Shown here: positions 1 through 45,348 of the stretch, one piece after another | How the letters are laid out: every line of letters begins with the position of its first letter | How positions within the stretch are numbered: position 1 is the stretch's first letter | IMG/VR virus record: IMGVR_UViG_3300032304_001793 | Location: 1 to 45,348 of that record | Reading direction: 5' to 3' (one strand) | From: a virus | DNA length: 45,348 bases | Made by a program: the position numbers and the translations under genes | The notes under the pieces: model-generated | The model's input: only the letters and a program-made list of their open reading frames with translations | Told to the model about the DNA's origin: nothing | Databases searched by the model: none

Positions 1-78
1 CGCGCTGCCGGGACGCTCAGGGACGATCGGCAGGTCGAGGGCGGATACCGAGAACTCGTTCAGCAACTCACGCCGCAT
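1..78 (-). CDS. Partial unknown gene cut by the left edge
   Basis: A leftward frame opens with ATG at 78 and runs without a stop to base 1 (26 codons, beginning MRRELLNEFSV). The residues look like ordinary protein, but no Shine-Dalgarno sequence is obvious upstream and too little is visible to name it. It follows the integrase on the same strand. Confidence 0.35.
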   Translation of the reverse strand, partial: MRRELLNEFSVSALDLPIVPERPGSA

Positions 79-156
79 GTTGCCAGGATCAGAGAAATGC
101 ATGCAGATCGTCCGCCGGCCAAGCAGTGGACGATCCAAGACTCTCCCCCGCCGTGA

Positions 157-197
157 GAGGCGGCCACGCGTCCTCGCCTACCCCGTGTGGCCGCCTC
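157..197 (-). terminator. Inverted repeat after integrase, probable terminator
   Basis: GAGGCGGCCAC (157-167) and GTGGCCGCCTC (187-197) form a perfect 11-bp stem with a 19-nt loop, 8 bases past the integrase stop. There is no clear U-tract, so this may be a weak or factor-dependent terminator, or a recombination-protein site next to the integrase. Confidence 0.45.
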
Positions 198-205
198 CGG
201 CGGGC

Positions 206-1081
206 TTATCCTCGATGAATCGTCGGCAGGACGTGGCACGCGGGCGTGCTCAGGTCTGCATACCTGGGATCGAGATATGCCTTCGTGATTTTTGGGCTTG
301 AGTGATCGAGCAGGAGAGTTGGATTGCCTCCCCGTGCAGCGTAGTGACTCGCAGCACAGCGTCTGAGCTTGTGGAATTTTGCCTTCCTTCCACTCCCCAG
401 GCCAGCCGCCGTGACAATGTCGCCGAAACGCATCCAAATGTGCGTGTAGCAGCGATCCCAACGCCAGATCAGGTCCGTCGGCTTCCGCCCTTCGCACAAC
501 TTGCCCACGAGCAACGCCGTCTCGTCGGTGAGCGTGTAGAGCCGGTCTCGTTTGCCCCCCTTGCGGTTCTCGGCACGGACGAGCAGGCGAGCCCCGGACC
601 AGTCCTCGACGCGAGCGGCGAAGATCGCGCCGCACCGTTCCGCCGACTCATAGAGGACACAGATCAACGATCGCCAAAAAAACCCGGCCGGCACGTCTCC
701 GATTCGCCCAGGCGTCGCACCGGCGATCGACACGAGGTGCTGTAGCTCCTCGACTGACCAGCACTGCGGAACTCGCTCCGGTAGTCGCGACGACGGCGGT
801 ACGCACGGGGAGACGTTTCGGATTCCACGGTCACGGGCAAAGCGACCAAGCGACACTAGCTGGCTTCGCTCCTTCTCGGCCGTGTAGGGGCTTCGTTGCT
901 GAGCCCGCAGGTCGAGGAATCTCGACAGCACGAGATCGTCGAGATCGTCGACGGTGGCCTCGCGGGCGAGATGACGAGTGAACGTCCTGAGGGTGCAGCG
1001 ATACAGGCGGGCAGTGTTTTCGCTGCGCCCACGCAGGCGAAGGGGGCGGAAGTGGTTCTCGAATAAATCGTTGAGAGTCAT
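206..1081 (-). CDS. int: Tyrosine recombinase / phage integrase
   Basis: This site-specific recombinase would integrate and excise the phage at an attachment site. The 291-residue protein shows an N-terminal SAM-like core-binding region (about 5-90) and a C-terminal catalytic domain with the expected order of residues: Arg149 (ESAERCGAI), Lys177 (KGGK), His237 and Arg240 (HKLRR), His260 (LLLDHSSPK) and the nucleophile Tyr269 (KAYLDP). The start at 1081 is chosen because a GGAG sits 8 bases upstream on the minus strand; the longer frame to 1276 has a non-homologous basic extension. The gene points left, opposite to nearly all others, as is usual for the lysogeny arm of temperate phages. The expected GH before Tyr is DH here, a tolerated variant. 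Confidence 0.93.
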   Translation of the reverse strand: MTLNDLFENHFRPLRLRGRSENTARLYRCTLRTFTRHLAREATVDDLDDLVLSRFLDLRAQQRSPYTAEKERSQLVSLGRFARDRGIRNVSPCVPPSSRLPERVPQCWSVEELQHLVSIAGATPGRIGDVPAGFFWRSLICVLYESAERCGAIFAARVEDWSGARLLVRAENRKGGKRDRLYTLTDETALLVGKLCEGRKPTDLIWRWDRCYTHIWMRFGDIVTAAGLGSGRKAKFHKLRRCAASHYAARGGNPTLLLDHSSPKITKAYLDPRYADLSTPACHVLPTIHRG

Positions 1082-1193
1082 GGCGTATCTCCGAGTACAG
1101 GGGAGGAGGATACGCATCCGTGCGAGGTAGTCATGCCTCCGTGGGGGGGCGCTCTCCTTCGAGAGAGAGCCCCCCGGGGTATGCCTTTTCGGT

Positions 1194-1484
1194 CTAATCG
1201 TTACAGGGGGGCCGTCTCCCTCGGTTGTCGCCCTTAATCGCGATCCGAATGTCCTCGCCCAGGGCGAGCGCTGCATATTCGATCGTGTTCAGCGGCGAGT
1301 CCTCTCTGGAGCCATCGTGCGCGCAGAGCAGGTGATAGGGCAGGACGTCACGGATGATTTTCCGGACGGCCTCGTTGCCGACGACACGGCCCACGCGGCT
1401 CTCGATCAAGTCTGCGATTCGCTTGGCATCGTCATAGGCGTCGAGGCATTCGACTTCTCCGACTGCGTCCCAAAACGGCTTCAT
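1194..1484 (-). CDS. Unknown small protein, leftward
   Basis: Encodes 96 residues starting MKPFWDAVGEVEC. The start is fixed by AACCAGGAGA eight bases upstream, the same ribosome-site sequence used across the rightward promoter array. The middle is helical and ends in a basic GDNRGRRPP tail. It precedes the integrase with a gap of about 110 bases and may be cotranscribed with it. No family recognised; as the first leftward gene it could be a lysogeny regulator, but no helix-turn-helix is evident. Confidence 0.7.
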   Translation of the reverse strand: MKPFWDAVGEVECLDAYDDAKRIADLIESRVGRVVGNEAVRKIIRDVLPYHLLCAHDGSREDSPLNTIEYAALALGEDIRIAIKGDNRGRRPPCND

Positions 1485-1539
1485 GCTGGTTCTCCTGGTT
1501 AGGGTCACTTTTCCGAGGGGGCGATCCCCACGGCCGGAG

Positions 1540-1570
1540 AAATAGTGGCACCCCCGCCACTTGAATGCAA
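1540..1570 (-). promoter_or_regulatory. Candidate leftward promoter with palindrome
   Basis: On the minus strand, TTGCAT (1565-1570) is followed by a GTGGC/GCCAC inverted repeat and then CTATTT (1540-1545). The layout resembles the rightward promoter array, but the spacer (about 19 nt) is long and the palindrome differs. It would drive the gene starting at 1484. Confidence 0.45.
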
Positions 1571-1574
1571 GTCC

Positions 1575-1608
1575 CCAGGGTTCTGGACGGTCCAGAACCC
1601 TGGTTTTT
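1575..1608 (+). terminator. Perfect 13-bp hairpin with T-tract
   Basis: CCAGGGTTCTGGA (1575-1587) pairs fully with TCCAGAACCCTGG (1591-1603) over a 3-nt loop, followed by TTTTT (1604-1608). This is a textbook rho-independent terminator on the + strand. It stands in the divergent region just before the first rightward gene, so it would block + transcription entering from the left, or attenuate the 1640 gene. Confidence 0.75.
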
Positions 1609-1617
1609 GGCTGGAAA

Positions 1618-1627
1618 GTACGGAAAT
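1618..1627 (+). repeat. GTCYGGATAC-class motif, diverged copy
   Basis: GTACGGAAAT, preceded by AA, lies just after the hairpin and 13 bases before the ATG at 1640. It matches the AAAGTACGGAT subtype seen at 19679 and 22270. Confidence 0.4.
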
Positions 1628-1639
1628 GAGGAGGCGATC

Positions 1640-2089
1640 ATGGCTGCGGACAGGATTGTGTCGGTTGTCGAGGCGGCGTCGGTCCGGGGGGTCTCCCGCG
1701 AGGCGATTATGAAGGCCATCAAGACGGGTCGCCTCTACGGCCACCTATTGTCCGGAAAGGGTTACTTGCTCTCGGCGAGGCAGGTCGAAGGCAAGACGTT
1801 CGACAGGCCGGCGTTCGAGAAGCTCTGCCGTCAGTACATCAGCGTCCCGGAGGCCTGCAACATCGTCTGGAAAACAGACGCTGCCGTGATGCGAGACCTC
1901 AGATCGGGAAAGATCAAGGGACTCAGAGTCAATCCGAAGTGCTGGGCCGTGCTCAAGTCTTCGGCTGAGGAAGAGTTTCGAGACTACGAGGAGAACGAGA
2001 AGCACCGCGTCGGCAGGAAGAGGACTGTCGGCGCCACTCGCTCGCCGCGAGACATCCGAAAAAAGTCCTTGAAACGGAAAGGCCGCTGA
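1640..2089 (+). CDS. Putative DNA-binding protein, tandem MerR/excisionase-like helix-turn-helix
   Basis: A 149-residue protein whose N-terminal segment (IVSVVEAASVRGVSREAIMKAIKTG, residues 6-30) fits the excisionase/MerR-type winged helix-turn-helix. A second, similar unit begins near residue 65 (YISVPEACNIVWKTDAAVMRDLRSG), so it appears to be an internal duplication. The C-terminus is strongly basic (RKRTVG...KKSLKRKGR). The start is set by GAGGAGG 7-8 bases upstream. As first gene of the rightward block facing the integrase, it is a good candidate for excisionase or a switch regulator. Function is inferred from fold and position only. Confidence 0.7.
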   Translation: MAADRIVSVVEAASVRGVSREAIMKAIKTGRLYGHLLSGKGYLLSARQVEGKTFDRPAFEKLCRQYISVPEACNIVWKTDAAVMRDLRSGKIKGLRVNPKCWAVLKSSAEEEFRDYEENEKHRVGRKRTVGATRSPRDIRKKSLKRKGR

Positions 2090-2096
2090 GTACAAT
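2069..2096 (+). promoter_or_regulatory. Candidate promoter TTGAAA-16-TACAAT
   Basis: TTGAAA (2069-2074), 16-nt spacer and TACAAT (2091-2096) overlap the end of the previous gene. Transcription would start near 2103, at or next to the start codon of the following gene. Confidence 0.45.
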
Positions 2097-2103
2097 CGGC
2101 ACA

Positions 2104-2322
2104 GTGTTGCAAATGATTATCCTGACCACCGTCGAGGCGGCCGAAGAACTCGGGACAAGCGCGTCAAGCATTTCTCGTGCTGCGAGGAAGGCCAACGTGG
2201 GCGTCCGACGAGAAGACGGTCGCCTCGTCGGTGTCAGCCGCAACGACATGAAGGCGATCAAGAAGCTCCTGCGGTACAAGGCTGGCAATCCCAACTTCGT
2301 CAAGGTGAAGAAGCATGCATAA
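2104..2322 (+). CDS. Small excisionase-like helix-turn-helix protein
   Basis: About 69-72 residues. The core LTTVEAAEELGTSASSISRAARKANVGVRREDGRLVGVSRNDM pattern (given here in outline) is a MerR/HTH_17-type unit: a TVEAAEELG first helix, a SISRAA recognition helix and a GRLVGV wing. Start codons at 2104 (GTG), 2107 (TTG) or 2113 (ATG) are possible, none with a clear ribosome site. A putative -10 at 2091 would make the mRNA nearly leaderless. It overlaps the deacetylase gene by 8 bases. Confidence 0.65.
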   Translation: MLQMIILTTVEAAEELGTSASSISRAARKANVGVRREDGRLVGVSRNDMKAIKKLLRYKAGNPNFVKVKKHA

Positions 2323-3199
2323 AGTCTTCTACAGCGACGACTACTGCCGTGCATCGCACGCGTTCGATACGACACGCAAAGCCGCGTGGATCGCCGAGTC
2401 GCTTCGCAGCCGGCCGATTCCTGGCATCGACGTTGTCGAGCCCCGCCCGGCGATGCTCGTCGAGGTAGAGCAGGTCCACTCCCGAGACTACGTCGAGGCG
2501 ATCCGCACGGGCGACCCGGACAGCGTCGCATCTTCGAGCGGCCTGCCGTGGTGCCCGGACATGCTCACGGCCGTGCTCGCGAGCACGGGGGGCATGATCG
2601 AGGCCGTTCGCGAGGCTGCGAAGTCCGGGCTCGCCGGTTCGTTGTCGAGCGGCATGCACCACGCGAGGCGGGATTACGGCATGGGCTTCTGCACGTTCAA
2701 CGGCCTTGCCATCGCCGCCCATGAGGCCGAGCTTTTGGGGTTCAATGACATCTTGATCCTCGATCTCGACGCGCATGGTGGTGGCGGAACCGCTTCTCTT
2801 ATTTCTGGGAAAGTACGGATAAGCCAACTCGACCTCGTCGTCGACCCGTTCGACCTGGGCGAGGGCTCGATCGACCTGTCACGGCGGAGCCCGATCGACT
2901 ACCTGACGGTGCTCGACTCGACGCTTCACGAGTTGTCGCCAGACATCGTGATCTACAACGCCGGCATGGACGTCGCCGTGGGCGACTGCGGCCCGATCGG
3001 CTTCGACTCGAACATCATCGCCGCCCGGGAGGCCACGGTTTTTTCGTGGGCTGCTGAGCGTTCGATTCCGATCTGCTACGCGATGGCCGGGGGATACACG
3101 GGCCCTGACCGATCTCGCGGCCTACTCGTAGCTCACCACCGCTGCACCATCCGGGCGGCGGAGCAAATTTTCTCTCAGCGTCAAGGAGCGACGGTATGA
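2315..3199 (+). CDS. HDAC-family (arginase/deacetylase fold) deacetylase
   Basis: A 294-residue zinc amidohydrolase of the histone deacetylase / acetoin-utilisation / acetylpolyamine amidohydrolase superfamily. All signature residues are visible: the catalytic His pair H115-H116 (GMHHARRDYG), the GFCTFNGLAIAA segment, metal ligands D152 and H154 (ILDLDAHGGGGT), third metal ligand D219 (YNAGMDVAVGD) and the transition-state Tyr261 in AGGY. Length is slightly short for the family (about 300-380). The substrate cannot be read from sequence; acetyl-lysine on host protein, acetylated polyamine or another small amide are options. It overlaps the helix-turn-helix gene upstream and precedes a small Cys-rich gene, so it is in the first rightward operon. 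Such a gene in a phage is unusual. Confidence 0.88.
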   Translation: MHKVFYSDDYCRASHAFDTTRKAAWIAESLRSRPIPGIDVVEPRPAMLVEVEQVHSRDYVEAIRTGDPDSVASSSGLPWCPDMLTAVLASTGGMIEAVREAAKSGLAGSLSSGMHHARRDYGMGFCTFNGLAIAAHEAELLGFNDILILDLDAHGGGGTASLISGKVRISQLDLVVDPFDLGEGSIDLSRRSPIDYLTVLDSTLHELSPDIVIYNAGMDVAVGDCGPIGFDSNIIAAREATVFSWAAERSIPICYAMAGGYTGPDRSRGLLVAHHRCTIRAAEQIFSQRQGATV

Positions 3200-3420
3200 A
3201 CTGTGCGAATTGCGTTTTCTGGAACTCGAACCCCGTCATGCAGCCCCCGATGCCGGGCATGCCGCCGCAGATGCCTCTGCCCCAGGGCCTCGGTCAGTGC
3301 CGACGCAACGCTCCGTTTCCGCTGCCGATGCCGCCGATGGGCATGCAGCAAATGCCCCCGCTCCAGTGGCCGGTCACGACGGCCAACGACACCTGCGGCG
3401 AGTGCAAGGTGAAGGAATGA
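3196..3420 (+). CDS. Small Cys-rich, Pro/Met-rich phage protein
   Basis: 74 residues. Two CxxC pairs (NCANCVFW at the start, CGECKVKE at the end) and a central CRRNAP enclose a proline- and methionine-rich stretch (PMPGMPPQMP, PMPPMGMQQMPP). The order NC..CxFW / CRR.aP / WP.T...D.CGE is a recurring phage protein pattern and probably forms a small zinc-binding unit. RBS AAGGAG precedes the ATG. It overlaps the deacetylase by 4 bases and the next gene by an ATGA. Confidence 0.75.
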   Translation: MNCANCVFWNSNPVMQPPMPGMPPQMPLPQGLGQCRRNAPFPLPMPPMGMQQMPPLQWPVTTANDTCGECKVKE

Positions 3421-3809
3421 GCAACGTCGACCACCCTGCCCACTACAACTCGCACCCGAGCGGCGTTGAAGCGATCGAGATCGCTGAGCGGCTGTCTTTC
3501 AATCTCGGCAACGCCATCAAGTACCTGATGCGACGGAAGCACAAGGGCCGAGAACTTGAAGACCTGCAAAAGGCCCTCTGGTACACGAAGCGGGAGCACG
3601 AGCGGCTCTCGAAATCGCCTCGCGACGTGTGGCCCGGCTCTGGGATTCTGGTTGAGAAGGCCATCAACGTCGTCGCCGCCGAGGATTGTCCGGATATGGC
3701 AACCGCGATCGGGCTCCTGGCTCTCGCGAACTGGTGTGACGCGTCGTCTCGTCTGGTGTTCCTCGCGGCGGAGTTGATCGAGGAAGAGATTCAGGAGCTA
3801 TCGAAGTGA
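3417..3809 (+). CDS. DUF3310-family phage protein with C-terminal extension
   Basis: 130 residues. The N-terminal half (VDHPAHYNSHPSGVEAIEIAE, then FNLGNAIKYLMRRKHKG and LQKALWYTKRE) is the DUF3310 family, common in phages and often described as a nucleotide-kinase-associated or SaV-like protein of unknown activity. The second half (from about residue 70) is helical and unrecognised. The start overlaps the preceding stop as ATGA, with GAAGG upstream. A longer frame to 3210 is only a shadow of the Cys-rich gene. Confidence 0.85.
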   Translation: MSNVDHPAHYNSHPSGVEAIEIAERLSFNLGNAIKYLMRRKHKGRELEDLQKALWYTKREHERLSKSPRDVWPGSGILVEKAINVVAAEDCPDMATAIGLLALANWCDASSRLVFLAAELIEEEIQELSK

Positions 3810-3880
3810 TGCTCCTCACGTTCGCGGCCTTCGCGTCGGCCATTCTCTTGTTGTGTGCCGCCAAAAACGGCGAGACCTGA
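3809..3880 (+). CDS. 23-residue putative membrane peptide
   Basis: MLLTFAAFASAILLLCAAKN then GET; almost entirely one hydrophobic helix. It starts at a TGATG overlap with the DUF3310 stop, AGGAG upstream. The tight coupling supports translation, but its size keeps this tentative. Confidence 0.4.
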   Translation: MLLTFAAFASAILLLCAAKNGET

Positions 3881-3908
3881 CTGAAATTTTTAGGCACGGA
3901 GGCCACCG

Positions 3909-4019
3909 ATGAACGAAGACTTGAGTCGATTCGTCCCGGCGATCATCACGATCTCGATCATTGCAGTCTCGACGATCTCCTTTTTCGTCGGCCTCATCAT
4001 CGGGGCGGCTGCCGGATGA
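3909..4019 (+). CDS. 36-residue single-pass membrane peptide
   Basis: Begins MNEDLSRFVPAII and continues as a long hydrophobic helix (roughly residues 9-36, ending GLIIGAAAG). CGGAGG lies 7 bases before the ATG and the stop overlaps the methyltransferase start (ATGA), so it is a good translated small ORF. Function unknown. Confidence 0.6.
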   Translation: MNEDLSRFVPAIITISIIAVSTISFFVGLIIGAAAG

Positions 4020-4750
4020 AGAACGCCATTCTCAGGGGCGACTGCCTGAAGGTCCTGCCGACTCTCCCGAGAGAGAGCGTCGACCTCGTCGTCGCGGACC
4101 CGCCATACAACATCGGGGTTGACTACGGCAACGGCAAGAAAGCCGATCGCCGCGATGACTACTGGGGCTGGTGTGAGCGGTGGATCGGTTGGTGCTACCG
4201 AGCACTCAAGCCGACGGGATCGCTCTGGATCATCAGCGGCCAGGAACACGGCGCGGAGATCGACATCGCGATCCAGCGTGCTGGCATGACGATGCGGAAC
4301 CGGATCACTTGGCATGAGACATTCGGCGTCTATTGCCACGGGAAGTTCGGCCGCACGAGCCGGCCGATCTTCTACGCGACCAAGTCTCCGAAGGGCTTCA
4401 CGTTCAACCGCGATGCCGTCACGGTGCCGTCGTCCCGCCAGGAAAAGTACGGCGACAGGCGTGCCGCACCCGGTGGGAAGGTCATGGGCGACGTGTGGAC
4501 GATCTCCAGGGTCTGCGGCACGTTCAAGGAACGCGTCAAGGGTGTGCCCACGCAACTCCCGACGGAACTCGTGCAGCGAATCATCGGCGTGTCGAGCAAT
4601 CCCGGCGATATCGTGCTCGACCCGTTTGCAGGTAGCGGAACGTCCCTCGTCGTCGCGAAGGCGATGGGGCGTGAGGCGATTGGGATCGAGTTGAACCCGG
4701 ACTATGCCGCCATCGCGAGCCGGCGATTTGAAGGAGCGAAGACAGCATGA
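4016..4750 (+). CDS. DNA methyltransferase, N6-adenine/N4-cytosine class beta
   Basis: A 244-residue SAM-dependent enzyme of the N6_N4_Mtase family. Catalytic motif IV DPPYN is at residues 28-32 and the SAM-binding motif I (LDPFAGSGTS) at about 201-210, so the order is the circularly permuted beta class. The target-recognition part lies between. No restriction endonuclease is adjacent, which fits an orphan phage methyltransferase used to evade host restriction or mark phage DNA. It overlaps both neighbours (ATGA at each end), placing it in the early rightward operon with the MazG-like gene. Confidence 0.92.
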   Translation: MKNAILRGDCLKVLPTLPRESVDLVVADPPYNIGVDYGNGKKADRRDDYWGWCERWIGWCYRALKPTGSLWIISGQEHGAEIDIAIQRAGMTMRNRITWHETFGVYCHGKFGRTSRPIFYATKSPKGFTFNRDAVTVPSSRQEKYGDRRAAPGGKVMGDVWTISRVCGTFKERVKGVPTQLPTELVQRIIGVSSNPGDIVLDPFAGSGTSLVVAKAMGREAIGIELNPDYAAIASRRFEGAKTA

Positions 4751-5058
4751 CGACGTGGGAATTCCTCATCGGGGCCGTGGAGAAGTGGGCGATCGCCCGC
4801 CAGATCGTCCCCAACTCGACGCCTCAGGCGCAACTGATGAAGACGCTGAGCGAACTCGGCGAACTCGCCGACGCGACGCTCCAAAACGACCGCGAGGGCG
4901 TCGTCGACGGCCTGGGTGACGTGCTCGTCACGCTGATCATCTACGCAAGACTTCAGGGCGTCGACCTGGGGGCGTGCCTCGCGTCTGCCTATCAGGTGAT
5001 CAAGGACAGGAAGGGCACGCTCACGGCCGAGGGTGTCTTCGTCAAGGAGGAAGAATGA
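4747..5058 (+). CDS. MazG-like nucleotide pyrophosphohydrolase
   Basis: 103 residues, the size of a single MazG-like domain. The helical core has ELGELADATLQND followed by GLGDVLVTLIIYARLQG, matching the ExxE...(D)xxxD metal-binding arrangement of the all-alpha NTP pyrophosphatase superfamily. Members hydrolyse (d)NTPs, and phage copies are proposed to alter nucleotide pools or (p)ppGpp signalling. ATGA overlap with the methyltransferase and with the next gene suggests a nucleotide/DNA-modification operon. Confidence 0.8.
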   Translation: MTTWEFLIGAVEKWAIARQIVPNSTPQAQLMKTLSELGELADATLQNDREGVVDGLGDVLVTLIIYARLQGVDLGACLASAYQVIKDRKGTLTAEGVFVKEEE

Positions 5059-5393
5059 GGCAGCTTCTCTACATCGCCGCACCGTACACGAAGCCAGAGC
5101 CAGTCCACAACCTGCATGGCGTCTGCCGTGTGGCAATGGAAATCTACGAGCGGACGGAGTGGTGCCCGTTTGTGCCGCACCTGTCGCTCGTGTGGCAGGC
5201 GGTGACGCCACGAGACTACGACCACTGGATCAATTACGACCTGCATGTCATGCGGCAATGTCAGGCGGTGGTCCGGCTTCCAGGCGAATCTCCCGGCGCG
5301 GACGGTGAGATCGAGGAAGCGAAGAGACTTGGGATCAGAATTGTGTCGCTTGAAGAACTGCCTCCCGAGGCCCTGGAGCACTGGCACCTATGA
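5055..5393 (+). CDS. DUF4406-like, nucleoside 2-deoxyribosyltransferase-like protein
   Basis: 112 residues. The N-terminal YIAAPYT, the central FVPHLSLVWQ segment, the HVMRQCQAVVRLPGESPGADGEIEEAKRLG region (shown in part: LPGESPGADGEIEEAK) and the final IVSLEEL fit the Rossmann-like DUF4406 family related to nucleoside 2-deoxyribosyltransferases. The conserved Glu in GEIEEA corresponds to the region carrying the catalytic Glu in that superfamily. It sits directly behind the MazG-like gene, consistent with nucleotide metabolism. Enzymatic activity is inferred. Confidence 0.72.
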   Translation: MRQLLYIAAPYTKPEPVHNLHGVCRVAMEIYERTEWCPFVPHLSLVWQAVTPRDYDHWINYDLHVMRQCQAVVRLPGESPGADGEIEEAKRLGIRIVSLEELPPEALEHWHL

Positions 5394-5599
5394 AACTTAT
5401 TTCGGAAGCCGTTGGCACCATCGCTTTTATCGCGACCTTGTATCTCATCCTGGGATTCATCGTGATGACGGCGTGGAACTGGTCGATGCCGCCGCTTTTT
5501 TCGCTGCCTCGTGCGACGTGGCTCAACGGAGTCGGCCTCGCACTTTTGGCGGCGTCTTTTCGTCCGGCGAATCGGACTATTGCAAAGCCGCAGCAATAG
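5390..5599 (+). CDS. Small membrane protein, two predicted helices
   Basis: 69 residues with a long hydrophobic segment at about 8-30 (VGTIAFIATLYLILGFIVM) and a second at about 45-56. The start overlaps the previous stop (ATGA). The last codons overlap the promoter at 5580. Function unknown. Confidence 0.65.
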   Translation: MKLISEAVGTIAFIATLYLILGFIVMTAWNWSMPPLFSLPRATWLNGVGLALLAASFRPANRTIAKPQQ

Positions 5600-5608
5600 G
5601 TGTATGAT
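5580..5608 (+). promoter_or_regulatory. Promoter TTGCAA-17-TATGAT
   Basis: TTGCAA (5580-5585), 17-nt spacer, TATGAT (5603-5608). It belongs to the same core class as the 9-19 kb array, but its spacer lacks the GCACCG/CGGTGC palindrome; only the GGTG before the -10 is kept. It would drive the gene at 5635. Confidence 0.65.
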
Positions 5609-5634
5609 TGGGCTCCCCTTCAGGAGAAGCCCAC

Positions 5635-6003
5635 ATGCCCACCAAGATTCTGACCAAAGCTGACGAGATCGCGACCATCCGCGAGTTCGTCTCCAGCCTG
5701 CCCGAAGTGTCCTACCTGCGTTCGGCCCTGGAGCCGTTCGCTGAGGAGTTCTCAAGAGACATCTACTCGGACATCATCCCCCAGGTTCGTGATTCCTGGA
5801 ACGCCAGGATCGAGGCCGATCGTGAGACGAAGGTCGCACGCGAAGAGCTTCGTGCTGTCCAGGCGGAGATCAAGAAGGCCCGCCAGGAGGCGGCCATCGA
5901 GGCGGCCCGCATCCTCCGGCTCCGTGATGCTTTCCAGAGCATCCGGACGTCGGCCGGTGCTGGCGAGCGTGCGATCAACGAGATTGTCGAATCACTCAAG
6001 TAA
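5635..6003 (+). CDS. Unknown coiled-coil protein
   Basis: 122 residues. Residues 60-100 (RIEADRETKVAREELRAVQ, KKARQEAAIEAARILRLRD) form a long charged heptad-like helix, suggesting a coiled coil. CAGGAG lies upstream and a private promoter precedes it. No family recognised. Confidence 0.75.
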   Translation: MPTKILTKADEIATIREFVSSLPEVSYLRSALEPFAEEFSRDIYSDIIPQVRDSWNARIEADRETKVAREELRAVQAEIKKARQEAAIEAARILRLRDAFQSIRTSAGAGERAINEIVESLK

Positions 6004-6021
6004 AGTCTGGAGACGATAACC
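6004..6021 (+). repeat. GTCYGGATAC-class motif
   Basis: AGTCTGGAGACGATAACC, directly after the stop of the coiled-coil gene and directly before the ATG at 6022. Closest to the copy at 20742. Its GGAG also serves as the ribosome site. Confidence 0.5.
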
Positions 6022-6423
6022 ATGTCGATCGAACTCAAGGAACCGTTTTTCATCTCGTCGAGGCTTCTGCCTGCCGTGAAGGTCGGCGGAACGACGGTGA
6101 GCATCGAGTACGCCGGCACCCGGCTGCCGGACGGTCGCGTTCCGTATCGGTACTTCCTCGACTTCCCCGACGGGACGGAGCACGTCGGTGAGGACCTGAA
6201 GTCGGGAGCGTTCGGGGGGACGCTGCGGCAGGGAATGGAGTCTCTACTTGCGTTCCTCGAAGCCTGCGGCGAGTCGAGAAATCCACGCTACGGAGACCAC
6301 GGCGAGAACGCGGACCTGTTCCCCGAGTTGATCGGAGACTGGGCGTATCAAAACAGCGACGAGATCACGAGCGTCAGGCTCTGGATCGAGGAGACGGATG
6401 GGTGCTGCATTGAAACTCGTTAG
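6022..6423 (+). CDS. Unknown phage protein
   Basis: 133 residues, acidic C-terminus. An early beta-rich part (PAVKVGGTTVSIEYAG, YRYFLDFPDGTEH) is followed by a helical part (LRQGMESLLAFLEACGES). The pattern suggests a small alpha/beta protein; no catalytic motif. GGAG in the preceding repeat motif is the ribosome site. Confidence 0.72.
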   Translation: MSIELKEPFFISSRLLPAVKVGGTTVSIEYAGTRLPDGRVPYRYFLDFPDGTEHVGEDLKSGAFGGTLRQGMESLLAFLEACGESRNPRYGDHGENADLFPELIGDWAYQNSDEITSVRLWIEETDGCCIETR

Positions 6424-6595
6424 GGTCGCTTCAGGTTGGTACGAGACGCGGTGTGGGCGGTACTCCGTCCTCGTCGCGAACGGAGCCTGGAAGGCCGTCG
6501 AGAACGGAACACTTGCAAGCGAAGCCTTTCGCACGAAGCGAGAGGCGGTCGAATCAATTGCACGGAGGCTGACGGAGGAACGGACAACAGCGTAG
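6398..6595 (+). CDS. Unknown 65-residue protein
   Basis: Starts ATG 6398 behind GAGGAG and overlaps the previous gene by 26 bases. Short beta strands (GWYETRCGRYSVLVANGAWKA in part: YSVLVANGAWKA) then a helix (TKREAVESIARRLTEER). The layout resembles small phage proteins with an AP2-like or dsRBD-like beta-beta-beta-helix, but that is a guess. Confidence 0.65.
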   Translation: MGAALKLVRVASGWYETRCGRYSVLVANGAWKAVENGTLASEAFRTKREAVESIARRLTEERTTA

Positions 6596-6715
6596 GAGGG
6601 AAGGCTTAGATTAACGCTCCGCCGTGAGCGTCAGCGGCTGCTCAACACGGCCGCATCGGTCGCCCAGTCGGAAGGTGGCGAGTAACGTCCGACATAGTCC
6701 TTTGCATCTCCTGGC
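6596..6715. other. Non-coding stretch before terminator
   Basis: No supportable gene on either strand. It contains partially self-complementary GC-rich sequence around 6612-6650 (gctccgccgtgagcg) and leads into the terminator at 6716. A small RNA here is possible but not shown. Confidence 0.4.
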
Positions 6716-6754
6716 GGGGCCGGCACTGTGCCCAAGCGGTGCCGGCCCCGTTTT
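6716..6754 (+). terminator. Rho-independent terminator
   Basis: GGGGCCGGCAC (6716-6726) pairs perfectly with GTGCCGGCCCC (6739-6749) across a 12-nt loop, then GTTTT. It closes the first rightward operon and is followed within 3 bases by a new promoter. Confidence 0.85.
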
Positions 6755-6756
6755 GC

Positions 6757-6785
6757 TTGCCAATGCTGCGGGGTCGGTGTATACT
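6757..6785 (+). promoter_or_regulatory. Array-type promoter TTGCCA-17-TATACT
   Basis: TTGCCA (6757-6762), 17-nt spacer, TATACT (6780-6785). The right operator half (CGGTG) is kept and the left is degenerate (GCTGCG). It drives the gene at 6827. Confidence 0.78.
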
Positions 6786-6826
6786 GGATTGTCGATTCGA
6801 TTGCCACGAAACCGGAGGACATGAAA

Positions 6827-7174
6827 ATGACGACGAAGAGCATTCACACGGCAGCACCATGGTCGATCGAGTGGGGCACGGCCCAAGGCGGAGACGGCCA
6901 CTGGGTCGTCGACTCCCAGGACCTCGGCCCGCTCTCGCGGGTCGCCATGGTCGCGTTTCACGACGACAAGAACGACGGAGAGACGAAGGCCAACGCCCGC
7001 CTGATCGCAGCGGCGCCGGAGCTTCTCGAAGCGCTCATCGCTTGCTGCGATCAACTCGATGGCTGGGTCATGGAGGGGTCGCTCGATCCGGTCGACGCGG
7101 CGGCCGTGCGGCTGGCGCGCGGTGCGATCAGCAAGGCGACGGGCGTCGAGAAGCAGAAGCGAATTCTTGGATAA
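6827..7174 (+). CDS. Conserved phage protein of unknown function (ANARLIAAAPELLEAL type)
   Basis: 115 residues. The segment ANARLIAAAPELLEALIACC is a widespread phage signature in proteins that follow a short beta-rich N-terminus (here APWSIEWGTAQGG, HWVVDSQD). Start 6827 is preferred because GGAGG is 8 bases upstream; the ATG at 6821 is only 2 bases from it. Molecular role unknown. Confidence 0.78.
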   Translation: MTTKSIHTAAPWSIEWGTAQGGDGHWVVDSQDLGPLSRVAMVAFHDDKNDGETKANARLIAAAPELLEALIACCDQLDGWVMEGSLDPVDAAAVRLARGAISKATGVEKQKRILG

Positions 7175-7187
7175 CTGGAGCAAACCG

Positions 7188-7628
7188 ATGAAGTACATCT
7201 ACCACGACGGCGGCCGCGAGGCTGCCGGATACTCGGGCAAGGCCTCGGACTGCGTGTGCCGGTCCATCGCCATCGCCTCGGGCATCGACTACCAGGAAAT
7301 CTACGATCGCCTCGCGGACGGCAACGCCACGCAGCGTGGGGCGTCTCGTGGCCGCACGGCACGCAACGGCATCATCACGCAACGCCAGTGGTTCAAGGAC
7401 TACATGGCGTGGCTCGGGTTCGAGTGGACGCCCACGATGAAGGTCGGCCGGGGCTGCACGGTCCACCTCCGGGCCGAGGAGCTTCCCCTCGGTCGACTCG
7501 TGGTGGCGGTGAGCAAGCACTACACGGCCGTCGTCGACGGCACGATCTACGACACGCATGACTGCTCCCGTGGTGGGACGCGGTGTGTGTACGGGTACTG
7601 GACCTGGAAGGGAGAGGCTCATGTCTAA
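7188..7628 (+). CDS. Putative cysteine-peptidase-fold phage protein
   Basis: 146 residues. DCVCRSIAIASGIDYQEIYD near the N-terminus, AVSKHYTAVVDGTIYDTHDC in the second half and a final WTWKGE form a Cys...His...Asp order (Cys in DCVCR, His in SKHYTA, Asp in YDTHD) seen in papain/C39-like folds. The family recurs in phages as a hypothetical protein; peptidase activity is inferred only. ACTGGAG provides the ribosome site. Confidence 0.7.
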   Translation: MKYIYHDGGREAAGYSGKASDCVCRSIAIASGIDYQEIYDRLADGNATQRGASRGRTARNGIITQRQWFKDYMAWLGFEWTPTMKVGRGCTVHLRAEELPLGRLVVAVSKHYTAVVDGTIYDTHDCSRGGTRCVYGYWTWKGEAHV

Positions 7629-8073
7629 AGCTGACTACGAAATCGTTCTCGCGTTTCGCGACATCGTGTTCCTCGTCGACCTGGACCGAGGCGGGCGGAG
7701 CGTCACGAACGACGCCGAGACTGTCTGGGCCGAGGTCCAGGCGAAGTACCCCGGCCGCCGGCTCGTGTACCGCGATTCGATGGGGCGGTGGGACGAGATT
7801 GCACTCGACGACCTGTCCTGCATGTCGATTGTTTTCAAGACGTACCACGGCGACCGCCCGGTGATCGAGGTCTGCGAGTGCTGCGAGCGAGTGTTCAGGA
7901 AGTGGGACCGCTGCACGAACGGCCGGTGCCCGAAGTGCCACGACAGGCATTGCACGAGCGGCGGCGAGACGTGCCCAGGTCACGGCCGGCGTTGGCCGGA
8001 GGGCGTCGTCGGGAACGTCGAGCACGAGAGGAAGATCGAGGGTCTCAGGAAGAAATATGGGGTGACGGCATGA
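7621..8073 (+). CDS. Unknown protein with Cys-rich zinc-binding-like segment
   Basis: 150 residues. The C-terminal third has at least eight Cys plus His (CECCERVF, CTNGRCPKCHDRHC, GETCPGH), a pattern for one or two zinc ribbons. The N-terminal part (FLVDLDRGGRSVTNDAE, RLVYRDSMGRWDEI) is beta-rich. It overlaps both neighbours. Role unknown; nucleic-acid binding is plausible. Confidence 0.72.
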   Translation: MSKADYEIVLAFRDIVFLVDLDRGGRSVTNDAETVWAEVQAKYPGRRLVYRDSMGRWDEIALDDLSCMSIVFKTYHGDRPVIEVCECCERVFRKWDRCTNGRCPKCHDRHCTSGGETCPGHGRRWPEGVVGNVEHERKIEGLRKKYGVTA

Positions 8074-8489
8074 TCTACGCGAAGCACAAACGATTCGTTC
8101 TCTACGGCGGCTATCTCGGGAACAGCAAGCTCACGTTCCGATACGATCCTCACGACGACAATTCCAGCGTCGAGAAGAAGATCGGGCAACGGTGGGTGCC
8201 TGTGTTCCCTCGCAAGTATCGCTTCTGCGAGGACCTCGCCGGTGAGGCTCGCATTTACGAGGCGAGGGCAAGGCGAATTCCGGAGGACCTGTTCCGGTGT
8301 GAGTGGCGGATGATCAGCGATCGGCTCGACGCTCCAGTCAAGGGCTCCGGCGCCGTCCACTACAAGCCGACGAGGTGTGGGTATTTCTGCGGAACTGACA
8401 AGCACGTCACCTCCAACGAGCGGACGACGGACGTCCGCAAGGTGACGTGCGATGGATGCAAGAAAGCCATACGGGAGGCTGTGAAATGA
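8070..8489 (+). CDS. Unknown protein with C-terminal Cys motif
   Basis: 139 residues. Near the C-terminus, CGYFCGTDKH ... VTCDGCKKAI gives a C-x3-C...C-x2-C set that could bind zinc. ATGA overlaps at both ends place it in the operon started at 6757. No family recognised. Confidence 0.7.
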   Translation: MIYAKHKRFVLYGGYLGNSKLTFRYDPHDDNSSVEKKIGQRWVPVFPRKYRFCEDLAGEARIYEARARRIPEDLFRCEWRMISDRLDAPVKGSGAVHYKPTRCGYFCGTDKHVTSNERTTDVRKVTCDGCKKAIREAVK

Positions 8490-8764
8490 AGAAGATCGGC
8501 TGGATAACCTGGGGCCTGCCCCAACCGCAGAAGGTCGAGATTGTCGGTCCTCTGCGGCCCGGCAACACGATCGTGAAGTTCAAGGGCGTGTCGCCGTCCG
8601 TTCCGGACGAACACATCCACGAGACGGAAGCGGCCGCGTGGTCGAGACTCATCAGAGACGCAGAGAGAAACTTGGAGCACGCAGTCGCGAGGCTGGAGTG
8701 GCTCCGCCAGGAGCGAGAAAACTGTTTGACCAATACACCGACAGGGGAGACAATGAACCCATGA
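8486..8764 (+). CDS. Unknown 92-residue protein
   Basis: N-terminal tryptophan-containing beta part (GWITWGLPQPQKVEI) and a C-terminal helix rich in Arg and Glu (RLIRDAERNLEHAVARLEWL). Overlaps the previous and following genes by 4 bases. Confidence 0.65.
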   Translation: MKKIGWITWGLPQPQKVEIVGPLRPGNTIVKFKGVSPSVPDEHIHETEAAAWSRLIRDAERNLEHAVARLEWLRQERENCLTNTPTGETMNP

Positions 8765-9030
8765 TGAAGAAACCCAAATACGTTCTGGAGCCGAGCAGCG
8801 AGCGACGCGTCGCGGCCCGCGAGGCCGCCCGTATCCTCGACTGTTCGATGGGTCACCTGCGAGCACTGGCCCGCAAAGAAGTCCTCAAGTCATGGAAGAT
8901 CGGGCCGAGCACGGTGCTGTACAGCCTCGACGAGATCGTGGCCTACGGCACCGAAAAGGCCAAGGGCCGTCGGGCCGGCAAGGTTCGCGGCGCTCGGCCC
9001 CAGGGATTCTCGCCAGACGAATCGCCCTGA
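8761..9030 (+). CDS. Excisionase/MerR-type helix-turn-helix protein
   Basis: 89 residues with a single HTH_17-like domain: VAAREAARILDCSMGHLRALARKEVLKSW (outline: AAREAARILDCS first helix, MGHLRALAR recognition helix) and the wing KIGPSTVLYSLDEIVAYG. The C-terminus is basic (KAKGRRAGKVRGARP). GGGGAG precedes the ATG. Last gene of its operon, its stop lies inside a terminator. Candidate repressor or activator for the promoter array that begins 47 bases downstream. Confidence 0.75.
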   Translation: MMKKPKYVLEPSSERRVAAREAARILDCSMGHLRALARKEVLKSWKIGPSTVLYSLDEIVAYGTEKAKGRRAGKVRGARPQGFSPDESP

Positions 9031-9044
9031 TTTTCAGGGCTTTT
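9024..9044 (+). terminator. Rho-independent terminator at the stop codon
   Basis: GCCCTGA (9024-9030) and TCAGGGC (9034-9040) form a 7-bp stem with a TTT loop, followed by TTTT. It overlaps the TGA of the preceding gene. Confidence 0.78.
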
Positions 9045-9076
9045 CGAGTCTTGTGTCATAGAGACTTGCCGCACAC

Positions 9077-9105
9077 TTGCAATGCACCGAGATCGGTGCT
9101 ATACT
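9077..9105 (+). promoter_or_regulatory. Array promoter with full palindromic operator
   Basis: TTGCAA (9077-9082), spacer TGCACCGAGATCGGTGC (17), TATACT (9100-9105). The spacer palindrome GCACCGA/TCGGTGC is the most symmetric copy. Drives the AAA+ ATPase gene. Confidence 0.88.
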
Positions 9106-9151
9106 CTTGGGGTCGGTTGGAAAAGCAACTCTCACCAAAGGACACGAACCC

Positions 9152-10237
9152 ATGAGCAATGTCGCCGCCATCCCCGCCTGGAAGAGCTACCGCGTCGGGG
9201 CCGAGATCAACGGATGGAAGATCGTCGAGGTCGTCCGCAAGACGACGGTCAAGGGTTACCGGACCCGCATCTTCACTCTCGAATGTCTGGATACGGGCCG
9301 TCAGGTCCGCAAGTCGAGCAGGGGCATCACGCTCTTCGCCGAGGGGCAGCCGATCGACTTCGTCGAGCCGGCCGTCGCCGAAGTGGCTGCGGTCGTCGAG
9401 GTGAAGCCGGAGCCGGTTGCCGCCGTCTCGGGCAAGGTCCGCCACGCGAACTACGAGGCCCTGCTTCGGGCCGTCCGGGCGAAGGTGGCGGTGTGGCTCT
9501 ACGGCCCCCCCGGCACCGGCAAGACCACGGCAGCGGCCAACGTCGCCGAGGACCTGGGGCTCGACTTCTACCCCGTCCCCTGCGGCCCGCAGACGAGCGA
9601 GGCGAAGCTGCTCGGCTACACCGACGCGGTGAGCAAGGTCGTCCTGACGCAGCTTCGCAAGGCCTACGAGTTCGGCGGCGTCGCCCTCCTCGACGAGATC
9701 GACGCAGCGAGCCCGGCGACGCTCGTGACGATCAACAGCCTCCTGGGCAACGATCAGGTGGGGTTCCCAGACGGCACTATCCGGCGGCACCCCAACTTCA
9801 TCCCGATCTGCGGCGCGAACACCGTTGGACAGGGCGGCAACCGGCTGCTCGTCGGCCGGAATCAACTCGACGGTGCTACGCTCGATCGGTTCTGCATCCT
9901 GTCCTGGGAGACCGATCCTGCCATCGCAGCGGCGGCTGCGGGCCTGCCGGCCTGGGCCCTCGACGGCTTGCCGAAGCCGAAGACGGTTCGGTTTGAAACC
10001 GACGTGACGGCCGAGCAGGTCTCTGAGCGGTGCATCGCATTCGCCCAGTTCACGGTCAAGGTCTTCAACGTCCTGGCGTCGTTTAACGGCTCGATCCGCG
10101 CCTACGTCGGCAACCGGGCATTCATCAACGGGACCGCCCTGATCCGCCAGGGGTTCTCGGTGGCCGACGCCGTGGATGCCACGGTCTGGAAGGGCCTCGA
10201 CGGCGACACGCGGGCGAAAATCGAAGCCTGCTTGTAA
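9152..10237 (+). CDS. MoxR/CbbQ-like AAA+ ATPase
   Basis: 361 residues. Walker A GPPGTGKTT at 118-126, Walker B ALLDEID at 178-184, and an AAA+ sensor-1-like region (FIPICGANT) follow an N-terminal beta domain (1-95). The arrangement matches MoxR/CbbQ-type ATPases, which act as chaperone-like remodelers, usually with a von Willebrand-A partner. The next gene could encode a partner, but no MIDAS motif is visible. The start follows AAAGGA in a long leader behind a full array promoter. A role in virion or enzyme maturation is inference. Confidence 0.88.
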   Translation: MSNVAAIPAWKSYRVGAEINGWKIVEVVRKTTVKGYRTRIFTLECLDTGRQVRKSSRGITLFAEGQPIDFVEPAVAEVAAVVEVKPEPVAAVSGKVRHANYEALLRAVRAKVAVWLYGPPGTGKTTAAANVAEDLGLDFYPVPCGPQTSEAKLLGYTDAVSKVVLTQLRKAYEFGGVALLDEIDAASPATLVTINSLLGNDQVGFPDGTIRRHPNFIPICGANTVGQGGNRLLVGRNQLDGATLDRFCILSWETDPAIAAAAAGLPAWALDGLPKPKTVRFETDVTAEQVSERCIAFAQFTVKVFNVLASFNGSIRAYVGNRAFINGTALIRQGFSVADAVDATVWKGLDGDTRAKIEACL

Positions 10238-10260
10238 TGCACCGAGGTCGTAGGTATAAT
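10232..10260 (+). promoter_or_regulatory. Array promoter TTGTAA-17-TATAAT
   Basis: TTGTAA (10232-10237) contains the TAA stop of the ATPase gene. TATAAT (10255-10260) is a consensus -10. The left operator half GCACCG is intact, the right is degenerate (CGTAGG). Confidence 0.82.
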
Positions 10261-10288
10261 GAAGCACCCCCAGGGAGACATCGACAAA

Positions 10289-11089
10289 ATGGCACACACT
10301 GAGCAATCCTTCGAGACGTTCGAGGCCTTCATCGAGGCCGCCTGCAAGCCGACGTCGGACCGCGAGCACTCAGGGCGGCCCGCCGGCCGCAGGGAGTGGT
10401 ACGGCACAGAGACCTTCGAGGAGGCTGTGTCCCTCGCTAAGACAGGCTGGAGAGAGGGCGCTGAGAAAGCCTCCGCCCTGCGTGCGTCGATTGCCGGCGC
10501 CGTCAATGATCTCATCGCGGCGAGGACCACGGCCTACTCCTACGACGTGTCCGGTCAGTGGGTCGACGTCGGCCTGCACCTCTCGGGAGAGCCTGAGTGT
10601 TTCGGGGTCGAAGACTCGGGCGAAGGCCCCCGGCCAGTGGTCAAGCTGCTCTTCAACGCCGCCGCCAGCGGCTCTGTCGACGCCGGGTCCCTGATCGCCC
10701 GGGGCGTGGCTGCCGTAGCTGCGATCGACATCCTGGAGTCGACAGGACGCCGTGTTGAGGTCTGGCTCGTCAAGGGCGGGCAGCGGAAGCGAGGGGTTGG
10801 GACGCATGCCATACGCGTGCTCCTGAAGAAGGCAGACCAGCCGGTCGACGTCGACCGGATAGCCTTCGCCCTGGCGTGCCCCGCCTGCCTGCGGCGGCTC
10901 CTGTTCTCCGTTCAGCACAACGCCGGATTCGCAGCCGTGAGGACGCTCCCCCACACCGTCCCCACCGACGGCGAGTCGATCCTGGTGCCTCACCTCCGCC
11001 GCGAGTCGGGGGTCAGCCGGGCAGACCTCCTGGCCCATGTATCCGAGATTTGCCGACAGGCGGGGGTCGCGATCGAGGCCCCCTTGTAA
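10289..11089 (+). CDS. Unknown 266-residue protein, possible partner of the AAA+ ATPase
   Basis: Start at 10289 behind GGGAG. The N-terminal part has ETFEEAVSLAKTGWREGAEKA, reminiscent of phage DUF7192-type proteins. The centre contains PVVKLLFNAAASGSVDAGSLIARG and VAAIDILESTGRRVEVWLVK, and a late segment has ALACPACLRRLLFSVQ. The 10-100 and 140-200 blocks look like an alpha/beta fold. Adjacent promoter-linked placement after the MoxR-like ATPase is the only functional clue. Confidence 0.72.
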   Translation: MAHTEQSFETFEAFIEAACKPTSDREHSGRPAGRREWYGTETFEEAVSLAKTGWREGAEKASALRASIAGAVNDLIAARTTAYSYDVSGQWVDVGLHLSGEPECFGVEDSGEGPRPVVKLLFNAAASGSVDAGSLIARGVAAVAAIDILESTGRRVEVWLVKGGQRKRGVGTHAIRVLLKKADQPVDVDRIAFALACPACLRRLLFSVQHNAGFAAVRTLPHTVPTDGESILVPHLRRESGVSRADLLAHVSEICRQAGVAIEAPL

Positions 11090-11112
11090 TGCACCGAGAC
11101 CGGTGGTATGAT
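11084..11112 (+). promoter_or_regulatory. Array promoter TTGTAA-17-TATGAT
   Basis: TTGTAA (11084-11089, containing a TAA stop), spacer with GCACCG and CCGGTGG, TATGAT (11107-11112). Confidence 0.82.
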
Positions 11113-11137
11113 GCTGGGGTCACGAGGAGAAATCGAC

Positions 11138-11650
11138 ATGCCCTACAAATTCCTTCGAGTCACGAGCAACGACGGCCGGTGCGAGAAGTGCGGCACGGCC
11201 TGCCCGAAGCGTCGGGTCGAGGTGCTGCCCGTCGACGCCGACGGCAACGCCTGCGGGCCCGTCCAGCTTTGGGGCGTGAACTGCGCCGCCTTCGCCCGCT
11301 ACGGCAGCAAGTCGCAGCGGCACCAGTCGAGCGTCGTGGCCGAGGCCAACGAGACTGAGCGGCAGCGGGTCGCCTGGGAGCACCAGAAGCTCTCGCGGGT
11401 TGCCGCCGTCAGCCGGAGCTACGACTTCGGAGTCGTCGTCGTGTGCGGCTCAGGCGAGGGCAACGACAGCCTGGGGAACGTCGCGAACAGGCTCTACCAT
11501 CGGACCGGCCGGAGCCTCGTCGGCAGCTACTTTGCTCGTGGCCCCTACGGCGAGGTTGTGCGGGTCGACGGCAGCGACGCGGCCGACGTGCAGTTCTTCG
11601 TGGATCGTGGGTATGTTCAGTTCACCAACCCCGTGGAGGCTGCGATATGA
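11138..11650 (+). CDS. Unknown protein with N-terminal zinc-knuckle-like Cys
   Basis: 170 residues. CEKCGTACPKRR and a later CGP/NCAA give a possible four-Cys zinc site in residues 15-55; the ARYGSKSQRHQSS linker is polar, and the C-terminal part (VVVVCGSGEGNDSLGNVAN, SLVGSYFARGPYGEVVRV) is beta-rich. GAGGAG ribosome site. No family recognised. Confidence 0.7.
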   Translation: MPYKFLRVTSNDGRCEKCGTACPKRRVEVLPVDADGNACGPVQLWGVNCAAFARYGSKSQRHQSSVVAEANETERQRVAWEHQKLSRVAAVSRSYDFGVVVVCGSGEGNDSLGNVANRLYHRTGRSLVGSYFARGPYGEVVRVDGSDAADVQFFVDRGYVQFTNPVEAAI

Positions 11651-11868
11651 ACAAGCCACAAAGGCTGTACGAGGTCACCACACCGGCTGGCAAAGTGCTG
11701 CCGCTCCGGCGAGGCCTCCAGTTCCGCCACAAGCGAATCATCGACGCCCAGTGCGTCGTCACCCGGGTGTGTCGCGGCATGGTTTACTACAAGGTCCTCC
11801 CCAATAGCTCCAGCGACTGCTTCCCCGTCGACCAGTTCGACCGATGGGCCGAAATCGTCGGGGAATAG
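11647..11868 (+). CDS. Unknown 73-residue protein
   Basis: Starts with an ATGA overlap. Basic N-terminal half (GKVLPLRRGLQFRHKRIID) and a C-terminal DQFDRWAEIVGE. Second gene of the unit driven from 11084. Confidence 0.62.
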   Translation: MNKPQRLYEVTTPAGKVLPLRRGLQFRHKRIIDAQCVVTRVCRGMVYYKVLPNSSSDCFPVDQFDRWAEIVGE

Positions 11869-11874
11869 CCCCCC

Positions 11875-11902
11875 TTGCAATGCACCGACGTCGTGCTATA
11901 CT
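11875..11902 (+). promoter_or_regulatory. Array promoter, 16-nt spacer
   Basis: TTGCAA (11875-11880), spacer TGCACCGACGTCGTGC (16), TATACT (11897-11902). One base of the right operator half is deleted relative to other copies. Confidence 0.82.
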
Positions 11903-11925
11903 TGAGACACCCCAGGAGAAATACC

Positions 11926-12876
11926 ATGACCGACCTCAGCATCCTCTCGCCCTCCGAAGTCGACACGATCTACCTCAAGCGGCTTGCCTCCTACGACCGT
12001 GCTGCGAACGCCCTCGGCTATGCGACCGACCGCGTCCTCCGCGAGGCGGGCGACGTCGTCAGAGTTCAATACTCAAGCCGAAGCTGGGGCAGTCACATCG
12101 TCCGCAAGGGCACGACCCTGCCGAGCTACCCGGTCTACGCCGACGTCCAGCCGCATCTCCTGACGGTCCAGGAGTGCGTCGACGGCCGTCTGGCAACGGC
12201 CGACAGCCTGGACGCCCTAGCGAGGGCCAGTGTCGTCTGCCAGGAGGCCCGGGAGGCCTGCCGTGAGGTCGAGGTCGAGTACGATCGCCGGCCCTGGAGT
12301 CGCTACTGGCTCGTCACGTCGAGCGACGGGCACATCCACCGCTCGTGCCGCTGCTCGACCTGCAATAAGGGCCTCCGCCGCACGGGGTTCGCTCTGACGC
12401 CGTTCCTGAGCGGCAAGTCTGACGCCGATGCCGTTGCCGACCTGGGCCCGGCGCTGTGCTCGGTCTGCTTCACGGACGCCCCTGTCGAGTCGAAGGAACA
12501 GGCCCGCATCCCGGCCTGGCTCGCCCTGGCCCTCGCCGAGGAGGGCGTCGAGGCCTTCCAGAAGGCTCGCCAGGAGGCATCGGCGAAGCGGGCCTCGCGA
12601 TGCCCTGGCTCGGGCCAGCGGGCTCTCCCTGGCCGCAACGGCCTGTGGCACCGTTGCCCGGCCTGCGGCGACTCCCTGTCTGCCACCCCGACCGGCAAGG
12701 TCCGCCCCCACAAGCCGGCACATTTCTACATCGAGAACAACGACTACAAGGCCTGGAACGGCTCTGCCTGGGGCCCCCGCACGAAGGCCGCGATCTACGG
12801 GTCTTTCGACGAGGCCGAGGCGGTGGCGGCCAAGCTGTCCGAGGCCGGGAGCCCCTGCAAAACACGGCGGAAATGA
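11926..12876 (+). CDS. Unknown phage protein with zinc-finger-like region
   Basis: 316 residues. The central SSDGHIHRSCRCSTCNKG followed by ALCSVCFTDAP looks like a Cys/His zinc-binding module found in hypothetical proteins of actinobacterial phages. A second Cys group, CPGSGQRALPG...HRCPACGDSLS, lies near residue 230-250, then a short AP2-like or WGR-like beta tail (FYIENNDYKAWNGSAWG). Two zinc modules suggest nucleic-acid binding. Private array promoter and GGAGA site. Confidence 0.75.
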   Translation: MTDLSILSPSEVDTIYLKRLASYDRAANALGYATDRVLREAGDVVRVQYSSRSWGSHIVRKGTTLPSYPVYADVQPHLLTVQECVDGRLATADSLDALARASVVCQEAREACREVEVEYDRRPWSRYWLVTSSDGHIHRSCRCSTCNKGLRRTGFALTPFLSGKSDADAVADLGPALCSVCFTDAPVESKEQARIPAWLALALAEEGVEAFQKARQEASAKRASRCPGSGQRALPGRNGLWHRCPACGDSLSATPTGKVRPHKPAHFYIENNDYKAWNGSAWGPRTKAAIYGSFDEAEAVAAKLSEAGSPCKTRRK

Positions 12877-12881
12877 GGCCC

Positions 12882-12910
12882 TTGCAATGCACCGAGGACG
12901 GTGCTATACT
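12882..12910 (+). promoter_or_regulatory. Array promoter TTGCAA-17-TATACT
   Basis: TTGCAA (12882-12887), spacer with GCACCG-AGGA-CGGTGC, TATACT (12905-12910), followed by the conserved TTGGGGCAGAC leader. Confidence 0.88.
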
Positions 12911-12952
12911 TGGGGCAGACGGGACGAGACACCACTCACCAGGAGACGAGAC

Positions 12953-13645
12953 ATGAACATCCACTTCGACATCAACGCGACCAGCCAGACCGAGTGGTAC
13001 GACGTCCGGTGTGACGAACTGCCCGGCCAGGAACTCGGCTACATCTACCTCTGCGCCGGTTACGGCGGCAGCTACTGCTACACCATCAAAACGCAGTCGG
13101 ACTACAAGCGGCATCGAGGCGCCCTTCGCAGCCGCCTGTTCAAGACCCTCGACGAGGCCAAGCAGGCCGCGACAGCCACCGTCGCCCGCCGGCTGAAGCA
13201 GGGGCGGGACGCGGAGCCCGTCAAGCACGGCTGCGGCCACTACTACAAGTGTGGCCCGAGGTGGTACTACGTCTACGTCGGGAGCAATGGCGAGGCCCTC
13301 TGCTACCCGCAGCCGGCGGCCTCGAAGAAGGACGCCCTGGCGAAGCTCCAGGCCGTCCCGCTCTGGGTCCAGCACCCCGTGGACATCGTCGACGGCGTCG
13401 TCCGCTGGAAGTCCAACGGCAGCGTCCCGCCCGCCGACTGCCGAGAGAAGCTCCTGGCCGAGGGAGTCCGATTCGACGAGGCCAAGTCTGCGGCCGCCGA
13501 CAAGGCAGACTTGGAGGCCCTGGTCGCCGAGTACCGCAGCCGTCCCCGGGACGACAGCCCGGAGGCCCAGTTCGAGCGACTTGCCGCGTTTGGGCCTGGG
13601 CAGGTCATCGTCGACGTTCTCAGCGGCCACCGGTACGAGACTTGA
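12953..13645 (+). CDS. Unknown 230-residue protein
   Basis: N-terminal part is Tyr/Cys-rich beta sequence (LGYIYLCAGYGGSYCYTIK), with SRLFKTLDEAKQAATATVARR as a helix, then a repeat-like second unit (GPRWYYVYVGSNGEALCYPQ, KKDALAKLQAV). Both halves have a strand-strand-strand-helix layout, suggesting duplicated AP2/integrase-arm-like or dsRBD-like units. Function unknown. CAGGAGAC leader. Confidence 0.7.
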   Translation: MNIHFDINATSQTEWYDVRCDELPGQELGYIYLCAGYGGSYCYTIKTQSDYKRHRGALRSRLFKTLDEAKQAATATVARRLKQGRDAEPVKHGCGHYYKCGPRWYYVYVGSNGEALCYPQPAASKKDALAKLQAVPLWVQHPVDIVDGVVRWKSNGSVPPADCREKLLAEGVRFDEAKSAAADKADLEALVAEYRSRPRDDSPEAQFERLAAFGPGQVIVDVLSGHRYET

Positions 13646-13654
13646 GGAGCCCCC

Positions 13655-13683
13655 TTGCAAACCACCGACATCGGTGCTATACT
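13655..13683 (+). promoter_or_regulatory. Array promoter TTGCAA-17-TATACT
   Basis: TTGCAA (13655-13660), spacer ACCACCGACATCGGTGC, TATACT (13678-13683). The leader up to AACCAGGAGACGACC is nearly identical to the copies at 12882 and 17481. Confidence 0.88.
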
Positions 13684-13726
13684 TGGGGCAGACGGGACGA
13701 GACACCACTAACCAGGAGACGACCCA

Positions 13727-14440
13727 GTGAGCACTTTCATCCGACAAGCGTTCGAGACCTACAAGCGACTCTTCGAGGCCCGTCAGGCCGCCGTTGCCGC
13801 CGGCCAGTACATCCTCCAGGGACCGTCCCTTGTCGGCTACCTGGGCGACGGCGTCACTGAGGCTGTGCCGACGTGCAGGGACCTCCAGAAACGGTACTTC
13901 GAGGCCCAGGCCTCGCTTCTCGAAGGCCTCGATGCCGTGATCAAGTCGAAGACCGGATTCGCCGGCTCATTCGCTGCCCTGGTCGACGCCCAGCGGCTGC
14001 ACGGGTACGTTCCAACGATCCGCCCCGATGGCGACGACGACCTTGCCGTTCTGGCCGATGCCTACGACTTCGCCGTCGAGAGACAGGCCCTGTCGAGCAA
14101 GTGCTACCGGGGCGTCCAGGCCCAGGCTGCCAAGCACCGCACGGTCCACCTCCTCGACGACCTGGGGGTCTACAAGGCGACCCTGAAGCGGAACTTCGCC
14201 GACAACGACCGGGGCGCCGAGTTCGACCGCGACCGGGAACTGCTCGCCCGGCGGACGCAGCGGTACACGCTCGAAGAGGCCGAGGTGCTCCTCGGGTGGT
14301 GCGTTTCGTCGCACGACGAGTGCGTCGACTCGAACCCCGATGAGTTCAGCCCGATCGAGGTCTACACGTCCCGTCAAAAGCTCCGCCGGTGGGACGATGC
14401 CAGGGCCCGCCTGGATGCCTTGAAGGCGGCCACCGCCTGA
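13727..14440 (+). CDS. Unknown helical protein
   Basis: 237 residues from a GTG start behind AGGAGACGACCCA. Mostly helical, charged (FIRQAFETYKRLFEARQAAV, RNFADNDRGAEFDRDRELL, EEAEVLLGWCVSSHDEC). No recognised domain. Last gene before a GTCYGGATAC element. Confidence 0.72.
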   Translation: MSTFIRQAFETYKRLFEARQAAVAAGQYILQGPSLVGYLGDGVTEAVPTCRDLQKRYFEAQASLLEGLDAVIKSKTGFAGSFAALVDAQRLHGYVPTIRPDGDDDLAVLADAYDFAVERQALSSKCYRGVQAQAAKHRTVHLLDDLGVYKATLKRNFADNDRGAEFDRDRELLARRTQRYTLEEAEVLLGWCVSSHDECVDSNPDEFSPIEVYTSRQKLRRWDDARARLDALKAATA

Positions 14441-14453
14441 ATTGTCCGGATAC
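14441..14453 (+). repeat. GTCYGGATAC motif
   Basis: ATTGTCCGGATAC begins one base after the TGA of the previous gene. The downstream GTG start is 24 bases after the motif, with CAGGAGAC between. Confidence 0.7.
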
Positions 14454-14476
14454 ACCAACCCCCAGGAGACTTGACC

Positions 14477-14962
14477 GTGAACGCATCCCCAGTCACCACG
14501 TTCGCAAAGCTGGCCGAGTCCGCCGGCTGGCGGTTCGAGACAGCCTGGACCGACCGTGAGCCCAACCCTGAGGCCCTGGAGATCGCCGGCGCCCGCTACG
14601 CCACGCTCGTGTCTGCCGACGGGCTCGTGAAGGTGGGGCTCGTCGGTACACGGCTCTACTACCACGGCGGCAGGGTCTGGTGGGGCGACCCCTGCTTCGA
14701 CATCGAGGCCGACCGCGTCACGGTCGCTGGGATCGTCGTCGACCCGGGCCACCGTCGCCAGGGGCTCGGGACGGCCGCCGTGCGGTCGCTCGTGGACGTG
14801 GCCGACCAGGGCGGCTTCCGGCTGCTCCTGGAGGCCCAGCCGATCGGGAAGGGCATCAGCCGGCGGAAGCTGGTGCAGTGGTACAAGGGCCTGGGGTTCG
14901 AGCCCGCCTACCCCGGCGAGGGCGAGACGATCTTGTGTCATAGGCCGAAAGCGGCCTGTTGA
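14477..14962 (+). CDS. GNAT-family N-acetyltransferase
   Basis: 161 residues. Motif A of the Gcn5-related acetyltransferases is clear: GIVVDPGHRRQGLGTAAVRSL (given in part: VDPGHRRQGLGT, residues 93-104), the acetyl-CoA pyrophosphate loop. Motif B follows (LVQWYKGLGFEPAYPGE). The N-terminal half is variable, as usual for substrate specificity. GTG 14477 is chosen over TTG 14471 because AGGAG is then 8 bases away. Acetyl acceptor unknown. Its presence in a phage that also carries a deacetylase (2315) is notable. Confidence 0.87.
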   Translation: MNASPVTTFAKLAESAGWRFETAWTDREPNPEALEIAGARYATLVSADGLVKVGLVGTRLYYHGGRVWWGDPCFDIEADRVTVAGIVVDPGHRRQGLGTAAVRSLVDVADQGGFRLLLEAQPIGKGISRRKLVQWYKGLGFEPAYPGEGETILCHRPKAAC

Positions 14963-14987
14963 CAATGCACCGACCCCGGTGTATACT
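14959..14987 (+). promoter_or_regulatory. Array promoter TTGACA-17-TATACT
   Basis: TTGACA (14959-14964, overlapping the upstream stop), spacer ATGCACCGACCCCGGTG, TATACT (14982-14987). This copy has a consensus -35. Confidence 0.87.
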
Positions 14988-15031
14988 TGGGGGACGACGG
15001 ACGAAACACCGCTTATCAGGAGACCTGACAA

Positions 15032-15277
15032 ATGGCCGCAAGCAAGTTCAAGTACCAAATCGAGAGCCACAAGTCTCACGTCGCTGAGATCGTCGACGGC
15101 AGGCTCGCAGGTGTCGCAAAGAAGTCGTTCGAGGCGTTCTTTGTCTCGGCGGAGGGCTACAGGAAGTTCCTGGGCGGAGCCAGCACGCGAGAAGAGGCTA
15201 AGGGCCTCTGTGCCGCAGATCGGGCCGCCAGACTTGCTCGCGAATTCCTTCGAGCCAGCGGCGACGCCCGCAAGTGA
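15032..15277 (+). CDS. Unknown 81-residue protein
   Basis: Basic N-terminus (MAASKFKYQIESHKSHVAEI), central FEAFFVSAEGYRKFLGGAST, C-terminal helix. AGGAGACCTGACAA leader. No family recognised. Confidence 0.65.
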   Translation: MAASKFKYQIESHKSHVAEIVDGRLAGVAKKSFEAFFVSAEGYRKFLGGASTREEAKGLCAADRAARLAREFLRASGDARK

Positions 15278-15281
15278 TCAA

Positions 15282-15301
15282 ATTGTCCGGATACCATCAC
15301 C
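15282..15301 (+). repeat. GTCYGGATAC motif, extended form
   Basis: ATTGTCCGGATACCATCACC starts 5 bases after the upstream TGA. It matches the extended consensus GTCYGGATACSATMACC. The next start is 20 bases downstream. Confidence 0.7.
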
Positions 15302-15320
15302 ATCAACAAGGAGACGACCC

Positions 15321-15734
15321 GTGAAGATCAAGAACGCACACGACCTCAATCAGTCCAAGTTGCTCGACGCCATCAACCGCAAGGCCGCCGTGGCCCACCG
15401 GGCCGCCGACGTCGCCAAGGGGAATCTGGCCGAGCGGGTCGCCTCGCACGCCGCCAGTGGCATCAACACGGCAAGCGATGCCGTGAAGCTCGCCCGGATC
15501 GCCAGGAACTGGCACTGGGTCCTCCAGTGCGCCGCCAGGGCCGTCGCGGACGGGGGCACGGACGTATCCGGCGCCGTGACGCAGTGCCAAGCCGGTATCC
15601 GGCGGTCGATCGAGTTCTACGCCGACCAGGGGCAGGGCACCTGCCCGTTCCACAACGCGGTCGCCTACGCGGAGGTCAAGGGAGACATCGAGACGCTCAG
15701 GGAGATCGAGAACCTGCCCGGCGTCGACGGCTGA
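15321..15734 (+). CDS. Unknown helical protein
   Basis: 137 residues from GTG, AAGGAGACGACCC upstream. Rich in Ala and helical throughout (AAVAHRAADVAKGNLAERV, AVKLARIARNWHWVLQ, FYADQGQGTCPFHNAVAYAE). No family recognised. Confidence 0.67.
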   Translation: MKIKNAHDLNQSKLLDAINRKAAVAHRAADVAKGNLAERVASHAASGINTASDAVKLARIARNWHWVLQCAARAVADGGTDVSGAVTQCQAGIRRSIEFYADQGQGTCPFHNAVAYAEVKGDIETLREIENLPGVDG

Positions 15735-15753
15735 TTGTCCGGATACGCAGAAC
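15734..15753 (+). repeat. GTCYGGATAC motif
   Basis: ATTGTCCGGATACGCAGAAC shares its first A with the TGA of the previous gene. The following GTG is 28 bases downstream of the block. Confidence 0.7.
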
Positions 15754-15780
15754 CATCACCCTTAACCAGGAGACTTGCAA

Positions 15781-16311
15781 GTGAACATCGACAAGCCGAT
15801 CCGAATCGAAGCGGGCAAGTACGAGTATCGCGGCTTCACGATCGAGCGGGCCACGAACATTCGCGGCTGCCCCTGGATCGTGAAGGGGCGTGGGCTTGGG
15901 TGGCAGCCCTGCTTCAAGACAATCCTCCGTGCATGGCAAGAAATCCGCTACTGGGAGCACACGTTCGCCAATGGCGGGAGGCTCTCGCCGGCCACGCTCA
16001 AGGCCTTCGCCCCCGCGAAGACCATCAAGCTGCCCCCTGCGTTCTACCAGGACCACTCGGAGCGAGACTTGCCCACACCTGAAGACATCGGCAAGGCCAA
16101 GTCTTACGTCCTGGTCAGGGCCGACGACCCGGCCCTGCCTGAGCTTCTCAACGACGCCGAGTTCTACGCCGACCCCTGGGGGCCCGACGCCGAGTGGCTC
16201 GGCGGGCTCAAGGCCTCAGCCAGGGCGACGATCCGGGCCATCCGGGACGTCACCGGCTGGGACGACGCGAGCGAGACGGTCAAGCGGCTGCGGAAGCCGA
16301 AAAAGGCCTGA
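15781..16311 (+). CDS. Unknown 176-residue protein
   Basis: GTG 15781 with AGGAG 8 bases upstream; TTG 15775 is less well spaced. N-terminal beta part (GKYEYRGFTIERATNIRG), then PWIVKGRGLGWQPCFKTI, and a proline-rich ASP-type middle (AKTIKLPPAFYQDHSERD). The short YRGF(T/V)I segment recurs in the protein at 17552, suggesting a shared module. Confidence 0.68.
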   Translation: MNIDKPIRIEAGKYEYRGFTIERATNIRGCPWIVKGRGLGWQPCFKTILRAWQEIRYWEHTFANGGRLSPATLKAFAPAKTIKLPPAFYQDHSERDLPTPEDIGKAKSYVLVRADDPALPELLNDAEFYADPWGPDAEWLGGLKASARATIRAIRDVTGWDDASETVKRLRKPKKA

Positions 16312-16320
16312 TTTCAGGCC
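16305..16320 (+). repeat. Short hairpin at stop codon
   Basis: GGCCTGA (16305-16311) and TCAGGCC (16314-16320) form a 7-bp stem over TT. It encloses the TGA but has no T-tract, so termination is uncertain. Confidence 0.45.
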
Positions 16321-16322
16321 CC

Positions 16323-16351
16323 TTGCCAATACACCGATGGCGGTGTATACT
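16323..16351 (+). promoter_or_regulatory. Array promoter TTGCCA-17-TATACT
   Basis: TTGCCA (16323-16328), spacer ATACACCGATGGCGGTG, TATACT (16346-16351). The operator reads ACACCG-ATGG-CGGTGT, a compensated change that keeps the symmetry. Confidence 0.88.
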
Positions 16352-16390
16352 TGGGGCACGACGAACGAAACACTAACCAGGAGACGACCC

Positions 16391-16729
16391 GTGAGCGACC
16401 CCCTCAAGAACATCATCGAGTCCGCCGGCTTCGAGGACGTGGCCTGCGACGTCCCTGTGTCCTGCTACTCCCTGCCCCTGACGTTCCGGGCCTTCCACGC
16501 CCTGCGCGCCCTGGACCACGGGCTCATCGGCACGCCCGACTATCTGGGCATCGCCTACTTCTGGGCGCACGAGTACAAGTTCTATCTCCGCGAGGCGACG
16601 CAAAAGCAGCGGAAGATCGTCCACGATCTGTTCCTCAAGGCGGGGCTCGCCCTCGACGGGGTCAGTCCAGAGCACGCCGCGATCGTCGAGAAGCAACTCG
16701 GCAAGCGGCTCAAGAAGGTCTACGGCTGA
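16391..16729 (+). CDS. Unknown 112-residue protein
   Basis: GTG start behind GGAGACGACCC. Helical, with FRAFHALRALDHGLIGTPDY, FWAHEYKFYLREATQKQRK and LGKRLKKVYG. No family recognised. Confidence 0.67.
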   Translation: MSDPLKNIIESAGFEDVACDVPVSCYSLPLTFRAFHALRALDHGLIGTPDYLGIAYFWAHEYKFYLREATQKQRKIVHDLFLKAGLALDGVSPEHAAIVEKQLGKRLKKVYG

Positions 16730-16759
16730 TACCATCCACCCCTAACCAGGAGACCACCC
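16730..16759 (+). repeat. Degenerate GTCYGGATAC-class leader
   Basis: TACCATCCACCCCTAACCAGG keeps only the TACCATMACC half of the extended motif plus the common AACCAGGAGACCACCC ribosome leader, directly after the upstream TGA (in part: TACCATCCACC). Confidence 0.35.
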
Positions 16760-17083
16760 GTGAACACCCAAAAGACCATCACATTCGGCAAACGGCACAG
16801 CGTCGCGGTGACGTTCTACAAGGGATCGGACGGCCTCTGGCACGCCCACGGTGGGCTCCTGGTCGTCCCAAGGAAGAGCCTCAAGGCAGCCCGCGCGGCG
16901 GTCGCCAGTCGCCTCCAGAGCCTCAGCCGCCTCGGGCCGGGCTCGAAGGTGAAGCTCTGGGGCTCGACCTGGAGGGTCGTCGAGTGGCAGCCCGAGAACG
17001 GCAAGGGCGGGGCCTACTGGCTCCGGAACTCGAAGGGCGAGGACGCCGTGGCCGGGCCCGACAAAGTGGAGCGTGTGTCATAG
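16760..17083 (+). CDS. Unknown 107-residue protein
   Basis: GTG start. A helix-containing first half (LKAARAAVASRLQSLSR) leads into a basic, Trp-rich strand region (KVKLWGSTWRVVEWQPENGK, GAYWLRNSKGED). The second half resembles small SH3-like barrels, a guess. Confidence 0.65.
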   Translation: MNTQKTITFGKRHSVAVTFYKGSDGLWHAHGGLLVVPRKSLKAARAAVASRLQSLSRLGPGSKVKLWGSTWRVVEWQPENGKGGAYWLRNSKGEDAVAGPDKVERVS

Positions 17084-17086
17084 GCC

Positions 17087-17115
17087 TTGCCAATGCACCG
17101 ATCCCGGTGTATACT
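17087..17115 (+). promoter_or_regulatory. Array promoter TTGCCA-17-TATACT
   Basis: TTGCCA (17087-17092), spacer ATGCACCGATCCCGGTG, TATACT (17110-17115). Confidence 0.88.
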
Positions 17116-17158
17116 GCACCCAGACGACGACGAAACACCACTAACCAGGAGACATCGA

Positions 17159-17473
17159 ATGATCATCTACAGCGTCGACAAGCCGGGCACCCCGAAGGTT
17201 TCCAAGGGAGACCTGGAGTACACGAGTCAAAAGCACGTCGCGTTCCAAGGCCTCTGCCGGGTCGAGGCGGCCGCCGAAGAGTTCTTCGGCGGCAGTCGCT
17301 CGAAGCCCTACGTCGGCCGCGTCCTGGAAAGCCCCACCTGGGGGAAGCTCCTGGCCGAGGCCAGGAAGGTCCAGCGGGCCACCCGGGACGAGCACCACGT
17401 CTTCCTGGAGGGCGCCAGCGTCCGGCACGTCGAAGGCAGCGTCCAGGTGATCGAGCTTTTCTTTGGTTCCTGA
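17159..17473 (+). CDS. Unknown 104-residue protein
   Basis: ATG behind AGGAGACATCGA. Contains VAFQGLCRVEAAAEEFFGG, WGKLLAEARKVQRATRDEH and a C-terminal VQVIELFFGS. Alpha/beta, no family recognised. Confidence 0.66.
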   Translation: MIIYSVDKPGTPKVSKGDLEYTSQKHVAFQGLCRVEAAAEEFFGGSRSKPYVGRVLESPTWGKLLAEARKVQRATRDEHHVFLEGASVRHVEGSVQVIELFFGS

Positions 17474-17480
17474 GGCCCCC

Positions 17481-17509
17481 TTGCCAATGCACCGACTACG
17501 GTGTATACT
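17481..17509 (+). promoter_or_regulatory. Array promoter TTGCCA-17-TATACT
   Basis: TTGCCA (17481-17486), spacer ATGCACCGACTACGGTG, TATACT (17504-17509), leader TTGGGGCACGACGAAC. Confidence 0.88.
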
Positions 17510-17551
17510 TGGGGCACGACGAACGAACTACCCCCAACCAGGAGACGACCA

Positions 17552-17758
17552 GTGAAGAACAAGGCCACAACACGAGCAACTCGGACGGCGAGCGGCGATT
17601 GGAGCTATCGCGGTTTCGTCATCAGTCAGGACTACCGCACGAAGCGGTGGGTGGCTATTAAGGATGACTCGCTGCACGGCACGGAGATTTTTTGGGCGAA
17701 CACGCTCCGCTCTGCAAAGATTCGCGTTGATGAATGCCTTGGCGTGCCGCAGTCTTGA
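17552..17758 (+). CDS. Unknown 68-residue protein
   Basis: GTG behind AGGAGACGACCA. Basic N-terminus (KNKATTRATRTA), then YRGFVISQDYRTKRWVAIKDD, an AP2-like or arm-type strand set (in part: RTKRWVAIKDD), and a helix. The YRGF(T/V)I segment is shared with the protein at 15781. DNA binding is possible. Confidence 0.65.
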   Translation: MKNKATTRATRTASGDWSYRGFVISQDYRTKRWVAIKDDSLHGTEIFWANTLRSAKIRVDECLGVPQS

Positions 17759-17779
17759 TTGTCCGGATACGATGACCGC
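17758..17779 (+). repeat. GTCYGGATAC motif, extended form
   Basis: ATTGTCCGGATACGATGACC begins within the upstream TGA; followed by a C-rich tract and CCAGGAGACGACCC before GTG 17813. Confidence 0.7.
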
Positions 17780-17812
17780 CCCGCCCCCCCCGCCTCAGCC
17801 AGGAGACGACCC

Positions 17813-18283
17813 GTGAAGACAGCGACCAAAATCGAAATCGGCACCACCTACCCTCACTTCTGGATCGACCGCTACGTCAACGCGGAGGTCGTTTCTCGCC
17901 GGAAGGAAGGCGGCCGGTGGCTCTGGAAGGTTCGACTCACTGAGAGCCAGCAACCGGTTCGCCGCGTCGGCGGATTCCTGGATGGCTCGATCGTTGAGTT
18001 CGAGTACGGCACGGCGAGAATCGCCCCGACGATTGAGTACATCAACAGCCACCCGGCGTTTGGCCCGGCCCGGCAGGGGTCTGCCGTCGTCCAGTGGATC
18101 AAGTTCCCCGGCGAGAACCAGAGCCTCGCTGGCGGGCTGTGGTGCGAAGTCCGCGAGCAAGTCGTCTGCGGCGGATCGCGGCCCACCCACTGGCAGAAGT
18201 GTGAGTACGGCACGGTCGAGGCCCTGCTCGCCAGCGGAGACGCGGCTCAGGTCTCGTGTCAGGAGGCCAAGTCTTCCACCTAA
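17813..18283 (+). CDS. Unknown 156-residue protein
   Basis: GTG start. Beta-rich throughout: EIGTTYPHFWIDRYVNAEVV, GRWLWKVRLTES, GSIVEFEYGTARIAPTIEY, and several aromatic residues in the second half (VVQWIKFPGENQSLAGG). No family recognised. Confidence 0.67.
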   Translation: MKTATKIEIGTTYPHFWIDRYVNAEVVSRRKEGGRWLWKVRLTESQQPVRRVGGFLDGSIVEFEYGTARIAPTIEYINSHPAFGPARQGSAVVQWIKFPGENQSLAGGLWCEVREQVVCGGSRPTHWQKCEYGTVEALLASGDAAQVSCQEAKSST

Positions 18284-18375
18284 CTCAGCAAGCCCGCGAC
18301 ATCCTGAAGTACGCCCAGGCATCCACCCACGTCCAGAGACACTCGAAACTCGAAGCGAAGGAGGCGGCGACGTGA
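18256..18375 (+). CDS. Possible 39-residue protein filling a gap
   Basis: From GTG 18256, out of frame with the gene it overlaps. The unique part (QQARDILKYAQASTHVQRHS, then KLEAKEAAT) looks protein-like, and it stops in a GTGA overlap with the next start. No good ribosome site is visible, so the start is unsure. Confidence 0.35.
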   Translation: MSGGQVFHLTQQARDILKYAQASTHVQRHSKLEAKEAAT

Positions 18376-18692
18376 ACAACCCCGAAGAAGTCCGTGAATG
18401 GGTCGCGTCCCTGCTCGACGGCGATCTGGCGAAATACCTCACCAACGCCGTGCTCGAATCGTCGCCGCCGGCCTGGGGCGACGCCGCTGGCTGGGAAGAT
18501 CACATCGCCAGGAGCGACTTGTGGCTCCTGGCTCACGCACGTTGGCGACTGGACCAGCAAGCCATTGCCGGCGTTCAAGTCTGGCTCCACGGCCGTGGCG
18601 TCCGCGTCCACTCATCCGAGCGGAGCCTGGACGTGTTCTGCGTCGACATCTACGAGTTCGATCGAGTCCTGCACCAGGAGGTGACGAAGTGA
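18372..18692 (+). CDS. Unknown 106-residue protein
   Basis: GTG behind GAAGGAGGCGGCGAC. Trp-rich helical N-terminus (VREWVASLLDGDLAKYLTNA, WLLAHARWRLDQQ) and a C-terminal beta part (VQVWLHGRGVRVHSSERS). No family recognised. Confidence 0.67.
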   Translation: MNNPEEVREWVASLLDGDLAKYLTNAVLESSPPAWGDAAGWEDHIARSDLWLLAHARWRLDQQAIAGVQVWLHGRGVRVHSSERSLDVFCVDIYEFDRVLHQEVTK

Positions 18693-18952
18693 TTGCATAC
18701 ACCACAACACGAGCCCGCTTTTCAGACCCCAGTCAGATCACGCCCGGCAGCATCGTGAGACTCGGCGGGGGGCTGTGCAAAGTGATCACGCCTCGCATCC
18801 TGGAGTGCTGCCACACGGGGCGATGGTTCGTCGACGCGCGAGCGTTTCGAGGAGGCGAGCACGCCGAGCCGGTGAGAGTCGAGTACGTCGGCGGGCGATG
18901 GGACCCGGCCGTCAAGGCCCTGATCGAGGAGGAAAGCAAATGCAAAGACTGA
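18689..18952 (+). CDS. Unknown 87-residue protein
   Basis: GTGA overlap with the upstream stop and CAGGAGG nearby. Contains RLGGGLCKVITPRILECCHT and VRVEYVGGRWDPA. Small beta protein with two adjacent Cys. Unknown function. Confidence 0.62.
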   Translation: MIAYTTTRARFSDPSQITPGSIVRLGGGLCKVITPRILECCHTGRWFVDARAFRGGEHAEPVRVEYVGGRWDPAVKALIEEESKCKD

Positions 18953-19062
18953 TCAACGCCCTCGTGCTCGTGCGGCTCGGGCAGGAACTCGGCGCCGACA
19001 CACCCCTCGCCCGAGCCATCGCCCAACTCGTCGAAGAGGCCCTAAAACTGGGCGTTTCATAG
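18940..19062 (+). CDS. Unknown 40-residue helical peptide
   Basis: ATG 18940 with GAGGAGGAAAG upstream, overlapping the previous gene by 13 bases. MQRLINALVLVRLGQELGAD then a second helix LARAIAQLVEEALKL. Two short amphipathic helices; function unknown. Confidence 0.5.
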   Translation: MQRLINALVLVRLGQELGADTPLARAIAQLVEEALKLGVS

Positions 19063-19067
19063 CCCCC

Positions 19068-19095
19068 TTGCAATTCACCGGCCTCGGTGTATACT
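19068..19095 (+). promoter_or_regulatory. Array promoter TTGCAA-16-TATACT
   Basis: TTGCAA (19068-19073), spacer TTCACCGGCCTCGGTG (16), TATACT (19090-19095). Last clear member of the array. Confidence 0.85.
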
Positions 19096-19127
19096 CCAGG
19101 CAGTTCCCCAAAACAGGAGACATGACC

Positions 19128-19673
19128 GTGAGCAACGAAGTCGCGAAGATTCAGGCAGTGCTCGAAGTCACTCAGGCCGAGGCTGAGGCCTTGCACTGGT
19201 GGTTCGTCAATAAGGTGTTCGTCGAGCACCGCACCGACGAGCCGGCACACTTCTACCTGTCCGAGTACCTCACGTCCGAGGACCGCCGCGCGATCCTAGA
19301 GCGTGCTGGCGTCGCCTCGGCCGGCGGTAACCTCGTCCGGCAGAACGACGACGGGACGTTCGTCGAGAAGTTCCGGATCATCGGCACGAACGAGTGGGTC
19401 TACCGCGCGGCTCGGGCGACGAGCGGCGGGAGCTTTCAGGGCTACTCGTCGTTTGGGCGGACGTGCGGACTCCTCGTCGGATACGTCGGCACGGAACTGC
19501 TCCCTTCCGATCTCGACGCCCTACCGGCGTACTCCACCGAGCGACGCGAGGCCGTCGACAAATGGCACTCCGAGCGGTACGAAGCCGCCTACGCCGCCAT
19601 TCACACCGCATTCCCAGAGGCGTGTGGCGGAAGGCACAGCATGGGGCAGGTCACGCTCTGTGGAATTGATTGA
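19128..19673 (+). CDS. Unknown 181-residue protein
   Basis: GTG 19128 is 8 bases after AGGAG; ATG 19122 would be only 2. Sequence includes LEVTQAEAEALHWWFVNKVF, YLSEYLTSEDRRAILER, and ARATSGGSFQGYSSFGRT. Helical N-terminal half. No family recognised. Confidence 0.68.
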   Translation: MSNEVAKIQAVLEVTQAEAEALHWWFVNKVFVEHRTDEPAHFYLSEYLTSEDRRAILERAGVASAGGNLVRQNDDGTFVEKFRIIGTNEWVYRAARATSGGSFQGYSSFGRTCGLLVGYVGTELLPSDLDALPAYSTERREAVDKWHSERYEAAYAAIHTAFPEACGGRHSMGQVTLCGID

Positions 19674-19678
19674 CGCCA

Positions 19679-19699
19679 AAGTACGGATTCGATTACCCT
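19679..19699 (+). repeat. GTCYGGATAC-class motif, GTACGGAT subtype
   Basis: AAGTACGGATTCGATTACCC follows the upstream TGA by 4 bases. Next start is 26 bases downstream with AAGGA between. Confidence 0.55.
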
Positions 19700-19724
19700 C
19701 TCGCCTCCGAAAGGAACCTGACCG

Positions 19725-20042
19725 ATGGCCCACGAAACGCTCGACTACACCGAGTTCGCCCGCCGCTACTGCGAGCGGCATGTCAACTCTCCGACCCGTC
19801 TGGCTGAGACTCTCAGTCAGCAAGTCGGCCTGTTTCATCCCGACGGCTGGATGCTCCTGGAATGCCAGGACTTCTCGTCGAGCCGCTTCGGGCACTACGT
19901 CATCCTGCCCTATGGCGGGCAGGCGACGTTCAAGGAAATCCCGGACCGCCCGATCAGCCCCCGGGGCCTCGCGAGCGACATGAGCGTCGTCGTCGCGGTG
20001 CTGCCGGCGGACAAGCTGCCTTCGCAAGGAGGTGGCAAGTGA
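19725..20042 (+). CDS. Unknown 105-residue protein
   Basis: ATG behind GAAAGGAACC. Mixed alpha/beta: YTEFARRYCERHVNSPTRLAE, GWMLLECQDFSSSRFGHYVI, SVVVAVLPADKLP. No family recognised. Confidence 0.66.
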   Translation: MAHETLDYTEFARRYCERHVNSPTRLAETLSQQVGLFHPDGWMLLECQDFSSSRFGHYVILPYGGQATFKEIPDRPISPRGLASDMSVVVAVLPADKLPSQGGGK

Positions 20043-20386
20043 ACGCAATCAGAATCATTCACCCGCGATGGGAGGACGGCGCCCTCGTGTTCGACGACCC
20101 CGCCGTGGGGCTCGTTCGCGAGCCCTTCGTCGCGGGGGCTGACGTGGCGATCGGGCTCCTGGCGAAGAAAGTCAAAGGATGCAGCCGCGAGTTTTCGCTG
20201 CTCTTCTCAGACTCGCCGTTTCCAGGGCATCAAGCGTCGATGAAGTGGCAGAGCGAGGAGTACGGCGGCAACTGGTACTACTGCAAGCAACTCGGCATGA
20301 GCGGCTGGCTGTGTCCGGCGCTGCTCAAGTATTTCGATTCCGCACCGAAGAATCTGTACCTCCAGGTCAAGCGAAAGGAGTCTTGA
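20039..20386 (+). CDS. Conserved phage/bacterial protein, DUF6717-like
   Basis: 115 residues from a GTGA overlap. The pattern IRIIHPRWEDGALVFDD, VGLVREPFVAGAD, FPGHQASMKWQ and EEYGGNWYYCKQLGMSGWLC (in part: SGWLCPALLKYFDSAPK) matches a compact domain I associate with DUF6717. No catalytic motif is evident. Assignment from memory, moderate. Confidence 0.7.
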   Translation: MNAIRIIHPRWEDGALVFDDPAVGLVREPFVAGADVAIGLLAKKVKGCSREFSLLFSDSPFPGHQASMKWQSEEYGGNWYYCKQLGMSGWLCPALLKYFDSAPKNLYLQVKRKES

Positions 20387-20721
20387 TGATCACGATCGAG
20401 AGACATGATGAGTATCGAGTCTCGGAGCGTGTGGTGCTTCGCCCAGGCGACTTGTTCCGCGCGACCGATGGCCCGTACTGGCGGTCAGGCAAGGACGAGA
20501 TCAGCTTGAAAGCCCCAGGCCCGTATCGCTTCGTGTCGTTTGCGAAGCGAGGCGCCGTCGGCTGGATCGAAGCGTTCGACAAGTTTGGCAACTTCACGGT
20601 GCTCCACATCGAGGGCCGTCGCAAGAAGATCGACACCGCGATCGTGGCTCGTCCGTACCGTGTCATCGGAAAAAAGCGGCCTCAATTGCAACGGCTTGAC
20701 AATAGGAAGAAGGGTCGCTAG
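20386..20721 (+). CDS. Unknown 111-residue basic protein
   Basis: TGATG overlap, AAAGGAG upstream. Beta-rich (VLRPGDLFRATDGPYWRSGK, YRFVSFAKRGAVGWIEAFDK) with a basic tail (GKKRPQLQRLDNRKKGR), like small barrel or KOW/SH3-like nucleic-acid-binding proteins. Unproven. Confidence 0.66.
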   Translation: MITIERHDEYRVSERVVLRPGDLFRATDGPYWRSGKDEISLKAPGPYRFVSFAKRGAVGWIEAFDKFGNFTVLHIEGRRKKIDTAIVARPYRVIGKKRPQLQRLDNRKKGR

Positions 20722-20724
20722 AAT
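20696..20724 (+). promoter_or_regulatory. Strong promoter TTGACA-17-TAGAAT without palindrome
   Basis: TTGACA (20696-20701), 17-nt spacer, TAGAAT (20719-20724). The spacer lacks the GCACCG operator. A GTCYGGATAC-class motif lies just downstream of the predicted start of transcription. Drives DUF932 and the DNA-metabolism block. Confidence 0.8.
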
Positions 20725-20741
20725 CTTTGGCAGTCAGTCAA

Positions 20742-20761
20742 TAGTCCGGAAACGATAACCC
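20742..20761 (+). repeat. GTCYGGATAC-class motif downstream of a promoter
   Basis: AGTCCGGAAACGATAACCC lies about +12 relative to the promoter at 20696, and 19 bases before the ATG at 20780. This placement argues for a leader or operator element rather than a promoter core. Confidence 0.65.
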
Positions 20762-20779
20762 ATCAGGAGAAAGAAACCC

Positions 20780-21529
20780 ATGAGCGAAAACAACAGCAAG
20801 CTGTGCCTGCATGCCGGAGCGGAACTCGTCGACCGTGAGGCGGTCGACGCGGTGCTCACGCCGAAGGCGACCGAGACCTGGACGCCGGTGGCCCACGGGC
20901 TCCTGGTCGACAGCGTCGAGAACTCCCTCGCCGGGAGCGGGCTCGCCGTCGTCGATCGGGCGTTCGCCCTCACCAAGGGCGGCGACCGACTGTTCGGGCT
21001 TCTCACGCTCGGCGGCGAGGATGGTGGTGGAGACTACGCGTTCACGATCGGCATCCGGAACAGCCACGACAAGAAGTTCCCCGTCGGGCTGGCCGCCGGA
21101 AGCCGTGTTTTCGTCTGCGACAACCTCGCGTTTTCGAGCGAGGTGGTCATCAAGTCGAAGCACACGCGTTTCATCCACGATCGTCTGCCGCGTCTCGTGG
21201 CCGACGGCGTGGCGGGGCTCGTGCAGCACCGACATGTCCAGGCCCGTCGGATCGAGTGCTACAAGGAGTTGGAGGTCCGCAGTCAGGCTCACCTGCATGA
21301 CGTGGTGCTCAAGGCGTACCGCGCCCAGGCGATCCCGGCTCAGGCCATCGCCAAGGTGATCGAGGAGTTCGAGGCCCCCCGCCATCCGGAGTTCAACGAC
21401 TGGACTGGCTGGAGCCTTTTCAACGCGTTCACCGAGACCCTGAAGGGGTTCGGCGAATTGCAGCGGCGGACGCAACGCCTGCACGGCGTGTTCGACGCGG
21501 AGGTCGGCCCGAAGCTCCTGGCGGTGTAG
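20780..21529 (+). CDS. DUF932-family phage/plasmid protein
   Basis: 249 residues. The segment FAFTIGIRNSHDKKFPVGLA-like (here YAFTIGIRNSHDKKFPVGLA), AGSRVFVCDNLAFSSEVV and KHTRFIHDRLP are hallmarks of DUF932 proteins carried by phages and plasmids, function unknown but often near recombination genes. CAGGAGAAAG supplies the ribosome site. First gene of the replication/recombination block, with its own strong promoter. Confidence 0.85.
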   Translation: MSENNSKLCLHAGAELVDREAVDAVLTPKATETWTPVAHGLLVDSVENSLAGSGLAVVDRAFALTKGGDRLFGLLTLGGEDGGGDYAFTIGIRNSHDKKFPVGLAAGSRVFVCDNLAFSSEVVIKSKHTRFIHDRLPRLVADGVAGLVQHRHVQARRIECYKELEVRSQAHLHDVVLKAYRAQAIPAQAIAKVIEEFEAPRHPEFNDWTGWSLFNAFTETLKGFGELQRRTQRLHGVFDAEVGPKLLAV

Positions 21530-21533
21530 TCTC

Positions 21534-21550
21534 AATGTCTGGATACGAGG
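21534..21550 (+). repeat. GTCYGGATAC motif followed by hairpin
   Basis: AATGTCTGGATACGAGG begins 5 bases after the DUF932 stop and runs into the hairpin at 21547. Confidence 0.68.
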
Positions 21551-21574
21551 CGGGGCGAATCGTCGCCCCGCCTC
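21547..21574 (+). promoter_or_regulatory. Perfect 12-bp leader hairpin
   Basis: GAGGCGGGGCGA (21547-21558) pairs fully with TCGCCCCGCCTC (21563-21574), loop ATCG. No T-tract follows. It lies between the repeat motif and the GTG at 21610, so it may stabilise the processed mRNA or regulate the gene. Confidence 0.65.
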
Positions 21575-21609
21575 GGCCAGAATTCATCAAATCACGAAGG
21601 GACACGACA

Positions 21610-21960
21610 GTGAAGAAGAAAAAGCAAAAAAGCGAGTTCGCGTGGCCGTTCTCGAAGTGGCGGCAGGACTGGATCGCCGAGGGCGACCGGCTCATCGCCG
21701 AGGCCGAAGACTTGATCGGCGGCAGCCCAGGCGAGGCGAAGCCGATTAACGTTCGGCAGTGCGTGTACCTGCTCCGCGCCGCGAAGCTGTACTCGCGAGC
21801 GGCACGGTACTACCGCCAAGCCGGCCTGGGGCTCATGGCCCAGGCCTCGTGGCAGGACGCGGCAGACTGCTACCTGTCGCTCGGAAAAGAAGACGCCGTC
21901 GCCTTGTGTGAGGCGAAGGCGAAGGCGATCCCCACCTATTACGACGAGGAGGAAGTTTAA
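21610..21960 (+). CDS. Unknown helical, TPR-like protein
   Basis: 116 residues from GTG behind GAAGGGAC. Basic N-terminus (KKKKQKSEFAWPFSKW); then YLLRAAKLYSRAARYYRQAG and AQASWQDAADCYLSLGKEDA, paired helices like tetratricopeptide repeats. Could be a protein-interaction scaffold. No specific family. Confidence 0.68.
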   Translation: MKKKKQKSEFAWPFSKWRQDWIAEGDRLIAEAEDLIGGSPGEAKPINVRQCVYLLRAAKLYSRAARYYRQAGLGLMAQASWQDAADCYLSLGKEDAVALCEAKAKAIPTYYDEEEV

Positions 21961-22250
21961 TGTCTTTCGTTGCAAGCGTGTTTTTCAACAACGAGCGAGA
22001 GTTTGGAGTTGCGGTGAGCAAGGTCGAGGTCCTTGGAAAAACCGATCGAAACGTCGCCTTGTCGTTCGAGACCGGGCACATCTCCGTTCGTGGGTTGGAC
22101 GAGGTCTGCGAGACGGCCGATGAGGCCTGCGACAAGGCGATCAAAGAGATCGAGTCGAGAAAGGCCAAGCTGATCGAATCGTATGATTCCCTCCTGGAGG
22201 ACGTGGAAAAGAAGCGGCAGGCACTTGCCTCCGCTGTCGTAGTCGGTTAA
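21960..22250 (+). CDS. Unknown 96-residue protein
   Basis: TAATG overlap with the previous gene. Beta N-terminal half (SFVASVFFNNEREFGVAVSK) and a C-terminal coiled-coil helix (KAIKEIESRKAKLIESYDSL). No family recognised. Confidence 0.66.
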   Translation: MSFVASVFFNNEREFGVAVSKVEVLGKTDRNVALSFETGHISVRGLDEVCETADEACDKAIKEIESRKAKLIESYDSLLEDVEKKRQALASAVVVG

Positions 22251-22269
22251 TCTCCCTTCCCACAACACA

Positions 22270-22286
22270 AAGTACGGATACAGGTA
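22270..22286 (+). repeat. GTCYGGATAC-class motif, GTACGGATAC subtype
   Basis: AAGTACGGATACAGGTAGG lies 12 bases before the helicase ATG (in part: AGTACGGATACAGG). The ATAGGTAGGC tail resembles the copy at 39821. Confidence 0.6.
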
Positions 22287-22297
22287 GGCACAGAGAC

Positions 22298-23662
22298 ATG
22301 GACGTCCCCCCGTGGGGGCACCAACAGTCCGGATCGGACTGGCTGGTGTCTCGACAATTTGGCTATTTGGGCCACGAGGTCGGCTGCGGCAAGAGCCGCA
22401 CGCTCCTCATGGCCGTCCGAGACAGGCGACTCGTCCTGCTCGTGTGCCCGATCGCCGTCGGCCCTGCCTGGATCAAGCAGGTCAAGCTGTTCGCCGGCGA
22501 CCGCAGCGTCGTCGTCGTCGTCGAGGGCTCGGCGGCGAAGCGGGCGAAGGCCATCCGCGACTCGCTTGCCACCGATGGCAAGCTGCTCGTCGTCGTCAAC
22601 TACGACTCTGCCTACCGGGGCGAGGTCGGGAAGGCTCTGCAATCGACTCAGTGGGACGCCATCGTCTGCGACGAGTCTCACAGGATCAAGTCACACACAG
22701 GCAAGGCATCGAAGTTCCTGGCGAAACTCGCCAAGGACAATCCGCAGTCTCTGCGGGTCTGCATGTCCGGGACGCCGACGCCCAACAATCCGCTCGACTG
22801 GTTCGCGCAGTTTCGGTTCCTCGACCCGTCGGTGCTCGGCGAGAACTACCACTCGTTCAAGAATCGCATAGCGATCACGCACCCCCGCTATCCGGGATGG
22901 ATCACGGGCTTTAGAGACGAGGCTCTGGCCTCGCTCAGGACGCGAATCGACGAGCACATTCACCGGGTTAAAGCCGACGACGTGCTCACGCTGCCGGACG
23001 CGATTCACACCACGATCCCTGTCACGATCAACGCGACCGTCAGGAAGTTCTACAGCGACATGGAGGCCGATCAAATTGCCCGCCTGGAGCGTGGCGAGGC
23101 GGTGACGGCCGCGAATGCGATGGTGGTCGTCGGCCGGCTCCAGGCCGCTGCCAGCGGTTTCGCCCGCGCGGATGGATCGGACGTGTTCGAGCGAATCGCC
23201 GGCGAGCCGGACAAGCGGCTTGCCCTTCGAGAGTTCCTCGCGGATTTCCCGCAGCGGGAGCCGCTCGTCGTGTTCGTGAAATTCATCGAGGACCTGCGGG
23301 AGGTCGCCGAGGAATGCAAGGCCGGCGGCCGCACAGTGTCGCTGCTCTGCGGGGCGACAAAACAACTCATTGACTGGCAGGAAGGCCTGACGGACGTGAT
23401 CGTCGTCCAGCAACAGGCCGGCGGCGCCGGTGTGGACCTCACGCGGGCGAGCTACTGCGTGTACTACTCGCTGTCGCACAGCCTGGGCGACTTCGAGCAA
23501 TCGCTCGGCCGGCTGCGTCGCCCAGGCCAGAAGAACTGCGTCCGCTACTACCACCTCGTCGCCGAGGGCACGGTCGACGAGGACATCTACAACGCACTGC
23601 AATCAAAGTCGGACATCGTGGAGTCGATTCTTTCAAACCTGACGAGGAGGGTGGCAGCATGA
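22298..23662 (+). CDS. SNF2/SF2-type DNA helicase-translocase
   Basis: 454 residues, the size of compact phage SNF2-like helicases. Visible motifs: I (Walker A) GCGKS at 29-33, II DESH at 125-128, III SGTPTPNNP, a C-terminal V-like QQQAGGAGVDLT and VI QSLGRLRRPGQ with the arginine fingers. Such proteins translocate on DNA and remodel replication or recombination intermediates. The stop overlaps the nuclease start (ATGA), so the two are probably translated together, a helicase-nuclease pairing like phage recombination systems. Confidence 0.92.
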   Translation: MDVPPWGHQQSGSDWLVSRQFGYLGHEVGCGKSRTLLMAVRDRRLVLLVCPIAVGPAWIKQVKLFAGDRSVVVVVEGSAAKRAKAIRDSLATDGKLLVVVNYDSAYRGEVGKALQSTQWDAIVCDESHRIKSHTGKASKFLAKLAKDNPQSLRVCMSGTPTPNNPLDWFAQFRFLDPSVLGENYHSFKNRIAITHPRYPGWITGFRDEALASLRTRIDEHIHRVKADDVLTLPDAIHTTIPVTINATVRKFYSDMEADQIARLERGEAVTAANAMVVVGRLQAAASGFARADGSDVFERIAGEPDKRLALREFLADFPQREPLVVFVKFIEDLREVAEECKAGGRTVSLLCGATKQLIDWQEGLTDVIVVQQQAGGAGVDLTRASYCVYYSLSHSLGDFEQSLGRLRRPGQKNCVRYYHLVAEGTVDEDIYNALQSKSDIVESILSNLTRRVAA

Positions 23663-24498
23663 TTACGCATAGTCTGGATACAGGACTTCGTGTCGACTAC
23701 GACATGGCGAACGAGGTCTATCACGCCGAGAAGAACCACAAGAGCCGGTCTCAGGTCCACCGCTATCGCGGCGTGCTCGGCGGCCGGGCCCAGCGGTACG
23801 CCGAGGTCCTGGGCAAGTCTCTGTTCTCCGGCAACTCGGCCACGAGCTTCGGATCGCTCGTCGACGCGGCGTTCGAGGCAGTGGTTCGTGGAGTCGACTG
23901 GCGGTCTCGCTGTGTCGTGCCCCCGCCGGGTGTCCTCGCCTCAGACGGCAGTCGTCGAGGCAACGCGTTCAAGGAGTGGCGTTCGAGCTTGCCCGTCGGG
24001 GCCGTCGAGTGCTCGGAGTCTGACTTCGGCAAGTGTGCGGACATGATCGCGAGCCTCTGGGAGCACAAGGCCGCGAAGGCCCTGATGGATCAGGTCGCAC
24101 ACTCGCAGATGAGTGTGTTCTGGGCCGACGCCAACGGGCACAGGCGGAAGGCTCGTGCCGACGGCGTGACGCGATCCGGCGCGTGGTTCGACCTGAAGAC
24201 GACGAGCAGCGAGTGGCGGGAACTCAAGTGGAGCTTCCGTCGGTTCGGCTACGACTGGCAGGCGTCTTGGTACTCACAGGCGGCGGCAGCGGCCGGTGCT
24301 GATCCGTTCGTGTTCAAGTTCATCGTCGTGCAGAGCTTCGCTCCTTACGACGTGAAGGTCGTGTCTCTCAAGCCCGAGGCCATCGAGCGGGCTCGGATCG
24401 AGATCGACGAGACGCTCTTCGAGATGCATCGTCGCGAGCAGACCGGCGAGTACGTCGCCGAGTCGTATCACGAGGAAGAGGTGCTCGACCTCGACTGA
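23659..24498 (+). CDS. PD-(D/E)XK nuclease, RecE/Cas4/YqaJ-like exonuclease
   Basis: 279 residues. N-terminal DYDMANEVYHA (residues 13-23) is the RecE-like entry motif. The catalytic core has D168 (KARADGV), D178-L-K180 (WFDLKTT), and the downstream QxxxY motif Q201-Y205 (WQASWY) typical of AddB/Cas4/RecE exonucleases. Expected activity is 5'-3' double-strand exonuclease for recombination. A GTCYGGATAC motif overlaps codons 4-8, making the native start slightly uncertain, but homology to the entry motif supports ATG 23659. Confidence 0.9.
   Translation: MITHSLDTGLRVDYDMANEVYHAEKNHKSRSQVHRYRGVLGGRAQRYAEVLGKSLFSGNSATSFGSLVDAAFEAVVRGVDWRSRCVVPPPGVLASDGSRRGNAFKEWRSSLPVGAVECSESDFGKCADMIASLWEHKAAKALMDQVAHSQMSVFWADANGHRRKARADGVTRSGAWFDLKTTSSEWRELKWSFRRFGYDWQASWYSQAAAAAGADPFVFKFIVVQSFAPYDVKVVSLKPEAIERARIEIDETLFEMHRREQTGEYVAESYHEEEVLDLD
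23670..23683 (+). repeat. GTCYGGATAC motif inside the 5' end of a gene
   Basis: TAGTCTGGATACAG lies 11 bases into the nuclease reading frame, the only strong copy inside coding sequence near a start. Confidence 0.5.
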
Positions 24499-24583
24499 AG
24501 TCTTTAGCGACCAGAACCCGTCCGCGTCGCGGCGGTGTGTCTGTTCGTTGGTTGGTGGTAGGTAAAGAAAGGAGTTGACATAA

Positions 24584-25351
24584 ATGTCAACAACTCTTGC
24601 GGTAGCTGGTTCGTTCCGTGCCCTCGCTCCTAACAGCGAGATCGCGGAGGTCATCCAGGCGAACCTCGGTGGCGGTTCGCTGCGTCGGTCGGACCTGACG
24701 TTCGTCAAGATTCCGACGGGTGGTAGCACCCGCTGGAACTGGTCGGTCGCGGGTAACGAGTTTTCGGAGAAGAGCATCACGGGCCTGTGTGTCGTGGCGA
24801 CTCGGACGGAGTACAACCTCTGGCCGCAGTCGACCGCGACGCCCGGCAGTCTTCCGTACCTGCGTTCGCTCGACGGTGTGGTCGGGCACAAGGTCGGAGA
24901 CGATCACGGCGACCTGGACCTGAAGGTCCTCGAAGCCGCGAAGAATGCGGACGGCACCTATCGGTGGAAGGACCTTTCGTACTGCCAGTGGCAGGACCGG
25001 ACCCCTCCCCGTGCGAAGCCGTCTCGCGTGGTCGGCGTTCTCCGCGAGGAGGACGCAAGTCCGTTGTTCGTGCAGATTTCTCCGACGAGCCTCAAGCCCG
25101 TCGAGGACTTTCTGCGTGCTCTCGCTGCTCAGTTCGTCCCGCACTACCGTGCGATCGTCGAACTGACGCTCGAAAAGCGGAAGGGTGCTCGGGCCGACTA
25201 CGCCGCGATCGTGTGCCGCCATGTCGGCACGATCGGACAGGATGAGGGTGAACGGGCCAAGGCCTTGTTCACAACGTCCCTCACGCCTGTGTTGACCGGA
25301 GGCATCTCGCAGATCGCCCCCCGGTCGGCCGACAACGCGGTGCCCTTCTAG
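24584..25351 (+). CDS. Probable ssDNA-binding-type or annealing-associated phage protein
   Basis: 255 residues, start behind AAAGGAG. It resembles a phage family with MST..LA...IAEVIQANLGGGSLRRSDL, FVKIPTGGSTRWNW and a C-terminal DFLRALAAQFVPHYRAIVEL, found next to recombination nucleases. Members may bind ssDNA, but this is inferred from context. Codon choice differs from neighbours (more CGT, TCG and GGT), as in highly expressed genes. It follows an 85-nt leader with no promoter match. Confidence 0.65.
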   Translation: MSTTLAVAGSFRALAPNSEIAEVIQANLGGGSLRRSDLTFVKIPTGGSTRWNWSVAGNEFSEKSITGLCVVATRTEYNLWPQSTATPGSLPYLRSLDGVVGHKVGDDHGDLDLKVLEAAKNADGTYRWKDLSYCQWQDRTPPRAKPSRVVGVLREEDASPLFVQISPTSLKPVEDFLRALAAQFVPHYRAIVELTLEKRKGARADYAAIVCRHVGTIGQDEGERAKALFTTSLTPVLTGGISQIAPRSADNAVPF

Positions 25352-25354
25352 TCG

Positions 25355-25368
25355 ATTGTCTGGACACG
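25355..25368 (+). repeat. GTCYGGATAC motif followed by hairpin
   Basis: ATTGTCTGGACACG starts 4 bases after the upstream TAG and sits directly before the hairpin at 25372. Confidence 0.66.
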
Positions 25369-25371
25369 AGT

Positions 25372-25425
25372 AGCGGGGCTCGCGGCACTGGGTCGCGAGC
25401 CCCGCTCTGTGTCGTCTCATTTTTT
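25372..25425 (+). terminator. Perfect 13-bp hairpin, possible terminator/attenuator
   Basis: AGCGGGGCTCGCG (25372-25384) and CGCGAGCCCCGCT (25394-25406) pair fully over a 9-nt loop. A TTTTTT run follows only 14 bases later (25420-25425), so termination would be non-canonical. It precedes the primase gene by 36 bases. Confidence 0.6.
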
Positions 25426-25441
25426 CAAGGAGGAATTCACA

Positions 25442-27055
25442 GTGCCCTACGATCCCAACGAAATCTTCGCGGCCGCAGCCGCTCTCGCCGCTCTCGGAAT
25501 GAAGGTGGTCAAGCTCTACGGAGTCCGCGAAGACGGCTCCTGCACCTGCTCGAAGGGCCGCGCGTGCCCGAGCATCGGGAAGCACCCGGCCGGCGACGGC
25601 TGGCAGCATCTCGCCACCGACGACGAGGAGGAAATCTCGACGTGGTTCGAGGACGTGAATGACAACATCCGCTGGAACATCGGCGTCCGCCTGGGGAGAG
25701 TCTCTGGCATCGTCGACGTCGAGGCCGATGACGAGCACGCCATCGAGGTGATGAAGCGGTTCGGGCTCGATCAGATCGACACGACGGCCTACAAGGGCTC
25801 GCGGGGGCCGCACTACTTGTTTCAATACGACAGCGACCTGCCGGACGTCGGCGTCGTCAAGGTCGACGGTCTGGAGGTCCGGATCGGCGGCGGTGAGATG
25901 GCGTCTCAGTCAGTGTTCCCGAAGTCGTGGCATCGGACGGGCGTGCAGTACGACTGGCTGCCTGGGCGGTCTCCTGAGGACGTGAAGCCGGCAAGGCTGC
26001 CTGACGAGTTCAAGGAGGCGGTGATCGCCAACTCGAAGGCGAAGGGATCGGGGGTCATTCAACAGGCCCGCGACATCTTGGCCGGCGAAGAGAAGGTCGG
26101 GGAAGGTGGGCGACACGCGTTCCTGCTCGGGATCGCATCGTGGCTCGCGCAGCAATGCCGAGACTTCTCGGACTCTGACCGTGTCCGCCTGACGACGATC
26201 CTCAGGTCGGTGAATCAGTTCAAGTGTGCTGTCCCGAAGACAGACGAAGAGATTCGCAAGCTCGCGAACGATCAGTTCGACCACTATCGAAACCGTCACC
26301 TGGAGCGGAACGCACGTCGACCGCTGGAGCAATTCGGCCTGGAGTGGGACCCGGTCGCGAGGGAGTACGAGCCGGGCCAGTGGCATCTGGCGGTCGTCCA
26401 CTCAGACCCGACGATGTACCGCCTGATCATCCCACACTTGGAGCGAGGCAAGGGGTATCGACCGTATCAGATTCCCCTCGACAGCAATCAGCTTCTATCG
26501 CCGAAGGCGGTGGCGGCCGCAGTGCTGGCAGTGACAAAGAAAATGGACCTGCACGATCCAAACCCAGGCCGCTGGAACAGTATCTGGAACGGCGAACAGG
26601 TCGAGAACGAGGCTGGCGAGCGGAGACAGGTCCGGAGCCTCAGGGCGAAGCTGCTCGGCTCGTGCTCTGACGAGCATCCGAGCGAGGACGTTATGAGGTA
26701 TGCCTACGTCGCAGGCCAGTTGCTCAACTACCTGCGTGGCTTCGAGAAGTTTACCGGCGACCAGGAAGACGATCTGCCCAACCCGAGCGGCGTCCCCAAG
26801 TGGCGTCGAGTCTCCAGGGGCGGCGTCTCCCGGGACGAGTTGTGGCTCAAATGGGGCGAAACCTGGGACCGTGTCCGCCAGAAGAACAACTCGATCACCC
26901 CGAAGGACATCTCGGACCTGCGGTCGAGACTCCTGGAGGCGGTGGGCGAGAAGGAGTTCGCCTCCGAGAAGCTCACCGTCGCCGGGACGCTCGGTCGGTG
27001 GCGGATTTGGGGAGACGCCCACATCCGCGCCCTCGAACGCCTGTCCGGCATCTGA
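25442..27055 (+). CDS. Bifunctional primase-polymerase (Prim-Pol) replication protein
   Basis: 537 residues from GTG behind AAGGAGGAATTCACA. The N-terminal Prim-Pol (AEP) domain is clear: CTCSKGRACPSIGKHPAGDGW with zinc-like Cys and the conserved H-P-x-x-x-G-W (residues 35-54), metal-binding VDVEADD at 91-97, and RGPHYLFQY at 121-129. The C-terminal part (from about 200) has AFLLGIASWLAQQCRDFSDSD and a helical winged region; no superfamily-3 helicase Walker A is visible, so helicase function would come from other genes. Expected role: primer synthesis at the phage origin. Confidence 0.9.
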   Translation: MPYDPNEIFAAAAALAALGMKVVKLYGVREDGSCTCSKGRACPSIGKHPAGDGWQHLATDDEEEISTWFEDVNDNIRWNIGVRLGRVSGIVDVEADDEHAIEVMKRFGLDQIDTTAYKGSRGPHYLFQYDSDLPDVGVVKVDGLEVRIGGGEMASQSVFPKSWHRTGVQYDWLPGRSPEDVKPARLPDEFKEAVIANSKAKGSGVIQQARDILAGEEKVGEGGRHAFLLGIASWLAQQCRDFSDSDRVRLTTILRSVNQFKCAVPKTDEEIRKLANDQFDHYRNRHLERNARRPLEQFGLEWDPVAREYEPGQWHLAVVHSDPTMYRLIIPHLERGKGYRPYQIPLDSNQLLSPKAVAAAVLAVTKKMDLHDPNPGRWNSIWNGEQVENEAGERRQVRSLRAKLLGSCSDEHPSEDVMRYAYVAGQLLNYLRGFEKFTGDQEDDLPNPSGVPKWRRVSRGGVSRDELWLKWGETWDRVRQKNNSITPKDISDLRSRLLEAVGEKEFASEKLTVAGTLGRWRIWGDAHIRALERLSGI

Positions 27056-27229
27056 TGGCAAAAACCGCGAACTCCATATAGGGACTCTTTTTCATCCAGA
27101 CAGTTCCAAACAGAAGTTCAAAGTTCAAACAGTAGAGAATGTTGTCTCGAAGTCTTTTAAAGATAAGAGTTTAGGTCCTTATATAGAAAAGAACTTTTTT
27201 GTCCAAAAGGCTGGTTCAAGGAGGGCGGG
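27056..27229 (+). other. AT-rich intergenic region, candidate origin
   Basis: A 174-bp gap strikingly richer in A/T than its surroundings. It holds near-repeats AGTTCCAAACAG and AGTTCAAACAG, and an interrupted inverted repeat ATATAGGGAC ... GTCCTTATAT about 85 bases apart. It lies between primase and helicase genes, where phage origins commonly sit. Not a gene on either strand. Confidence 0.45.
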
Positions 27230-29740
27230 ATGGGAATCCAGGAAAGATGCATAGGCGGGGCAGGAACGGGAAAGACGAGGCTCATCGAGGCCAAGCTCAC
27301 ACAGGCTCGCGAGGAGCTTGGCCTCGATACGGACGAGGTTGGCCTCTGCACGTTCACGCGGGCGGGGAGGCAGGAACTATCGGAGCGGGTGGCGGCCTCG
27401 TGGGGCGTCGACGTTGAGGCCCTCACGAAGCACGGCTGGTTTCGGACGGCGCACTCGATCGCCTTCAAGCAGTCCGGGGTCGAGGAAGGAGCCCTGATCG
27501 AAGGCAAGGACGGCGCCGAGTGGACAGGGAGGGCCATCGGTGCCCGCATCTCGATCTCCAGGGGCCGCGATGACAGCGTCGATTACGAGGCCACCGACGG
27601 AGACAGGGACGCAGTCATCAGCCTCCAGGCCTGGGAGTTGGCACGCCAGACCCTGCGGCCCCTGGCCGGCGTGATCGAGGAGCATAAGAAGCTCGGAGAC
27701 TCAACCGTCACCGTGTCTACGGCCAGGGCGTTCGTGGAGAAGTATGAGCGAGCAAAGACTCGCGAGGGACGCCTCGACTTCTCTGACGTCGTGAGTCGGT
27801 TCGCTGGCGTCAAGCACACCATCGACGGCCCGGTGGAGGTCGCCCCGATCGGAGACGTGCCAGAGCGTCTCAGGGTGCTCGCGATCGACGAGGCCCAGGA
27901 CTCTTCGGCGATCGTCGATCGAATCTGCCGACGACTCGCAGCGTCTCCAAACATGGAGCGAGTGTTTCTGGTGGGCGATCCCTTTCAATGCCAGCCCGCA
28001 GGGACTCCTGTCCTCACAGATGGCGGGTATAAGCCGATCGAGGAACTGGATGAAGTGAACGATAGGGTTGCTTGCTACAGCAAGAAAGAAGCTCGCGTAT
28101 ATCGTCGCTCTCGATTCCAAAAGGCATGGCGAGAGGTTGACTCTTCTGAGCTTTTTGAAATTACGTTCGACGATGGAACGAAGAGCCTCTGCACGAGGAA
28201 TCATCAGTGGCTCGTCCGCACAAAGCGAAAGAGAGTTTTTGCAACCTACCTGATGAAAAAGGGGAATAGGTTTCGTATCGGAACTGTGCAGATGTTTGCA
28301 GAGCACAAGCCGGAATTGTCTGAGAAGGTGGGAGACTTCAGGCTCAAGATACGAATGAATCAAGAAAACGCAGAGGCGGCCTGGGCGCTGAAGGTTTTCG
28401 ACACAGACAAGGAAGCCCGCGTCTACGAACAGGTAACTTCTTTTCGGTTTGGAATTCCGCAGATCACGTTCCGGCCGCCGTGTGGATGCAAGAACAACCT
28501 TGACGCGGAGTTCATTGAGTGTGTTTTTTCAACGCTTGGTGACTTGACGGAAAACGCTGAACGATGCCTCGCAGCACATTCTCTTTCAATTGAATTGCCT
28601 TTTCTCGTGAAGGGAGACAGGTCGAAGAATGGGGGCAAGGCGTGCAGGAAGGTGTATGCGGCAAACCTGATCCCAGGAATCCACGTCGCGCCGAAGCTAT
28701 CCGGCGACAGCATTGAATGGGTGGGCGTCGACTCCATTCGCCGGTGCCGCCCGGGAGAGAGGGTAGTTGTCTATAGCCTGAACGTAGAAAAGCATCACAC
28801 TTACGTCACTACGAACGGGATTGTCACGGGCAATTCCATTTTTGGCTTCGGCGGCAGCGACTATCGGCATTTCATGTCGTGGGCGGCCCGCGAAGAGGTC
28901 ATGCCGCAGAGCTACCGATGCCCGGCTAACGTGATGGCCCTGGGCGAAAAGTGTCTCCGCCAAATGAAGCGTGGCTATCTCGACCGCAAGATCAAGCCGG
29001 CATCGCACAAGGGAACGGTCAGAGAGGCCGGGACCATCGAGGAGGCTGTTAATCGGATCGACCCCACGAAGTCGACACTCGTACTGGGGCGGTGTGGATT
29101 CGCGCTTCAGGAGTACGAGTCGCTCATCAAGGCACGCAAGATTCCCTGCTCGTGGATCGACAGGGCCCACGGCGTCGCCTCATTGGCTGGATACCAGTGC
29201 CTCTGGAACTTGGAGCACGGGCAGATCGTCAGCGGAGAAGAGTGGTCGGACGCAATCGCGATGATCGCCGTCGCGAGCAAGTCTCTCGGGAAGCTACTGC
29301 ATCACGGAGAGAAGACAGCGTGGAAGCAAGGGAAGCGTGCGAACGTGGACTTCATTCGTCCAGTCGCCGAAGACCTGTCTCTCGCCGGCTGCACTGAGCC
29401 GCTCGCCCACCTGATCCTGGGAGGCAGGTGGCCTTCGGCTCTCGAAGACAAGCACGCCGCTAGGGCCGCTGACTGGAGAAACGCCGCGATCGCGCATGGG
29501 GTGGACGTCGCCAGCAACCCGAGGGTGAAGCTGTCGACGATTCATTCGGCGAAAGGGTGCGAGGCAGATACGGTGATCCTGAGCACTATCTCCAGTCAGG
29601 CCGTCGAAAACGCTCGGCTGTCCCTCGATGAGCGGCATGACGAAGAGTGCCGGGTGAACTATGTGGCAGTCACACGGGCGAGAGAGAATCTCATTGTTGT
29701 GGCCGATGGACGCCAACATCGACTGGAGATTCCCATATGA
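27230..29740 (+). CDS. UvrD/Rep-type SF1 helicase interrupted by an intein
   Basis: 836 residues as translated; 554 after splicing. Host helicase motifs: Walker A GGAGTGKT (9-16), Ia-like LCTFTRAGRQEL, II AIDEAQDSS, III VGDPFQ|SIFGFGG (split by the intein), V LSTIHSAKGCEADTVI and VI VNYVAVTRARENL. It is smaller than cellular UvrD and likely unwinds DNA during phage replication or repair. RBS AAGGAGGGCGGG. The intein (residues 254-535) sits exactly in motif III, so the helicase is inactive until spliced. It overlaps the protease gene by ATGA. Confidence 0.93.
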   Translation: MGIQERCIGGAGTGKTRLIEAKLTQAREELGLDTDEVGLCTFTRAGRQELSERVAASWGVDVEALTKHGWFRTAHSIAFKQSGVEEGALIEGKDGAEWTGRAIGARISISRGRDDSVDYEATDGDRDAVISLQAWELARQTLRPLAGVIEEHKKLGDSTVTVSTARAFVEKYERAKTREGRLDFSDVVSRFAGVKHTIDGPVEVAPIGDVPERLRVLAIDEAQDSSAIVDRICRRLAASPNMERVFLVGDPFQCQPAGTPVLTDGGYKPIEELDEVNDRVACYSKKEARVYRRSRFQKAWREVDSSELFEITFDDGTKSLCTRNHQWLVRTKRKRVFATYLMKKGNRFRIGTVQMFAEHKPELSEKVGDFRLKIRMNQENAEAAWALKVFDTDKEARVYEQVTSFRFGIPQITFRPPCGCKNNLDAEFIECVFSTLGDLTENAERCLAAHSLSIELPFLVKGDRSKNGGKACRKVYAANLIPGIHVAPKLSGDSIEWVGVDSIRRCRPGERVVVYSLNVEKHHTYVTTNGIVTGNSIFGFGGSDYRHFMSWAAREEVMPQSYRCPANVMALGEKCLRQMKRGYLDRKIKPASHKGTVREAGTIEEAVNRIDPTKSTLVLGRCGFALQEYESLIKARKIPCSWIDRAHGVASLAGYQCLWNLEHGQIVSGEEWSDAIAMIAVASKSLGKLLHHGEKTAWKQGKRANVDFIRPVAEDLSLAGCTEPLAHLILGGRWPSALEDKHAARAADWRNAAIAHGVDVASNPRVKLSTIHSAKGCEADTVILSTISSQAVENARLSLDERHDEECRVNYVAVTRARENLIVVADGRQHRLEIPI
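27989..28834 (+). mobile_element. Intein, 282 residues, in helicase motif III
   Basis: Begins with Cys1 (CQPAGTPVLTDGGYKPIEEL), has block B TRNH (His at intein residue 72), and ends VTGN followed by Ser+1 of the extein. The penultimate residue is Gly, not the usual His. DNA is visibly more AT-rich than the flanking helicase, as expected for a recently moved element. No LAGLIDADG or HNH motif was found in the 100-260 region; a KVFDTDKEARVYEQVTSFRF-type segment is conserved in some inteins. It is probably splicing-competent, possibly with a degenerate endonuclease. Confidence 0.92.
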
Positions 29741-30459
29741 ACGCTCTCTTGCTGTTTCTTGTCGCTGCCGGAACGATCGACCCTGGCACGCCGGACCAGA
29801 AGTACCTGGACTACGGAAGCCAGTTCCAGTGTGTCGCCAGGATCAGTTGCCTCGACACCGAGACCATGATCCCCGCGTGGGCGTCCTGCGTGATCGTGGG
29901 GCCGAGGCACGTCGTGACTGCGGCGCACGTCGTCGACAAGGCCGAGGCCTGGGTCGTTCACGTCGGCGACGAGAAGTACCCACTCTCAGAGGTGCTGGTC
30001 CACGAGAACTTCCGCAAGACCGGCATCGGGTGCTGCGACATCGCCGTAGGGCGTGTCATGGGCTCGAAAGAGTTCGACCTCGACTTCTATCCCAAGTTGT
30101 ACGGAAACGACAACGAGGTCGGGAAGGTCGTGTCTATCTGCGGACACGGCATCACAGGAACTTTCCTGACCGGATGCGTGCTCGCAGACGGCCGGAAGCG
30201 GGCCGGCAGCAACGTCATCGACTACATCGACACCAACAACCTGATGGTCTGCTCGGTCGGAAGCGGAGTGAAGACTGAGCTTGAGTACCTGATCTCTCCT
30301 GGCGACTCAGGAGGCGGCCTGTTCATCGGCAATGAGCTTGCCGGCATCAACTCGGTGGTCATGGCAAACGGGCGTTCGCCCATGTCGAAGCTCGGCGACG
30401 AGTCTGGGCACACGAGGATCAGCAAGCACAGGGAGTGGATTCTTGAGCACACCAAGTAG
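29737..30459 (+). CDS. Exported trypsin-like serine protease
   Basis: 240 residues, ATGA overlap with the helicase. The first 12 residues (MNALLLFLVAAG) are a short signal-like hydrophobic helix. The chymotrypsin-fold catalytic triad is complete: His64 (TAAHVV), Asp101 (CCDIAVG), Ser191 (SPGDSGGG). There are several Cys, consistent with disulfides outside the cytoplasm. Phage function could be virion maturation or host-surface attack. The next gene starts 17 bases before its end. Confidence 0.88.
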   Translation: MNALLLFLVAAGTIDPGTPDQKYLDYGSQFQCVARISCLDTETMIPAWASCVIVGPRHVVTAAHVVDKAEAWVVHVGDEKYPLSEVLVHENFRKTGIGCCDIAVGRVMGSKEFDLDFYPKLYGNDNEVGKVVSICGHGITGTFLTGCVLADGRKRAGSNVIDYIDTNNLMVCSVGSGVKTELEYLISPGDSGGGLFIGNELAGINSVVMANGRSPMSKLGDESGHTRISKHREWILEHTK

Positions 30460-30940
30460 CGGACTCCTGTTCGAGGTCGCTCCCGAGGAGCGGGACGGGC
30501 AGACAAAGAAGAAGCCGGCAAAGAAGACCCGGAAGGCCGCAGAGGATCAGCACGTCTCGACGGCCTCCGAGTGGGTGCCGGACGACAGGCCGTTCCTGGC
30601 CTCGATCGACGGCCATCACCAGTGCGAGCGATGCGGAATGACGGTGCTCGACCTTGCTGACGTGAGAAAAGTCGACGGTAAAGTTCAGTGGCTGTTGCAG
30701 TGCGGCTGGGGCTGCCTCGCGATGCAGTTCGTCGACCCGATTCCCGGGATTCTCGAAAAGATCGACGAGGAAGAAACGAAGAAGGACGTCTTCCAGGTTC
30801 GCGGAGGCAGGTTCGACGGCCAGACATTCGACGAGATCGAGGCCGGCGGCCATCGCTGGTACATCGAGCAGCTTGTGAAGGCAGGCAAGAGAACTCACCT
30901 CGCCGAAGCAGCCGCGAAATGGCTCACAAAAACCCGTTGA
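30443..30940 (+). CDS. Unknown protein with Cys motif and exonuclease-associated-like tail
   Basis: 165 residues. The TTG start (30443) is chosen for GGGAG 7 bases upstream and because it precedes the first conserved residues. A basic linker (KKKPAKKTRKAAEDQ), CERCGM...CGWGC possible zinc site, and a C-terminal GGRFDGQTFDEIEAGGHRWYI (in part: DGQTFDEIEAGGHRWYI) pattern that accompanies some phage exonucleases. Overlaps the protease. Confidence 0.68.
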   Translation: MSTPSSGLLFEVAPEERDGQTKKKPAKKTRKAAEDQHVSTASEWVPDDRPFLASIDGHHQCERCGMTVLDLADVRKVDGKVQWLLQCGWGCLAMQFVDPIPGILEKIDEEETKKDVFQVRGGRFDGQTFDEIEAGGHRWYIEQLVKAGKRTHLAEAAAKWLTKTR

Positions 30941-30968
30941 CAAGATTTATAGTCTGGATACCATAACC
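30937..30968 (+). promoter_or_regulatory. GTCYGGATAC motif with upstream TTGACA
   Basis: TTGACA (30937-30942, overlapping the TGA stop) is followed by TAGTCTGGATACCATAACC (30949-30967). TTGACA plus TACCAT (30959-30964) would form a 16-nt-spaced promoter; otherwise the motif stands alone. Confidence 0.6.
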
Positions 30969-30991
30969 GCTCGCCAAGGATCGGCGTTCAG

Positions 30992-31033
30992 CCTGAGGGC
31001 TGGCACGACGGACCGCCAGCCCTCAGGTTTTTT
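30992..31033 (+). terminator. Canonical terminator hairpin touching a start codon
   Basis: CCTGAGGGCTGGC (30992-31004) and GCCAGCCCTCAGG (31015-31027) form a perfect 13-bp stem, then TTTTTT (31028-31033), and one base later the ATG at 31035. The next gene therefore has no ribosome site outside the hairpin, an attenuation-like layout. Confidence 0.82.
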
Positions 31034-31034
31034 C

Positions 31035-31517
31035 ATGCCCGAGATTCTCGACAACTGGACTGTCCAGCAAGCCTGGGAGCAGGTTCGAGGCGACGCCCTC
31101 CCCCCCAGGCCCGAAGAGATTAAGCAGGAGTCTCTCTGCGAGATCGACGCCGTCATCGCGTCTTACTTCGGCGACACGAGTCTTGAAGGACGGCGTAAGG
31201 CTGCGGCAGCCGTTGCGTACATCTGGCCGAGGCTCATGGATGCTCAGCTTCCAAGCGGGCCAGAGACAGGCCAGCAAGAGTACATCTACCAGGAAGTCTC
31301 GAAGTCGCTGATCAAATACTGCGAGGACGACGAGGACCTGCCTTTCGCCGACATTTGCGGCGCCCTGATGGCGTGGGACCTCTCCCTCATCGAGCCCGAT
31401 CAGTGGTTCATCATCTGGGACGCCATGGGCACGTCAGAGTGCCACATGAAAAACCTGCTTTTGTGGGACTTCTACAAGCTCGCAGGAGCTTATTCCCGTT
31501 TCTCTCGAATGGAGTGA
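31035..31517 (+). CDS. Unknown 160-residue acidic protein behind a terminator
   Basis: Starts MPEILDNWTVQQAWEQVRGD directly after the T-tract; a later internal start is possible since no Shine-Dalgarno lies upstream. Helical, acidic, with YLIYQEVSKSLIKYCEDDED-like text (here YIYQEVSKSLIKYCEDDED) and IIWDAMGTSECHMKNLLLWD. Adjacent to the bacterioferritin-like gene, so possibly coregulated. No family recognised. Confidence 0.65.
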   Translation: MPEILDNWTVQQAWEQVRGDALPPRPEEIKQESLCEIDAVIASYFGDTSLEGRRKAAAAVAYIWPRLMDAQLPSGPETGQQEYIYQEVSKSLIKYCEDDEDLPFADICGALMAWDLSLIEPDQWFIIWDAMGTSECHMKNLLLWDFYKLAGAYSRFSRME

Positions 31518-31520
31518 TTC

Positions 31521-31988
31521 ATGCCCGCAGGCCCGCAGCAAATCATCGCAATTCTTCAGTCCTCTCTCTCACTGCACTGGGCGGCCGTCGAGGCCTACAC
31601 GCTCCAGAGCCGGCACTACGCGACCTACGGCTACGCGAAGCTGGCGGCGAAGTACGCCGCCGACGCCGAAGAGGAGCTTGGACACGCCCAGGCAATCATC
31701 GACCGCCTGGAGTTTCACAACGTCGCAGCCGAGGCACAGCATGACTCGGCAGAGTGGCCTCGACATGACTTCGTCGGCGCCCTCGAAGCCAACTACCAGT
31801 TGGAGTCGTCCGCAGCCGAAATCGAGCGGGGCGGCTTCTCGATGGCGATCGAGCTTGGCGATGCAGTGGCGGCGGACCTGTTCAAGGGCTTGCTCGCCGA
31901 CAGCGAGGCCTCGCTCATCCAGATCGAGGCCATTCGTCTGATGATCGAGGAGATCGGTCTCGACAACTACCTCGCGAATCAGGCGTGA
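31521..31988 (+). CDS. Bacterioferritin-like ferritin-fold protein with altered iron ligands
   Basis: 155 residues, the length of bacterioferritin (about 158), ending in the family's GLDNYLANQA. Aligned from memory to E. coli Bfr, Glu51, His54 and Glu94 equivalents are kept (Glu52, His55, Glu95), but Glu18 becomes His19, and Glu127/His130 become Ser128/Ser131. The haem ligand Met52 position is Leu53. It is therefore haem-free, and the diiron centre is partly lost on one side. Role could be iron sequestration, DNA protection or a structural shell. RBS GGAG precedes ATG. Very unusual in a phage. Confidence 0.82.
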   Translation: MPAGPQQIIAILQSSLSLHWAAVEAYTLQSRHYATYGYAKLAAKYAADAEEELGHAQAIIDRLEFHNVAAEAQHDSAEWPRHDFVGALEANYQLESSAAEIERGGFSMAIELGDAVAADLFKGLLADSEASLIQIEAIRLMIEEIGLDNYLANQA

Positions 31989-31992
31989 GCAT

Positions 31993-32256
31993 ATGGTAGC
32001 CCGCGACCCAATCGCCGATCTTCGTGAACTGAACCCCGAGGCCCTCACGGCCGACGGGTTCGACGGCGCGATCATTGGCTACAGCGTGAGCACGATCCGG
32101 CCGCACATCGTGATCTACGACGTCGACAAGTGCATCGATATTCTCGTGGATCGAGAAGGCATGAGTCGCGAGGACGCCGAGGAGTACCTGAGCTTCAACA
32201 CGCTGTGTGCGTGGGTGGGTGAGAACACGCCGATGTATGTCAAGGTGACGACGTGA
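31993..32256 (+). CDS. Conserved small phage protein
   Basis: 87 residues. DGFDGAIIGYSVSTIRPHIVIYDVDKCIDIL (in part: IVIYDVDKCIDILV), then the helix REDAEEYLSFNTLCAWVGEN and the ending TPMYVKV. This recurrent phage family is of unknown function. Start four bases after the ferritin-like stop. Confidence 0.78.
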   Translation: MVARDPIADLRELNPEALTADGFDGAIIGYSVSTIRPHIVIYDVDKCIDILVDREGMSREDAEEYLSFNTLCAWVGENTPMYVKVTT

Positions 32257-32369
32257 TCTGGACTCCGATTTCAGAAGCGAAGCCCGAGCGAGGCGTCGTC
32301 GTTCGTCGGTCAAGGCAAAGGAGATTGAGATGCTGTCCGCAGTTTGCGATGCCATCGGAAAGCGAGTGA
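32253..32369 (+). pseudogene. Truncated DUF551-like start
   Basis: GTGA overlap start reading VIWTPISEAKPERGVVVRR, like the opening of phage DUF551 proteins (W-x-P-V-S-E-x-x-P). The frame then becomes low-complexity and stops at 32369, just inside the CoiA-like gene. No remainder was found downstream, so it seems cut by the foreign DNA. Confidence 0.45.
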
Positions 32370-33118
32370 TGGCAAAGAATTTCTCTGGGAAAAAAGAAGT
32401 TTTTCGTTGCCCTTTTTGCTTTGAGGAAGTGATCCTCAAACGGGGCGCTCGAAGGACTCATCACTTCGCACACAAGACTTTATCGGCTTGCGCTGCCGGC
32501 TCCGGCGAAAGCGCGTTGCATCATTTGGCAAAGATTGAGATTTACGAATCGCTGACCGCAAGCCAGGGTGTTTTTAATTGCGAAGTAGAAAAGCGAATCG
32601 GAAATTCGATTGCAGATGTTTTTGCCAGCATAGGAGGCGCGTCCGTAGCAATTGAAGTTCAGAGAAGCAACTTGAGCGAGGAAGACATATACCGTCGCAC
32701 TGAGGGCTACGGCAAACTTGGCGTTTCAGTCCTTTGGGTTTCGCTGCATAGAAAAAACAAGAAGCCGGAGTTGTACTCGCCAAGACCCTGGGAGCGCTGG
32801 TGCCACGCGCTCTATTTCGGGCGAATCTACAAGTGGGTTCAAGGAGACTTTGTCAGGCCCATTCACCTCAGTCCATACGAATACTGGGCGGGGGGCGGAG
32901 AGTGGTATGACTCTGACGGAGAATACAACTCAAGTGAGCCTTACTTGAGAACGTCGAGAAGGTGGAAGGTTCCAGTCCCTTCAAGCGACCTGAGGATATC
33001 GAGCGATTTCTCTTGCAAGAGAAAGTCGGCGTGTTCTTTTGGCGTAATGAAATTTCCTAATTGCAGCATTTTCATGGACAAGCAAAACAGTTGGTGGAAG
33101 AAGCAAAAAGCATTTTAG
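32330..33118 (+). CDS. CoiA-like competence/nuclease-family protein in atypical DNA
   Basis: 262 residues, ATG behind GGAGATTGAG. N-terminal CPFC (zinc-like) and HHFAHK, then the CoiA core ADVFASIGGASVAIEVQRSN with D...EVQ, and EEDIYRRTEGYGKLGVSVLWV. The E-x-Q variant of the PD-(D/E)xK fold is typical of CoiA. The DNA is clearly less GC-rich than its neighbours, so recent transfer is likely. It may be a nuclease acting on incoming DNA. It interrupts a DUF551-like frame. Confidence 0.8.
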   Translation: MLSAVCDAIGKRVMAKNFSGKKEVFRCPFCFEEVILKRGARRTHHFAHKTLSACAAGSGESALHHLAKIEIYESLTASQGVFNCEVEKRIGNSIADVFASIGGASVAIEVQRSNLSEEDIYRRTEGYGKLGVSVLWVSLHRKNKKPELYSPRPWERWCHALYFGRIYKWVQGDFVRPIHLSPYEYWAGGGEWYDSDGEYNSSEPYLRTSRRWKVPVPSSDLRISSDFSCKRKSACSFGVMKFPNCSIFMDKQNSWWKKQKAF

Positions 33119-33143
33119 TTTTCCCGGCCACGGAAGGCCCCGC

Positions 33144-33893
33144 ATGTCAGTCAAATCCCTAGCCAAAAAACACGTCCACTACTCCGAGCGTCTCGACCCT
33201 CGCGAGGACCCGTTCAGCACCAATCGAGTCACGGGCCGATCGCTCAACTTCCCGATCATCGGGACGTGCAACCCCACAAAAATCTGCGCGGTGACCTGCT
33301 ACTTTGCGAAGGGACCGTCCACCTGGACGGCAAGTCTCAAGAAGCAGCACCGCCTGATGAACTCGATCAAGGACGACCCGGCCGGCGTCGCTGCCAGGAT
33401 CGTGAAGGCGGCGAGGCGGAAGAAGCTCACGTTCATCCGCTGGACCGGGGGCGGAGACCTGTTCGAGGAGTTGCTCCCCTGCATCGACGCCGTGGCCGTT
33501 GCGATGCCCGACGTCCCGCAGTGGATCGTGAGCCGCATCCCGAAGCTCGCGGCCAGGATCACGCCCCGCAAGAACGTCTACCTGCACCTGTCGGTCGATC
33601 GCTCATCGTGGGATCGGCTCGATGAGTTTCGCTCGATCGTCCCGGACGGGCTTCAGTGGTTCTGGTCTTACCAGTGCGACAAGGGCGAGACGCCGCCGTC
33701 GCCGGACGTGGCGCCTGTGATCTTCCGGGACGGATACGACCCAATGGGTGGGCAATTGTACGGAAACGATTGCGCATTGAACGCTGCGGAGGACATCACC
33801 GGCGTCTGCGAGACATGCAGACGCTGCTTCGACGGAGGGGCCGTCGAAAGGGCGAAGGAATGCCGTGGATTGTCTATGAGACCAGAAACTTGA
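33144..33893 (+). CDS. GP88-like phage protein with Cys clusters
   Basis: 249 residues. NFPIIGTCNPTKICAVTCYFAKGP (in part: CNPTKICAVTCYFAKG) near residue 40, the RWTGGGDLFEEL core, and VCETCRRCFDGG near the C-terminus (in part: CETCRRC) resemble the phage GP88 family. At least seven Cys in two clusters could bind an iron-sulfur cluster or zinc. Function unknown. It overlaps the GIY-YIG gene by 34 bases. Confidence 0.75.
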   Translation: MSVKSLAKKHVHYSERLDPREDPFSTNRVTGRSLNFPIIGTCNPTKICAVTCYFAKGPSTWTASLKKQHRLMNSIKDDPAGVAARIVKAARRKKLTFIRWTGGGDLFEELLPCIDAVAVAMPDVPQWIVSRIPKLAARITPRKNVYLHLSVDRSSWDRLDEFRSIVPDGLQWFWSYQCDKGETPPSPDVAPVIFRDGYDPMGGQLYGNDCALNAAEDITGVCETCRRCFDGGAVERAKECRGLSMRPET

Positions 33894-34408
33894 TCAGTGG
33901 CTCCATCTACGTCGGCGTCAGCAAGGTCGGGAAGTCTCGCGAAGACTCCTACCTGGGGAGCGGCAAGGCTCTGCTCGACGCCGTCGCAAAGTACGGACGC
34001 GAGCACTTCGTTCGCACGACGCTCTTCGAGTGTGAGACGGCCGACGAGGCTTATCTCATCGAGGCGGCCGTCGTCGACGAGGCGTGGGTTAAGCGTCCTG
34101 ACACTTACAACCTCAAGACCGGCGGCATGGGTGGCATGGGGTTCTCGTCCCCGATGCCAGAGTCGGCGAAGGAAAAGATTCGTCAGTACAGGCTCGGCAG
34201 AAGGCACACCGAGGAGACGAAGGCAAAGATCAGTGCCGCCGCGAGAAACCGCGAGGTGAGCGATGAGACTCGCAAGAAGATTTCGGAGTCAGTGAGCCGG
34301 TCGAACTCTACGAGGACGGTGACCCAGGAGACTCGGAATCTCCTGGCTCAAAAGCAACGCGAGGCCTGGGCGAGGGGTAGGAAGTCACACAAGGGAGATG
34401 GCCCTTGA
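33860..34408 (+). CDS. Free-standing GIY-YIG homing endonuclease with NUMOD3-type repeats
   Basis: 182 residues, GAAGGA upstream of ATG 33860. WIVYETRNLISGSIYVGVSK (in part: YETRNLISGSIYVGV) is the GIY-YIG core; the NAA-like ESAKEKIRQYRLGRRH and EETKAKISAAARN and DETRKKISESVSRS are three NUMOD3-like DNA-contact repeats. Such seg-type enzymes cut an intronless allele and copy themselves. It overlaps both neighbours, so it has inserted without destroying them. Confidence 0.88.
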   Translation: MPWIVYETRNLISGSIYVGVSKVGKSREDSYLGSGKALLDAVAKYGREHFVRTTLFECETADEAYLIEAAVVDEAWVKRPDTYNLKTGGMGGMGFSSPMPESAKEKIRQYRLGRRHTEETKAKISAAARNREVSDETRKKISESVSRSNSTRTVTQETRNLLAQKQREAWARGRKSHKGDGP

Positions 34409-34697
34409 GTCTTCGATAACGAAGTCGATCGTGGCGTCCGCAAAAGCTCGCGGGTGGTGGACTTTCAAAATCCACGGCGGGCCGATGCAGACGAGCGGAA
34501 TCCCAGACTTGCTCTGCGTGAAGCATGGCAAGTGCGTGTTCCTCGAAGTGAAGCAGCCCGGGAAGAAACCGACAGAACTTCAGAAGCATCGGATACACGA
34601 GATCAAGTCGATCGGCGGCGGTGTGGCAGAGGTCGTGACGAGCAGGCAGGAAGCAGAAAGGATTCTCGATGAGACAGATCACCCTTGCGTGGCATGA
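34398..34697 (+). CDS. VRR-NUC domain nuclease
   Basis: 99 residues. SGIPDLLCVKHGKCVFLEVKQPG contains the D..(E)xK active site (Asp in IPDLL, Glu-Val-Lys in FLEVKQPG), with GKKPTELQKHRIHEIKSIGGG following (in part: TELQKHRIHEI). Standalone VRR-NUC phage proteins are structure-specific nucleases, sometimes Holliday-junction resolvases. It overlaps the homing endonuclease by 11 bases. Confidence 0.88.
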   Translation: MALESSITKSIVASAKARGWWTFKIHGGPMQTSGIPDLLCVKHGKCVFLEVKQPGKKPTELQKHRIHEIKSIGGGVAEVVTSRQEAERILDETDHPCVA

Positions 34698-35124
34698 GGC
34701 GGCGATGGCCTCGGACGTGGGTCGCATGAGACACCTCGCCAGCATCAAGGCAGGGCTCCAGGACGCCCACGGCTTCACCGGCGACGGCTGGAGCGAGCAT
34801 ATCGAGGGCGCCTGCGGCGAGATGGCCGTCGCCAAGTCTCTCGACCGCTACTGGGACGGCAGCGTGAACTCTTTCAAGGCTGACGACCTGCCTGGGCTTC
34901 AGATTCGGACGCGAAGCCAGTCTCACTACGACCTGATCATCCGCAAGTCGGACAGCGACGACTCGATATTCGTACTCGTCACAGGCAGGTGCCCGCACTA
35001 CGTCGTGCGTGGCTGGATCAGGGCCGGCGACGGGAAGAAGCCAGAGCACGAGAGAGACTACGCCGGCCGTGTCTCCGCGTGGTTCGTCCCCCAGTCTGCC
35101 CTTCGGCCAATGGAGGAACTCTGA
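34669..35124 (+). CDS. Conserved phage protein with nuclease-like GE..AK core
   Basis: 151 residues. IEGACGEMAVAKSLDRYWDG, NSFKADDLPGLQIRTRSQS and the YDLIIRKSD...SIFVLVTGRCPHYVVRGWI region recur in phage proteins and resemble a restriction-endonuclease fold (Asp/Glu then Arg-rich). Catalysis is unproven. Overlaps the VRR-NUC gene by 29 bases. Confidence 0.72.
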   Translation: MRQITLAWHEAAMASDVGRMRHLASIKAGLQDAHGFTGDGWSEHIEGACGEMAVAKSLDRYWDGSVNSFKADDLPGLQIRTRSQSHYDLIIRKSDSDDSIFVLVTGRCPHYVVRGWIRAGDGKKPEHERDYAGRVSAWFVPQSALRPMEEL

Positions 35125-35357
35125 TGGGCAGTATCACGTCGAGGGGAAGCTGGCCCCCAGAACCGTCGCGAAGGCCGATCGTTAGGACAGAAAAGCGTCT
35201 CGTGATGCAAAACGGGAAGTGGGTCTCGGAACTCGTGACCGTGACCGACTACACAATCGATTGGCCGAGCCTGCGGTGCTCGGGCTCAAGCCGTTCGGCC
35301 GTCGATGACACTTCGTCGCTTCAGGACTCAGCAATCCGCGCAATGGAGGGCGACTGA
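35124..35357 (+). CDS. Unknown 77-residue protein
   Basis: TGATG overlap with the previous gene, TGGAGG upstream. Polar N-terminus (SRRPIVRTEKRLVMQNG) and a serine-rich end. No family recognised. Confidence 0.6.
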   Translation: MGSITSRGSWPPEPSRRPIVRTEKRLVMQNGKWVSELVTVTDYTIDWPSLRCSGSSRSAVDDTSSLQDSAIRAMEGD

Positions 35358-35494
35358 TGGTCCGCATGGAATGGAAGGGCTCTGTCGAGCCAGCGAAGGC
35401 AGTGAAAGTGAAGACAGGAAAGCAGCCTGCCGTGAAGGTAAGGGCCGCCGATCCTGCCGTCGTGAAGATCAACGCCGGCAAGAAAACTGGTTGA
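35357..35494 (+). CDS. Unknown 45-residue basic protein
   Basis: TGATG start with ATGGAGG nearby. Repeats of Val-Lys-x pattern (AVKVKTGKQPAVKVRAADPA). Highly basic; nucleic-acid or protein binding possible, unproven. Confidence 0.5.
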   Translation: MVRMEWKGSVEPAKAVKVKTGKQPAVKVRAADPAVVKINAGKKTG

Positions 35495-35514
35495 CGCGTT
35501 GTACGGATATGCGT
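35491..35514 (+). promoter_or_regulatory. GTCYGGATAC-class motif with TTGACG
   Basis: TTGACG (35491-35496) is followed by GTTGTACGGATATGCG (35499-35514). With TACCCT (35514-35519) 17 bases after TTGACG, a promoter with a leaderless mRNA at ATG 35529 is possible. Confidence 0.45.
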
Positions 35515-35528
35515 ACCCTATGGGCCGC

Positions 35529-35933
35529 ATGGATGCTGTTGTTCTCACCGTTGGCACGCTGAGCGAGCAGGACGCGAAAGTCATCGTCTCGTCGATGACT
35601 CGCCCTGACTCCGATTTTCAGCGAGAGGTCTCCGCTCGCTGCACGGCGACTCCGGTCGCGATTGTGCGAGACGGAGGAAGCCGCGTGGCCTCTTGGGCCG
35701 CCACTCACATCTGGCATGGCAAGCAGACGCTCGAAGGCTTCACAGCCGAGCCGCTCCGCCGGCGGGGGCTTGCGAGGGTTGCGGCGTCGCTGCTCGTGGC
35801 GGACGGGCACATCGACACGAACGAGCCTGTGTGCGTCTTTGCACCGTACTGCGTCGAAATTGCACGAAGCGTTGGATGCCGTGACGTTCGACTGTTCGAG
35901 CGTCGTGGCGAAGAGTGGGTCGAGAACTCGTAG
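35529..35933 (+). CDS. GNAT-like acetyltransferase-fold protein
   Basis: About 134 residues; ATG 35520 is an alternative start. TPVAIVRDGGSRVASWAATHIW then TLEGFTAEPLRRRGLARVAASLL (acetyl-CoA loop RRRGLA) fit the GNAT fold, with VFAPYCVEIARSVGCRDVRL (in part: CVEIARSVGCRDVRL) after it. Phage family of unknown acceptor. No clear Shine-Dalgarno. Confidence 0.7.
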   Translation: MDAVVLTVGTLSEQDAKVIVSSMTRPDSDFQREVSARCTATPVAIVRDGGSRVASWAATHIWHGKQTLEGFTAEPLRRRGLARVAASLLVADGHIDTNEPVCVFAPYCVEIARSVGCRDVRLFERRGEEWVENS

Positions 35934-35947
35934 CTGGAGAATTTCGC

Positions 35948-36328
35948 ATGAACGTCCTGTTCCTGCTTTTTGCGTTGGCCGGTGAACCGTGCTCGGTTCT
36001 GACACCCGGCGAGAGTCAGATCGTTGAGAAGACGAATCAAGCCCGTGCGACGGCGGGGCTTCCGCCGCTCGTGATCGACTGCCGGCTGATGGGCTCGGCC
36101 CGTCGTCACGCCAACCGCATGGCGAGGGCCATGTCCATGTACCACTCGACAGGCGTGACTGAAAACGTGGCGACTGGTCAGCCGTTCGCTGCGGACGCCG
36201 TGGTGGTGTGGCTCAAATCGCCTGGGCACCGAGCGAACATTCTCGGCCGCAGCTACCGGCGTGTCGGCGTGGCTGGCGTCGTCGGCCCCGATGGCAAGAC
36301 CTACTGGGTGCAGCAGTTCGCACCGTGA
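35948..36328 (+). CDS. Exported CAP/SCP-family protein
   Basis: 126 residues. Short signal-like N-terminus (MNVLFLLFALAGEP). The CAP domain is visible in NQARATAGLPPLVID, SARRHANRMARAM, YHSTGVTENVATG and WLKSPGHRANIL...YWVQQFAP. These secreted proteins bind lipids or act as proteases in some lineages. RBS TGGAG. Why a phage carries it is unknown; possibly host-surface related. Confidence 0.85.
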   Translation: MNVLFLLFALAGEPCSVLTPGESQIVEKTNQARATAGLPPLVIDCRLMGSARRHANRMARAMSMYHSTGVTENVATGQPFAADAVVVWLKSPGHRANILGRSYRRVGVAGVVGPDGKTYWVQQFAP

Positions 36329-36352
36329 CCGTCCCCTCCGGTGGTTCCGTTG

Positions 36353-36381
36353 CCCTCGGCTACTGGGTAGGTAGCCGGGGG
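36353..36381 (+). repeat. Imperfect 11-bp hairpin
   Basis: CCCTCGGCTAC (36353-36363) and GTAGCCGGGGG (36371-36381) pair with one G-U, loop TGGGTAG. Between the CAP gene and the HTH gene. No T-tract close by. Confidence 0.45.
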
Positions 36382-36442
36382 TGACGGGCCATCGGGTTTC
36401 TCTGAGGAGTTCTCATGTTCTCTTGGCTAAGGAGGGTTTTCG

Positions 36443-36760
36443 GTGGGCGACAAGCAGTTCAAGGAGTTGTGGGCGTCGAGCACGCCGACCGAGATCGCGA
36501 AGCTGTGCAACGTGTCACGAAGCTCGATCTACCAGCGGGCGAGAACGCTCAAGCTCCCGCCGCGAATGGAGATGGACCTTCCGGACGTCGAGAGACCAAC
36601 AACAGACGAGATCGAGGAGATGACCGCCTTGATAAGGGCAAAGTGGTCCGACGAGGAGGAAAGGCGGCGGCAAGTCGGAAGACTGCAAAACGGAAAAAGG
36701 TGGACCCCCCCGCTCATCGAGATCGGCGAGATTGAGGCCCCGACCTATTCGAGGATTTAG
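36443..36760 (+). CDS. Small helix-turn-helix regulator, paralogue of 39418
   Basis: 105 residues from GTG behind AAGGAGGG. TPTEIAKLCNVSRSSIYQRARTL is a resolvase/homeodomain-like helix-turn-helix (in part: EIAKLCNVSRSSIYQRA). The WSDEEERRRQVGRL segment is shared with the protein at 39418. The two genes bracket the sugar-modification module, so they may regulate it. An ATG at 36415 with GAGGAG starts an overlapping frame, see rejected. Confidence 0.72.
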   Translation: MGDKQFKELWASSTPTEIAKLCNVSRSSIYQRARTLKLPPRMEMDLPDVERPTTDEIEEMTALIRAKWSDEEERRRQVGRLQNGKRWTPPLIEIGEIEAPTYSRI

Positions 36761-36761
36761 C

Positions 36762-37343
36762 ATGATCGTCAGTTCAGAGCCGTGGCTGTCGAATGTACCT
36801 CTCCCTCCGTCGAGGGCCTTGGCCGTCGACATCGGCGCGAACCGTGGCGAATGGTCTCGGGCTTTGTCCAGCGAGTTCCAGAAAGTCGTGGCCGTCGAAC
36901 CCGACGAGCGAGCCTACTCTCAAATCGGCGAGATTCCGCGAGTCGAGGTCGCGCCGTATGCCGTCGGAGAGAAGACCGGCGTGGCGACTCTCTTCAAGCG
37001 GCCGTCTCCCGACCAGAACTCGCTCCTTGAGTCTCACCCGATCGGGGCCGCCGGCGGAGCCGAGGCTCCAGTCGTAGGCACTCAAGAGGTGGCCGTCGTA
37101 TCGATGGACGACCTGCTTCCCGAGGGCGCGGACTTCGTCAAGATGGACATCGAGGGCGGCGAGGTTGCCTCGCTTCGTGGGTGCCTGAAGCTCGACAACT
37201 GGGCCAGAACGATCTTCGTCGTCGAGTGCCACGATACGTTTGCAGAGGTTTCGCGGGAGCTTCAGAGACTCGGCAAGAGTGTCGAGCGTATTCCGCATCC
37301 GCTGCCGAGCCATCCAGGCCACTGTTGGGCGGTGGGGACGTGA
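36762..37343 (+). CDS. FkbM-family SAM-dependent methyltransferase
   Basis: 193 residues. AVDIGANRGEWS is the SAM-binding motif I, VVAVEPDE motif II with the acidic ribose ligand, and FVKMDIEGGEVASLRG is the FkbM hallmark. FkbM enzymes O-methylate sugars or macrolides. Followed by GTGA overlap and three glycosyltransferases, so it likely methylates the glycan they build. Confidence 0.87.
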   Translation: MIVSSEPWLSNVPLPPSRALAVDIGANRGEWSRALSSEFQKVVAVEPDERAYSQIGEIPRVEVAPYAVGEKTGVATLFKRPSPDQNSLLESHPIGAAGGAEAPVVGTQEVAVVSMDDLLPEGADFVKMDIEGGEVASLRGCLKLDNWARTIFVVECHDTFAEVSRELQRLGKSVERIPHPLPSHPGHCWAVGT

Positions 37344-37927
37344 AGCGAGCAGTTGTATCAATGGCCTTTGGGCCATATTGGCACCGGATCGCCGACGTGT
37401 CGTGGCCTACGCTGGAACGGTATGCCGAATCCATTTCGGCAGACTTTGTAGTCGCCCGGGAGATTCCTCCTCACCACAAACACGCGGCAGCGTGGGCGAA
37501 ACTCATCATCATCGCCGATGCATTGTCTGAGTACGACGAGGTGCTCTGGCTCGACGCCGACGTTGTCGCAGTGGGGTTCGGCCGGTCTGCGTTCGATGAG
37601 GTGCCTGAAACGTCGAGCATCGCTGCCGTACTGCTCCATGACAAGCCTGGGTCGGCAACGAAGCACTTCAATACAGGCGTCATGGTCGTGAAGCGGATCG
37701 CTCTCTCGACTCTGGTTCAGGCGGCTCTTCAAGACGACCTCCGCGACCACAAGTGGTGGGAGCAGGCAGCGATCCATCGCGTCTGCGACGACATATTTCC
37801 TCTTGCCGATTCGTGGAATGTCTGGACTGGGGTCGAGGGCAAGGTCAGCGATCCAATGTTCATGCACGCGTGCGGCCTACACGAACCCGGCGAACAACTC
37901 GCGAAAGTCACGGAGTGGGCGAAATGA
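37340..37927 (+). CDS. Glycosyltransferase, GT8/GT34-like
   Basis: 195 residues from GTGA. AVVSMAFGPYWHRIADVSWPTLERYAES (in part: YWHRIADVSWPTLE) and the catalytic DxD in EVLWLDADVVAVG, then FNTGVMVVKR, resemble small alpha-galactosyl/glucosyl transferases. It needs a nucleotide-sugar donor and acts in the sugar cassette with its neighbours. Confidence 0.8.
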   Translation: MKRAVVSMAFGPYWHRIADVSWPTLERYAESISADFVVAREIPPHHKHAAAWAKLIIIADALSEYDEVLWLDADVVAVGFGRSAFDEVPETSSIAAVLLHDKPGSATKHFNTGVMVVKRIALSTLVQAALQDDLRDHKWWEQAAIHRVCDDIFPLADSWNVWTGVEGKVSDPMFMHACGLHEPGEQLAKVTEWAK

Positions 37928-38568
37928 TCCTCGTCACCCAGAAGTACACGGCCCGCGACTCCGCGAGGCAGAGCGAGTTGGAATCCTGCCTAGAGGCGAA
38001 CCGGCAGTCTCATCTGTTTTCGCACATTCTTCTCCTGGACGGAGACGCAGAGCGATGGACTCTCGGTTCATTGTTCGACATCTGCCACGAGCGATTCGCT
38101 GGCGAGTTGTGTGTCGTCGCCAACAGCGACATCGTGTTTGACGAGTCATGCAGTGGAGCGAGCGAGCTTCTGCCGCCAGGGGGCATTCTGGCTTTGACGC
38201 GGTGGGAGAATCAGTGCTCCCCGAGGATGATCGGCCATCTCCACGAGGATCGCTTCTACAGCGGCTCGCAGGACTCGTGGTTCTTTCGTGCCGGCAGCGT
38301 CCCGAAGATCGAAGACGAAATCCCGATGGGTTATATCGGCTGCGACAACGTTCTGGCGGGGTGGGCGGTCAAGCGCGGGGTCCGCATAGCGAACCCGGCT
38401 ATGTCACTGCGAACGTTTCACCGTCACGCAGACGAGAGCCGGCCGGAGAGGCCAGCCGTTTTCGGATACTACGGATACCCGGAACTGACATCTGAGAATC
38501 TGTCCGATTTCATCCTGTGCATTCAGGTGGAAGAGGCGGGCTTCCATCACCTATGCAAGTTCAAATAA
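37924..38568 (+). CDS. Probable glycosyltransferase
   Basis: 214 residues, ATGA overlap. LVTQKYTARDSARQSELESC and VVANSDIVFDESC (DxD-like) with GYIGCDNVLAGWAVKRGVRI fit a GT-A fold; there is one terminal Cys-rich HHLCKFK end. Weak match to the previous protein, so family is uncertain. Confidence 0.7.
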   Translation: MILVTQKYTARDSARQSELESCLEANRQSHLFSHILLLDGDAERWTLGSLFDICHERFAGELCVVANSDIVFDESCSGASELLPPGGILALTRWENQCSPRMIGHLHEDRFYSGSQDSWFFRAGSVPKIEDEIPMGYIGCDNVLAGWAVKRGVRIANPAMSLRTFHRHADESRPERPAVFGYYGYPELTSENLSDFILCIQVEEAGFHHLCKFK

Positions 38569-39506
38569 GCCTCGCGGACATTCACCGACACGACGTCGAC
38601 AGGCTCCTGCCGCCTGACGAGGAGTTCGCTGAAGAGTACGCCCACCGTGTCAAGCTCGGCCGGCAGGCCGCTGAGCATCGCACGGTGGCATTCGTCGCCA
38701 TCTGCCGCAACGCGATGCCGTTCCTGCCGTTCACGCTTCAGCGTGTCGAGCAGGCCTCGAAGATGTTTCGCCACGCCTGGACATTCATTTACGAGAACGA
38801 CTCATCGGACGAGACAAAGGATTTTCTCGCCCACTGGAAGGACTCGGGGCCTGACCGCTACTGCGAGATGCGGAGCCATGGAAGGCCACACCTGAACTTC
38901 ACGAAGGCGACCGAGCGAACTCTTGCCCTCGCAGAGTATCGAAACCAGTGTCGCCTCTGGGTGGCCTCGAAGACGAACGCCGACTACGTCGTCGTGTTCG
39001 ACACCGATCCCTGGGGCGGCTTTAGCGTCGACGGCATCGCTAACACGATCGGGCACCTCGAAGAATTCGGCGAGTACAGCAACGCGTCGGGCATGGCGAG
39101 CTACTCGTGGTGCGAGTGGGGGCCGCCCGTCTGGTCGCAGCCTACGCTTTGCCATTACGACGCATGGGCATGCCGATGGACGTGGTGGAAAGAACGCCAG
39201 GACATGCTCTGGTTTCATCTTTGGCACCCGCCAGTCGGATCGCCGCCCGTGAGGATGAACTCGGCCTTCGGCCAACTGGCCGTGTACCGCGCAGCGGACT
39301 ACATAGCCGGCCAATACGCGGGAGGTGATTGCGAGCACGTTCCATTTCACAAGTCTCTGGGAGGGGATTTTTACCTGAACCCGTCGAGCCGGGTCGTTTC
39401 CTTCTGGATACCCAAGGATGAATCCCAAGAAAGTGCAGGTAGCCGTTTGCACGGTGACCTTCACGCAAATGTGGCTGGCAGGGACGCCAACCAGGATCAT
39501 CGCTGA
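38553..39506 (+). CDS. Glycosyltransferase, CMT1/GT69-like
   Basis: 317 residues. AFVAICRNAMPFLPFTLQRV, FIYENDSSDETKDFLAHW, and VVVFDTDPWGGFSVDGIANT (DxD) resemble the alpha-mannosyltransferase CMT1 type. It overlaps the next gene by 89 bases, so its C-terminal 30 residues (past WIPKDES) may be non-native. The start overlaps the previous gene by 16 bases. Confidence 0.75.
   Translation: MQVQISLADIHRHDVDRLLPPDEEFAEEYAHRVKLGRQAAEHRTVAFVAICRNAMPFLPFTLQRVEQASKMFRHAWTFIYENDSSDETKDFLAHWKDSGPDRYCEMRSHGRPHLNFTKATERTLALAEYRNQCRLWVASKTNADYVVVFDTDPWGGFSVDGIANTIGHLEEFGEYSNASGMASYSWCEWGPPVWSQPTLCHYDAWACRWTWWKERQDMLWFHLWHPPVGSPPVRMNSAFGQLAVYRAADYIAGQYAGGDCEHVPFHKSLGGDFYLNPSSRVVSFWIPKDESQESAGSRLHGDLHANVAGRDANQDHR
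39403..39414 (+). repeat. GTCYGGATAC-class motif before a start
   Basis: TTCTGGATACCC, inside the end of the glycosyltransferase frame, is 3 bases before ATG 39418. Confidence 0.45.
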
Positions 39507-39810
39507 GACACTGAAAATCTCGGCGGATCGCGCTGACATCACTCGCCGAGAACTCAAGCTCCCCAGGCGTGAAAGCTGGCACGGCAGCAAGGCCGGGCAC
39601 CGCAAGGCCTATCTGCCGTCCAAGGCCGAGATTCGCCAGAAATGCCTGGAGTTTCAGGCAGGATGGAGCGAAGAGGAGCGGAATCGCCGAAGGGTTGGCT
39701 GGAAGCCGCCCGATCCCGTCGAGGCTCGCGTGTTTCCCGAGGCCATCTTCGACGTTCAGGGCGACGTGACCGGTTTCTTAGAAGACCTCGCCGACTCTTC
39801 GGGTGGTTGA
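39418..39810 (+). CDS. Small helix-turn-helix regulator, paralogue of 36443
   Basis: 130 residues as given. FTQMWLAGTPTRIIAETLKIS aligns with FKELWASSTPTEIAKLCNVS of 36443, and CLEFQAGWSEEERNRRRVG matches WSDEEERRRQVG, so the two are paralogues. The start is uncertain (ATG 39418, GTG 39433, GTG 39454) because it overlaps the glycosyltransferase by 89 bases and lacks a clear ribosome site. Confidence 0.62.
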   Translation: MNPKKVQVAVCTVTFTQMWLAGTPTRIIAETLKISADRADITRRELKLPRRESWHGSKAGHRKAYLPSKAEIRQKCLEFQAGWSEEERNRRRVGWKPPDPVEARVFPEAIFDVQGDVTGFLEDLADSSGG

Positions 39811-39840
39811 CCCGAGGACGATAGTCTCGGGATAGGTAGG
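39811..39840 (+). promoter_or_regulatory. Motif with 6-bp stem and TTGACC upstream
   Basis: CCCGAG (39811-39816) pairs with CTCGGG (39826-39831), and ATAGTCTCGGGATAGGTAGG (39821-39840) is a GTCYGGATAC-class copy. TTGACC at 39807-39812 overlaps the stop. The tail matches 22270. Confidence 0.45.
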
Positions 39841-39861
39841 CGTTGCATGGAGGCACGCGAG

Positions 39862-40143
39862 ATGAGCGAGCAGAACTACGGCGACACCCTGTCGATCTGG
39901 GAAAAGATTCGCATTCTCCAGGAATGGGCCCCCATCCTGACCTACGTCCAGGCGTTTCTCGCCACGGCTGACTCGCACGACAAGGCCGTGATCGTCGGTG
40001 ACGCGTGCGAGTGGCTGGCCTCGAAGACGAAGGGAACGAAGGTCGACGACGAACTCGTTGCCCACCTGACCGCGATCCTGCGGTCGCCGCAGGGCGAGTC
40101 TTTTCTGCGGTGGCTCGTGGCGAAGGTCGAGGGCGACAAGTGA
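39862..40143 (+). CDS. Unknown 93-residue helical protein
   Basis: ATG 39862 preferred (GGAGG 8 bases upstream) over ATG 39847. Helical: IWEKIRILQEWAPILTYVQA, AVIVGDACEWLASKTKG, and FLRWLVAKVEGDK. Overlaps the next gene by 4 bases. Unknown. Confidence 0.66.
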   Translation: MSEQNYGDTLSIWEKIRILQEWAPILTYVQAFLATADSHDKAVIVGDACEWLASKTKGTKVDDELVAHLTAILRSPQGESFLRWLVAKVEGDK

Positions 40144-40394
40144 TTGACTATGAATTCATTTTTCGCGCCTGTGCCGTTGTGGCGGCGGTTGCTGTCGTGG
40201 CGGGCCCCCGTCTGGTGGCAGCAATTAAAAAGGTCCGCCTGCCCTCCCCCGCCCCGGGAAAAGCAGTCGAAATGAGCGACGCTCACACGATCCTGGAGAT
40301 TGCCAGCCGCCTCAAGGTGGCCGGCAATAAGAAAGGCGTGGCTCTCTGCCAACAGTTGATCGACGTCATTCTCCAGCCGGAGGGGAAAGCGTGA
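40140..40394 (+). CDS. Unknown membrane-anchored protein
   Basis: 84 residues from GTGA. FIFRACAVVAAVAVVAGPRLV is one transmembrane helix, followed by a basic AAIKKVRLPSP and a helical cytoplasmic end. Function unknown. Confidence 0.62.
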   Translation: MIDYEFIFRACAVVAAVAVVAGPRLVAAIKKVRLPSPAPGKAVEMSDAHTILEIASRLKVAGNKKGVALCQQLIDVILQPEGKA

Positions 40395-40870
40395 CTTGGC
40401 GGAACCTGATCGTCGTTCTCTTGTTGGCGTTCGGGGTGTTTGGCGTGCCATCTGCCCCAACGTTCAATCAAGTTCAGTCAATCTCGATTAGGGAGCCTTC
40501 GAGCGAGATGAAGAACGCCGTCCAGCCTGTTGTGAAGATCGTCAAGGACATGAGCCCGATCGACAGGCTCTGGCTCCAGAACGTGTATCTCAACTGCGCA
40601 CGGGTTGTCGCCGCCGACGGGATCGTCGACGAGCCGACGGTCACGACGACCGACTCCCTGCGAGCCGTCCACGTCGCCGTGCTCGGCTTCATCTGGAAAG
40701 GGATGGCGAACAACTCTCCTGGCAAGTATCGAGGCCTGTCCGAGGCCATCGACGGCGTGCTGTCGGGCGTTATCGGAGACGAGTCCCAACAGTTGACTGC
40801 GGAAAAGCGGCAGAAGGCGGTTGACCTGTACGAAGCGATTGCATGGGCAGGGCTCGGAAAGGACGCGTAA
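40391..40870 (+). CDS. Exported protein of unknown function
   Basis: 159 residues from GTGA. Signal-like hydrophobic N-terminus (MTWRNLIVVLLLAFGVFGV). The rest is helical, with LRAVHVAVLGFIWKGMANN and a GLSEAIDGVLSGVIG segment. Not recognised; occurs in this exported/membrane block. Confidence 0.68.
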   Translation: MTWRNLIVVLLLAFGVFGVPSAPTFNQVQSISIREPSSEMKNAVQPVVKIVKDMSPIDRLWLQNVYLNCARVVAADGIVDEPTVTTTDSLRAVHVAVLGFIWKGMANNSPGKYRGLSEAIDGVLSGVIGDESQQLTAEKRQKAVDLYEAIAWAGLGKDA

Positions 40871-41812
40871 ATGGCCGCTCCGTGGAGGCCGCAGGGGTAT
40901 GTCCCAAACCCCAAGGCCACTGAAAAGTACGTCTCCAGCTTGAAGTGGCCCACGCTTGCCGAGGCCGGCTCCAAGCTCAAGGCCAACGACAACGCCGACG
41001 TCGTGCTCTGGCCGGCGATCATCCGCATCAAGCCGACGTACTCTCGAGTGGCCCAGGCGATCGGTTCGTGCGTTGGGCATGGTTTCGCTGGAGCGGTGGA
41101 CGCTCTATCCAGTACAGAAATTGTCGTTCACGGCGAGCCGGAAGACTGGCCCGGCCGATGCCTGGAGGCATCGATTTATGCGTTGAGCAGGGTCGAAAGT
41201 AGGGGCCTCACGCGAAACTACGGCGGCGACGGAAGCTACGGAGCCGCTGCGGCAGAGGCCGTGACGCGGTGGGGCTGCCTTCACTACGACGTCGACTACG
41301 GCGGCAAGGTCTTCAGCGAGTATTCAGGCACTCGCGAGAAGCAGTGGGGCGCCTCGGGCCTGCCCGACGAGCTTGAGCCGTTCGCGAAGAAGCGGCGAGT
41401 GAAGACAGCTACGCTCGTCGAGAACTTCGAGCAACTCTGCAAAGCGATCTCTAACGGCTACCCTGTCGCCCAGGCCAGCGTCCAAGGCTTTGTGTTCAAG
41501 CGTGACGAGGCCGGCTTCTGTAAGGCCAACAACGCCGGATGGGCCCACTGCACCTGCTTCATCGGAAAGCGAATGGGCAAGCGGCCTGGGGCGTTGTACT
41601 GGCAGTCCTGGGGGCCGAAGAGCAACAACGGTCCGCACTACTCCGGCATCCCAGGGAAGCCCGAGATGCATCCGGCGTTTGCCGGTTGCACGTTCTGGGT
41701 CGACGCGGACATCGTAAATAAGATGCTGGGGCAACGCGATAGCTATGCGTTGTCTGGATACGATGGCTTCCCGGCTCGCAAGCTCCCATCATGGACGGGG
41801 GGAATTTTGTGA
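40871..41812 (+). CDS. Papain-like C1A cysteine peptidase-like protein
   Basis: 313 residues. Catalytic Cys67 in AIGSCVGHGF, with Gln62 as oxyanion residue, His226 in GWAHCTCFIG and QSWGPKSNNG where papain has NSWG (the Asn is Gln245), define a papain-like domain. Gln for Asn is unusual but tolerated in the C1A fold. A motif of the GTCYGGATAC class lies within its 3' end. Could process virion or cell-wall proteins. Confidence 0.8.
   Translation: MAAPWRPQGYVPNPKATEKYVSSLKWPTLAEAGSKLKANDNADVVLWPAIIRIKPTYSRVAQAIGSCVGHGFAGAVDALSSTEIVVHGEPEDWPGRCLEASIYALSRVESRGLTRNYGGDGSYGAAAAEAVTRWGCLHYDVDYGGKVFSEYSGTREKQWGASGLPDELEPFAKKRRVKTATLVENFEQLCKAISNGYPVAQASVQGFVFKRDEAGFCKANNAGWAHCTCFIGKRMGKRPGALYWQSWGPKSNNGPHYSGIPGKPEMHPAFAGCTFWVDADIVNKMLGQRDSYALSGYDGFPARKLPSWTGGIL
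41749..41766 (+). repeat. GTCYGGATAC motif
   Basis: GTTGTCTGGATACGATGG lies in the 3' end of the peptidase gene, 43 bases before GTG 41809. Confidence 0.55.
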
Positions 41813-42087
41813 GGAAACTTTTTTTCCTGGCGGTGCTCGCTGGCTGCTCGCCAAACACGCCTCCGGACCGCATAGACCTCCTGTGTGAGTGCTTCTCCAC
41901 GGCCGCATTCGAGGCCTACAAGGCCAAGGTCGCCCCGAAGCCCCCGGAGCCGCACAAGGAGTGCTGCAAAGAGTGTGGTGGCACCGGACGAGTCAGGAGT
42001 GGCGACAACCTGTCGTGGGTTGCCTGCCCGTGCCCGGACACCTGCAAATGCAAGTGCAAGGACGGCAAATGCGCGACCAAGAAATGA
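41809..42087 (+). CDS. Cys-rich lipoprotein
   Basis: 92 residues from GTG. The signal peptide VRKLFFLAVLAGC ends in a lipobox LAGC, so Cys13 is likely lipidated. The mature part has a CKECGGTGRV motif like DnaJ-type zinc modules and CPCPDTCKCKCKDGKC (in part: CPDTCKCKCKDG). It overlaps the peptidase by 4 bases. A spanin-like or envelope role is possible. Confidence 0.75.
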   Translation: MRKLFFLAVLAGCSPNTPPDRIDLLCECFSTAAFEAYKAKVAPKPPEPHKECCKECGGTGRVRSGDNLSWVACPCPDTCKCKCKDGKCATKK

Positions 42088-42455
42088 CTATCCGGGAACT
42101 CCAGGAATCCATCTGGAAGGACCTGCCCGTCATTCGTCGGAATCTCCTCGGGCGGGAGCGGGTCAACGACTTGATCGTCGTCTCGATCGAGCAGTCTCCG
42201 GTCGAGCTTTTCAGGCATATCACGACGGCCAACAACTCTCAGGAAATCGTGCTCGCCGCCTGGGGGCAGAGCGTCAAACGTGGATACTGCCTCTTGCACG
42301 AGTCGACCGACGAGAAGCAATTCGGCCCGATATTCTGGCTCCTGATCGGCCCAATGCTCCAGATTCTCTTGTCACGGCTCTTGGACTGGTATTTCAGATC
42401 GCCGAAGAACGCCGTCCTCATGCGGGGATGGAAGAGGAACCTGACGAATGACTGA
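42084..42455 (+). CDS. Unknown membrane-associated protein
   Basis: 123 residues, ATGA overlap. Helical N-terminus (RELQESIWKDLPVIRRNLLG) and one hydrophobic helix near 82-100 (FWLLIGPMLQILLSRLLD). No family recognised; in a lysis-like position. Confidence 0.63.
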   Translation: MTIRELQESIWKDLPVIRRNLLGRERVNDLIVVSIEQSPVELFRHITTANNSQEIVLAAWGQSVKRGYCLLHESTDEKQFGPIFWLLIGPMLQILLSRLLDWYFRSPKNAVLMRGWKRNLTND

Positions 42456-42753
42456 CGAGACAAAGCAGACGATCATCGACGTGGCCCTCCGCGCTGCTGA
42501 GCGTTTTGGCCTGCCGGTCGTAATCCTGGCGGCCATGCTCTGGATGGCCCGGGAGGCGGCTACTTCGGTTCATCACTCCGTAATCGTTCCAATGGTCGAA
42601 AGCCACACGCAGTTCCTGGAGGCGACCTCCCAGACGCTGCACGAGCTTGGCAAGACACAGGACCAACAGGCGGAGACGCTCCGCGAGATTGCCGTCAGCC
42701 AAAGAGACATTCACAACGAGTTGATGACGCAAAATAAGGAGACAGTCAAATGA
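42448..42753 (+). CDS. Small holin- or membrane-anchor-like protein
   Basis: 101 residues. One transmembrane helix at about 21-36 (FGLPVVILAAMLWMAR), then a coiled-coil tail (LEATSQTLHELGKTQDQQAETL). Size and topology fit a class III holin or anti-holin, unproven. Overlaps both neighbours. Confidence 0.55.
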   Translation: MTDETKQTIIDVALRAAERFGLPVVILAAMLWMAREAATSVHHSVIVPMVESHTQFLEATSQTLHELGKTQDQQAETLREIAVSQRDIHNELMTQNKETVK

Positions 42754-43028
42754 TCGCGAGCGTAACCGTCGGAACGACCCAGGTGCAGGTCCTACCCCCG
42801 CCATCGGGTAGGCCCTGGGCATTTGTGGCGATCGGCAACAACGGCCCGAGCAAGGCATACCTCAAGCTCGTTCCCGATGCCGACGCCGTCACAGCCTCGA
42901 ACGGCGTCCCACTCGCGGTGGACTCCGTACTGATCTGTGATCAGGACCTCCAGAAGGAGCTTTTCCGGGGGAGCATCACGGCGATTGTGTCGTCGGGAAC
43001 AACCACCATCTCGGTCCAGGCTTTCTGA
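42750..43028 (+). CDS. Unknown 92-residue beta protein
   Basis: Beta-rich (VTVGTTQVQVLPPPSGRPWA, ITAIVSSGTTTISVQAF) with no Cys. Resembles a small decoration or head-tail joining protein, guess only. TGATG coupling to the next gene. Confidence 0.6.
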   Translation: MIASVTVGTTQVQVLPPPSGRPWAFVAIGNNGPSKAYLKLVPDADAVTASNGVPLAVDSVLICDQDLQKELFRGSITAIVSSGTTTISVQAF

Positions 43029-45217
43029 TGCCGTTCTGGGCAAACGAAAATACGATTTCCTTTGGCGGGACCGCCCGCATCCTGCGACCGCGAGCCACGA
43101 CCGCCGCTTCGCCGCCGTGCGCCACGCCATCGTCCTTGCTCCTGCGCTTCGACGGGAACTTCAACGACTCGTCTGCCAATGCGTTGGCGGTGACGGCGAA
43201 CGGTAATGCGGCGATCAGCACGGCAACGAAGAAATGGGGTGGCGGGTCTGGTCAGTTCGACGGGGCTGGTGATTACTTAGAAGTCGCAGACCAGAACGAC
43301 GAACTCCAGTTTGGCGATGGCGACTTCACTATCGAAGCGTGGGTGTATCCGTTCGACTCTGTTACCGACCCAAACACAATCGTCGGGAGGCGTGCTTCTG
43401 GCGAAAGTGAACTGGCGTATGTGCTGTATGCGTTCCAGGGCAGCACATACCTTGTCGTGTCGTTTGACGGCTTGGGGTGGGGCATCAACGGCGGCGGCAC
43501 GCAAACAGTTTTTAGCAACCAGTGGTCACACATTGCGCTGGTGCGGAGCGGCAGCAGTTGGAAGGTCTACGTCAACGGCGTGATGAGCCAGGAGGCCACG
43601 AATTCAAGCGCCGTGTACGCCTCGTCTGTCGCAACGAAGGTCGGTGGTGGCGGTGCTGGGAGCCAAGACTTCAACGGCTACATCGACGACGTTCGCATCG
43701 TGAAGGGGCTTGCCGTCTACACCGGCCCGTTCATCCCGCCAGCCGCACCGCTCTCGCCATGCGCCACGCCGGTGCCGGTGCAGCGAGAGTCCTCGCTGCT
43801 CATGCGTTTCGACGGGAACTTTACAGACTCGTCGCCCAATGCGTTGACCGCAACGGCACAAGGCAACGCCGTTGTCAGCACGACGCAGAGCAAGTTTGGC
43901 GGATCGTCGCTGTATCTGGATGGCTCAAGTACGGTGACGATTCCGTATGACGGGACGTTCGACTTTGGCGACGGCGACTTCACGATTGAAGCGTGGGTTC
44001 GGCCGTCTACGCCACAGCCTGATACTCCATACGGACTTGTCTGCGGCGGTGGATTCCCAAGCGGCTGGGCGTCGTACACTAACGGTGGCGACAATCAAAC
44101 ATCGCTGAACACAGGCACGCCATACTGGAGCGGCAACTCACTTGGGCCATCGCCCGCCGATGGCGTGTGGTCGCACATCGCTTTCACCAAACAAGGCACG
44201 CTATGTAGTTGCTACGTCAACGGAGTGCTAAACGGAACGGCGGAGATTAGCGGTTCATTCAATGCGAACAGCGAGCCGCTCACCATTGGCAGTGATCGGA
44301 CTGAAGAAGGGTACAAATTCATCGGCTACATAGACGAACTCCGCATCGTCGAAGGCTTGGCCGTTTACACCGGCCCGTTCATTCCACCAACTGGGCCGCT
44401 AGCGGTAAACGCCACGCCTGTGCCGGTGCAGGCTGCGGCCAGCCTGCTCCTCAACTTCGACGGCAACTTCAATGACTCGTCGCCCAATGCGATGACGGTG
44501 ACTGCGAATGGAAACGCGGTGATCAGCACGACCACGAAGAAGTACGGGTCTGGCGCGGCGTACTTCGATGGAGCCGGAGACTACGCTCAAGTCGCTGGGC
44601 AGTTGCCTTTTCAGTTTGGTGCTGGAAGTTGGACGATAGAGGCGTGGGTGAATCTTCCGAGCGAACCCACATCTGGACAAACGCTCGTGTCGAAGGCGAT
44701 AGCGAATGTCTCCATTGATCAATCCAACAATGGACTGTCCGAAATAACGCTCGGAGCAGACGGTGACATTCGCGTGGTGCTTGCTGCGACTGGCGACTTT
44801 GGTGCGGGCTGGCTTGACCATCACTTCACCACTCCGTCTGGCAACTTCGCGGCAGGCACTTGGAACCATATTGCGGTGTGCCGGGATGGCGAGTACGTCA
44901 AATGCTTTTGGAACGGGTCAATGCTCGCATCGGTCCTGTACGGCCCTTATTCGATTTACCCATCGTCTGATGTTCCGGTGCTTGTTGGCGCGCGACACCT
45001 CAATGCGCTCAGTGAATTCGACCAGCACTTCAACGGCTACATCGACGACGTTCGCATCGTGAAGGGCTTGGCCGTTTACACCACCAACTTCACGCCGCCC
45101 GCTGCACCGTTGACGGTGAACGCCACGCCCTACGTTCCGCCGCCCGCGCCGCCCGCCACCGCACCAAGCCTCTGGAAAGCCGAAACCCTCAGACCCTTGT
45201 ACCACTGGAGCACATGA
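43028..45217 (+). CDS. Triple LamG/concanavalin-like lectin repeat protein, possible tail fibre or surface protein
   Basis: 729 residues. Three repeats at about 36-250, 255-467 and 468-700, each with LRFDGNFNDSSANAL-like start, GDFTIEAWVYP, WSHIALVRSG and FNGYIDDVRIVKGLAVYTGP end. They are LamG/laminin-G-like (concanavalin) folds that bind glycans. Linkers PCATPVPVQ are Pro-rich. No signal peptide, so it is likely a virion protein. TGATG coupling to the previous gene. Confidence 0.82.
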   Translation: MPFWANENTISFGGTARILRPRATTAASPPCATPSSLLLRFDGNFNDSSANALAVTANGNAAISTATKKWGGGSGQFDGAGDYLEVADQNDELQFGDGDFTIEAWVYPFDSVTDPNTIVGRRASGESELAYVLYAFQGSTYLVVSFDGLGWGINGGGTQTVFSNQWSHIALVRSGSSWKVYVNGVMSQEATNSSAVYASSVATKVGGGGAGSQDFNGYIDDVRIVKGLAVYTGPFIPPAAPLSPCATPVPVQRESSLLMRFDGNFTDSSPNALTATAQGNAVVSTTQSKFGGSSLYLDGSSTVTIPYDGTFDFGDGDFTIEAWVRPSTPQPDTPYGLVCGGGFPSGWASYTNGGDNQTSLNTGTPYWSGNSLGPSPADGVWSHIAFTKQGTLCSCYVNGVLNGTAEISGSFNANSEPLTIGSDRTEEGYKFIGYIDELRIVEGLAVYTGPFIPPTGPLAVNATPVPVQAAASLLLNFDGNFNDSSPNAMTVTANGNAVISTTTKKYGSGAAYFDGAGDYAQVAGQLPFQFGAGSWTIEAWVNLPSEPTSGQTLVSKAIANVSIDQSNNGLSEITLGADGDIRVVLAATGDFGAGWLDHHFTTPSGNFAAGTWNHIAVCRDGEYVKCFWNGSMLASVLYGPYSIYPSSDVPVLVGARHLNALSEFDQHFNGYIDDVRIVKGLAVYTTNFTPPAAPLTVNATPYVPPPAPPATAPSLWKAETLRPLYHWST
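43136..45130 (+). repeat. Three tandem ~660-bp gene-internal repeats
   Basis: DNA-level similarity is strong. CGGCTACATCGACGACGTTC occurs identically near 43676 and 45033, within longer identity (about 38 bp). The middle unit is more diverged. This can recombine to change the copy number of lectin domains. Confidence 0.8.
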
Positions 45218-45220
45218 TCT

Positions 45221-45348
45221 ATGGCCGCGCCGAATGCTAATAGTCCAACGAAGGTTGAGTTCAAGACCGCCCGCCTCGCCGCCACGACGGCATCGCAGAC
45301 CATCGTGTCCTGCGGTGCGACGAGCAACATGGCGATTCGCGTCGTCAG
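45221..45348 (+). CDS. Partial gene cut by the right edge
   Basis: ATG 45221, CTGGAG upstream. Begins MAAPNANSPTKVEFKTARLA and continues open to the edge (42 codons visible). Likely a further virion-type protein, unnamed. Confidence 0.6.
   Translation, partial: MAAPNANSPTKVEFKTARLAATTASQTIVSCGATSNMAIRVV

Follow-up and report, generated by a model that had tools for sequence, protein, structure and literature searches.

The locus

The window, by which we mean the whole 45.3-kb virus record, contains a gene for a putative zinc amidohydrolase of the HDAC superfamily, called the deacylase here, together with the genes and motifs listed in Table 1. The frame starts with ATG and encodes 294 amino acids plus a stop (protein P0001), and its coordinates and reading frame are exact. 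The only Pfam match of the protein is Hist_deacetyl (PF00850), with an E value of 1.2e-33 and 117.2 bits against a cut-off of 27.9. The larger of the two upstream helix-turn-helix (HTH) genes is conserved in front of the deacylase in nine loci from four clusters, and a homologue (HTH_17, E 3e-15) also precedes the deacylase at locus L020, which is in a Planctomicrobium metagenome-assembled genome (MAG). The HTH-deacylase genes are closely preceded by a perfect 14-bp inverted repeat (CCAGGGTTCTGGAC/GTCCAGAACCCTGG) and, after it, five T residues; this element is a candidate terminator or attenuator-like leader.

Table 1. Features of the window discussed in the text
Feature	Position	Strand	Basis
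Tyrosine integrase, divergent from the HTH-deacylase genes	206..1276	-	PF00589, phrog_1
HTH gene, excisionase-like, likely start ATG 1640	1565..2089	+	phrog_2907, E 7e-5
Inverted repeat and five T	1575-1608
Small HTH gene (excisionase/regulator-like), 8-nt overlap with deacylase start	2104..2322	+	phrog_66, E 0.006, weak
Putative HDAC-superfamily (class IV-like) zinc amidohydrolase	2315..3199	+	PF00850, AlphaFold2 model, VcHdaH fold match, dN/dS
AFDTTRK, residues 16-22: family-specific L1 motif with invariant Thr19 and Lys22	2360..2380	+	alignment
SSGMHH, residues 111-116: foot-pocket motif in place of RPP; gatekeeper Met114; catalytic His115/His116	2645..2662	+	alignments; motif meaning from PMC11532494
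DLDAHGGGGT, residues 150-159: dyad Asp150, zinc ligands Asp152 and His154, Gly157	2762..2791	+	alignments
YNAGMD, residues 214-219: zinc ligand Asp219	2954..2971	+	D219 invariant in 63/63 clusters
AGGY, residues 258-261: catalytic Tyr261	3086..3097	+	invariant in 63/63 clusters
Small Cys-rich protein, 4-nt overlap with deacylase stop	3196..3420	+	no Pfam or PHROG match
DUF3310	3417-3809	+	Pfam
N6/N4 DNA methyltransferase	4016-4750	+	Pfam
MazG-type pyrophosphohydrolase	4747-5058	+	Pfam
DUF7768	5055-5393	+	Pfam
Nine sigma-70-like promoters	9077-19095
UvrD-type helicase gene	27230-29740
Intein (residues 261-534)	27989-28831		Pfam Intein_splicing
Ferritin-like protein	31521-31988		PF00210, E 1.2e-11

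The virus and its genome

IMGVR_UViG_3300032293_001730 (93,893 bp) matches the window colinearly at about 95%, and this longer genome has genes for the large terminase subunit (phrog_9, 1e-113), the portal (phrog_12, 8.5e-104) and the tape measure protein (2e-21), which confirms that the window comes from a tailed phage. Searches with PF03237 and phrog_2 had missed the terminase in the relatives of the window, and phrog_9 detected it. Besides the integrase, the window encodes SNF2-type and UvrD helicases, an exonuclease VIII-like protein, a Prim-Pol and LamG/baseplate-like proteins. The sister chromosomal copy in the Planctomicrobium MAG adjoins adenylosuccinate synthetase-like and efflux-type genes, recognized by eye from the sequence, and its occurrence there suggests a planctomycete host.

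Several other features of this genome deserve mention. The nine promoters in Table 1 are of the TTGCAA-17-TATACT type, have the palindrome CACCGNNNNCGGTG in the spacer and are located upstream of successive small genes; the palindrome has 21 matches on both strands versus 1.8 expected. The set looks like a dispersed operator-promoter regulon of one repressor. The UvrD-type helicase gene is interrupted by an intein, and the 93.9-kb sister genome has the same helicase without it. The window also encodes a ferritin-like protein.

The active site

The first-pass annotation had assigned this reading frame to an HDAC-type deacetylase and named six catalytic or zinc-binding residues (H115, H116, D152, H154, D219 and Y261), all of which, like the position of the frame, are correct by the sequence and the family alignment. 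For this alignment 107 sequences were grouped into 63 clusters at 70% identity. The six residues and the dyad Asp150, which is present beside them, are invariant in all 63 clusters, and so are T19, K22, T127, N129, A153, D173, N215 and H275.

The family has signatures that are unlike those of either clade A or clade B of the class IV enzymes, namely FDTTRK in L1, SSG[L/M]HH, DxDAHxGGGT, YNAGxD and AGGY. The RPP motif that precedes the His-His pair in robust deacetylases is replaced, as SSGMHH in the window and as SSG[LMF]HH in most family clusters, and the gatekeeper residue is Leu in 58 clusters, Met in three and Phe in two. The rim position, Gly76 in the window, aligns with the Gly of GFPW in VcHdaH and is Gly in 55 of the 63 clusters. 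After the metal-binding His, other HDACs have H-(H/Q)-G-(D/N)-G, whereas the phage family has H-(C/G/A)-G-G-G. The second-shell Asp/Asn has become Gly157 in 62 of the 63 clusters; in other HDACs the residue at this position is the partner of the second catalytic His, and so the rate of the phage enzyme could be low.

Codon comparisons with close relatives gave dN/dS values of 0.093 (L003), 0.116 (L004) and 0.134 (L005). Values of about 0.1 imply that the gene is under purifying selection, i.e., that it is maintained.

Fold and family placement

The AlphaFold2 model of the deacylase has a mean pLDDT of 94.9 and a pTM of 0.93. When the model was compared with known structures by VIA-align 2, VcHdaH was the best match (Z 39.4, 1.8 A over 284 residues) and the Leptospira HDAC11 the second best (Z 36.3), with every other family at 32.5 or less. 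VcHdaH (9gkv) was also the top match of a phmmer search of the PDB with the deacylase as query (4.9e-31), and a profile built from 37 relatives matched VcHdaH at 8.4e-47 and the acetylpolyamine amidohydrolase 9gkz at 4.7e-16. In a structural search of BFVD, giant-virus HDAC/APAH proteins were the sole clear viral neighbours. Searches of PHROG, NCBIfam and PADLOC found no model for the family, which is an absence from these libraries and not novelty by itself.

In a maximum-likelihood tree, with ten in-genome class I/II-type paralogues as the outgroup, the phage family is recovered at 100/100, lies inside class IV at 100/100 and groups with clade A at 94/93. Clade B forms a group of its own at 100/96, with the phage family outside it. 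The stem branch of the phage family is long, at 1.17 changes per column. For the planctomycete references, assignment to clade A or B was verified through the best match of each sequence in the PDB. By this tree the deacylase belongs to a tight new clade within class IV (HDAC11-type), next to clade A. Thus the structure prediction and phylogeny that the first-pass annotation had proposed bear out the HDAC fold, but not a placement of the AcuC, HdaH or acetylpolyamine amidohydrolase type. The same annotation had considered the protein a probably active amidohydrolase, and the sequence, the modelled fold, conservation and selection support this well; catalysis is very likely. One look-alike in BLAST, gp204 of Microbacterium phage Magritte, falls on a long branch with the class I/II-type paralogues and was left uncounted.

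Distribution in viruses and bacteria

The first-pass annotation had called this family rare in phages, which is the case for sequenced isolates. Among 50,697 GenBank phage records there is one clear carrier, Rhodococcus phage E3 with its gp202 (two records, one phage); Staphylococcus and other weak matches, with between one quarter and three quarters of the query covered, were not counted. In uncultivated viruses the family is not rare. The same profile detected it in at least 98 IMG/VR contigs (80 kept), or 41 clusters at 70% identity; this count is a lower bound owing to pattern scanning. Strong bacterial members are rare, occurring in three of 392 planctomycete genomes (one partial) and five of 396 actinobacterial genomes. 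Judged from these counts, the family is mostly viral. Viral and chromosomal members are interleaved in the trees, with at least eight virus/bacterium label changes by parsimony, and this pattern implies that the gene has moved repeatedly.

Two family members have unusual settings. One is on a contig of huge-phage size (IMGVR_UViG_3300022719_000283, 618,736 bp) that also encodes a terminase and, a long way from the deacylase gene, gives two weak matches to DSPc. The other is in CAMDCI010000195.1, which is titled a Bifidobacterium breve MAG. It groups with freshwater actinobacterial sequences, as the sister of L030, and therefore the name or the binning of this MAG is doubtful.

A phosphatase gene beside the deacylase in many relatives

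In 31 loci a gene for a dual-specificity-type phosphatase lies directly upstream of the deacylase on the same strand, at a distance of -69 to +16 nt. In three further loci the two genes are divergent, and in one of these (L045) the predicted frames overlap. Abutting or divergent phosphatase genes occur in 15 of the 63 family clusters, nine of them viral, so that both phages and bacterial chromosomes are represented. The phosphatases have the HCxxGxxR signature and match DSPc with E values down to 7e-10, the viral ones more weakly. Locus L180, in which the phosphatase is about 2 kb from the deacylase, was excluded from the count. The divergence of the phosphatases correlates with that of the deacylases (Mantel Spearman 0.62, a value reached in 0 of 2000 permutations), as would be expected for an inherited pair; general co-inheritance would give the same result.

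Pairs on bacterial contigs with no obvious phage, either co-directional or divergent, are present at L022-L025 (7341-8876), L050 (1655-3579), L112 (831-2385), L113 (633-2454) and L029 (238-1997).

No phosphatase was found in the window or in its 93.9-, 96- and 44-kb relatives (G797, G798 and G799). Other recurrent neighbours of the deacylase are class II ribonucleotide reductase (RNR), ThyX, helicases, and ParB with PAPS-reductase-like genes; the RNR and PAPS reductase genes were recognized by eye. There is no acetyltransferase among the 40 recurrent neighbour families listed.

Proposed function

We lean towards the view that the deacylase is a catalytically competent zinc amidohydrolase whose natural substrate is a non-canonical N-acyl (amide-linked) molecule rather than acetyl-lysine. 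By analogy with characterized HDACs, Zn2+ would be held in this single-domain enzyme by Asp152, His154 and Asp219, while His115 and His116 would activate the water molecule and Tyr261 would stabilize the oxyanion. The exit for the released acid would be a foot pocket with SSGM and AGGY along its walls. The substrate would enter past a rim that lacks the peptide-positioning Asp/Glu of HDAC8 or of HDAC11 clade B, because Gly76 occupies this position, as in clade A, and from this we infer a natural substrate other than canonical acetyl-lysine. Most likely the substrate is non-peptidic, although it may be a medium-chain acyl-lysine. Put roughly, a non-peptidic small molecule has about an even chance of being the substrate, protein acyl-lysine is a serious but less probable candidate, some other compound is improbable, and acetylpolyamine is very improbable.

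In many relatives the adjoining phosphatase probably shares a pathway or a target with the deacylase. The subclade of the window lost the phosphatase or never had it, and here the enzyme would be expressed with the excisionase-like HTH genes, upstream of genes for nucleotide and DNA modification. A more specific proposal, which we consider speculative, is that the phosphatase and this third class IV lineage form a mobile cassette in bacteria and uncultivated phages that removes first a phosphate and then an acyl group from one non-peptidic metabolite or nucleotide. Since the subclade of the window has no phosphatase, this two-enzyme idea is not applied to the window.

The alternatives overlap in part with the preferred reading. 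The one that has to be taken most seriously, although we regard it as clearly less probable, is lysine deacylation: during infection the enzyme would reset host or phage proteins that have been acylated (e.g., nucleoid proteins, RNA polymerase or acetyl-CoA synthetase) and, where the phosphatase is present, would erase post-translational marks together with it. The fold and catalytic centre are the same as those of lysine deacylases, the partner that recurs resembles a protein phosphatase, and the enzyme with the second-best fold, Leptospira HDAC11 of clade B, is a robust peptide deacylase (PMC13325672). Against this, the Asp/Glu that positions peptide backbones at the rim is replaced by Gly, the nearest relatives in sequence are poor or inactive on peptides, and the neighbour families listed include no acetyltransferase. 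Far less credible is an acetylpolyamine amidohydrolase like those of giant viruses, which would supply free spermidine to the replicating phage. The giant-virus APAH enzymes are real and active members of the same Pfam superfamily, but those tested all come from Imitervirales (PMC9992855). The closest group of the phage protein is class IV and not ApaH; the Glu gatekeeper of polyamine enzymes (HDAC10-type PEG; PMC11532494) is absent, the sequence after D219 being VAVGDCGPIG; and the protein has 294 residues versus 341-353 for ApaH chains. The host-protein or polyamine deacetylase suggested by the first-pass annotation thus finds no support in a class IV position near clade A and in the absence of both RPP and the polyamine gatekeeper, and on the sequence evidence the enzyme is unlikely to be specific for canonical acetyl-lysine or acetylpolyamines.

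Two other proposals arise from the gene neighbourhood. The overlap with the small HTH gene and the divergent integrase would fit an accessory enzyme of the lysogeny module, co-expressed with excisionase-like regulators, that acts on prophage regulators or benefits the lysogen, and the HTH-deacylase pair is also present in the Planctomicrobium contig beside the synthetase-like and efflux-type genes. However, most viral members adjoin RNR, ThyX, helicase or ParB genes, integrase is not among the recurrent neighbours, and the genes downstream in the window are for replication and nucleotide metabolism, so we consider this role unlikely. A part in phage DNA or nucleotide metabolism, in which the enzyme would deacylate a modified nucleotide or DNA base, is somewhat less likely still. 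In the window the gene is close to those for the DNA methyltransferase, MazG and DUF7768, and other viruses have it near ThyX, class II RNR and ParB/PAPS-reductase genes. However, the replication regions of phages often contain genes of this sort, so their adjacency is weak evidence, and we know of no HDAC-superfamily member that acts on nucleotides.

As far as the open-access literature searched shows, the class IV placement, the abundance in viruses and the pairing with a phosphatase seem new, and we found there no description of a phage class IV HDAC or of a phosphatase-HDAC pair. The superfamily itself was known, and one member had been annotated before. HDAC-superfamily enzymes are widespread in uncultivated tailed phages and hardly recorded in sequenced isolates, PHROGs or NCBIfam. 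Clade A of class IV has no known natural substrate, and a mostly viral sister lineage with a recurrent phosphatase neighbour would provide compact, testable systems for finding one. If the two-step cassette were true, it would reveal the missing natural substrate for clade-A-like enzymes and an unknown branch of phage-host chemistry.

Comparison with known enzymes

The acetylpolyamine amidohydrolases of giant viruses belong to the same superfamily and are likewise virus-encoded, but they are from another cluster and another virus realm (PMC9992855). The member annotated earlier, gp202 of Rhodococcus phage E3 ('putative histone deacetylase'), belongs to the same family as the phage protein, to which it is 44% identical over 94%. 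We found no functional or phylogenetic study of gp202 in the literature searched. Its gene adjoins tail-fibre genes and not an integrase, unlike the gene in the window.

A bacterial survey by Graf et al. 2024 describes an RPP motif next to the active site of robust deacetylases (PMC11532494). VcHdaH and human HDAC11, which are without RPP, have an enlarged foot pocket and longer acyl chains as substrates; the de-decanoylase activity of VcHdaH is only weak, and its substrates may be small molecules (PMC11532494). In a 2026 study of class IV, the clade B enzymes are long-chain deacylases, whereas peptide deacylase activity was absent in every clade A enzyme tested and non-peptidic substrates were proposed for them (PMC13325672).

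Leptospira interrogans HDAC11 (9gz5/9rjd) is in the same class IV branch as the phage family (100/100). As a clade B enzyme it has a Phe gatekeeper, a rim Glu and proven long- and short-chain deacylase activity. The phage family forms a separate clade, has no rim Glu and in place of the clade B Phe/Tyr has a Leu/Met gatekeeper, which is hydrophobic and in this respect similar in character to that of clade B.

VcHdaH of Vibrio cholerae (PDB 9gkv/9gky; sub-cluster 5b, which is class IV clade A) is the best match in both sequence and fold, at 30% identity. It shares with the phage family the loss of RPP, a GFPW-type L2 with a rim Gly, and the GGY of the catalytic Tyr. It differs in having a Tyr gatekeeper, DSDVHHGDGT and YDAGVD, where the phage family has Leu/Met, DxDAHxGGGT and YNAGxD, with FDTTRK in L1. 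Clade A is defined by a small polar (Thr/Ser) gatekeeper and an HRFP-type L1 (PMC13325672); the phage family has the rim Gly in place of Glu94, but neither of these two features. Because its gatekeeper and L1 match neither clade A nor clade B, the peptide inactivity of clade A can be transferred only with caution to the phage enzymes, which share the rim of clade A and have an L1 motif of their own.
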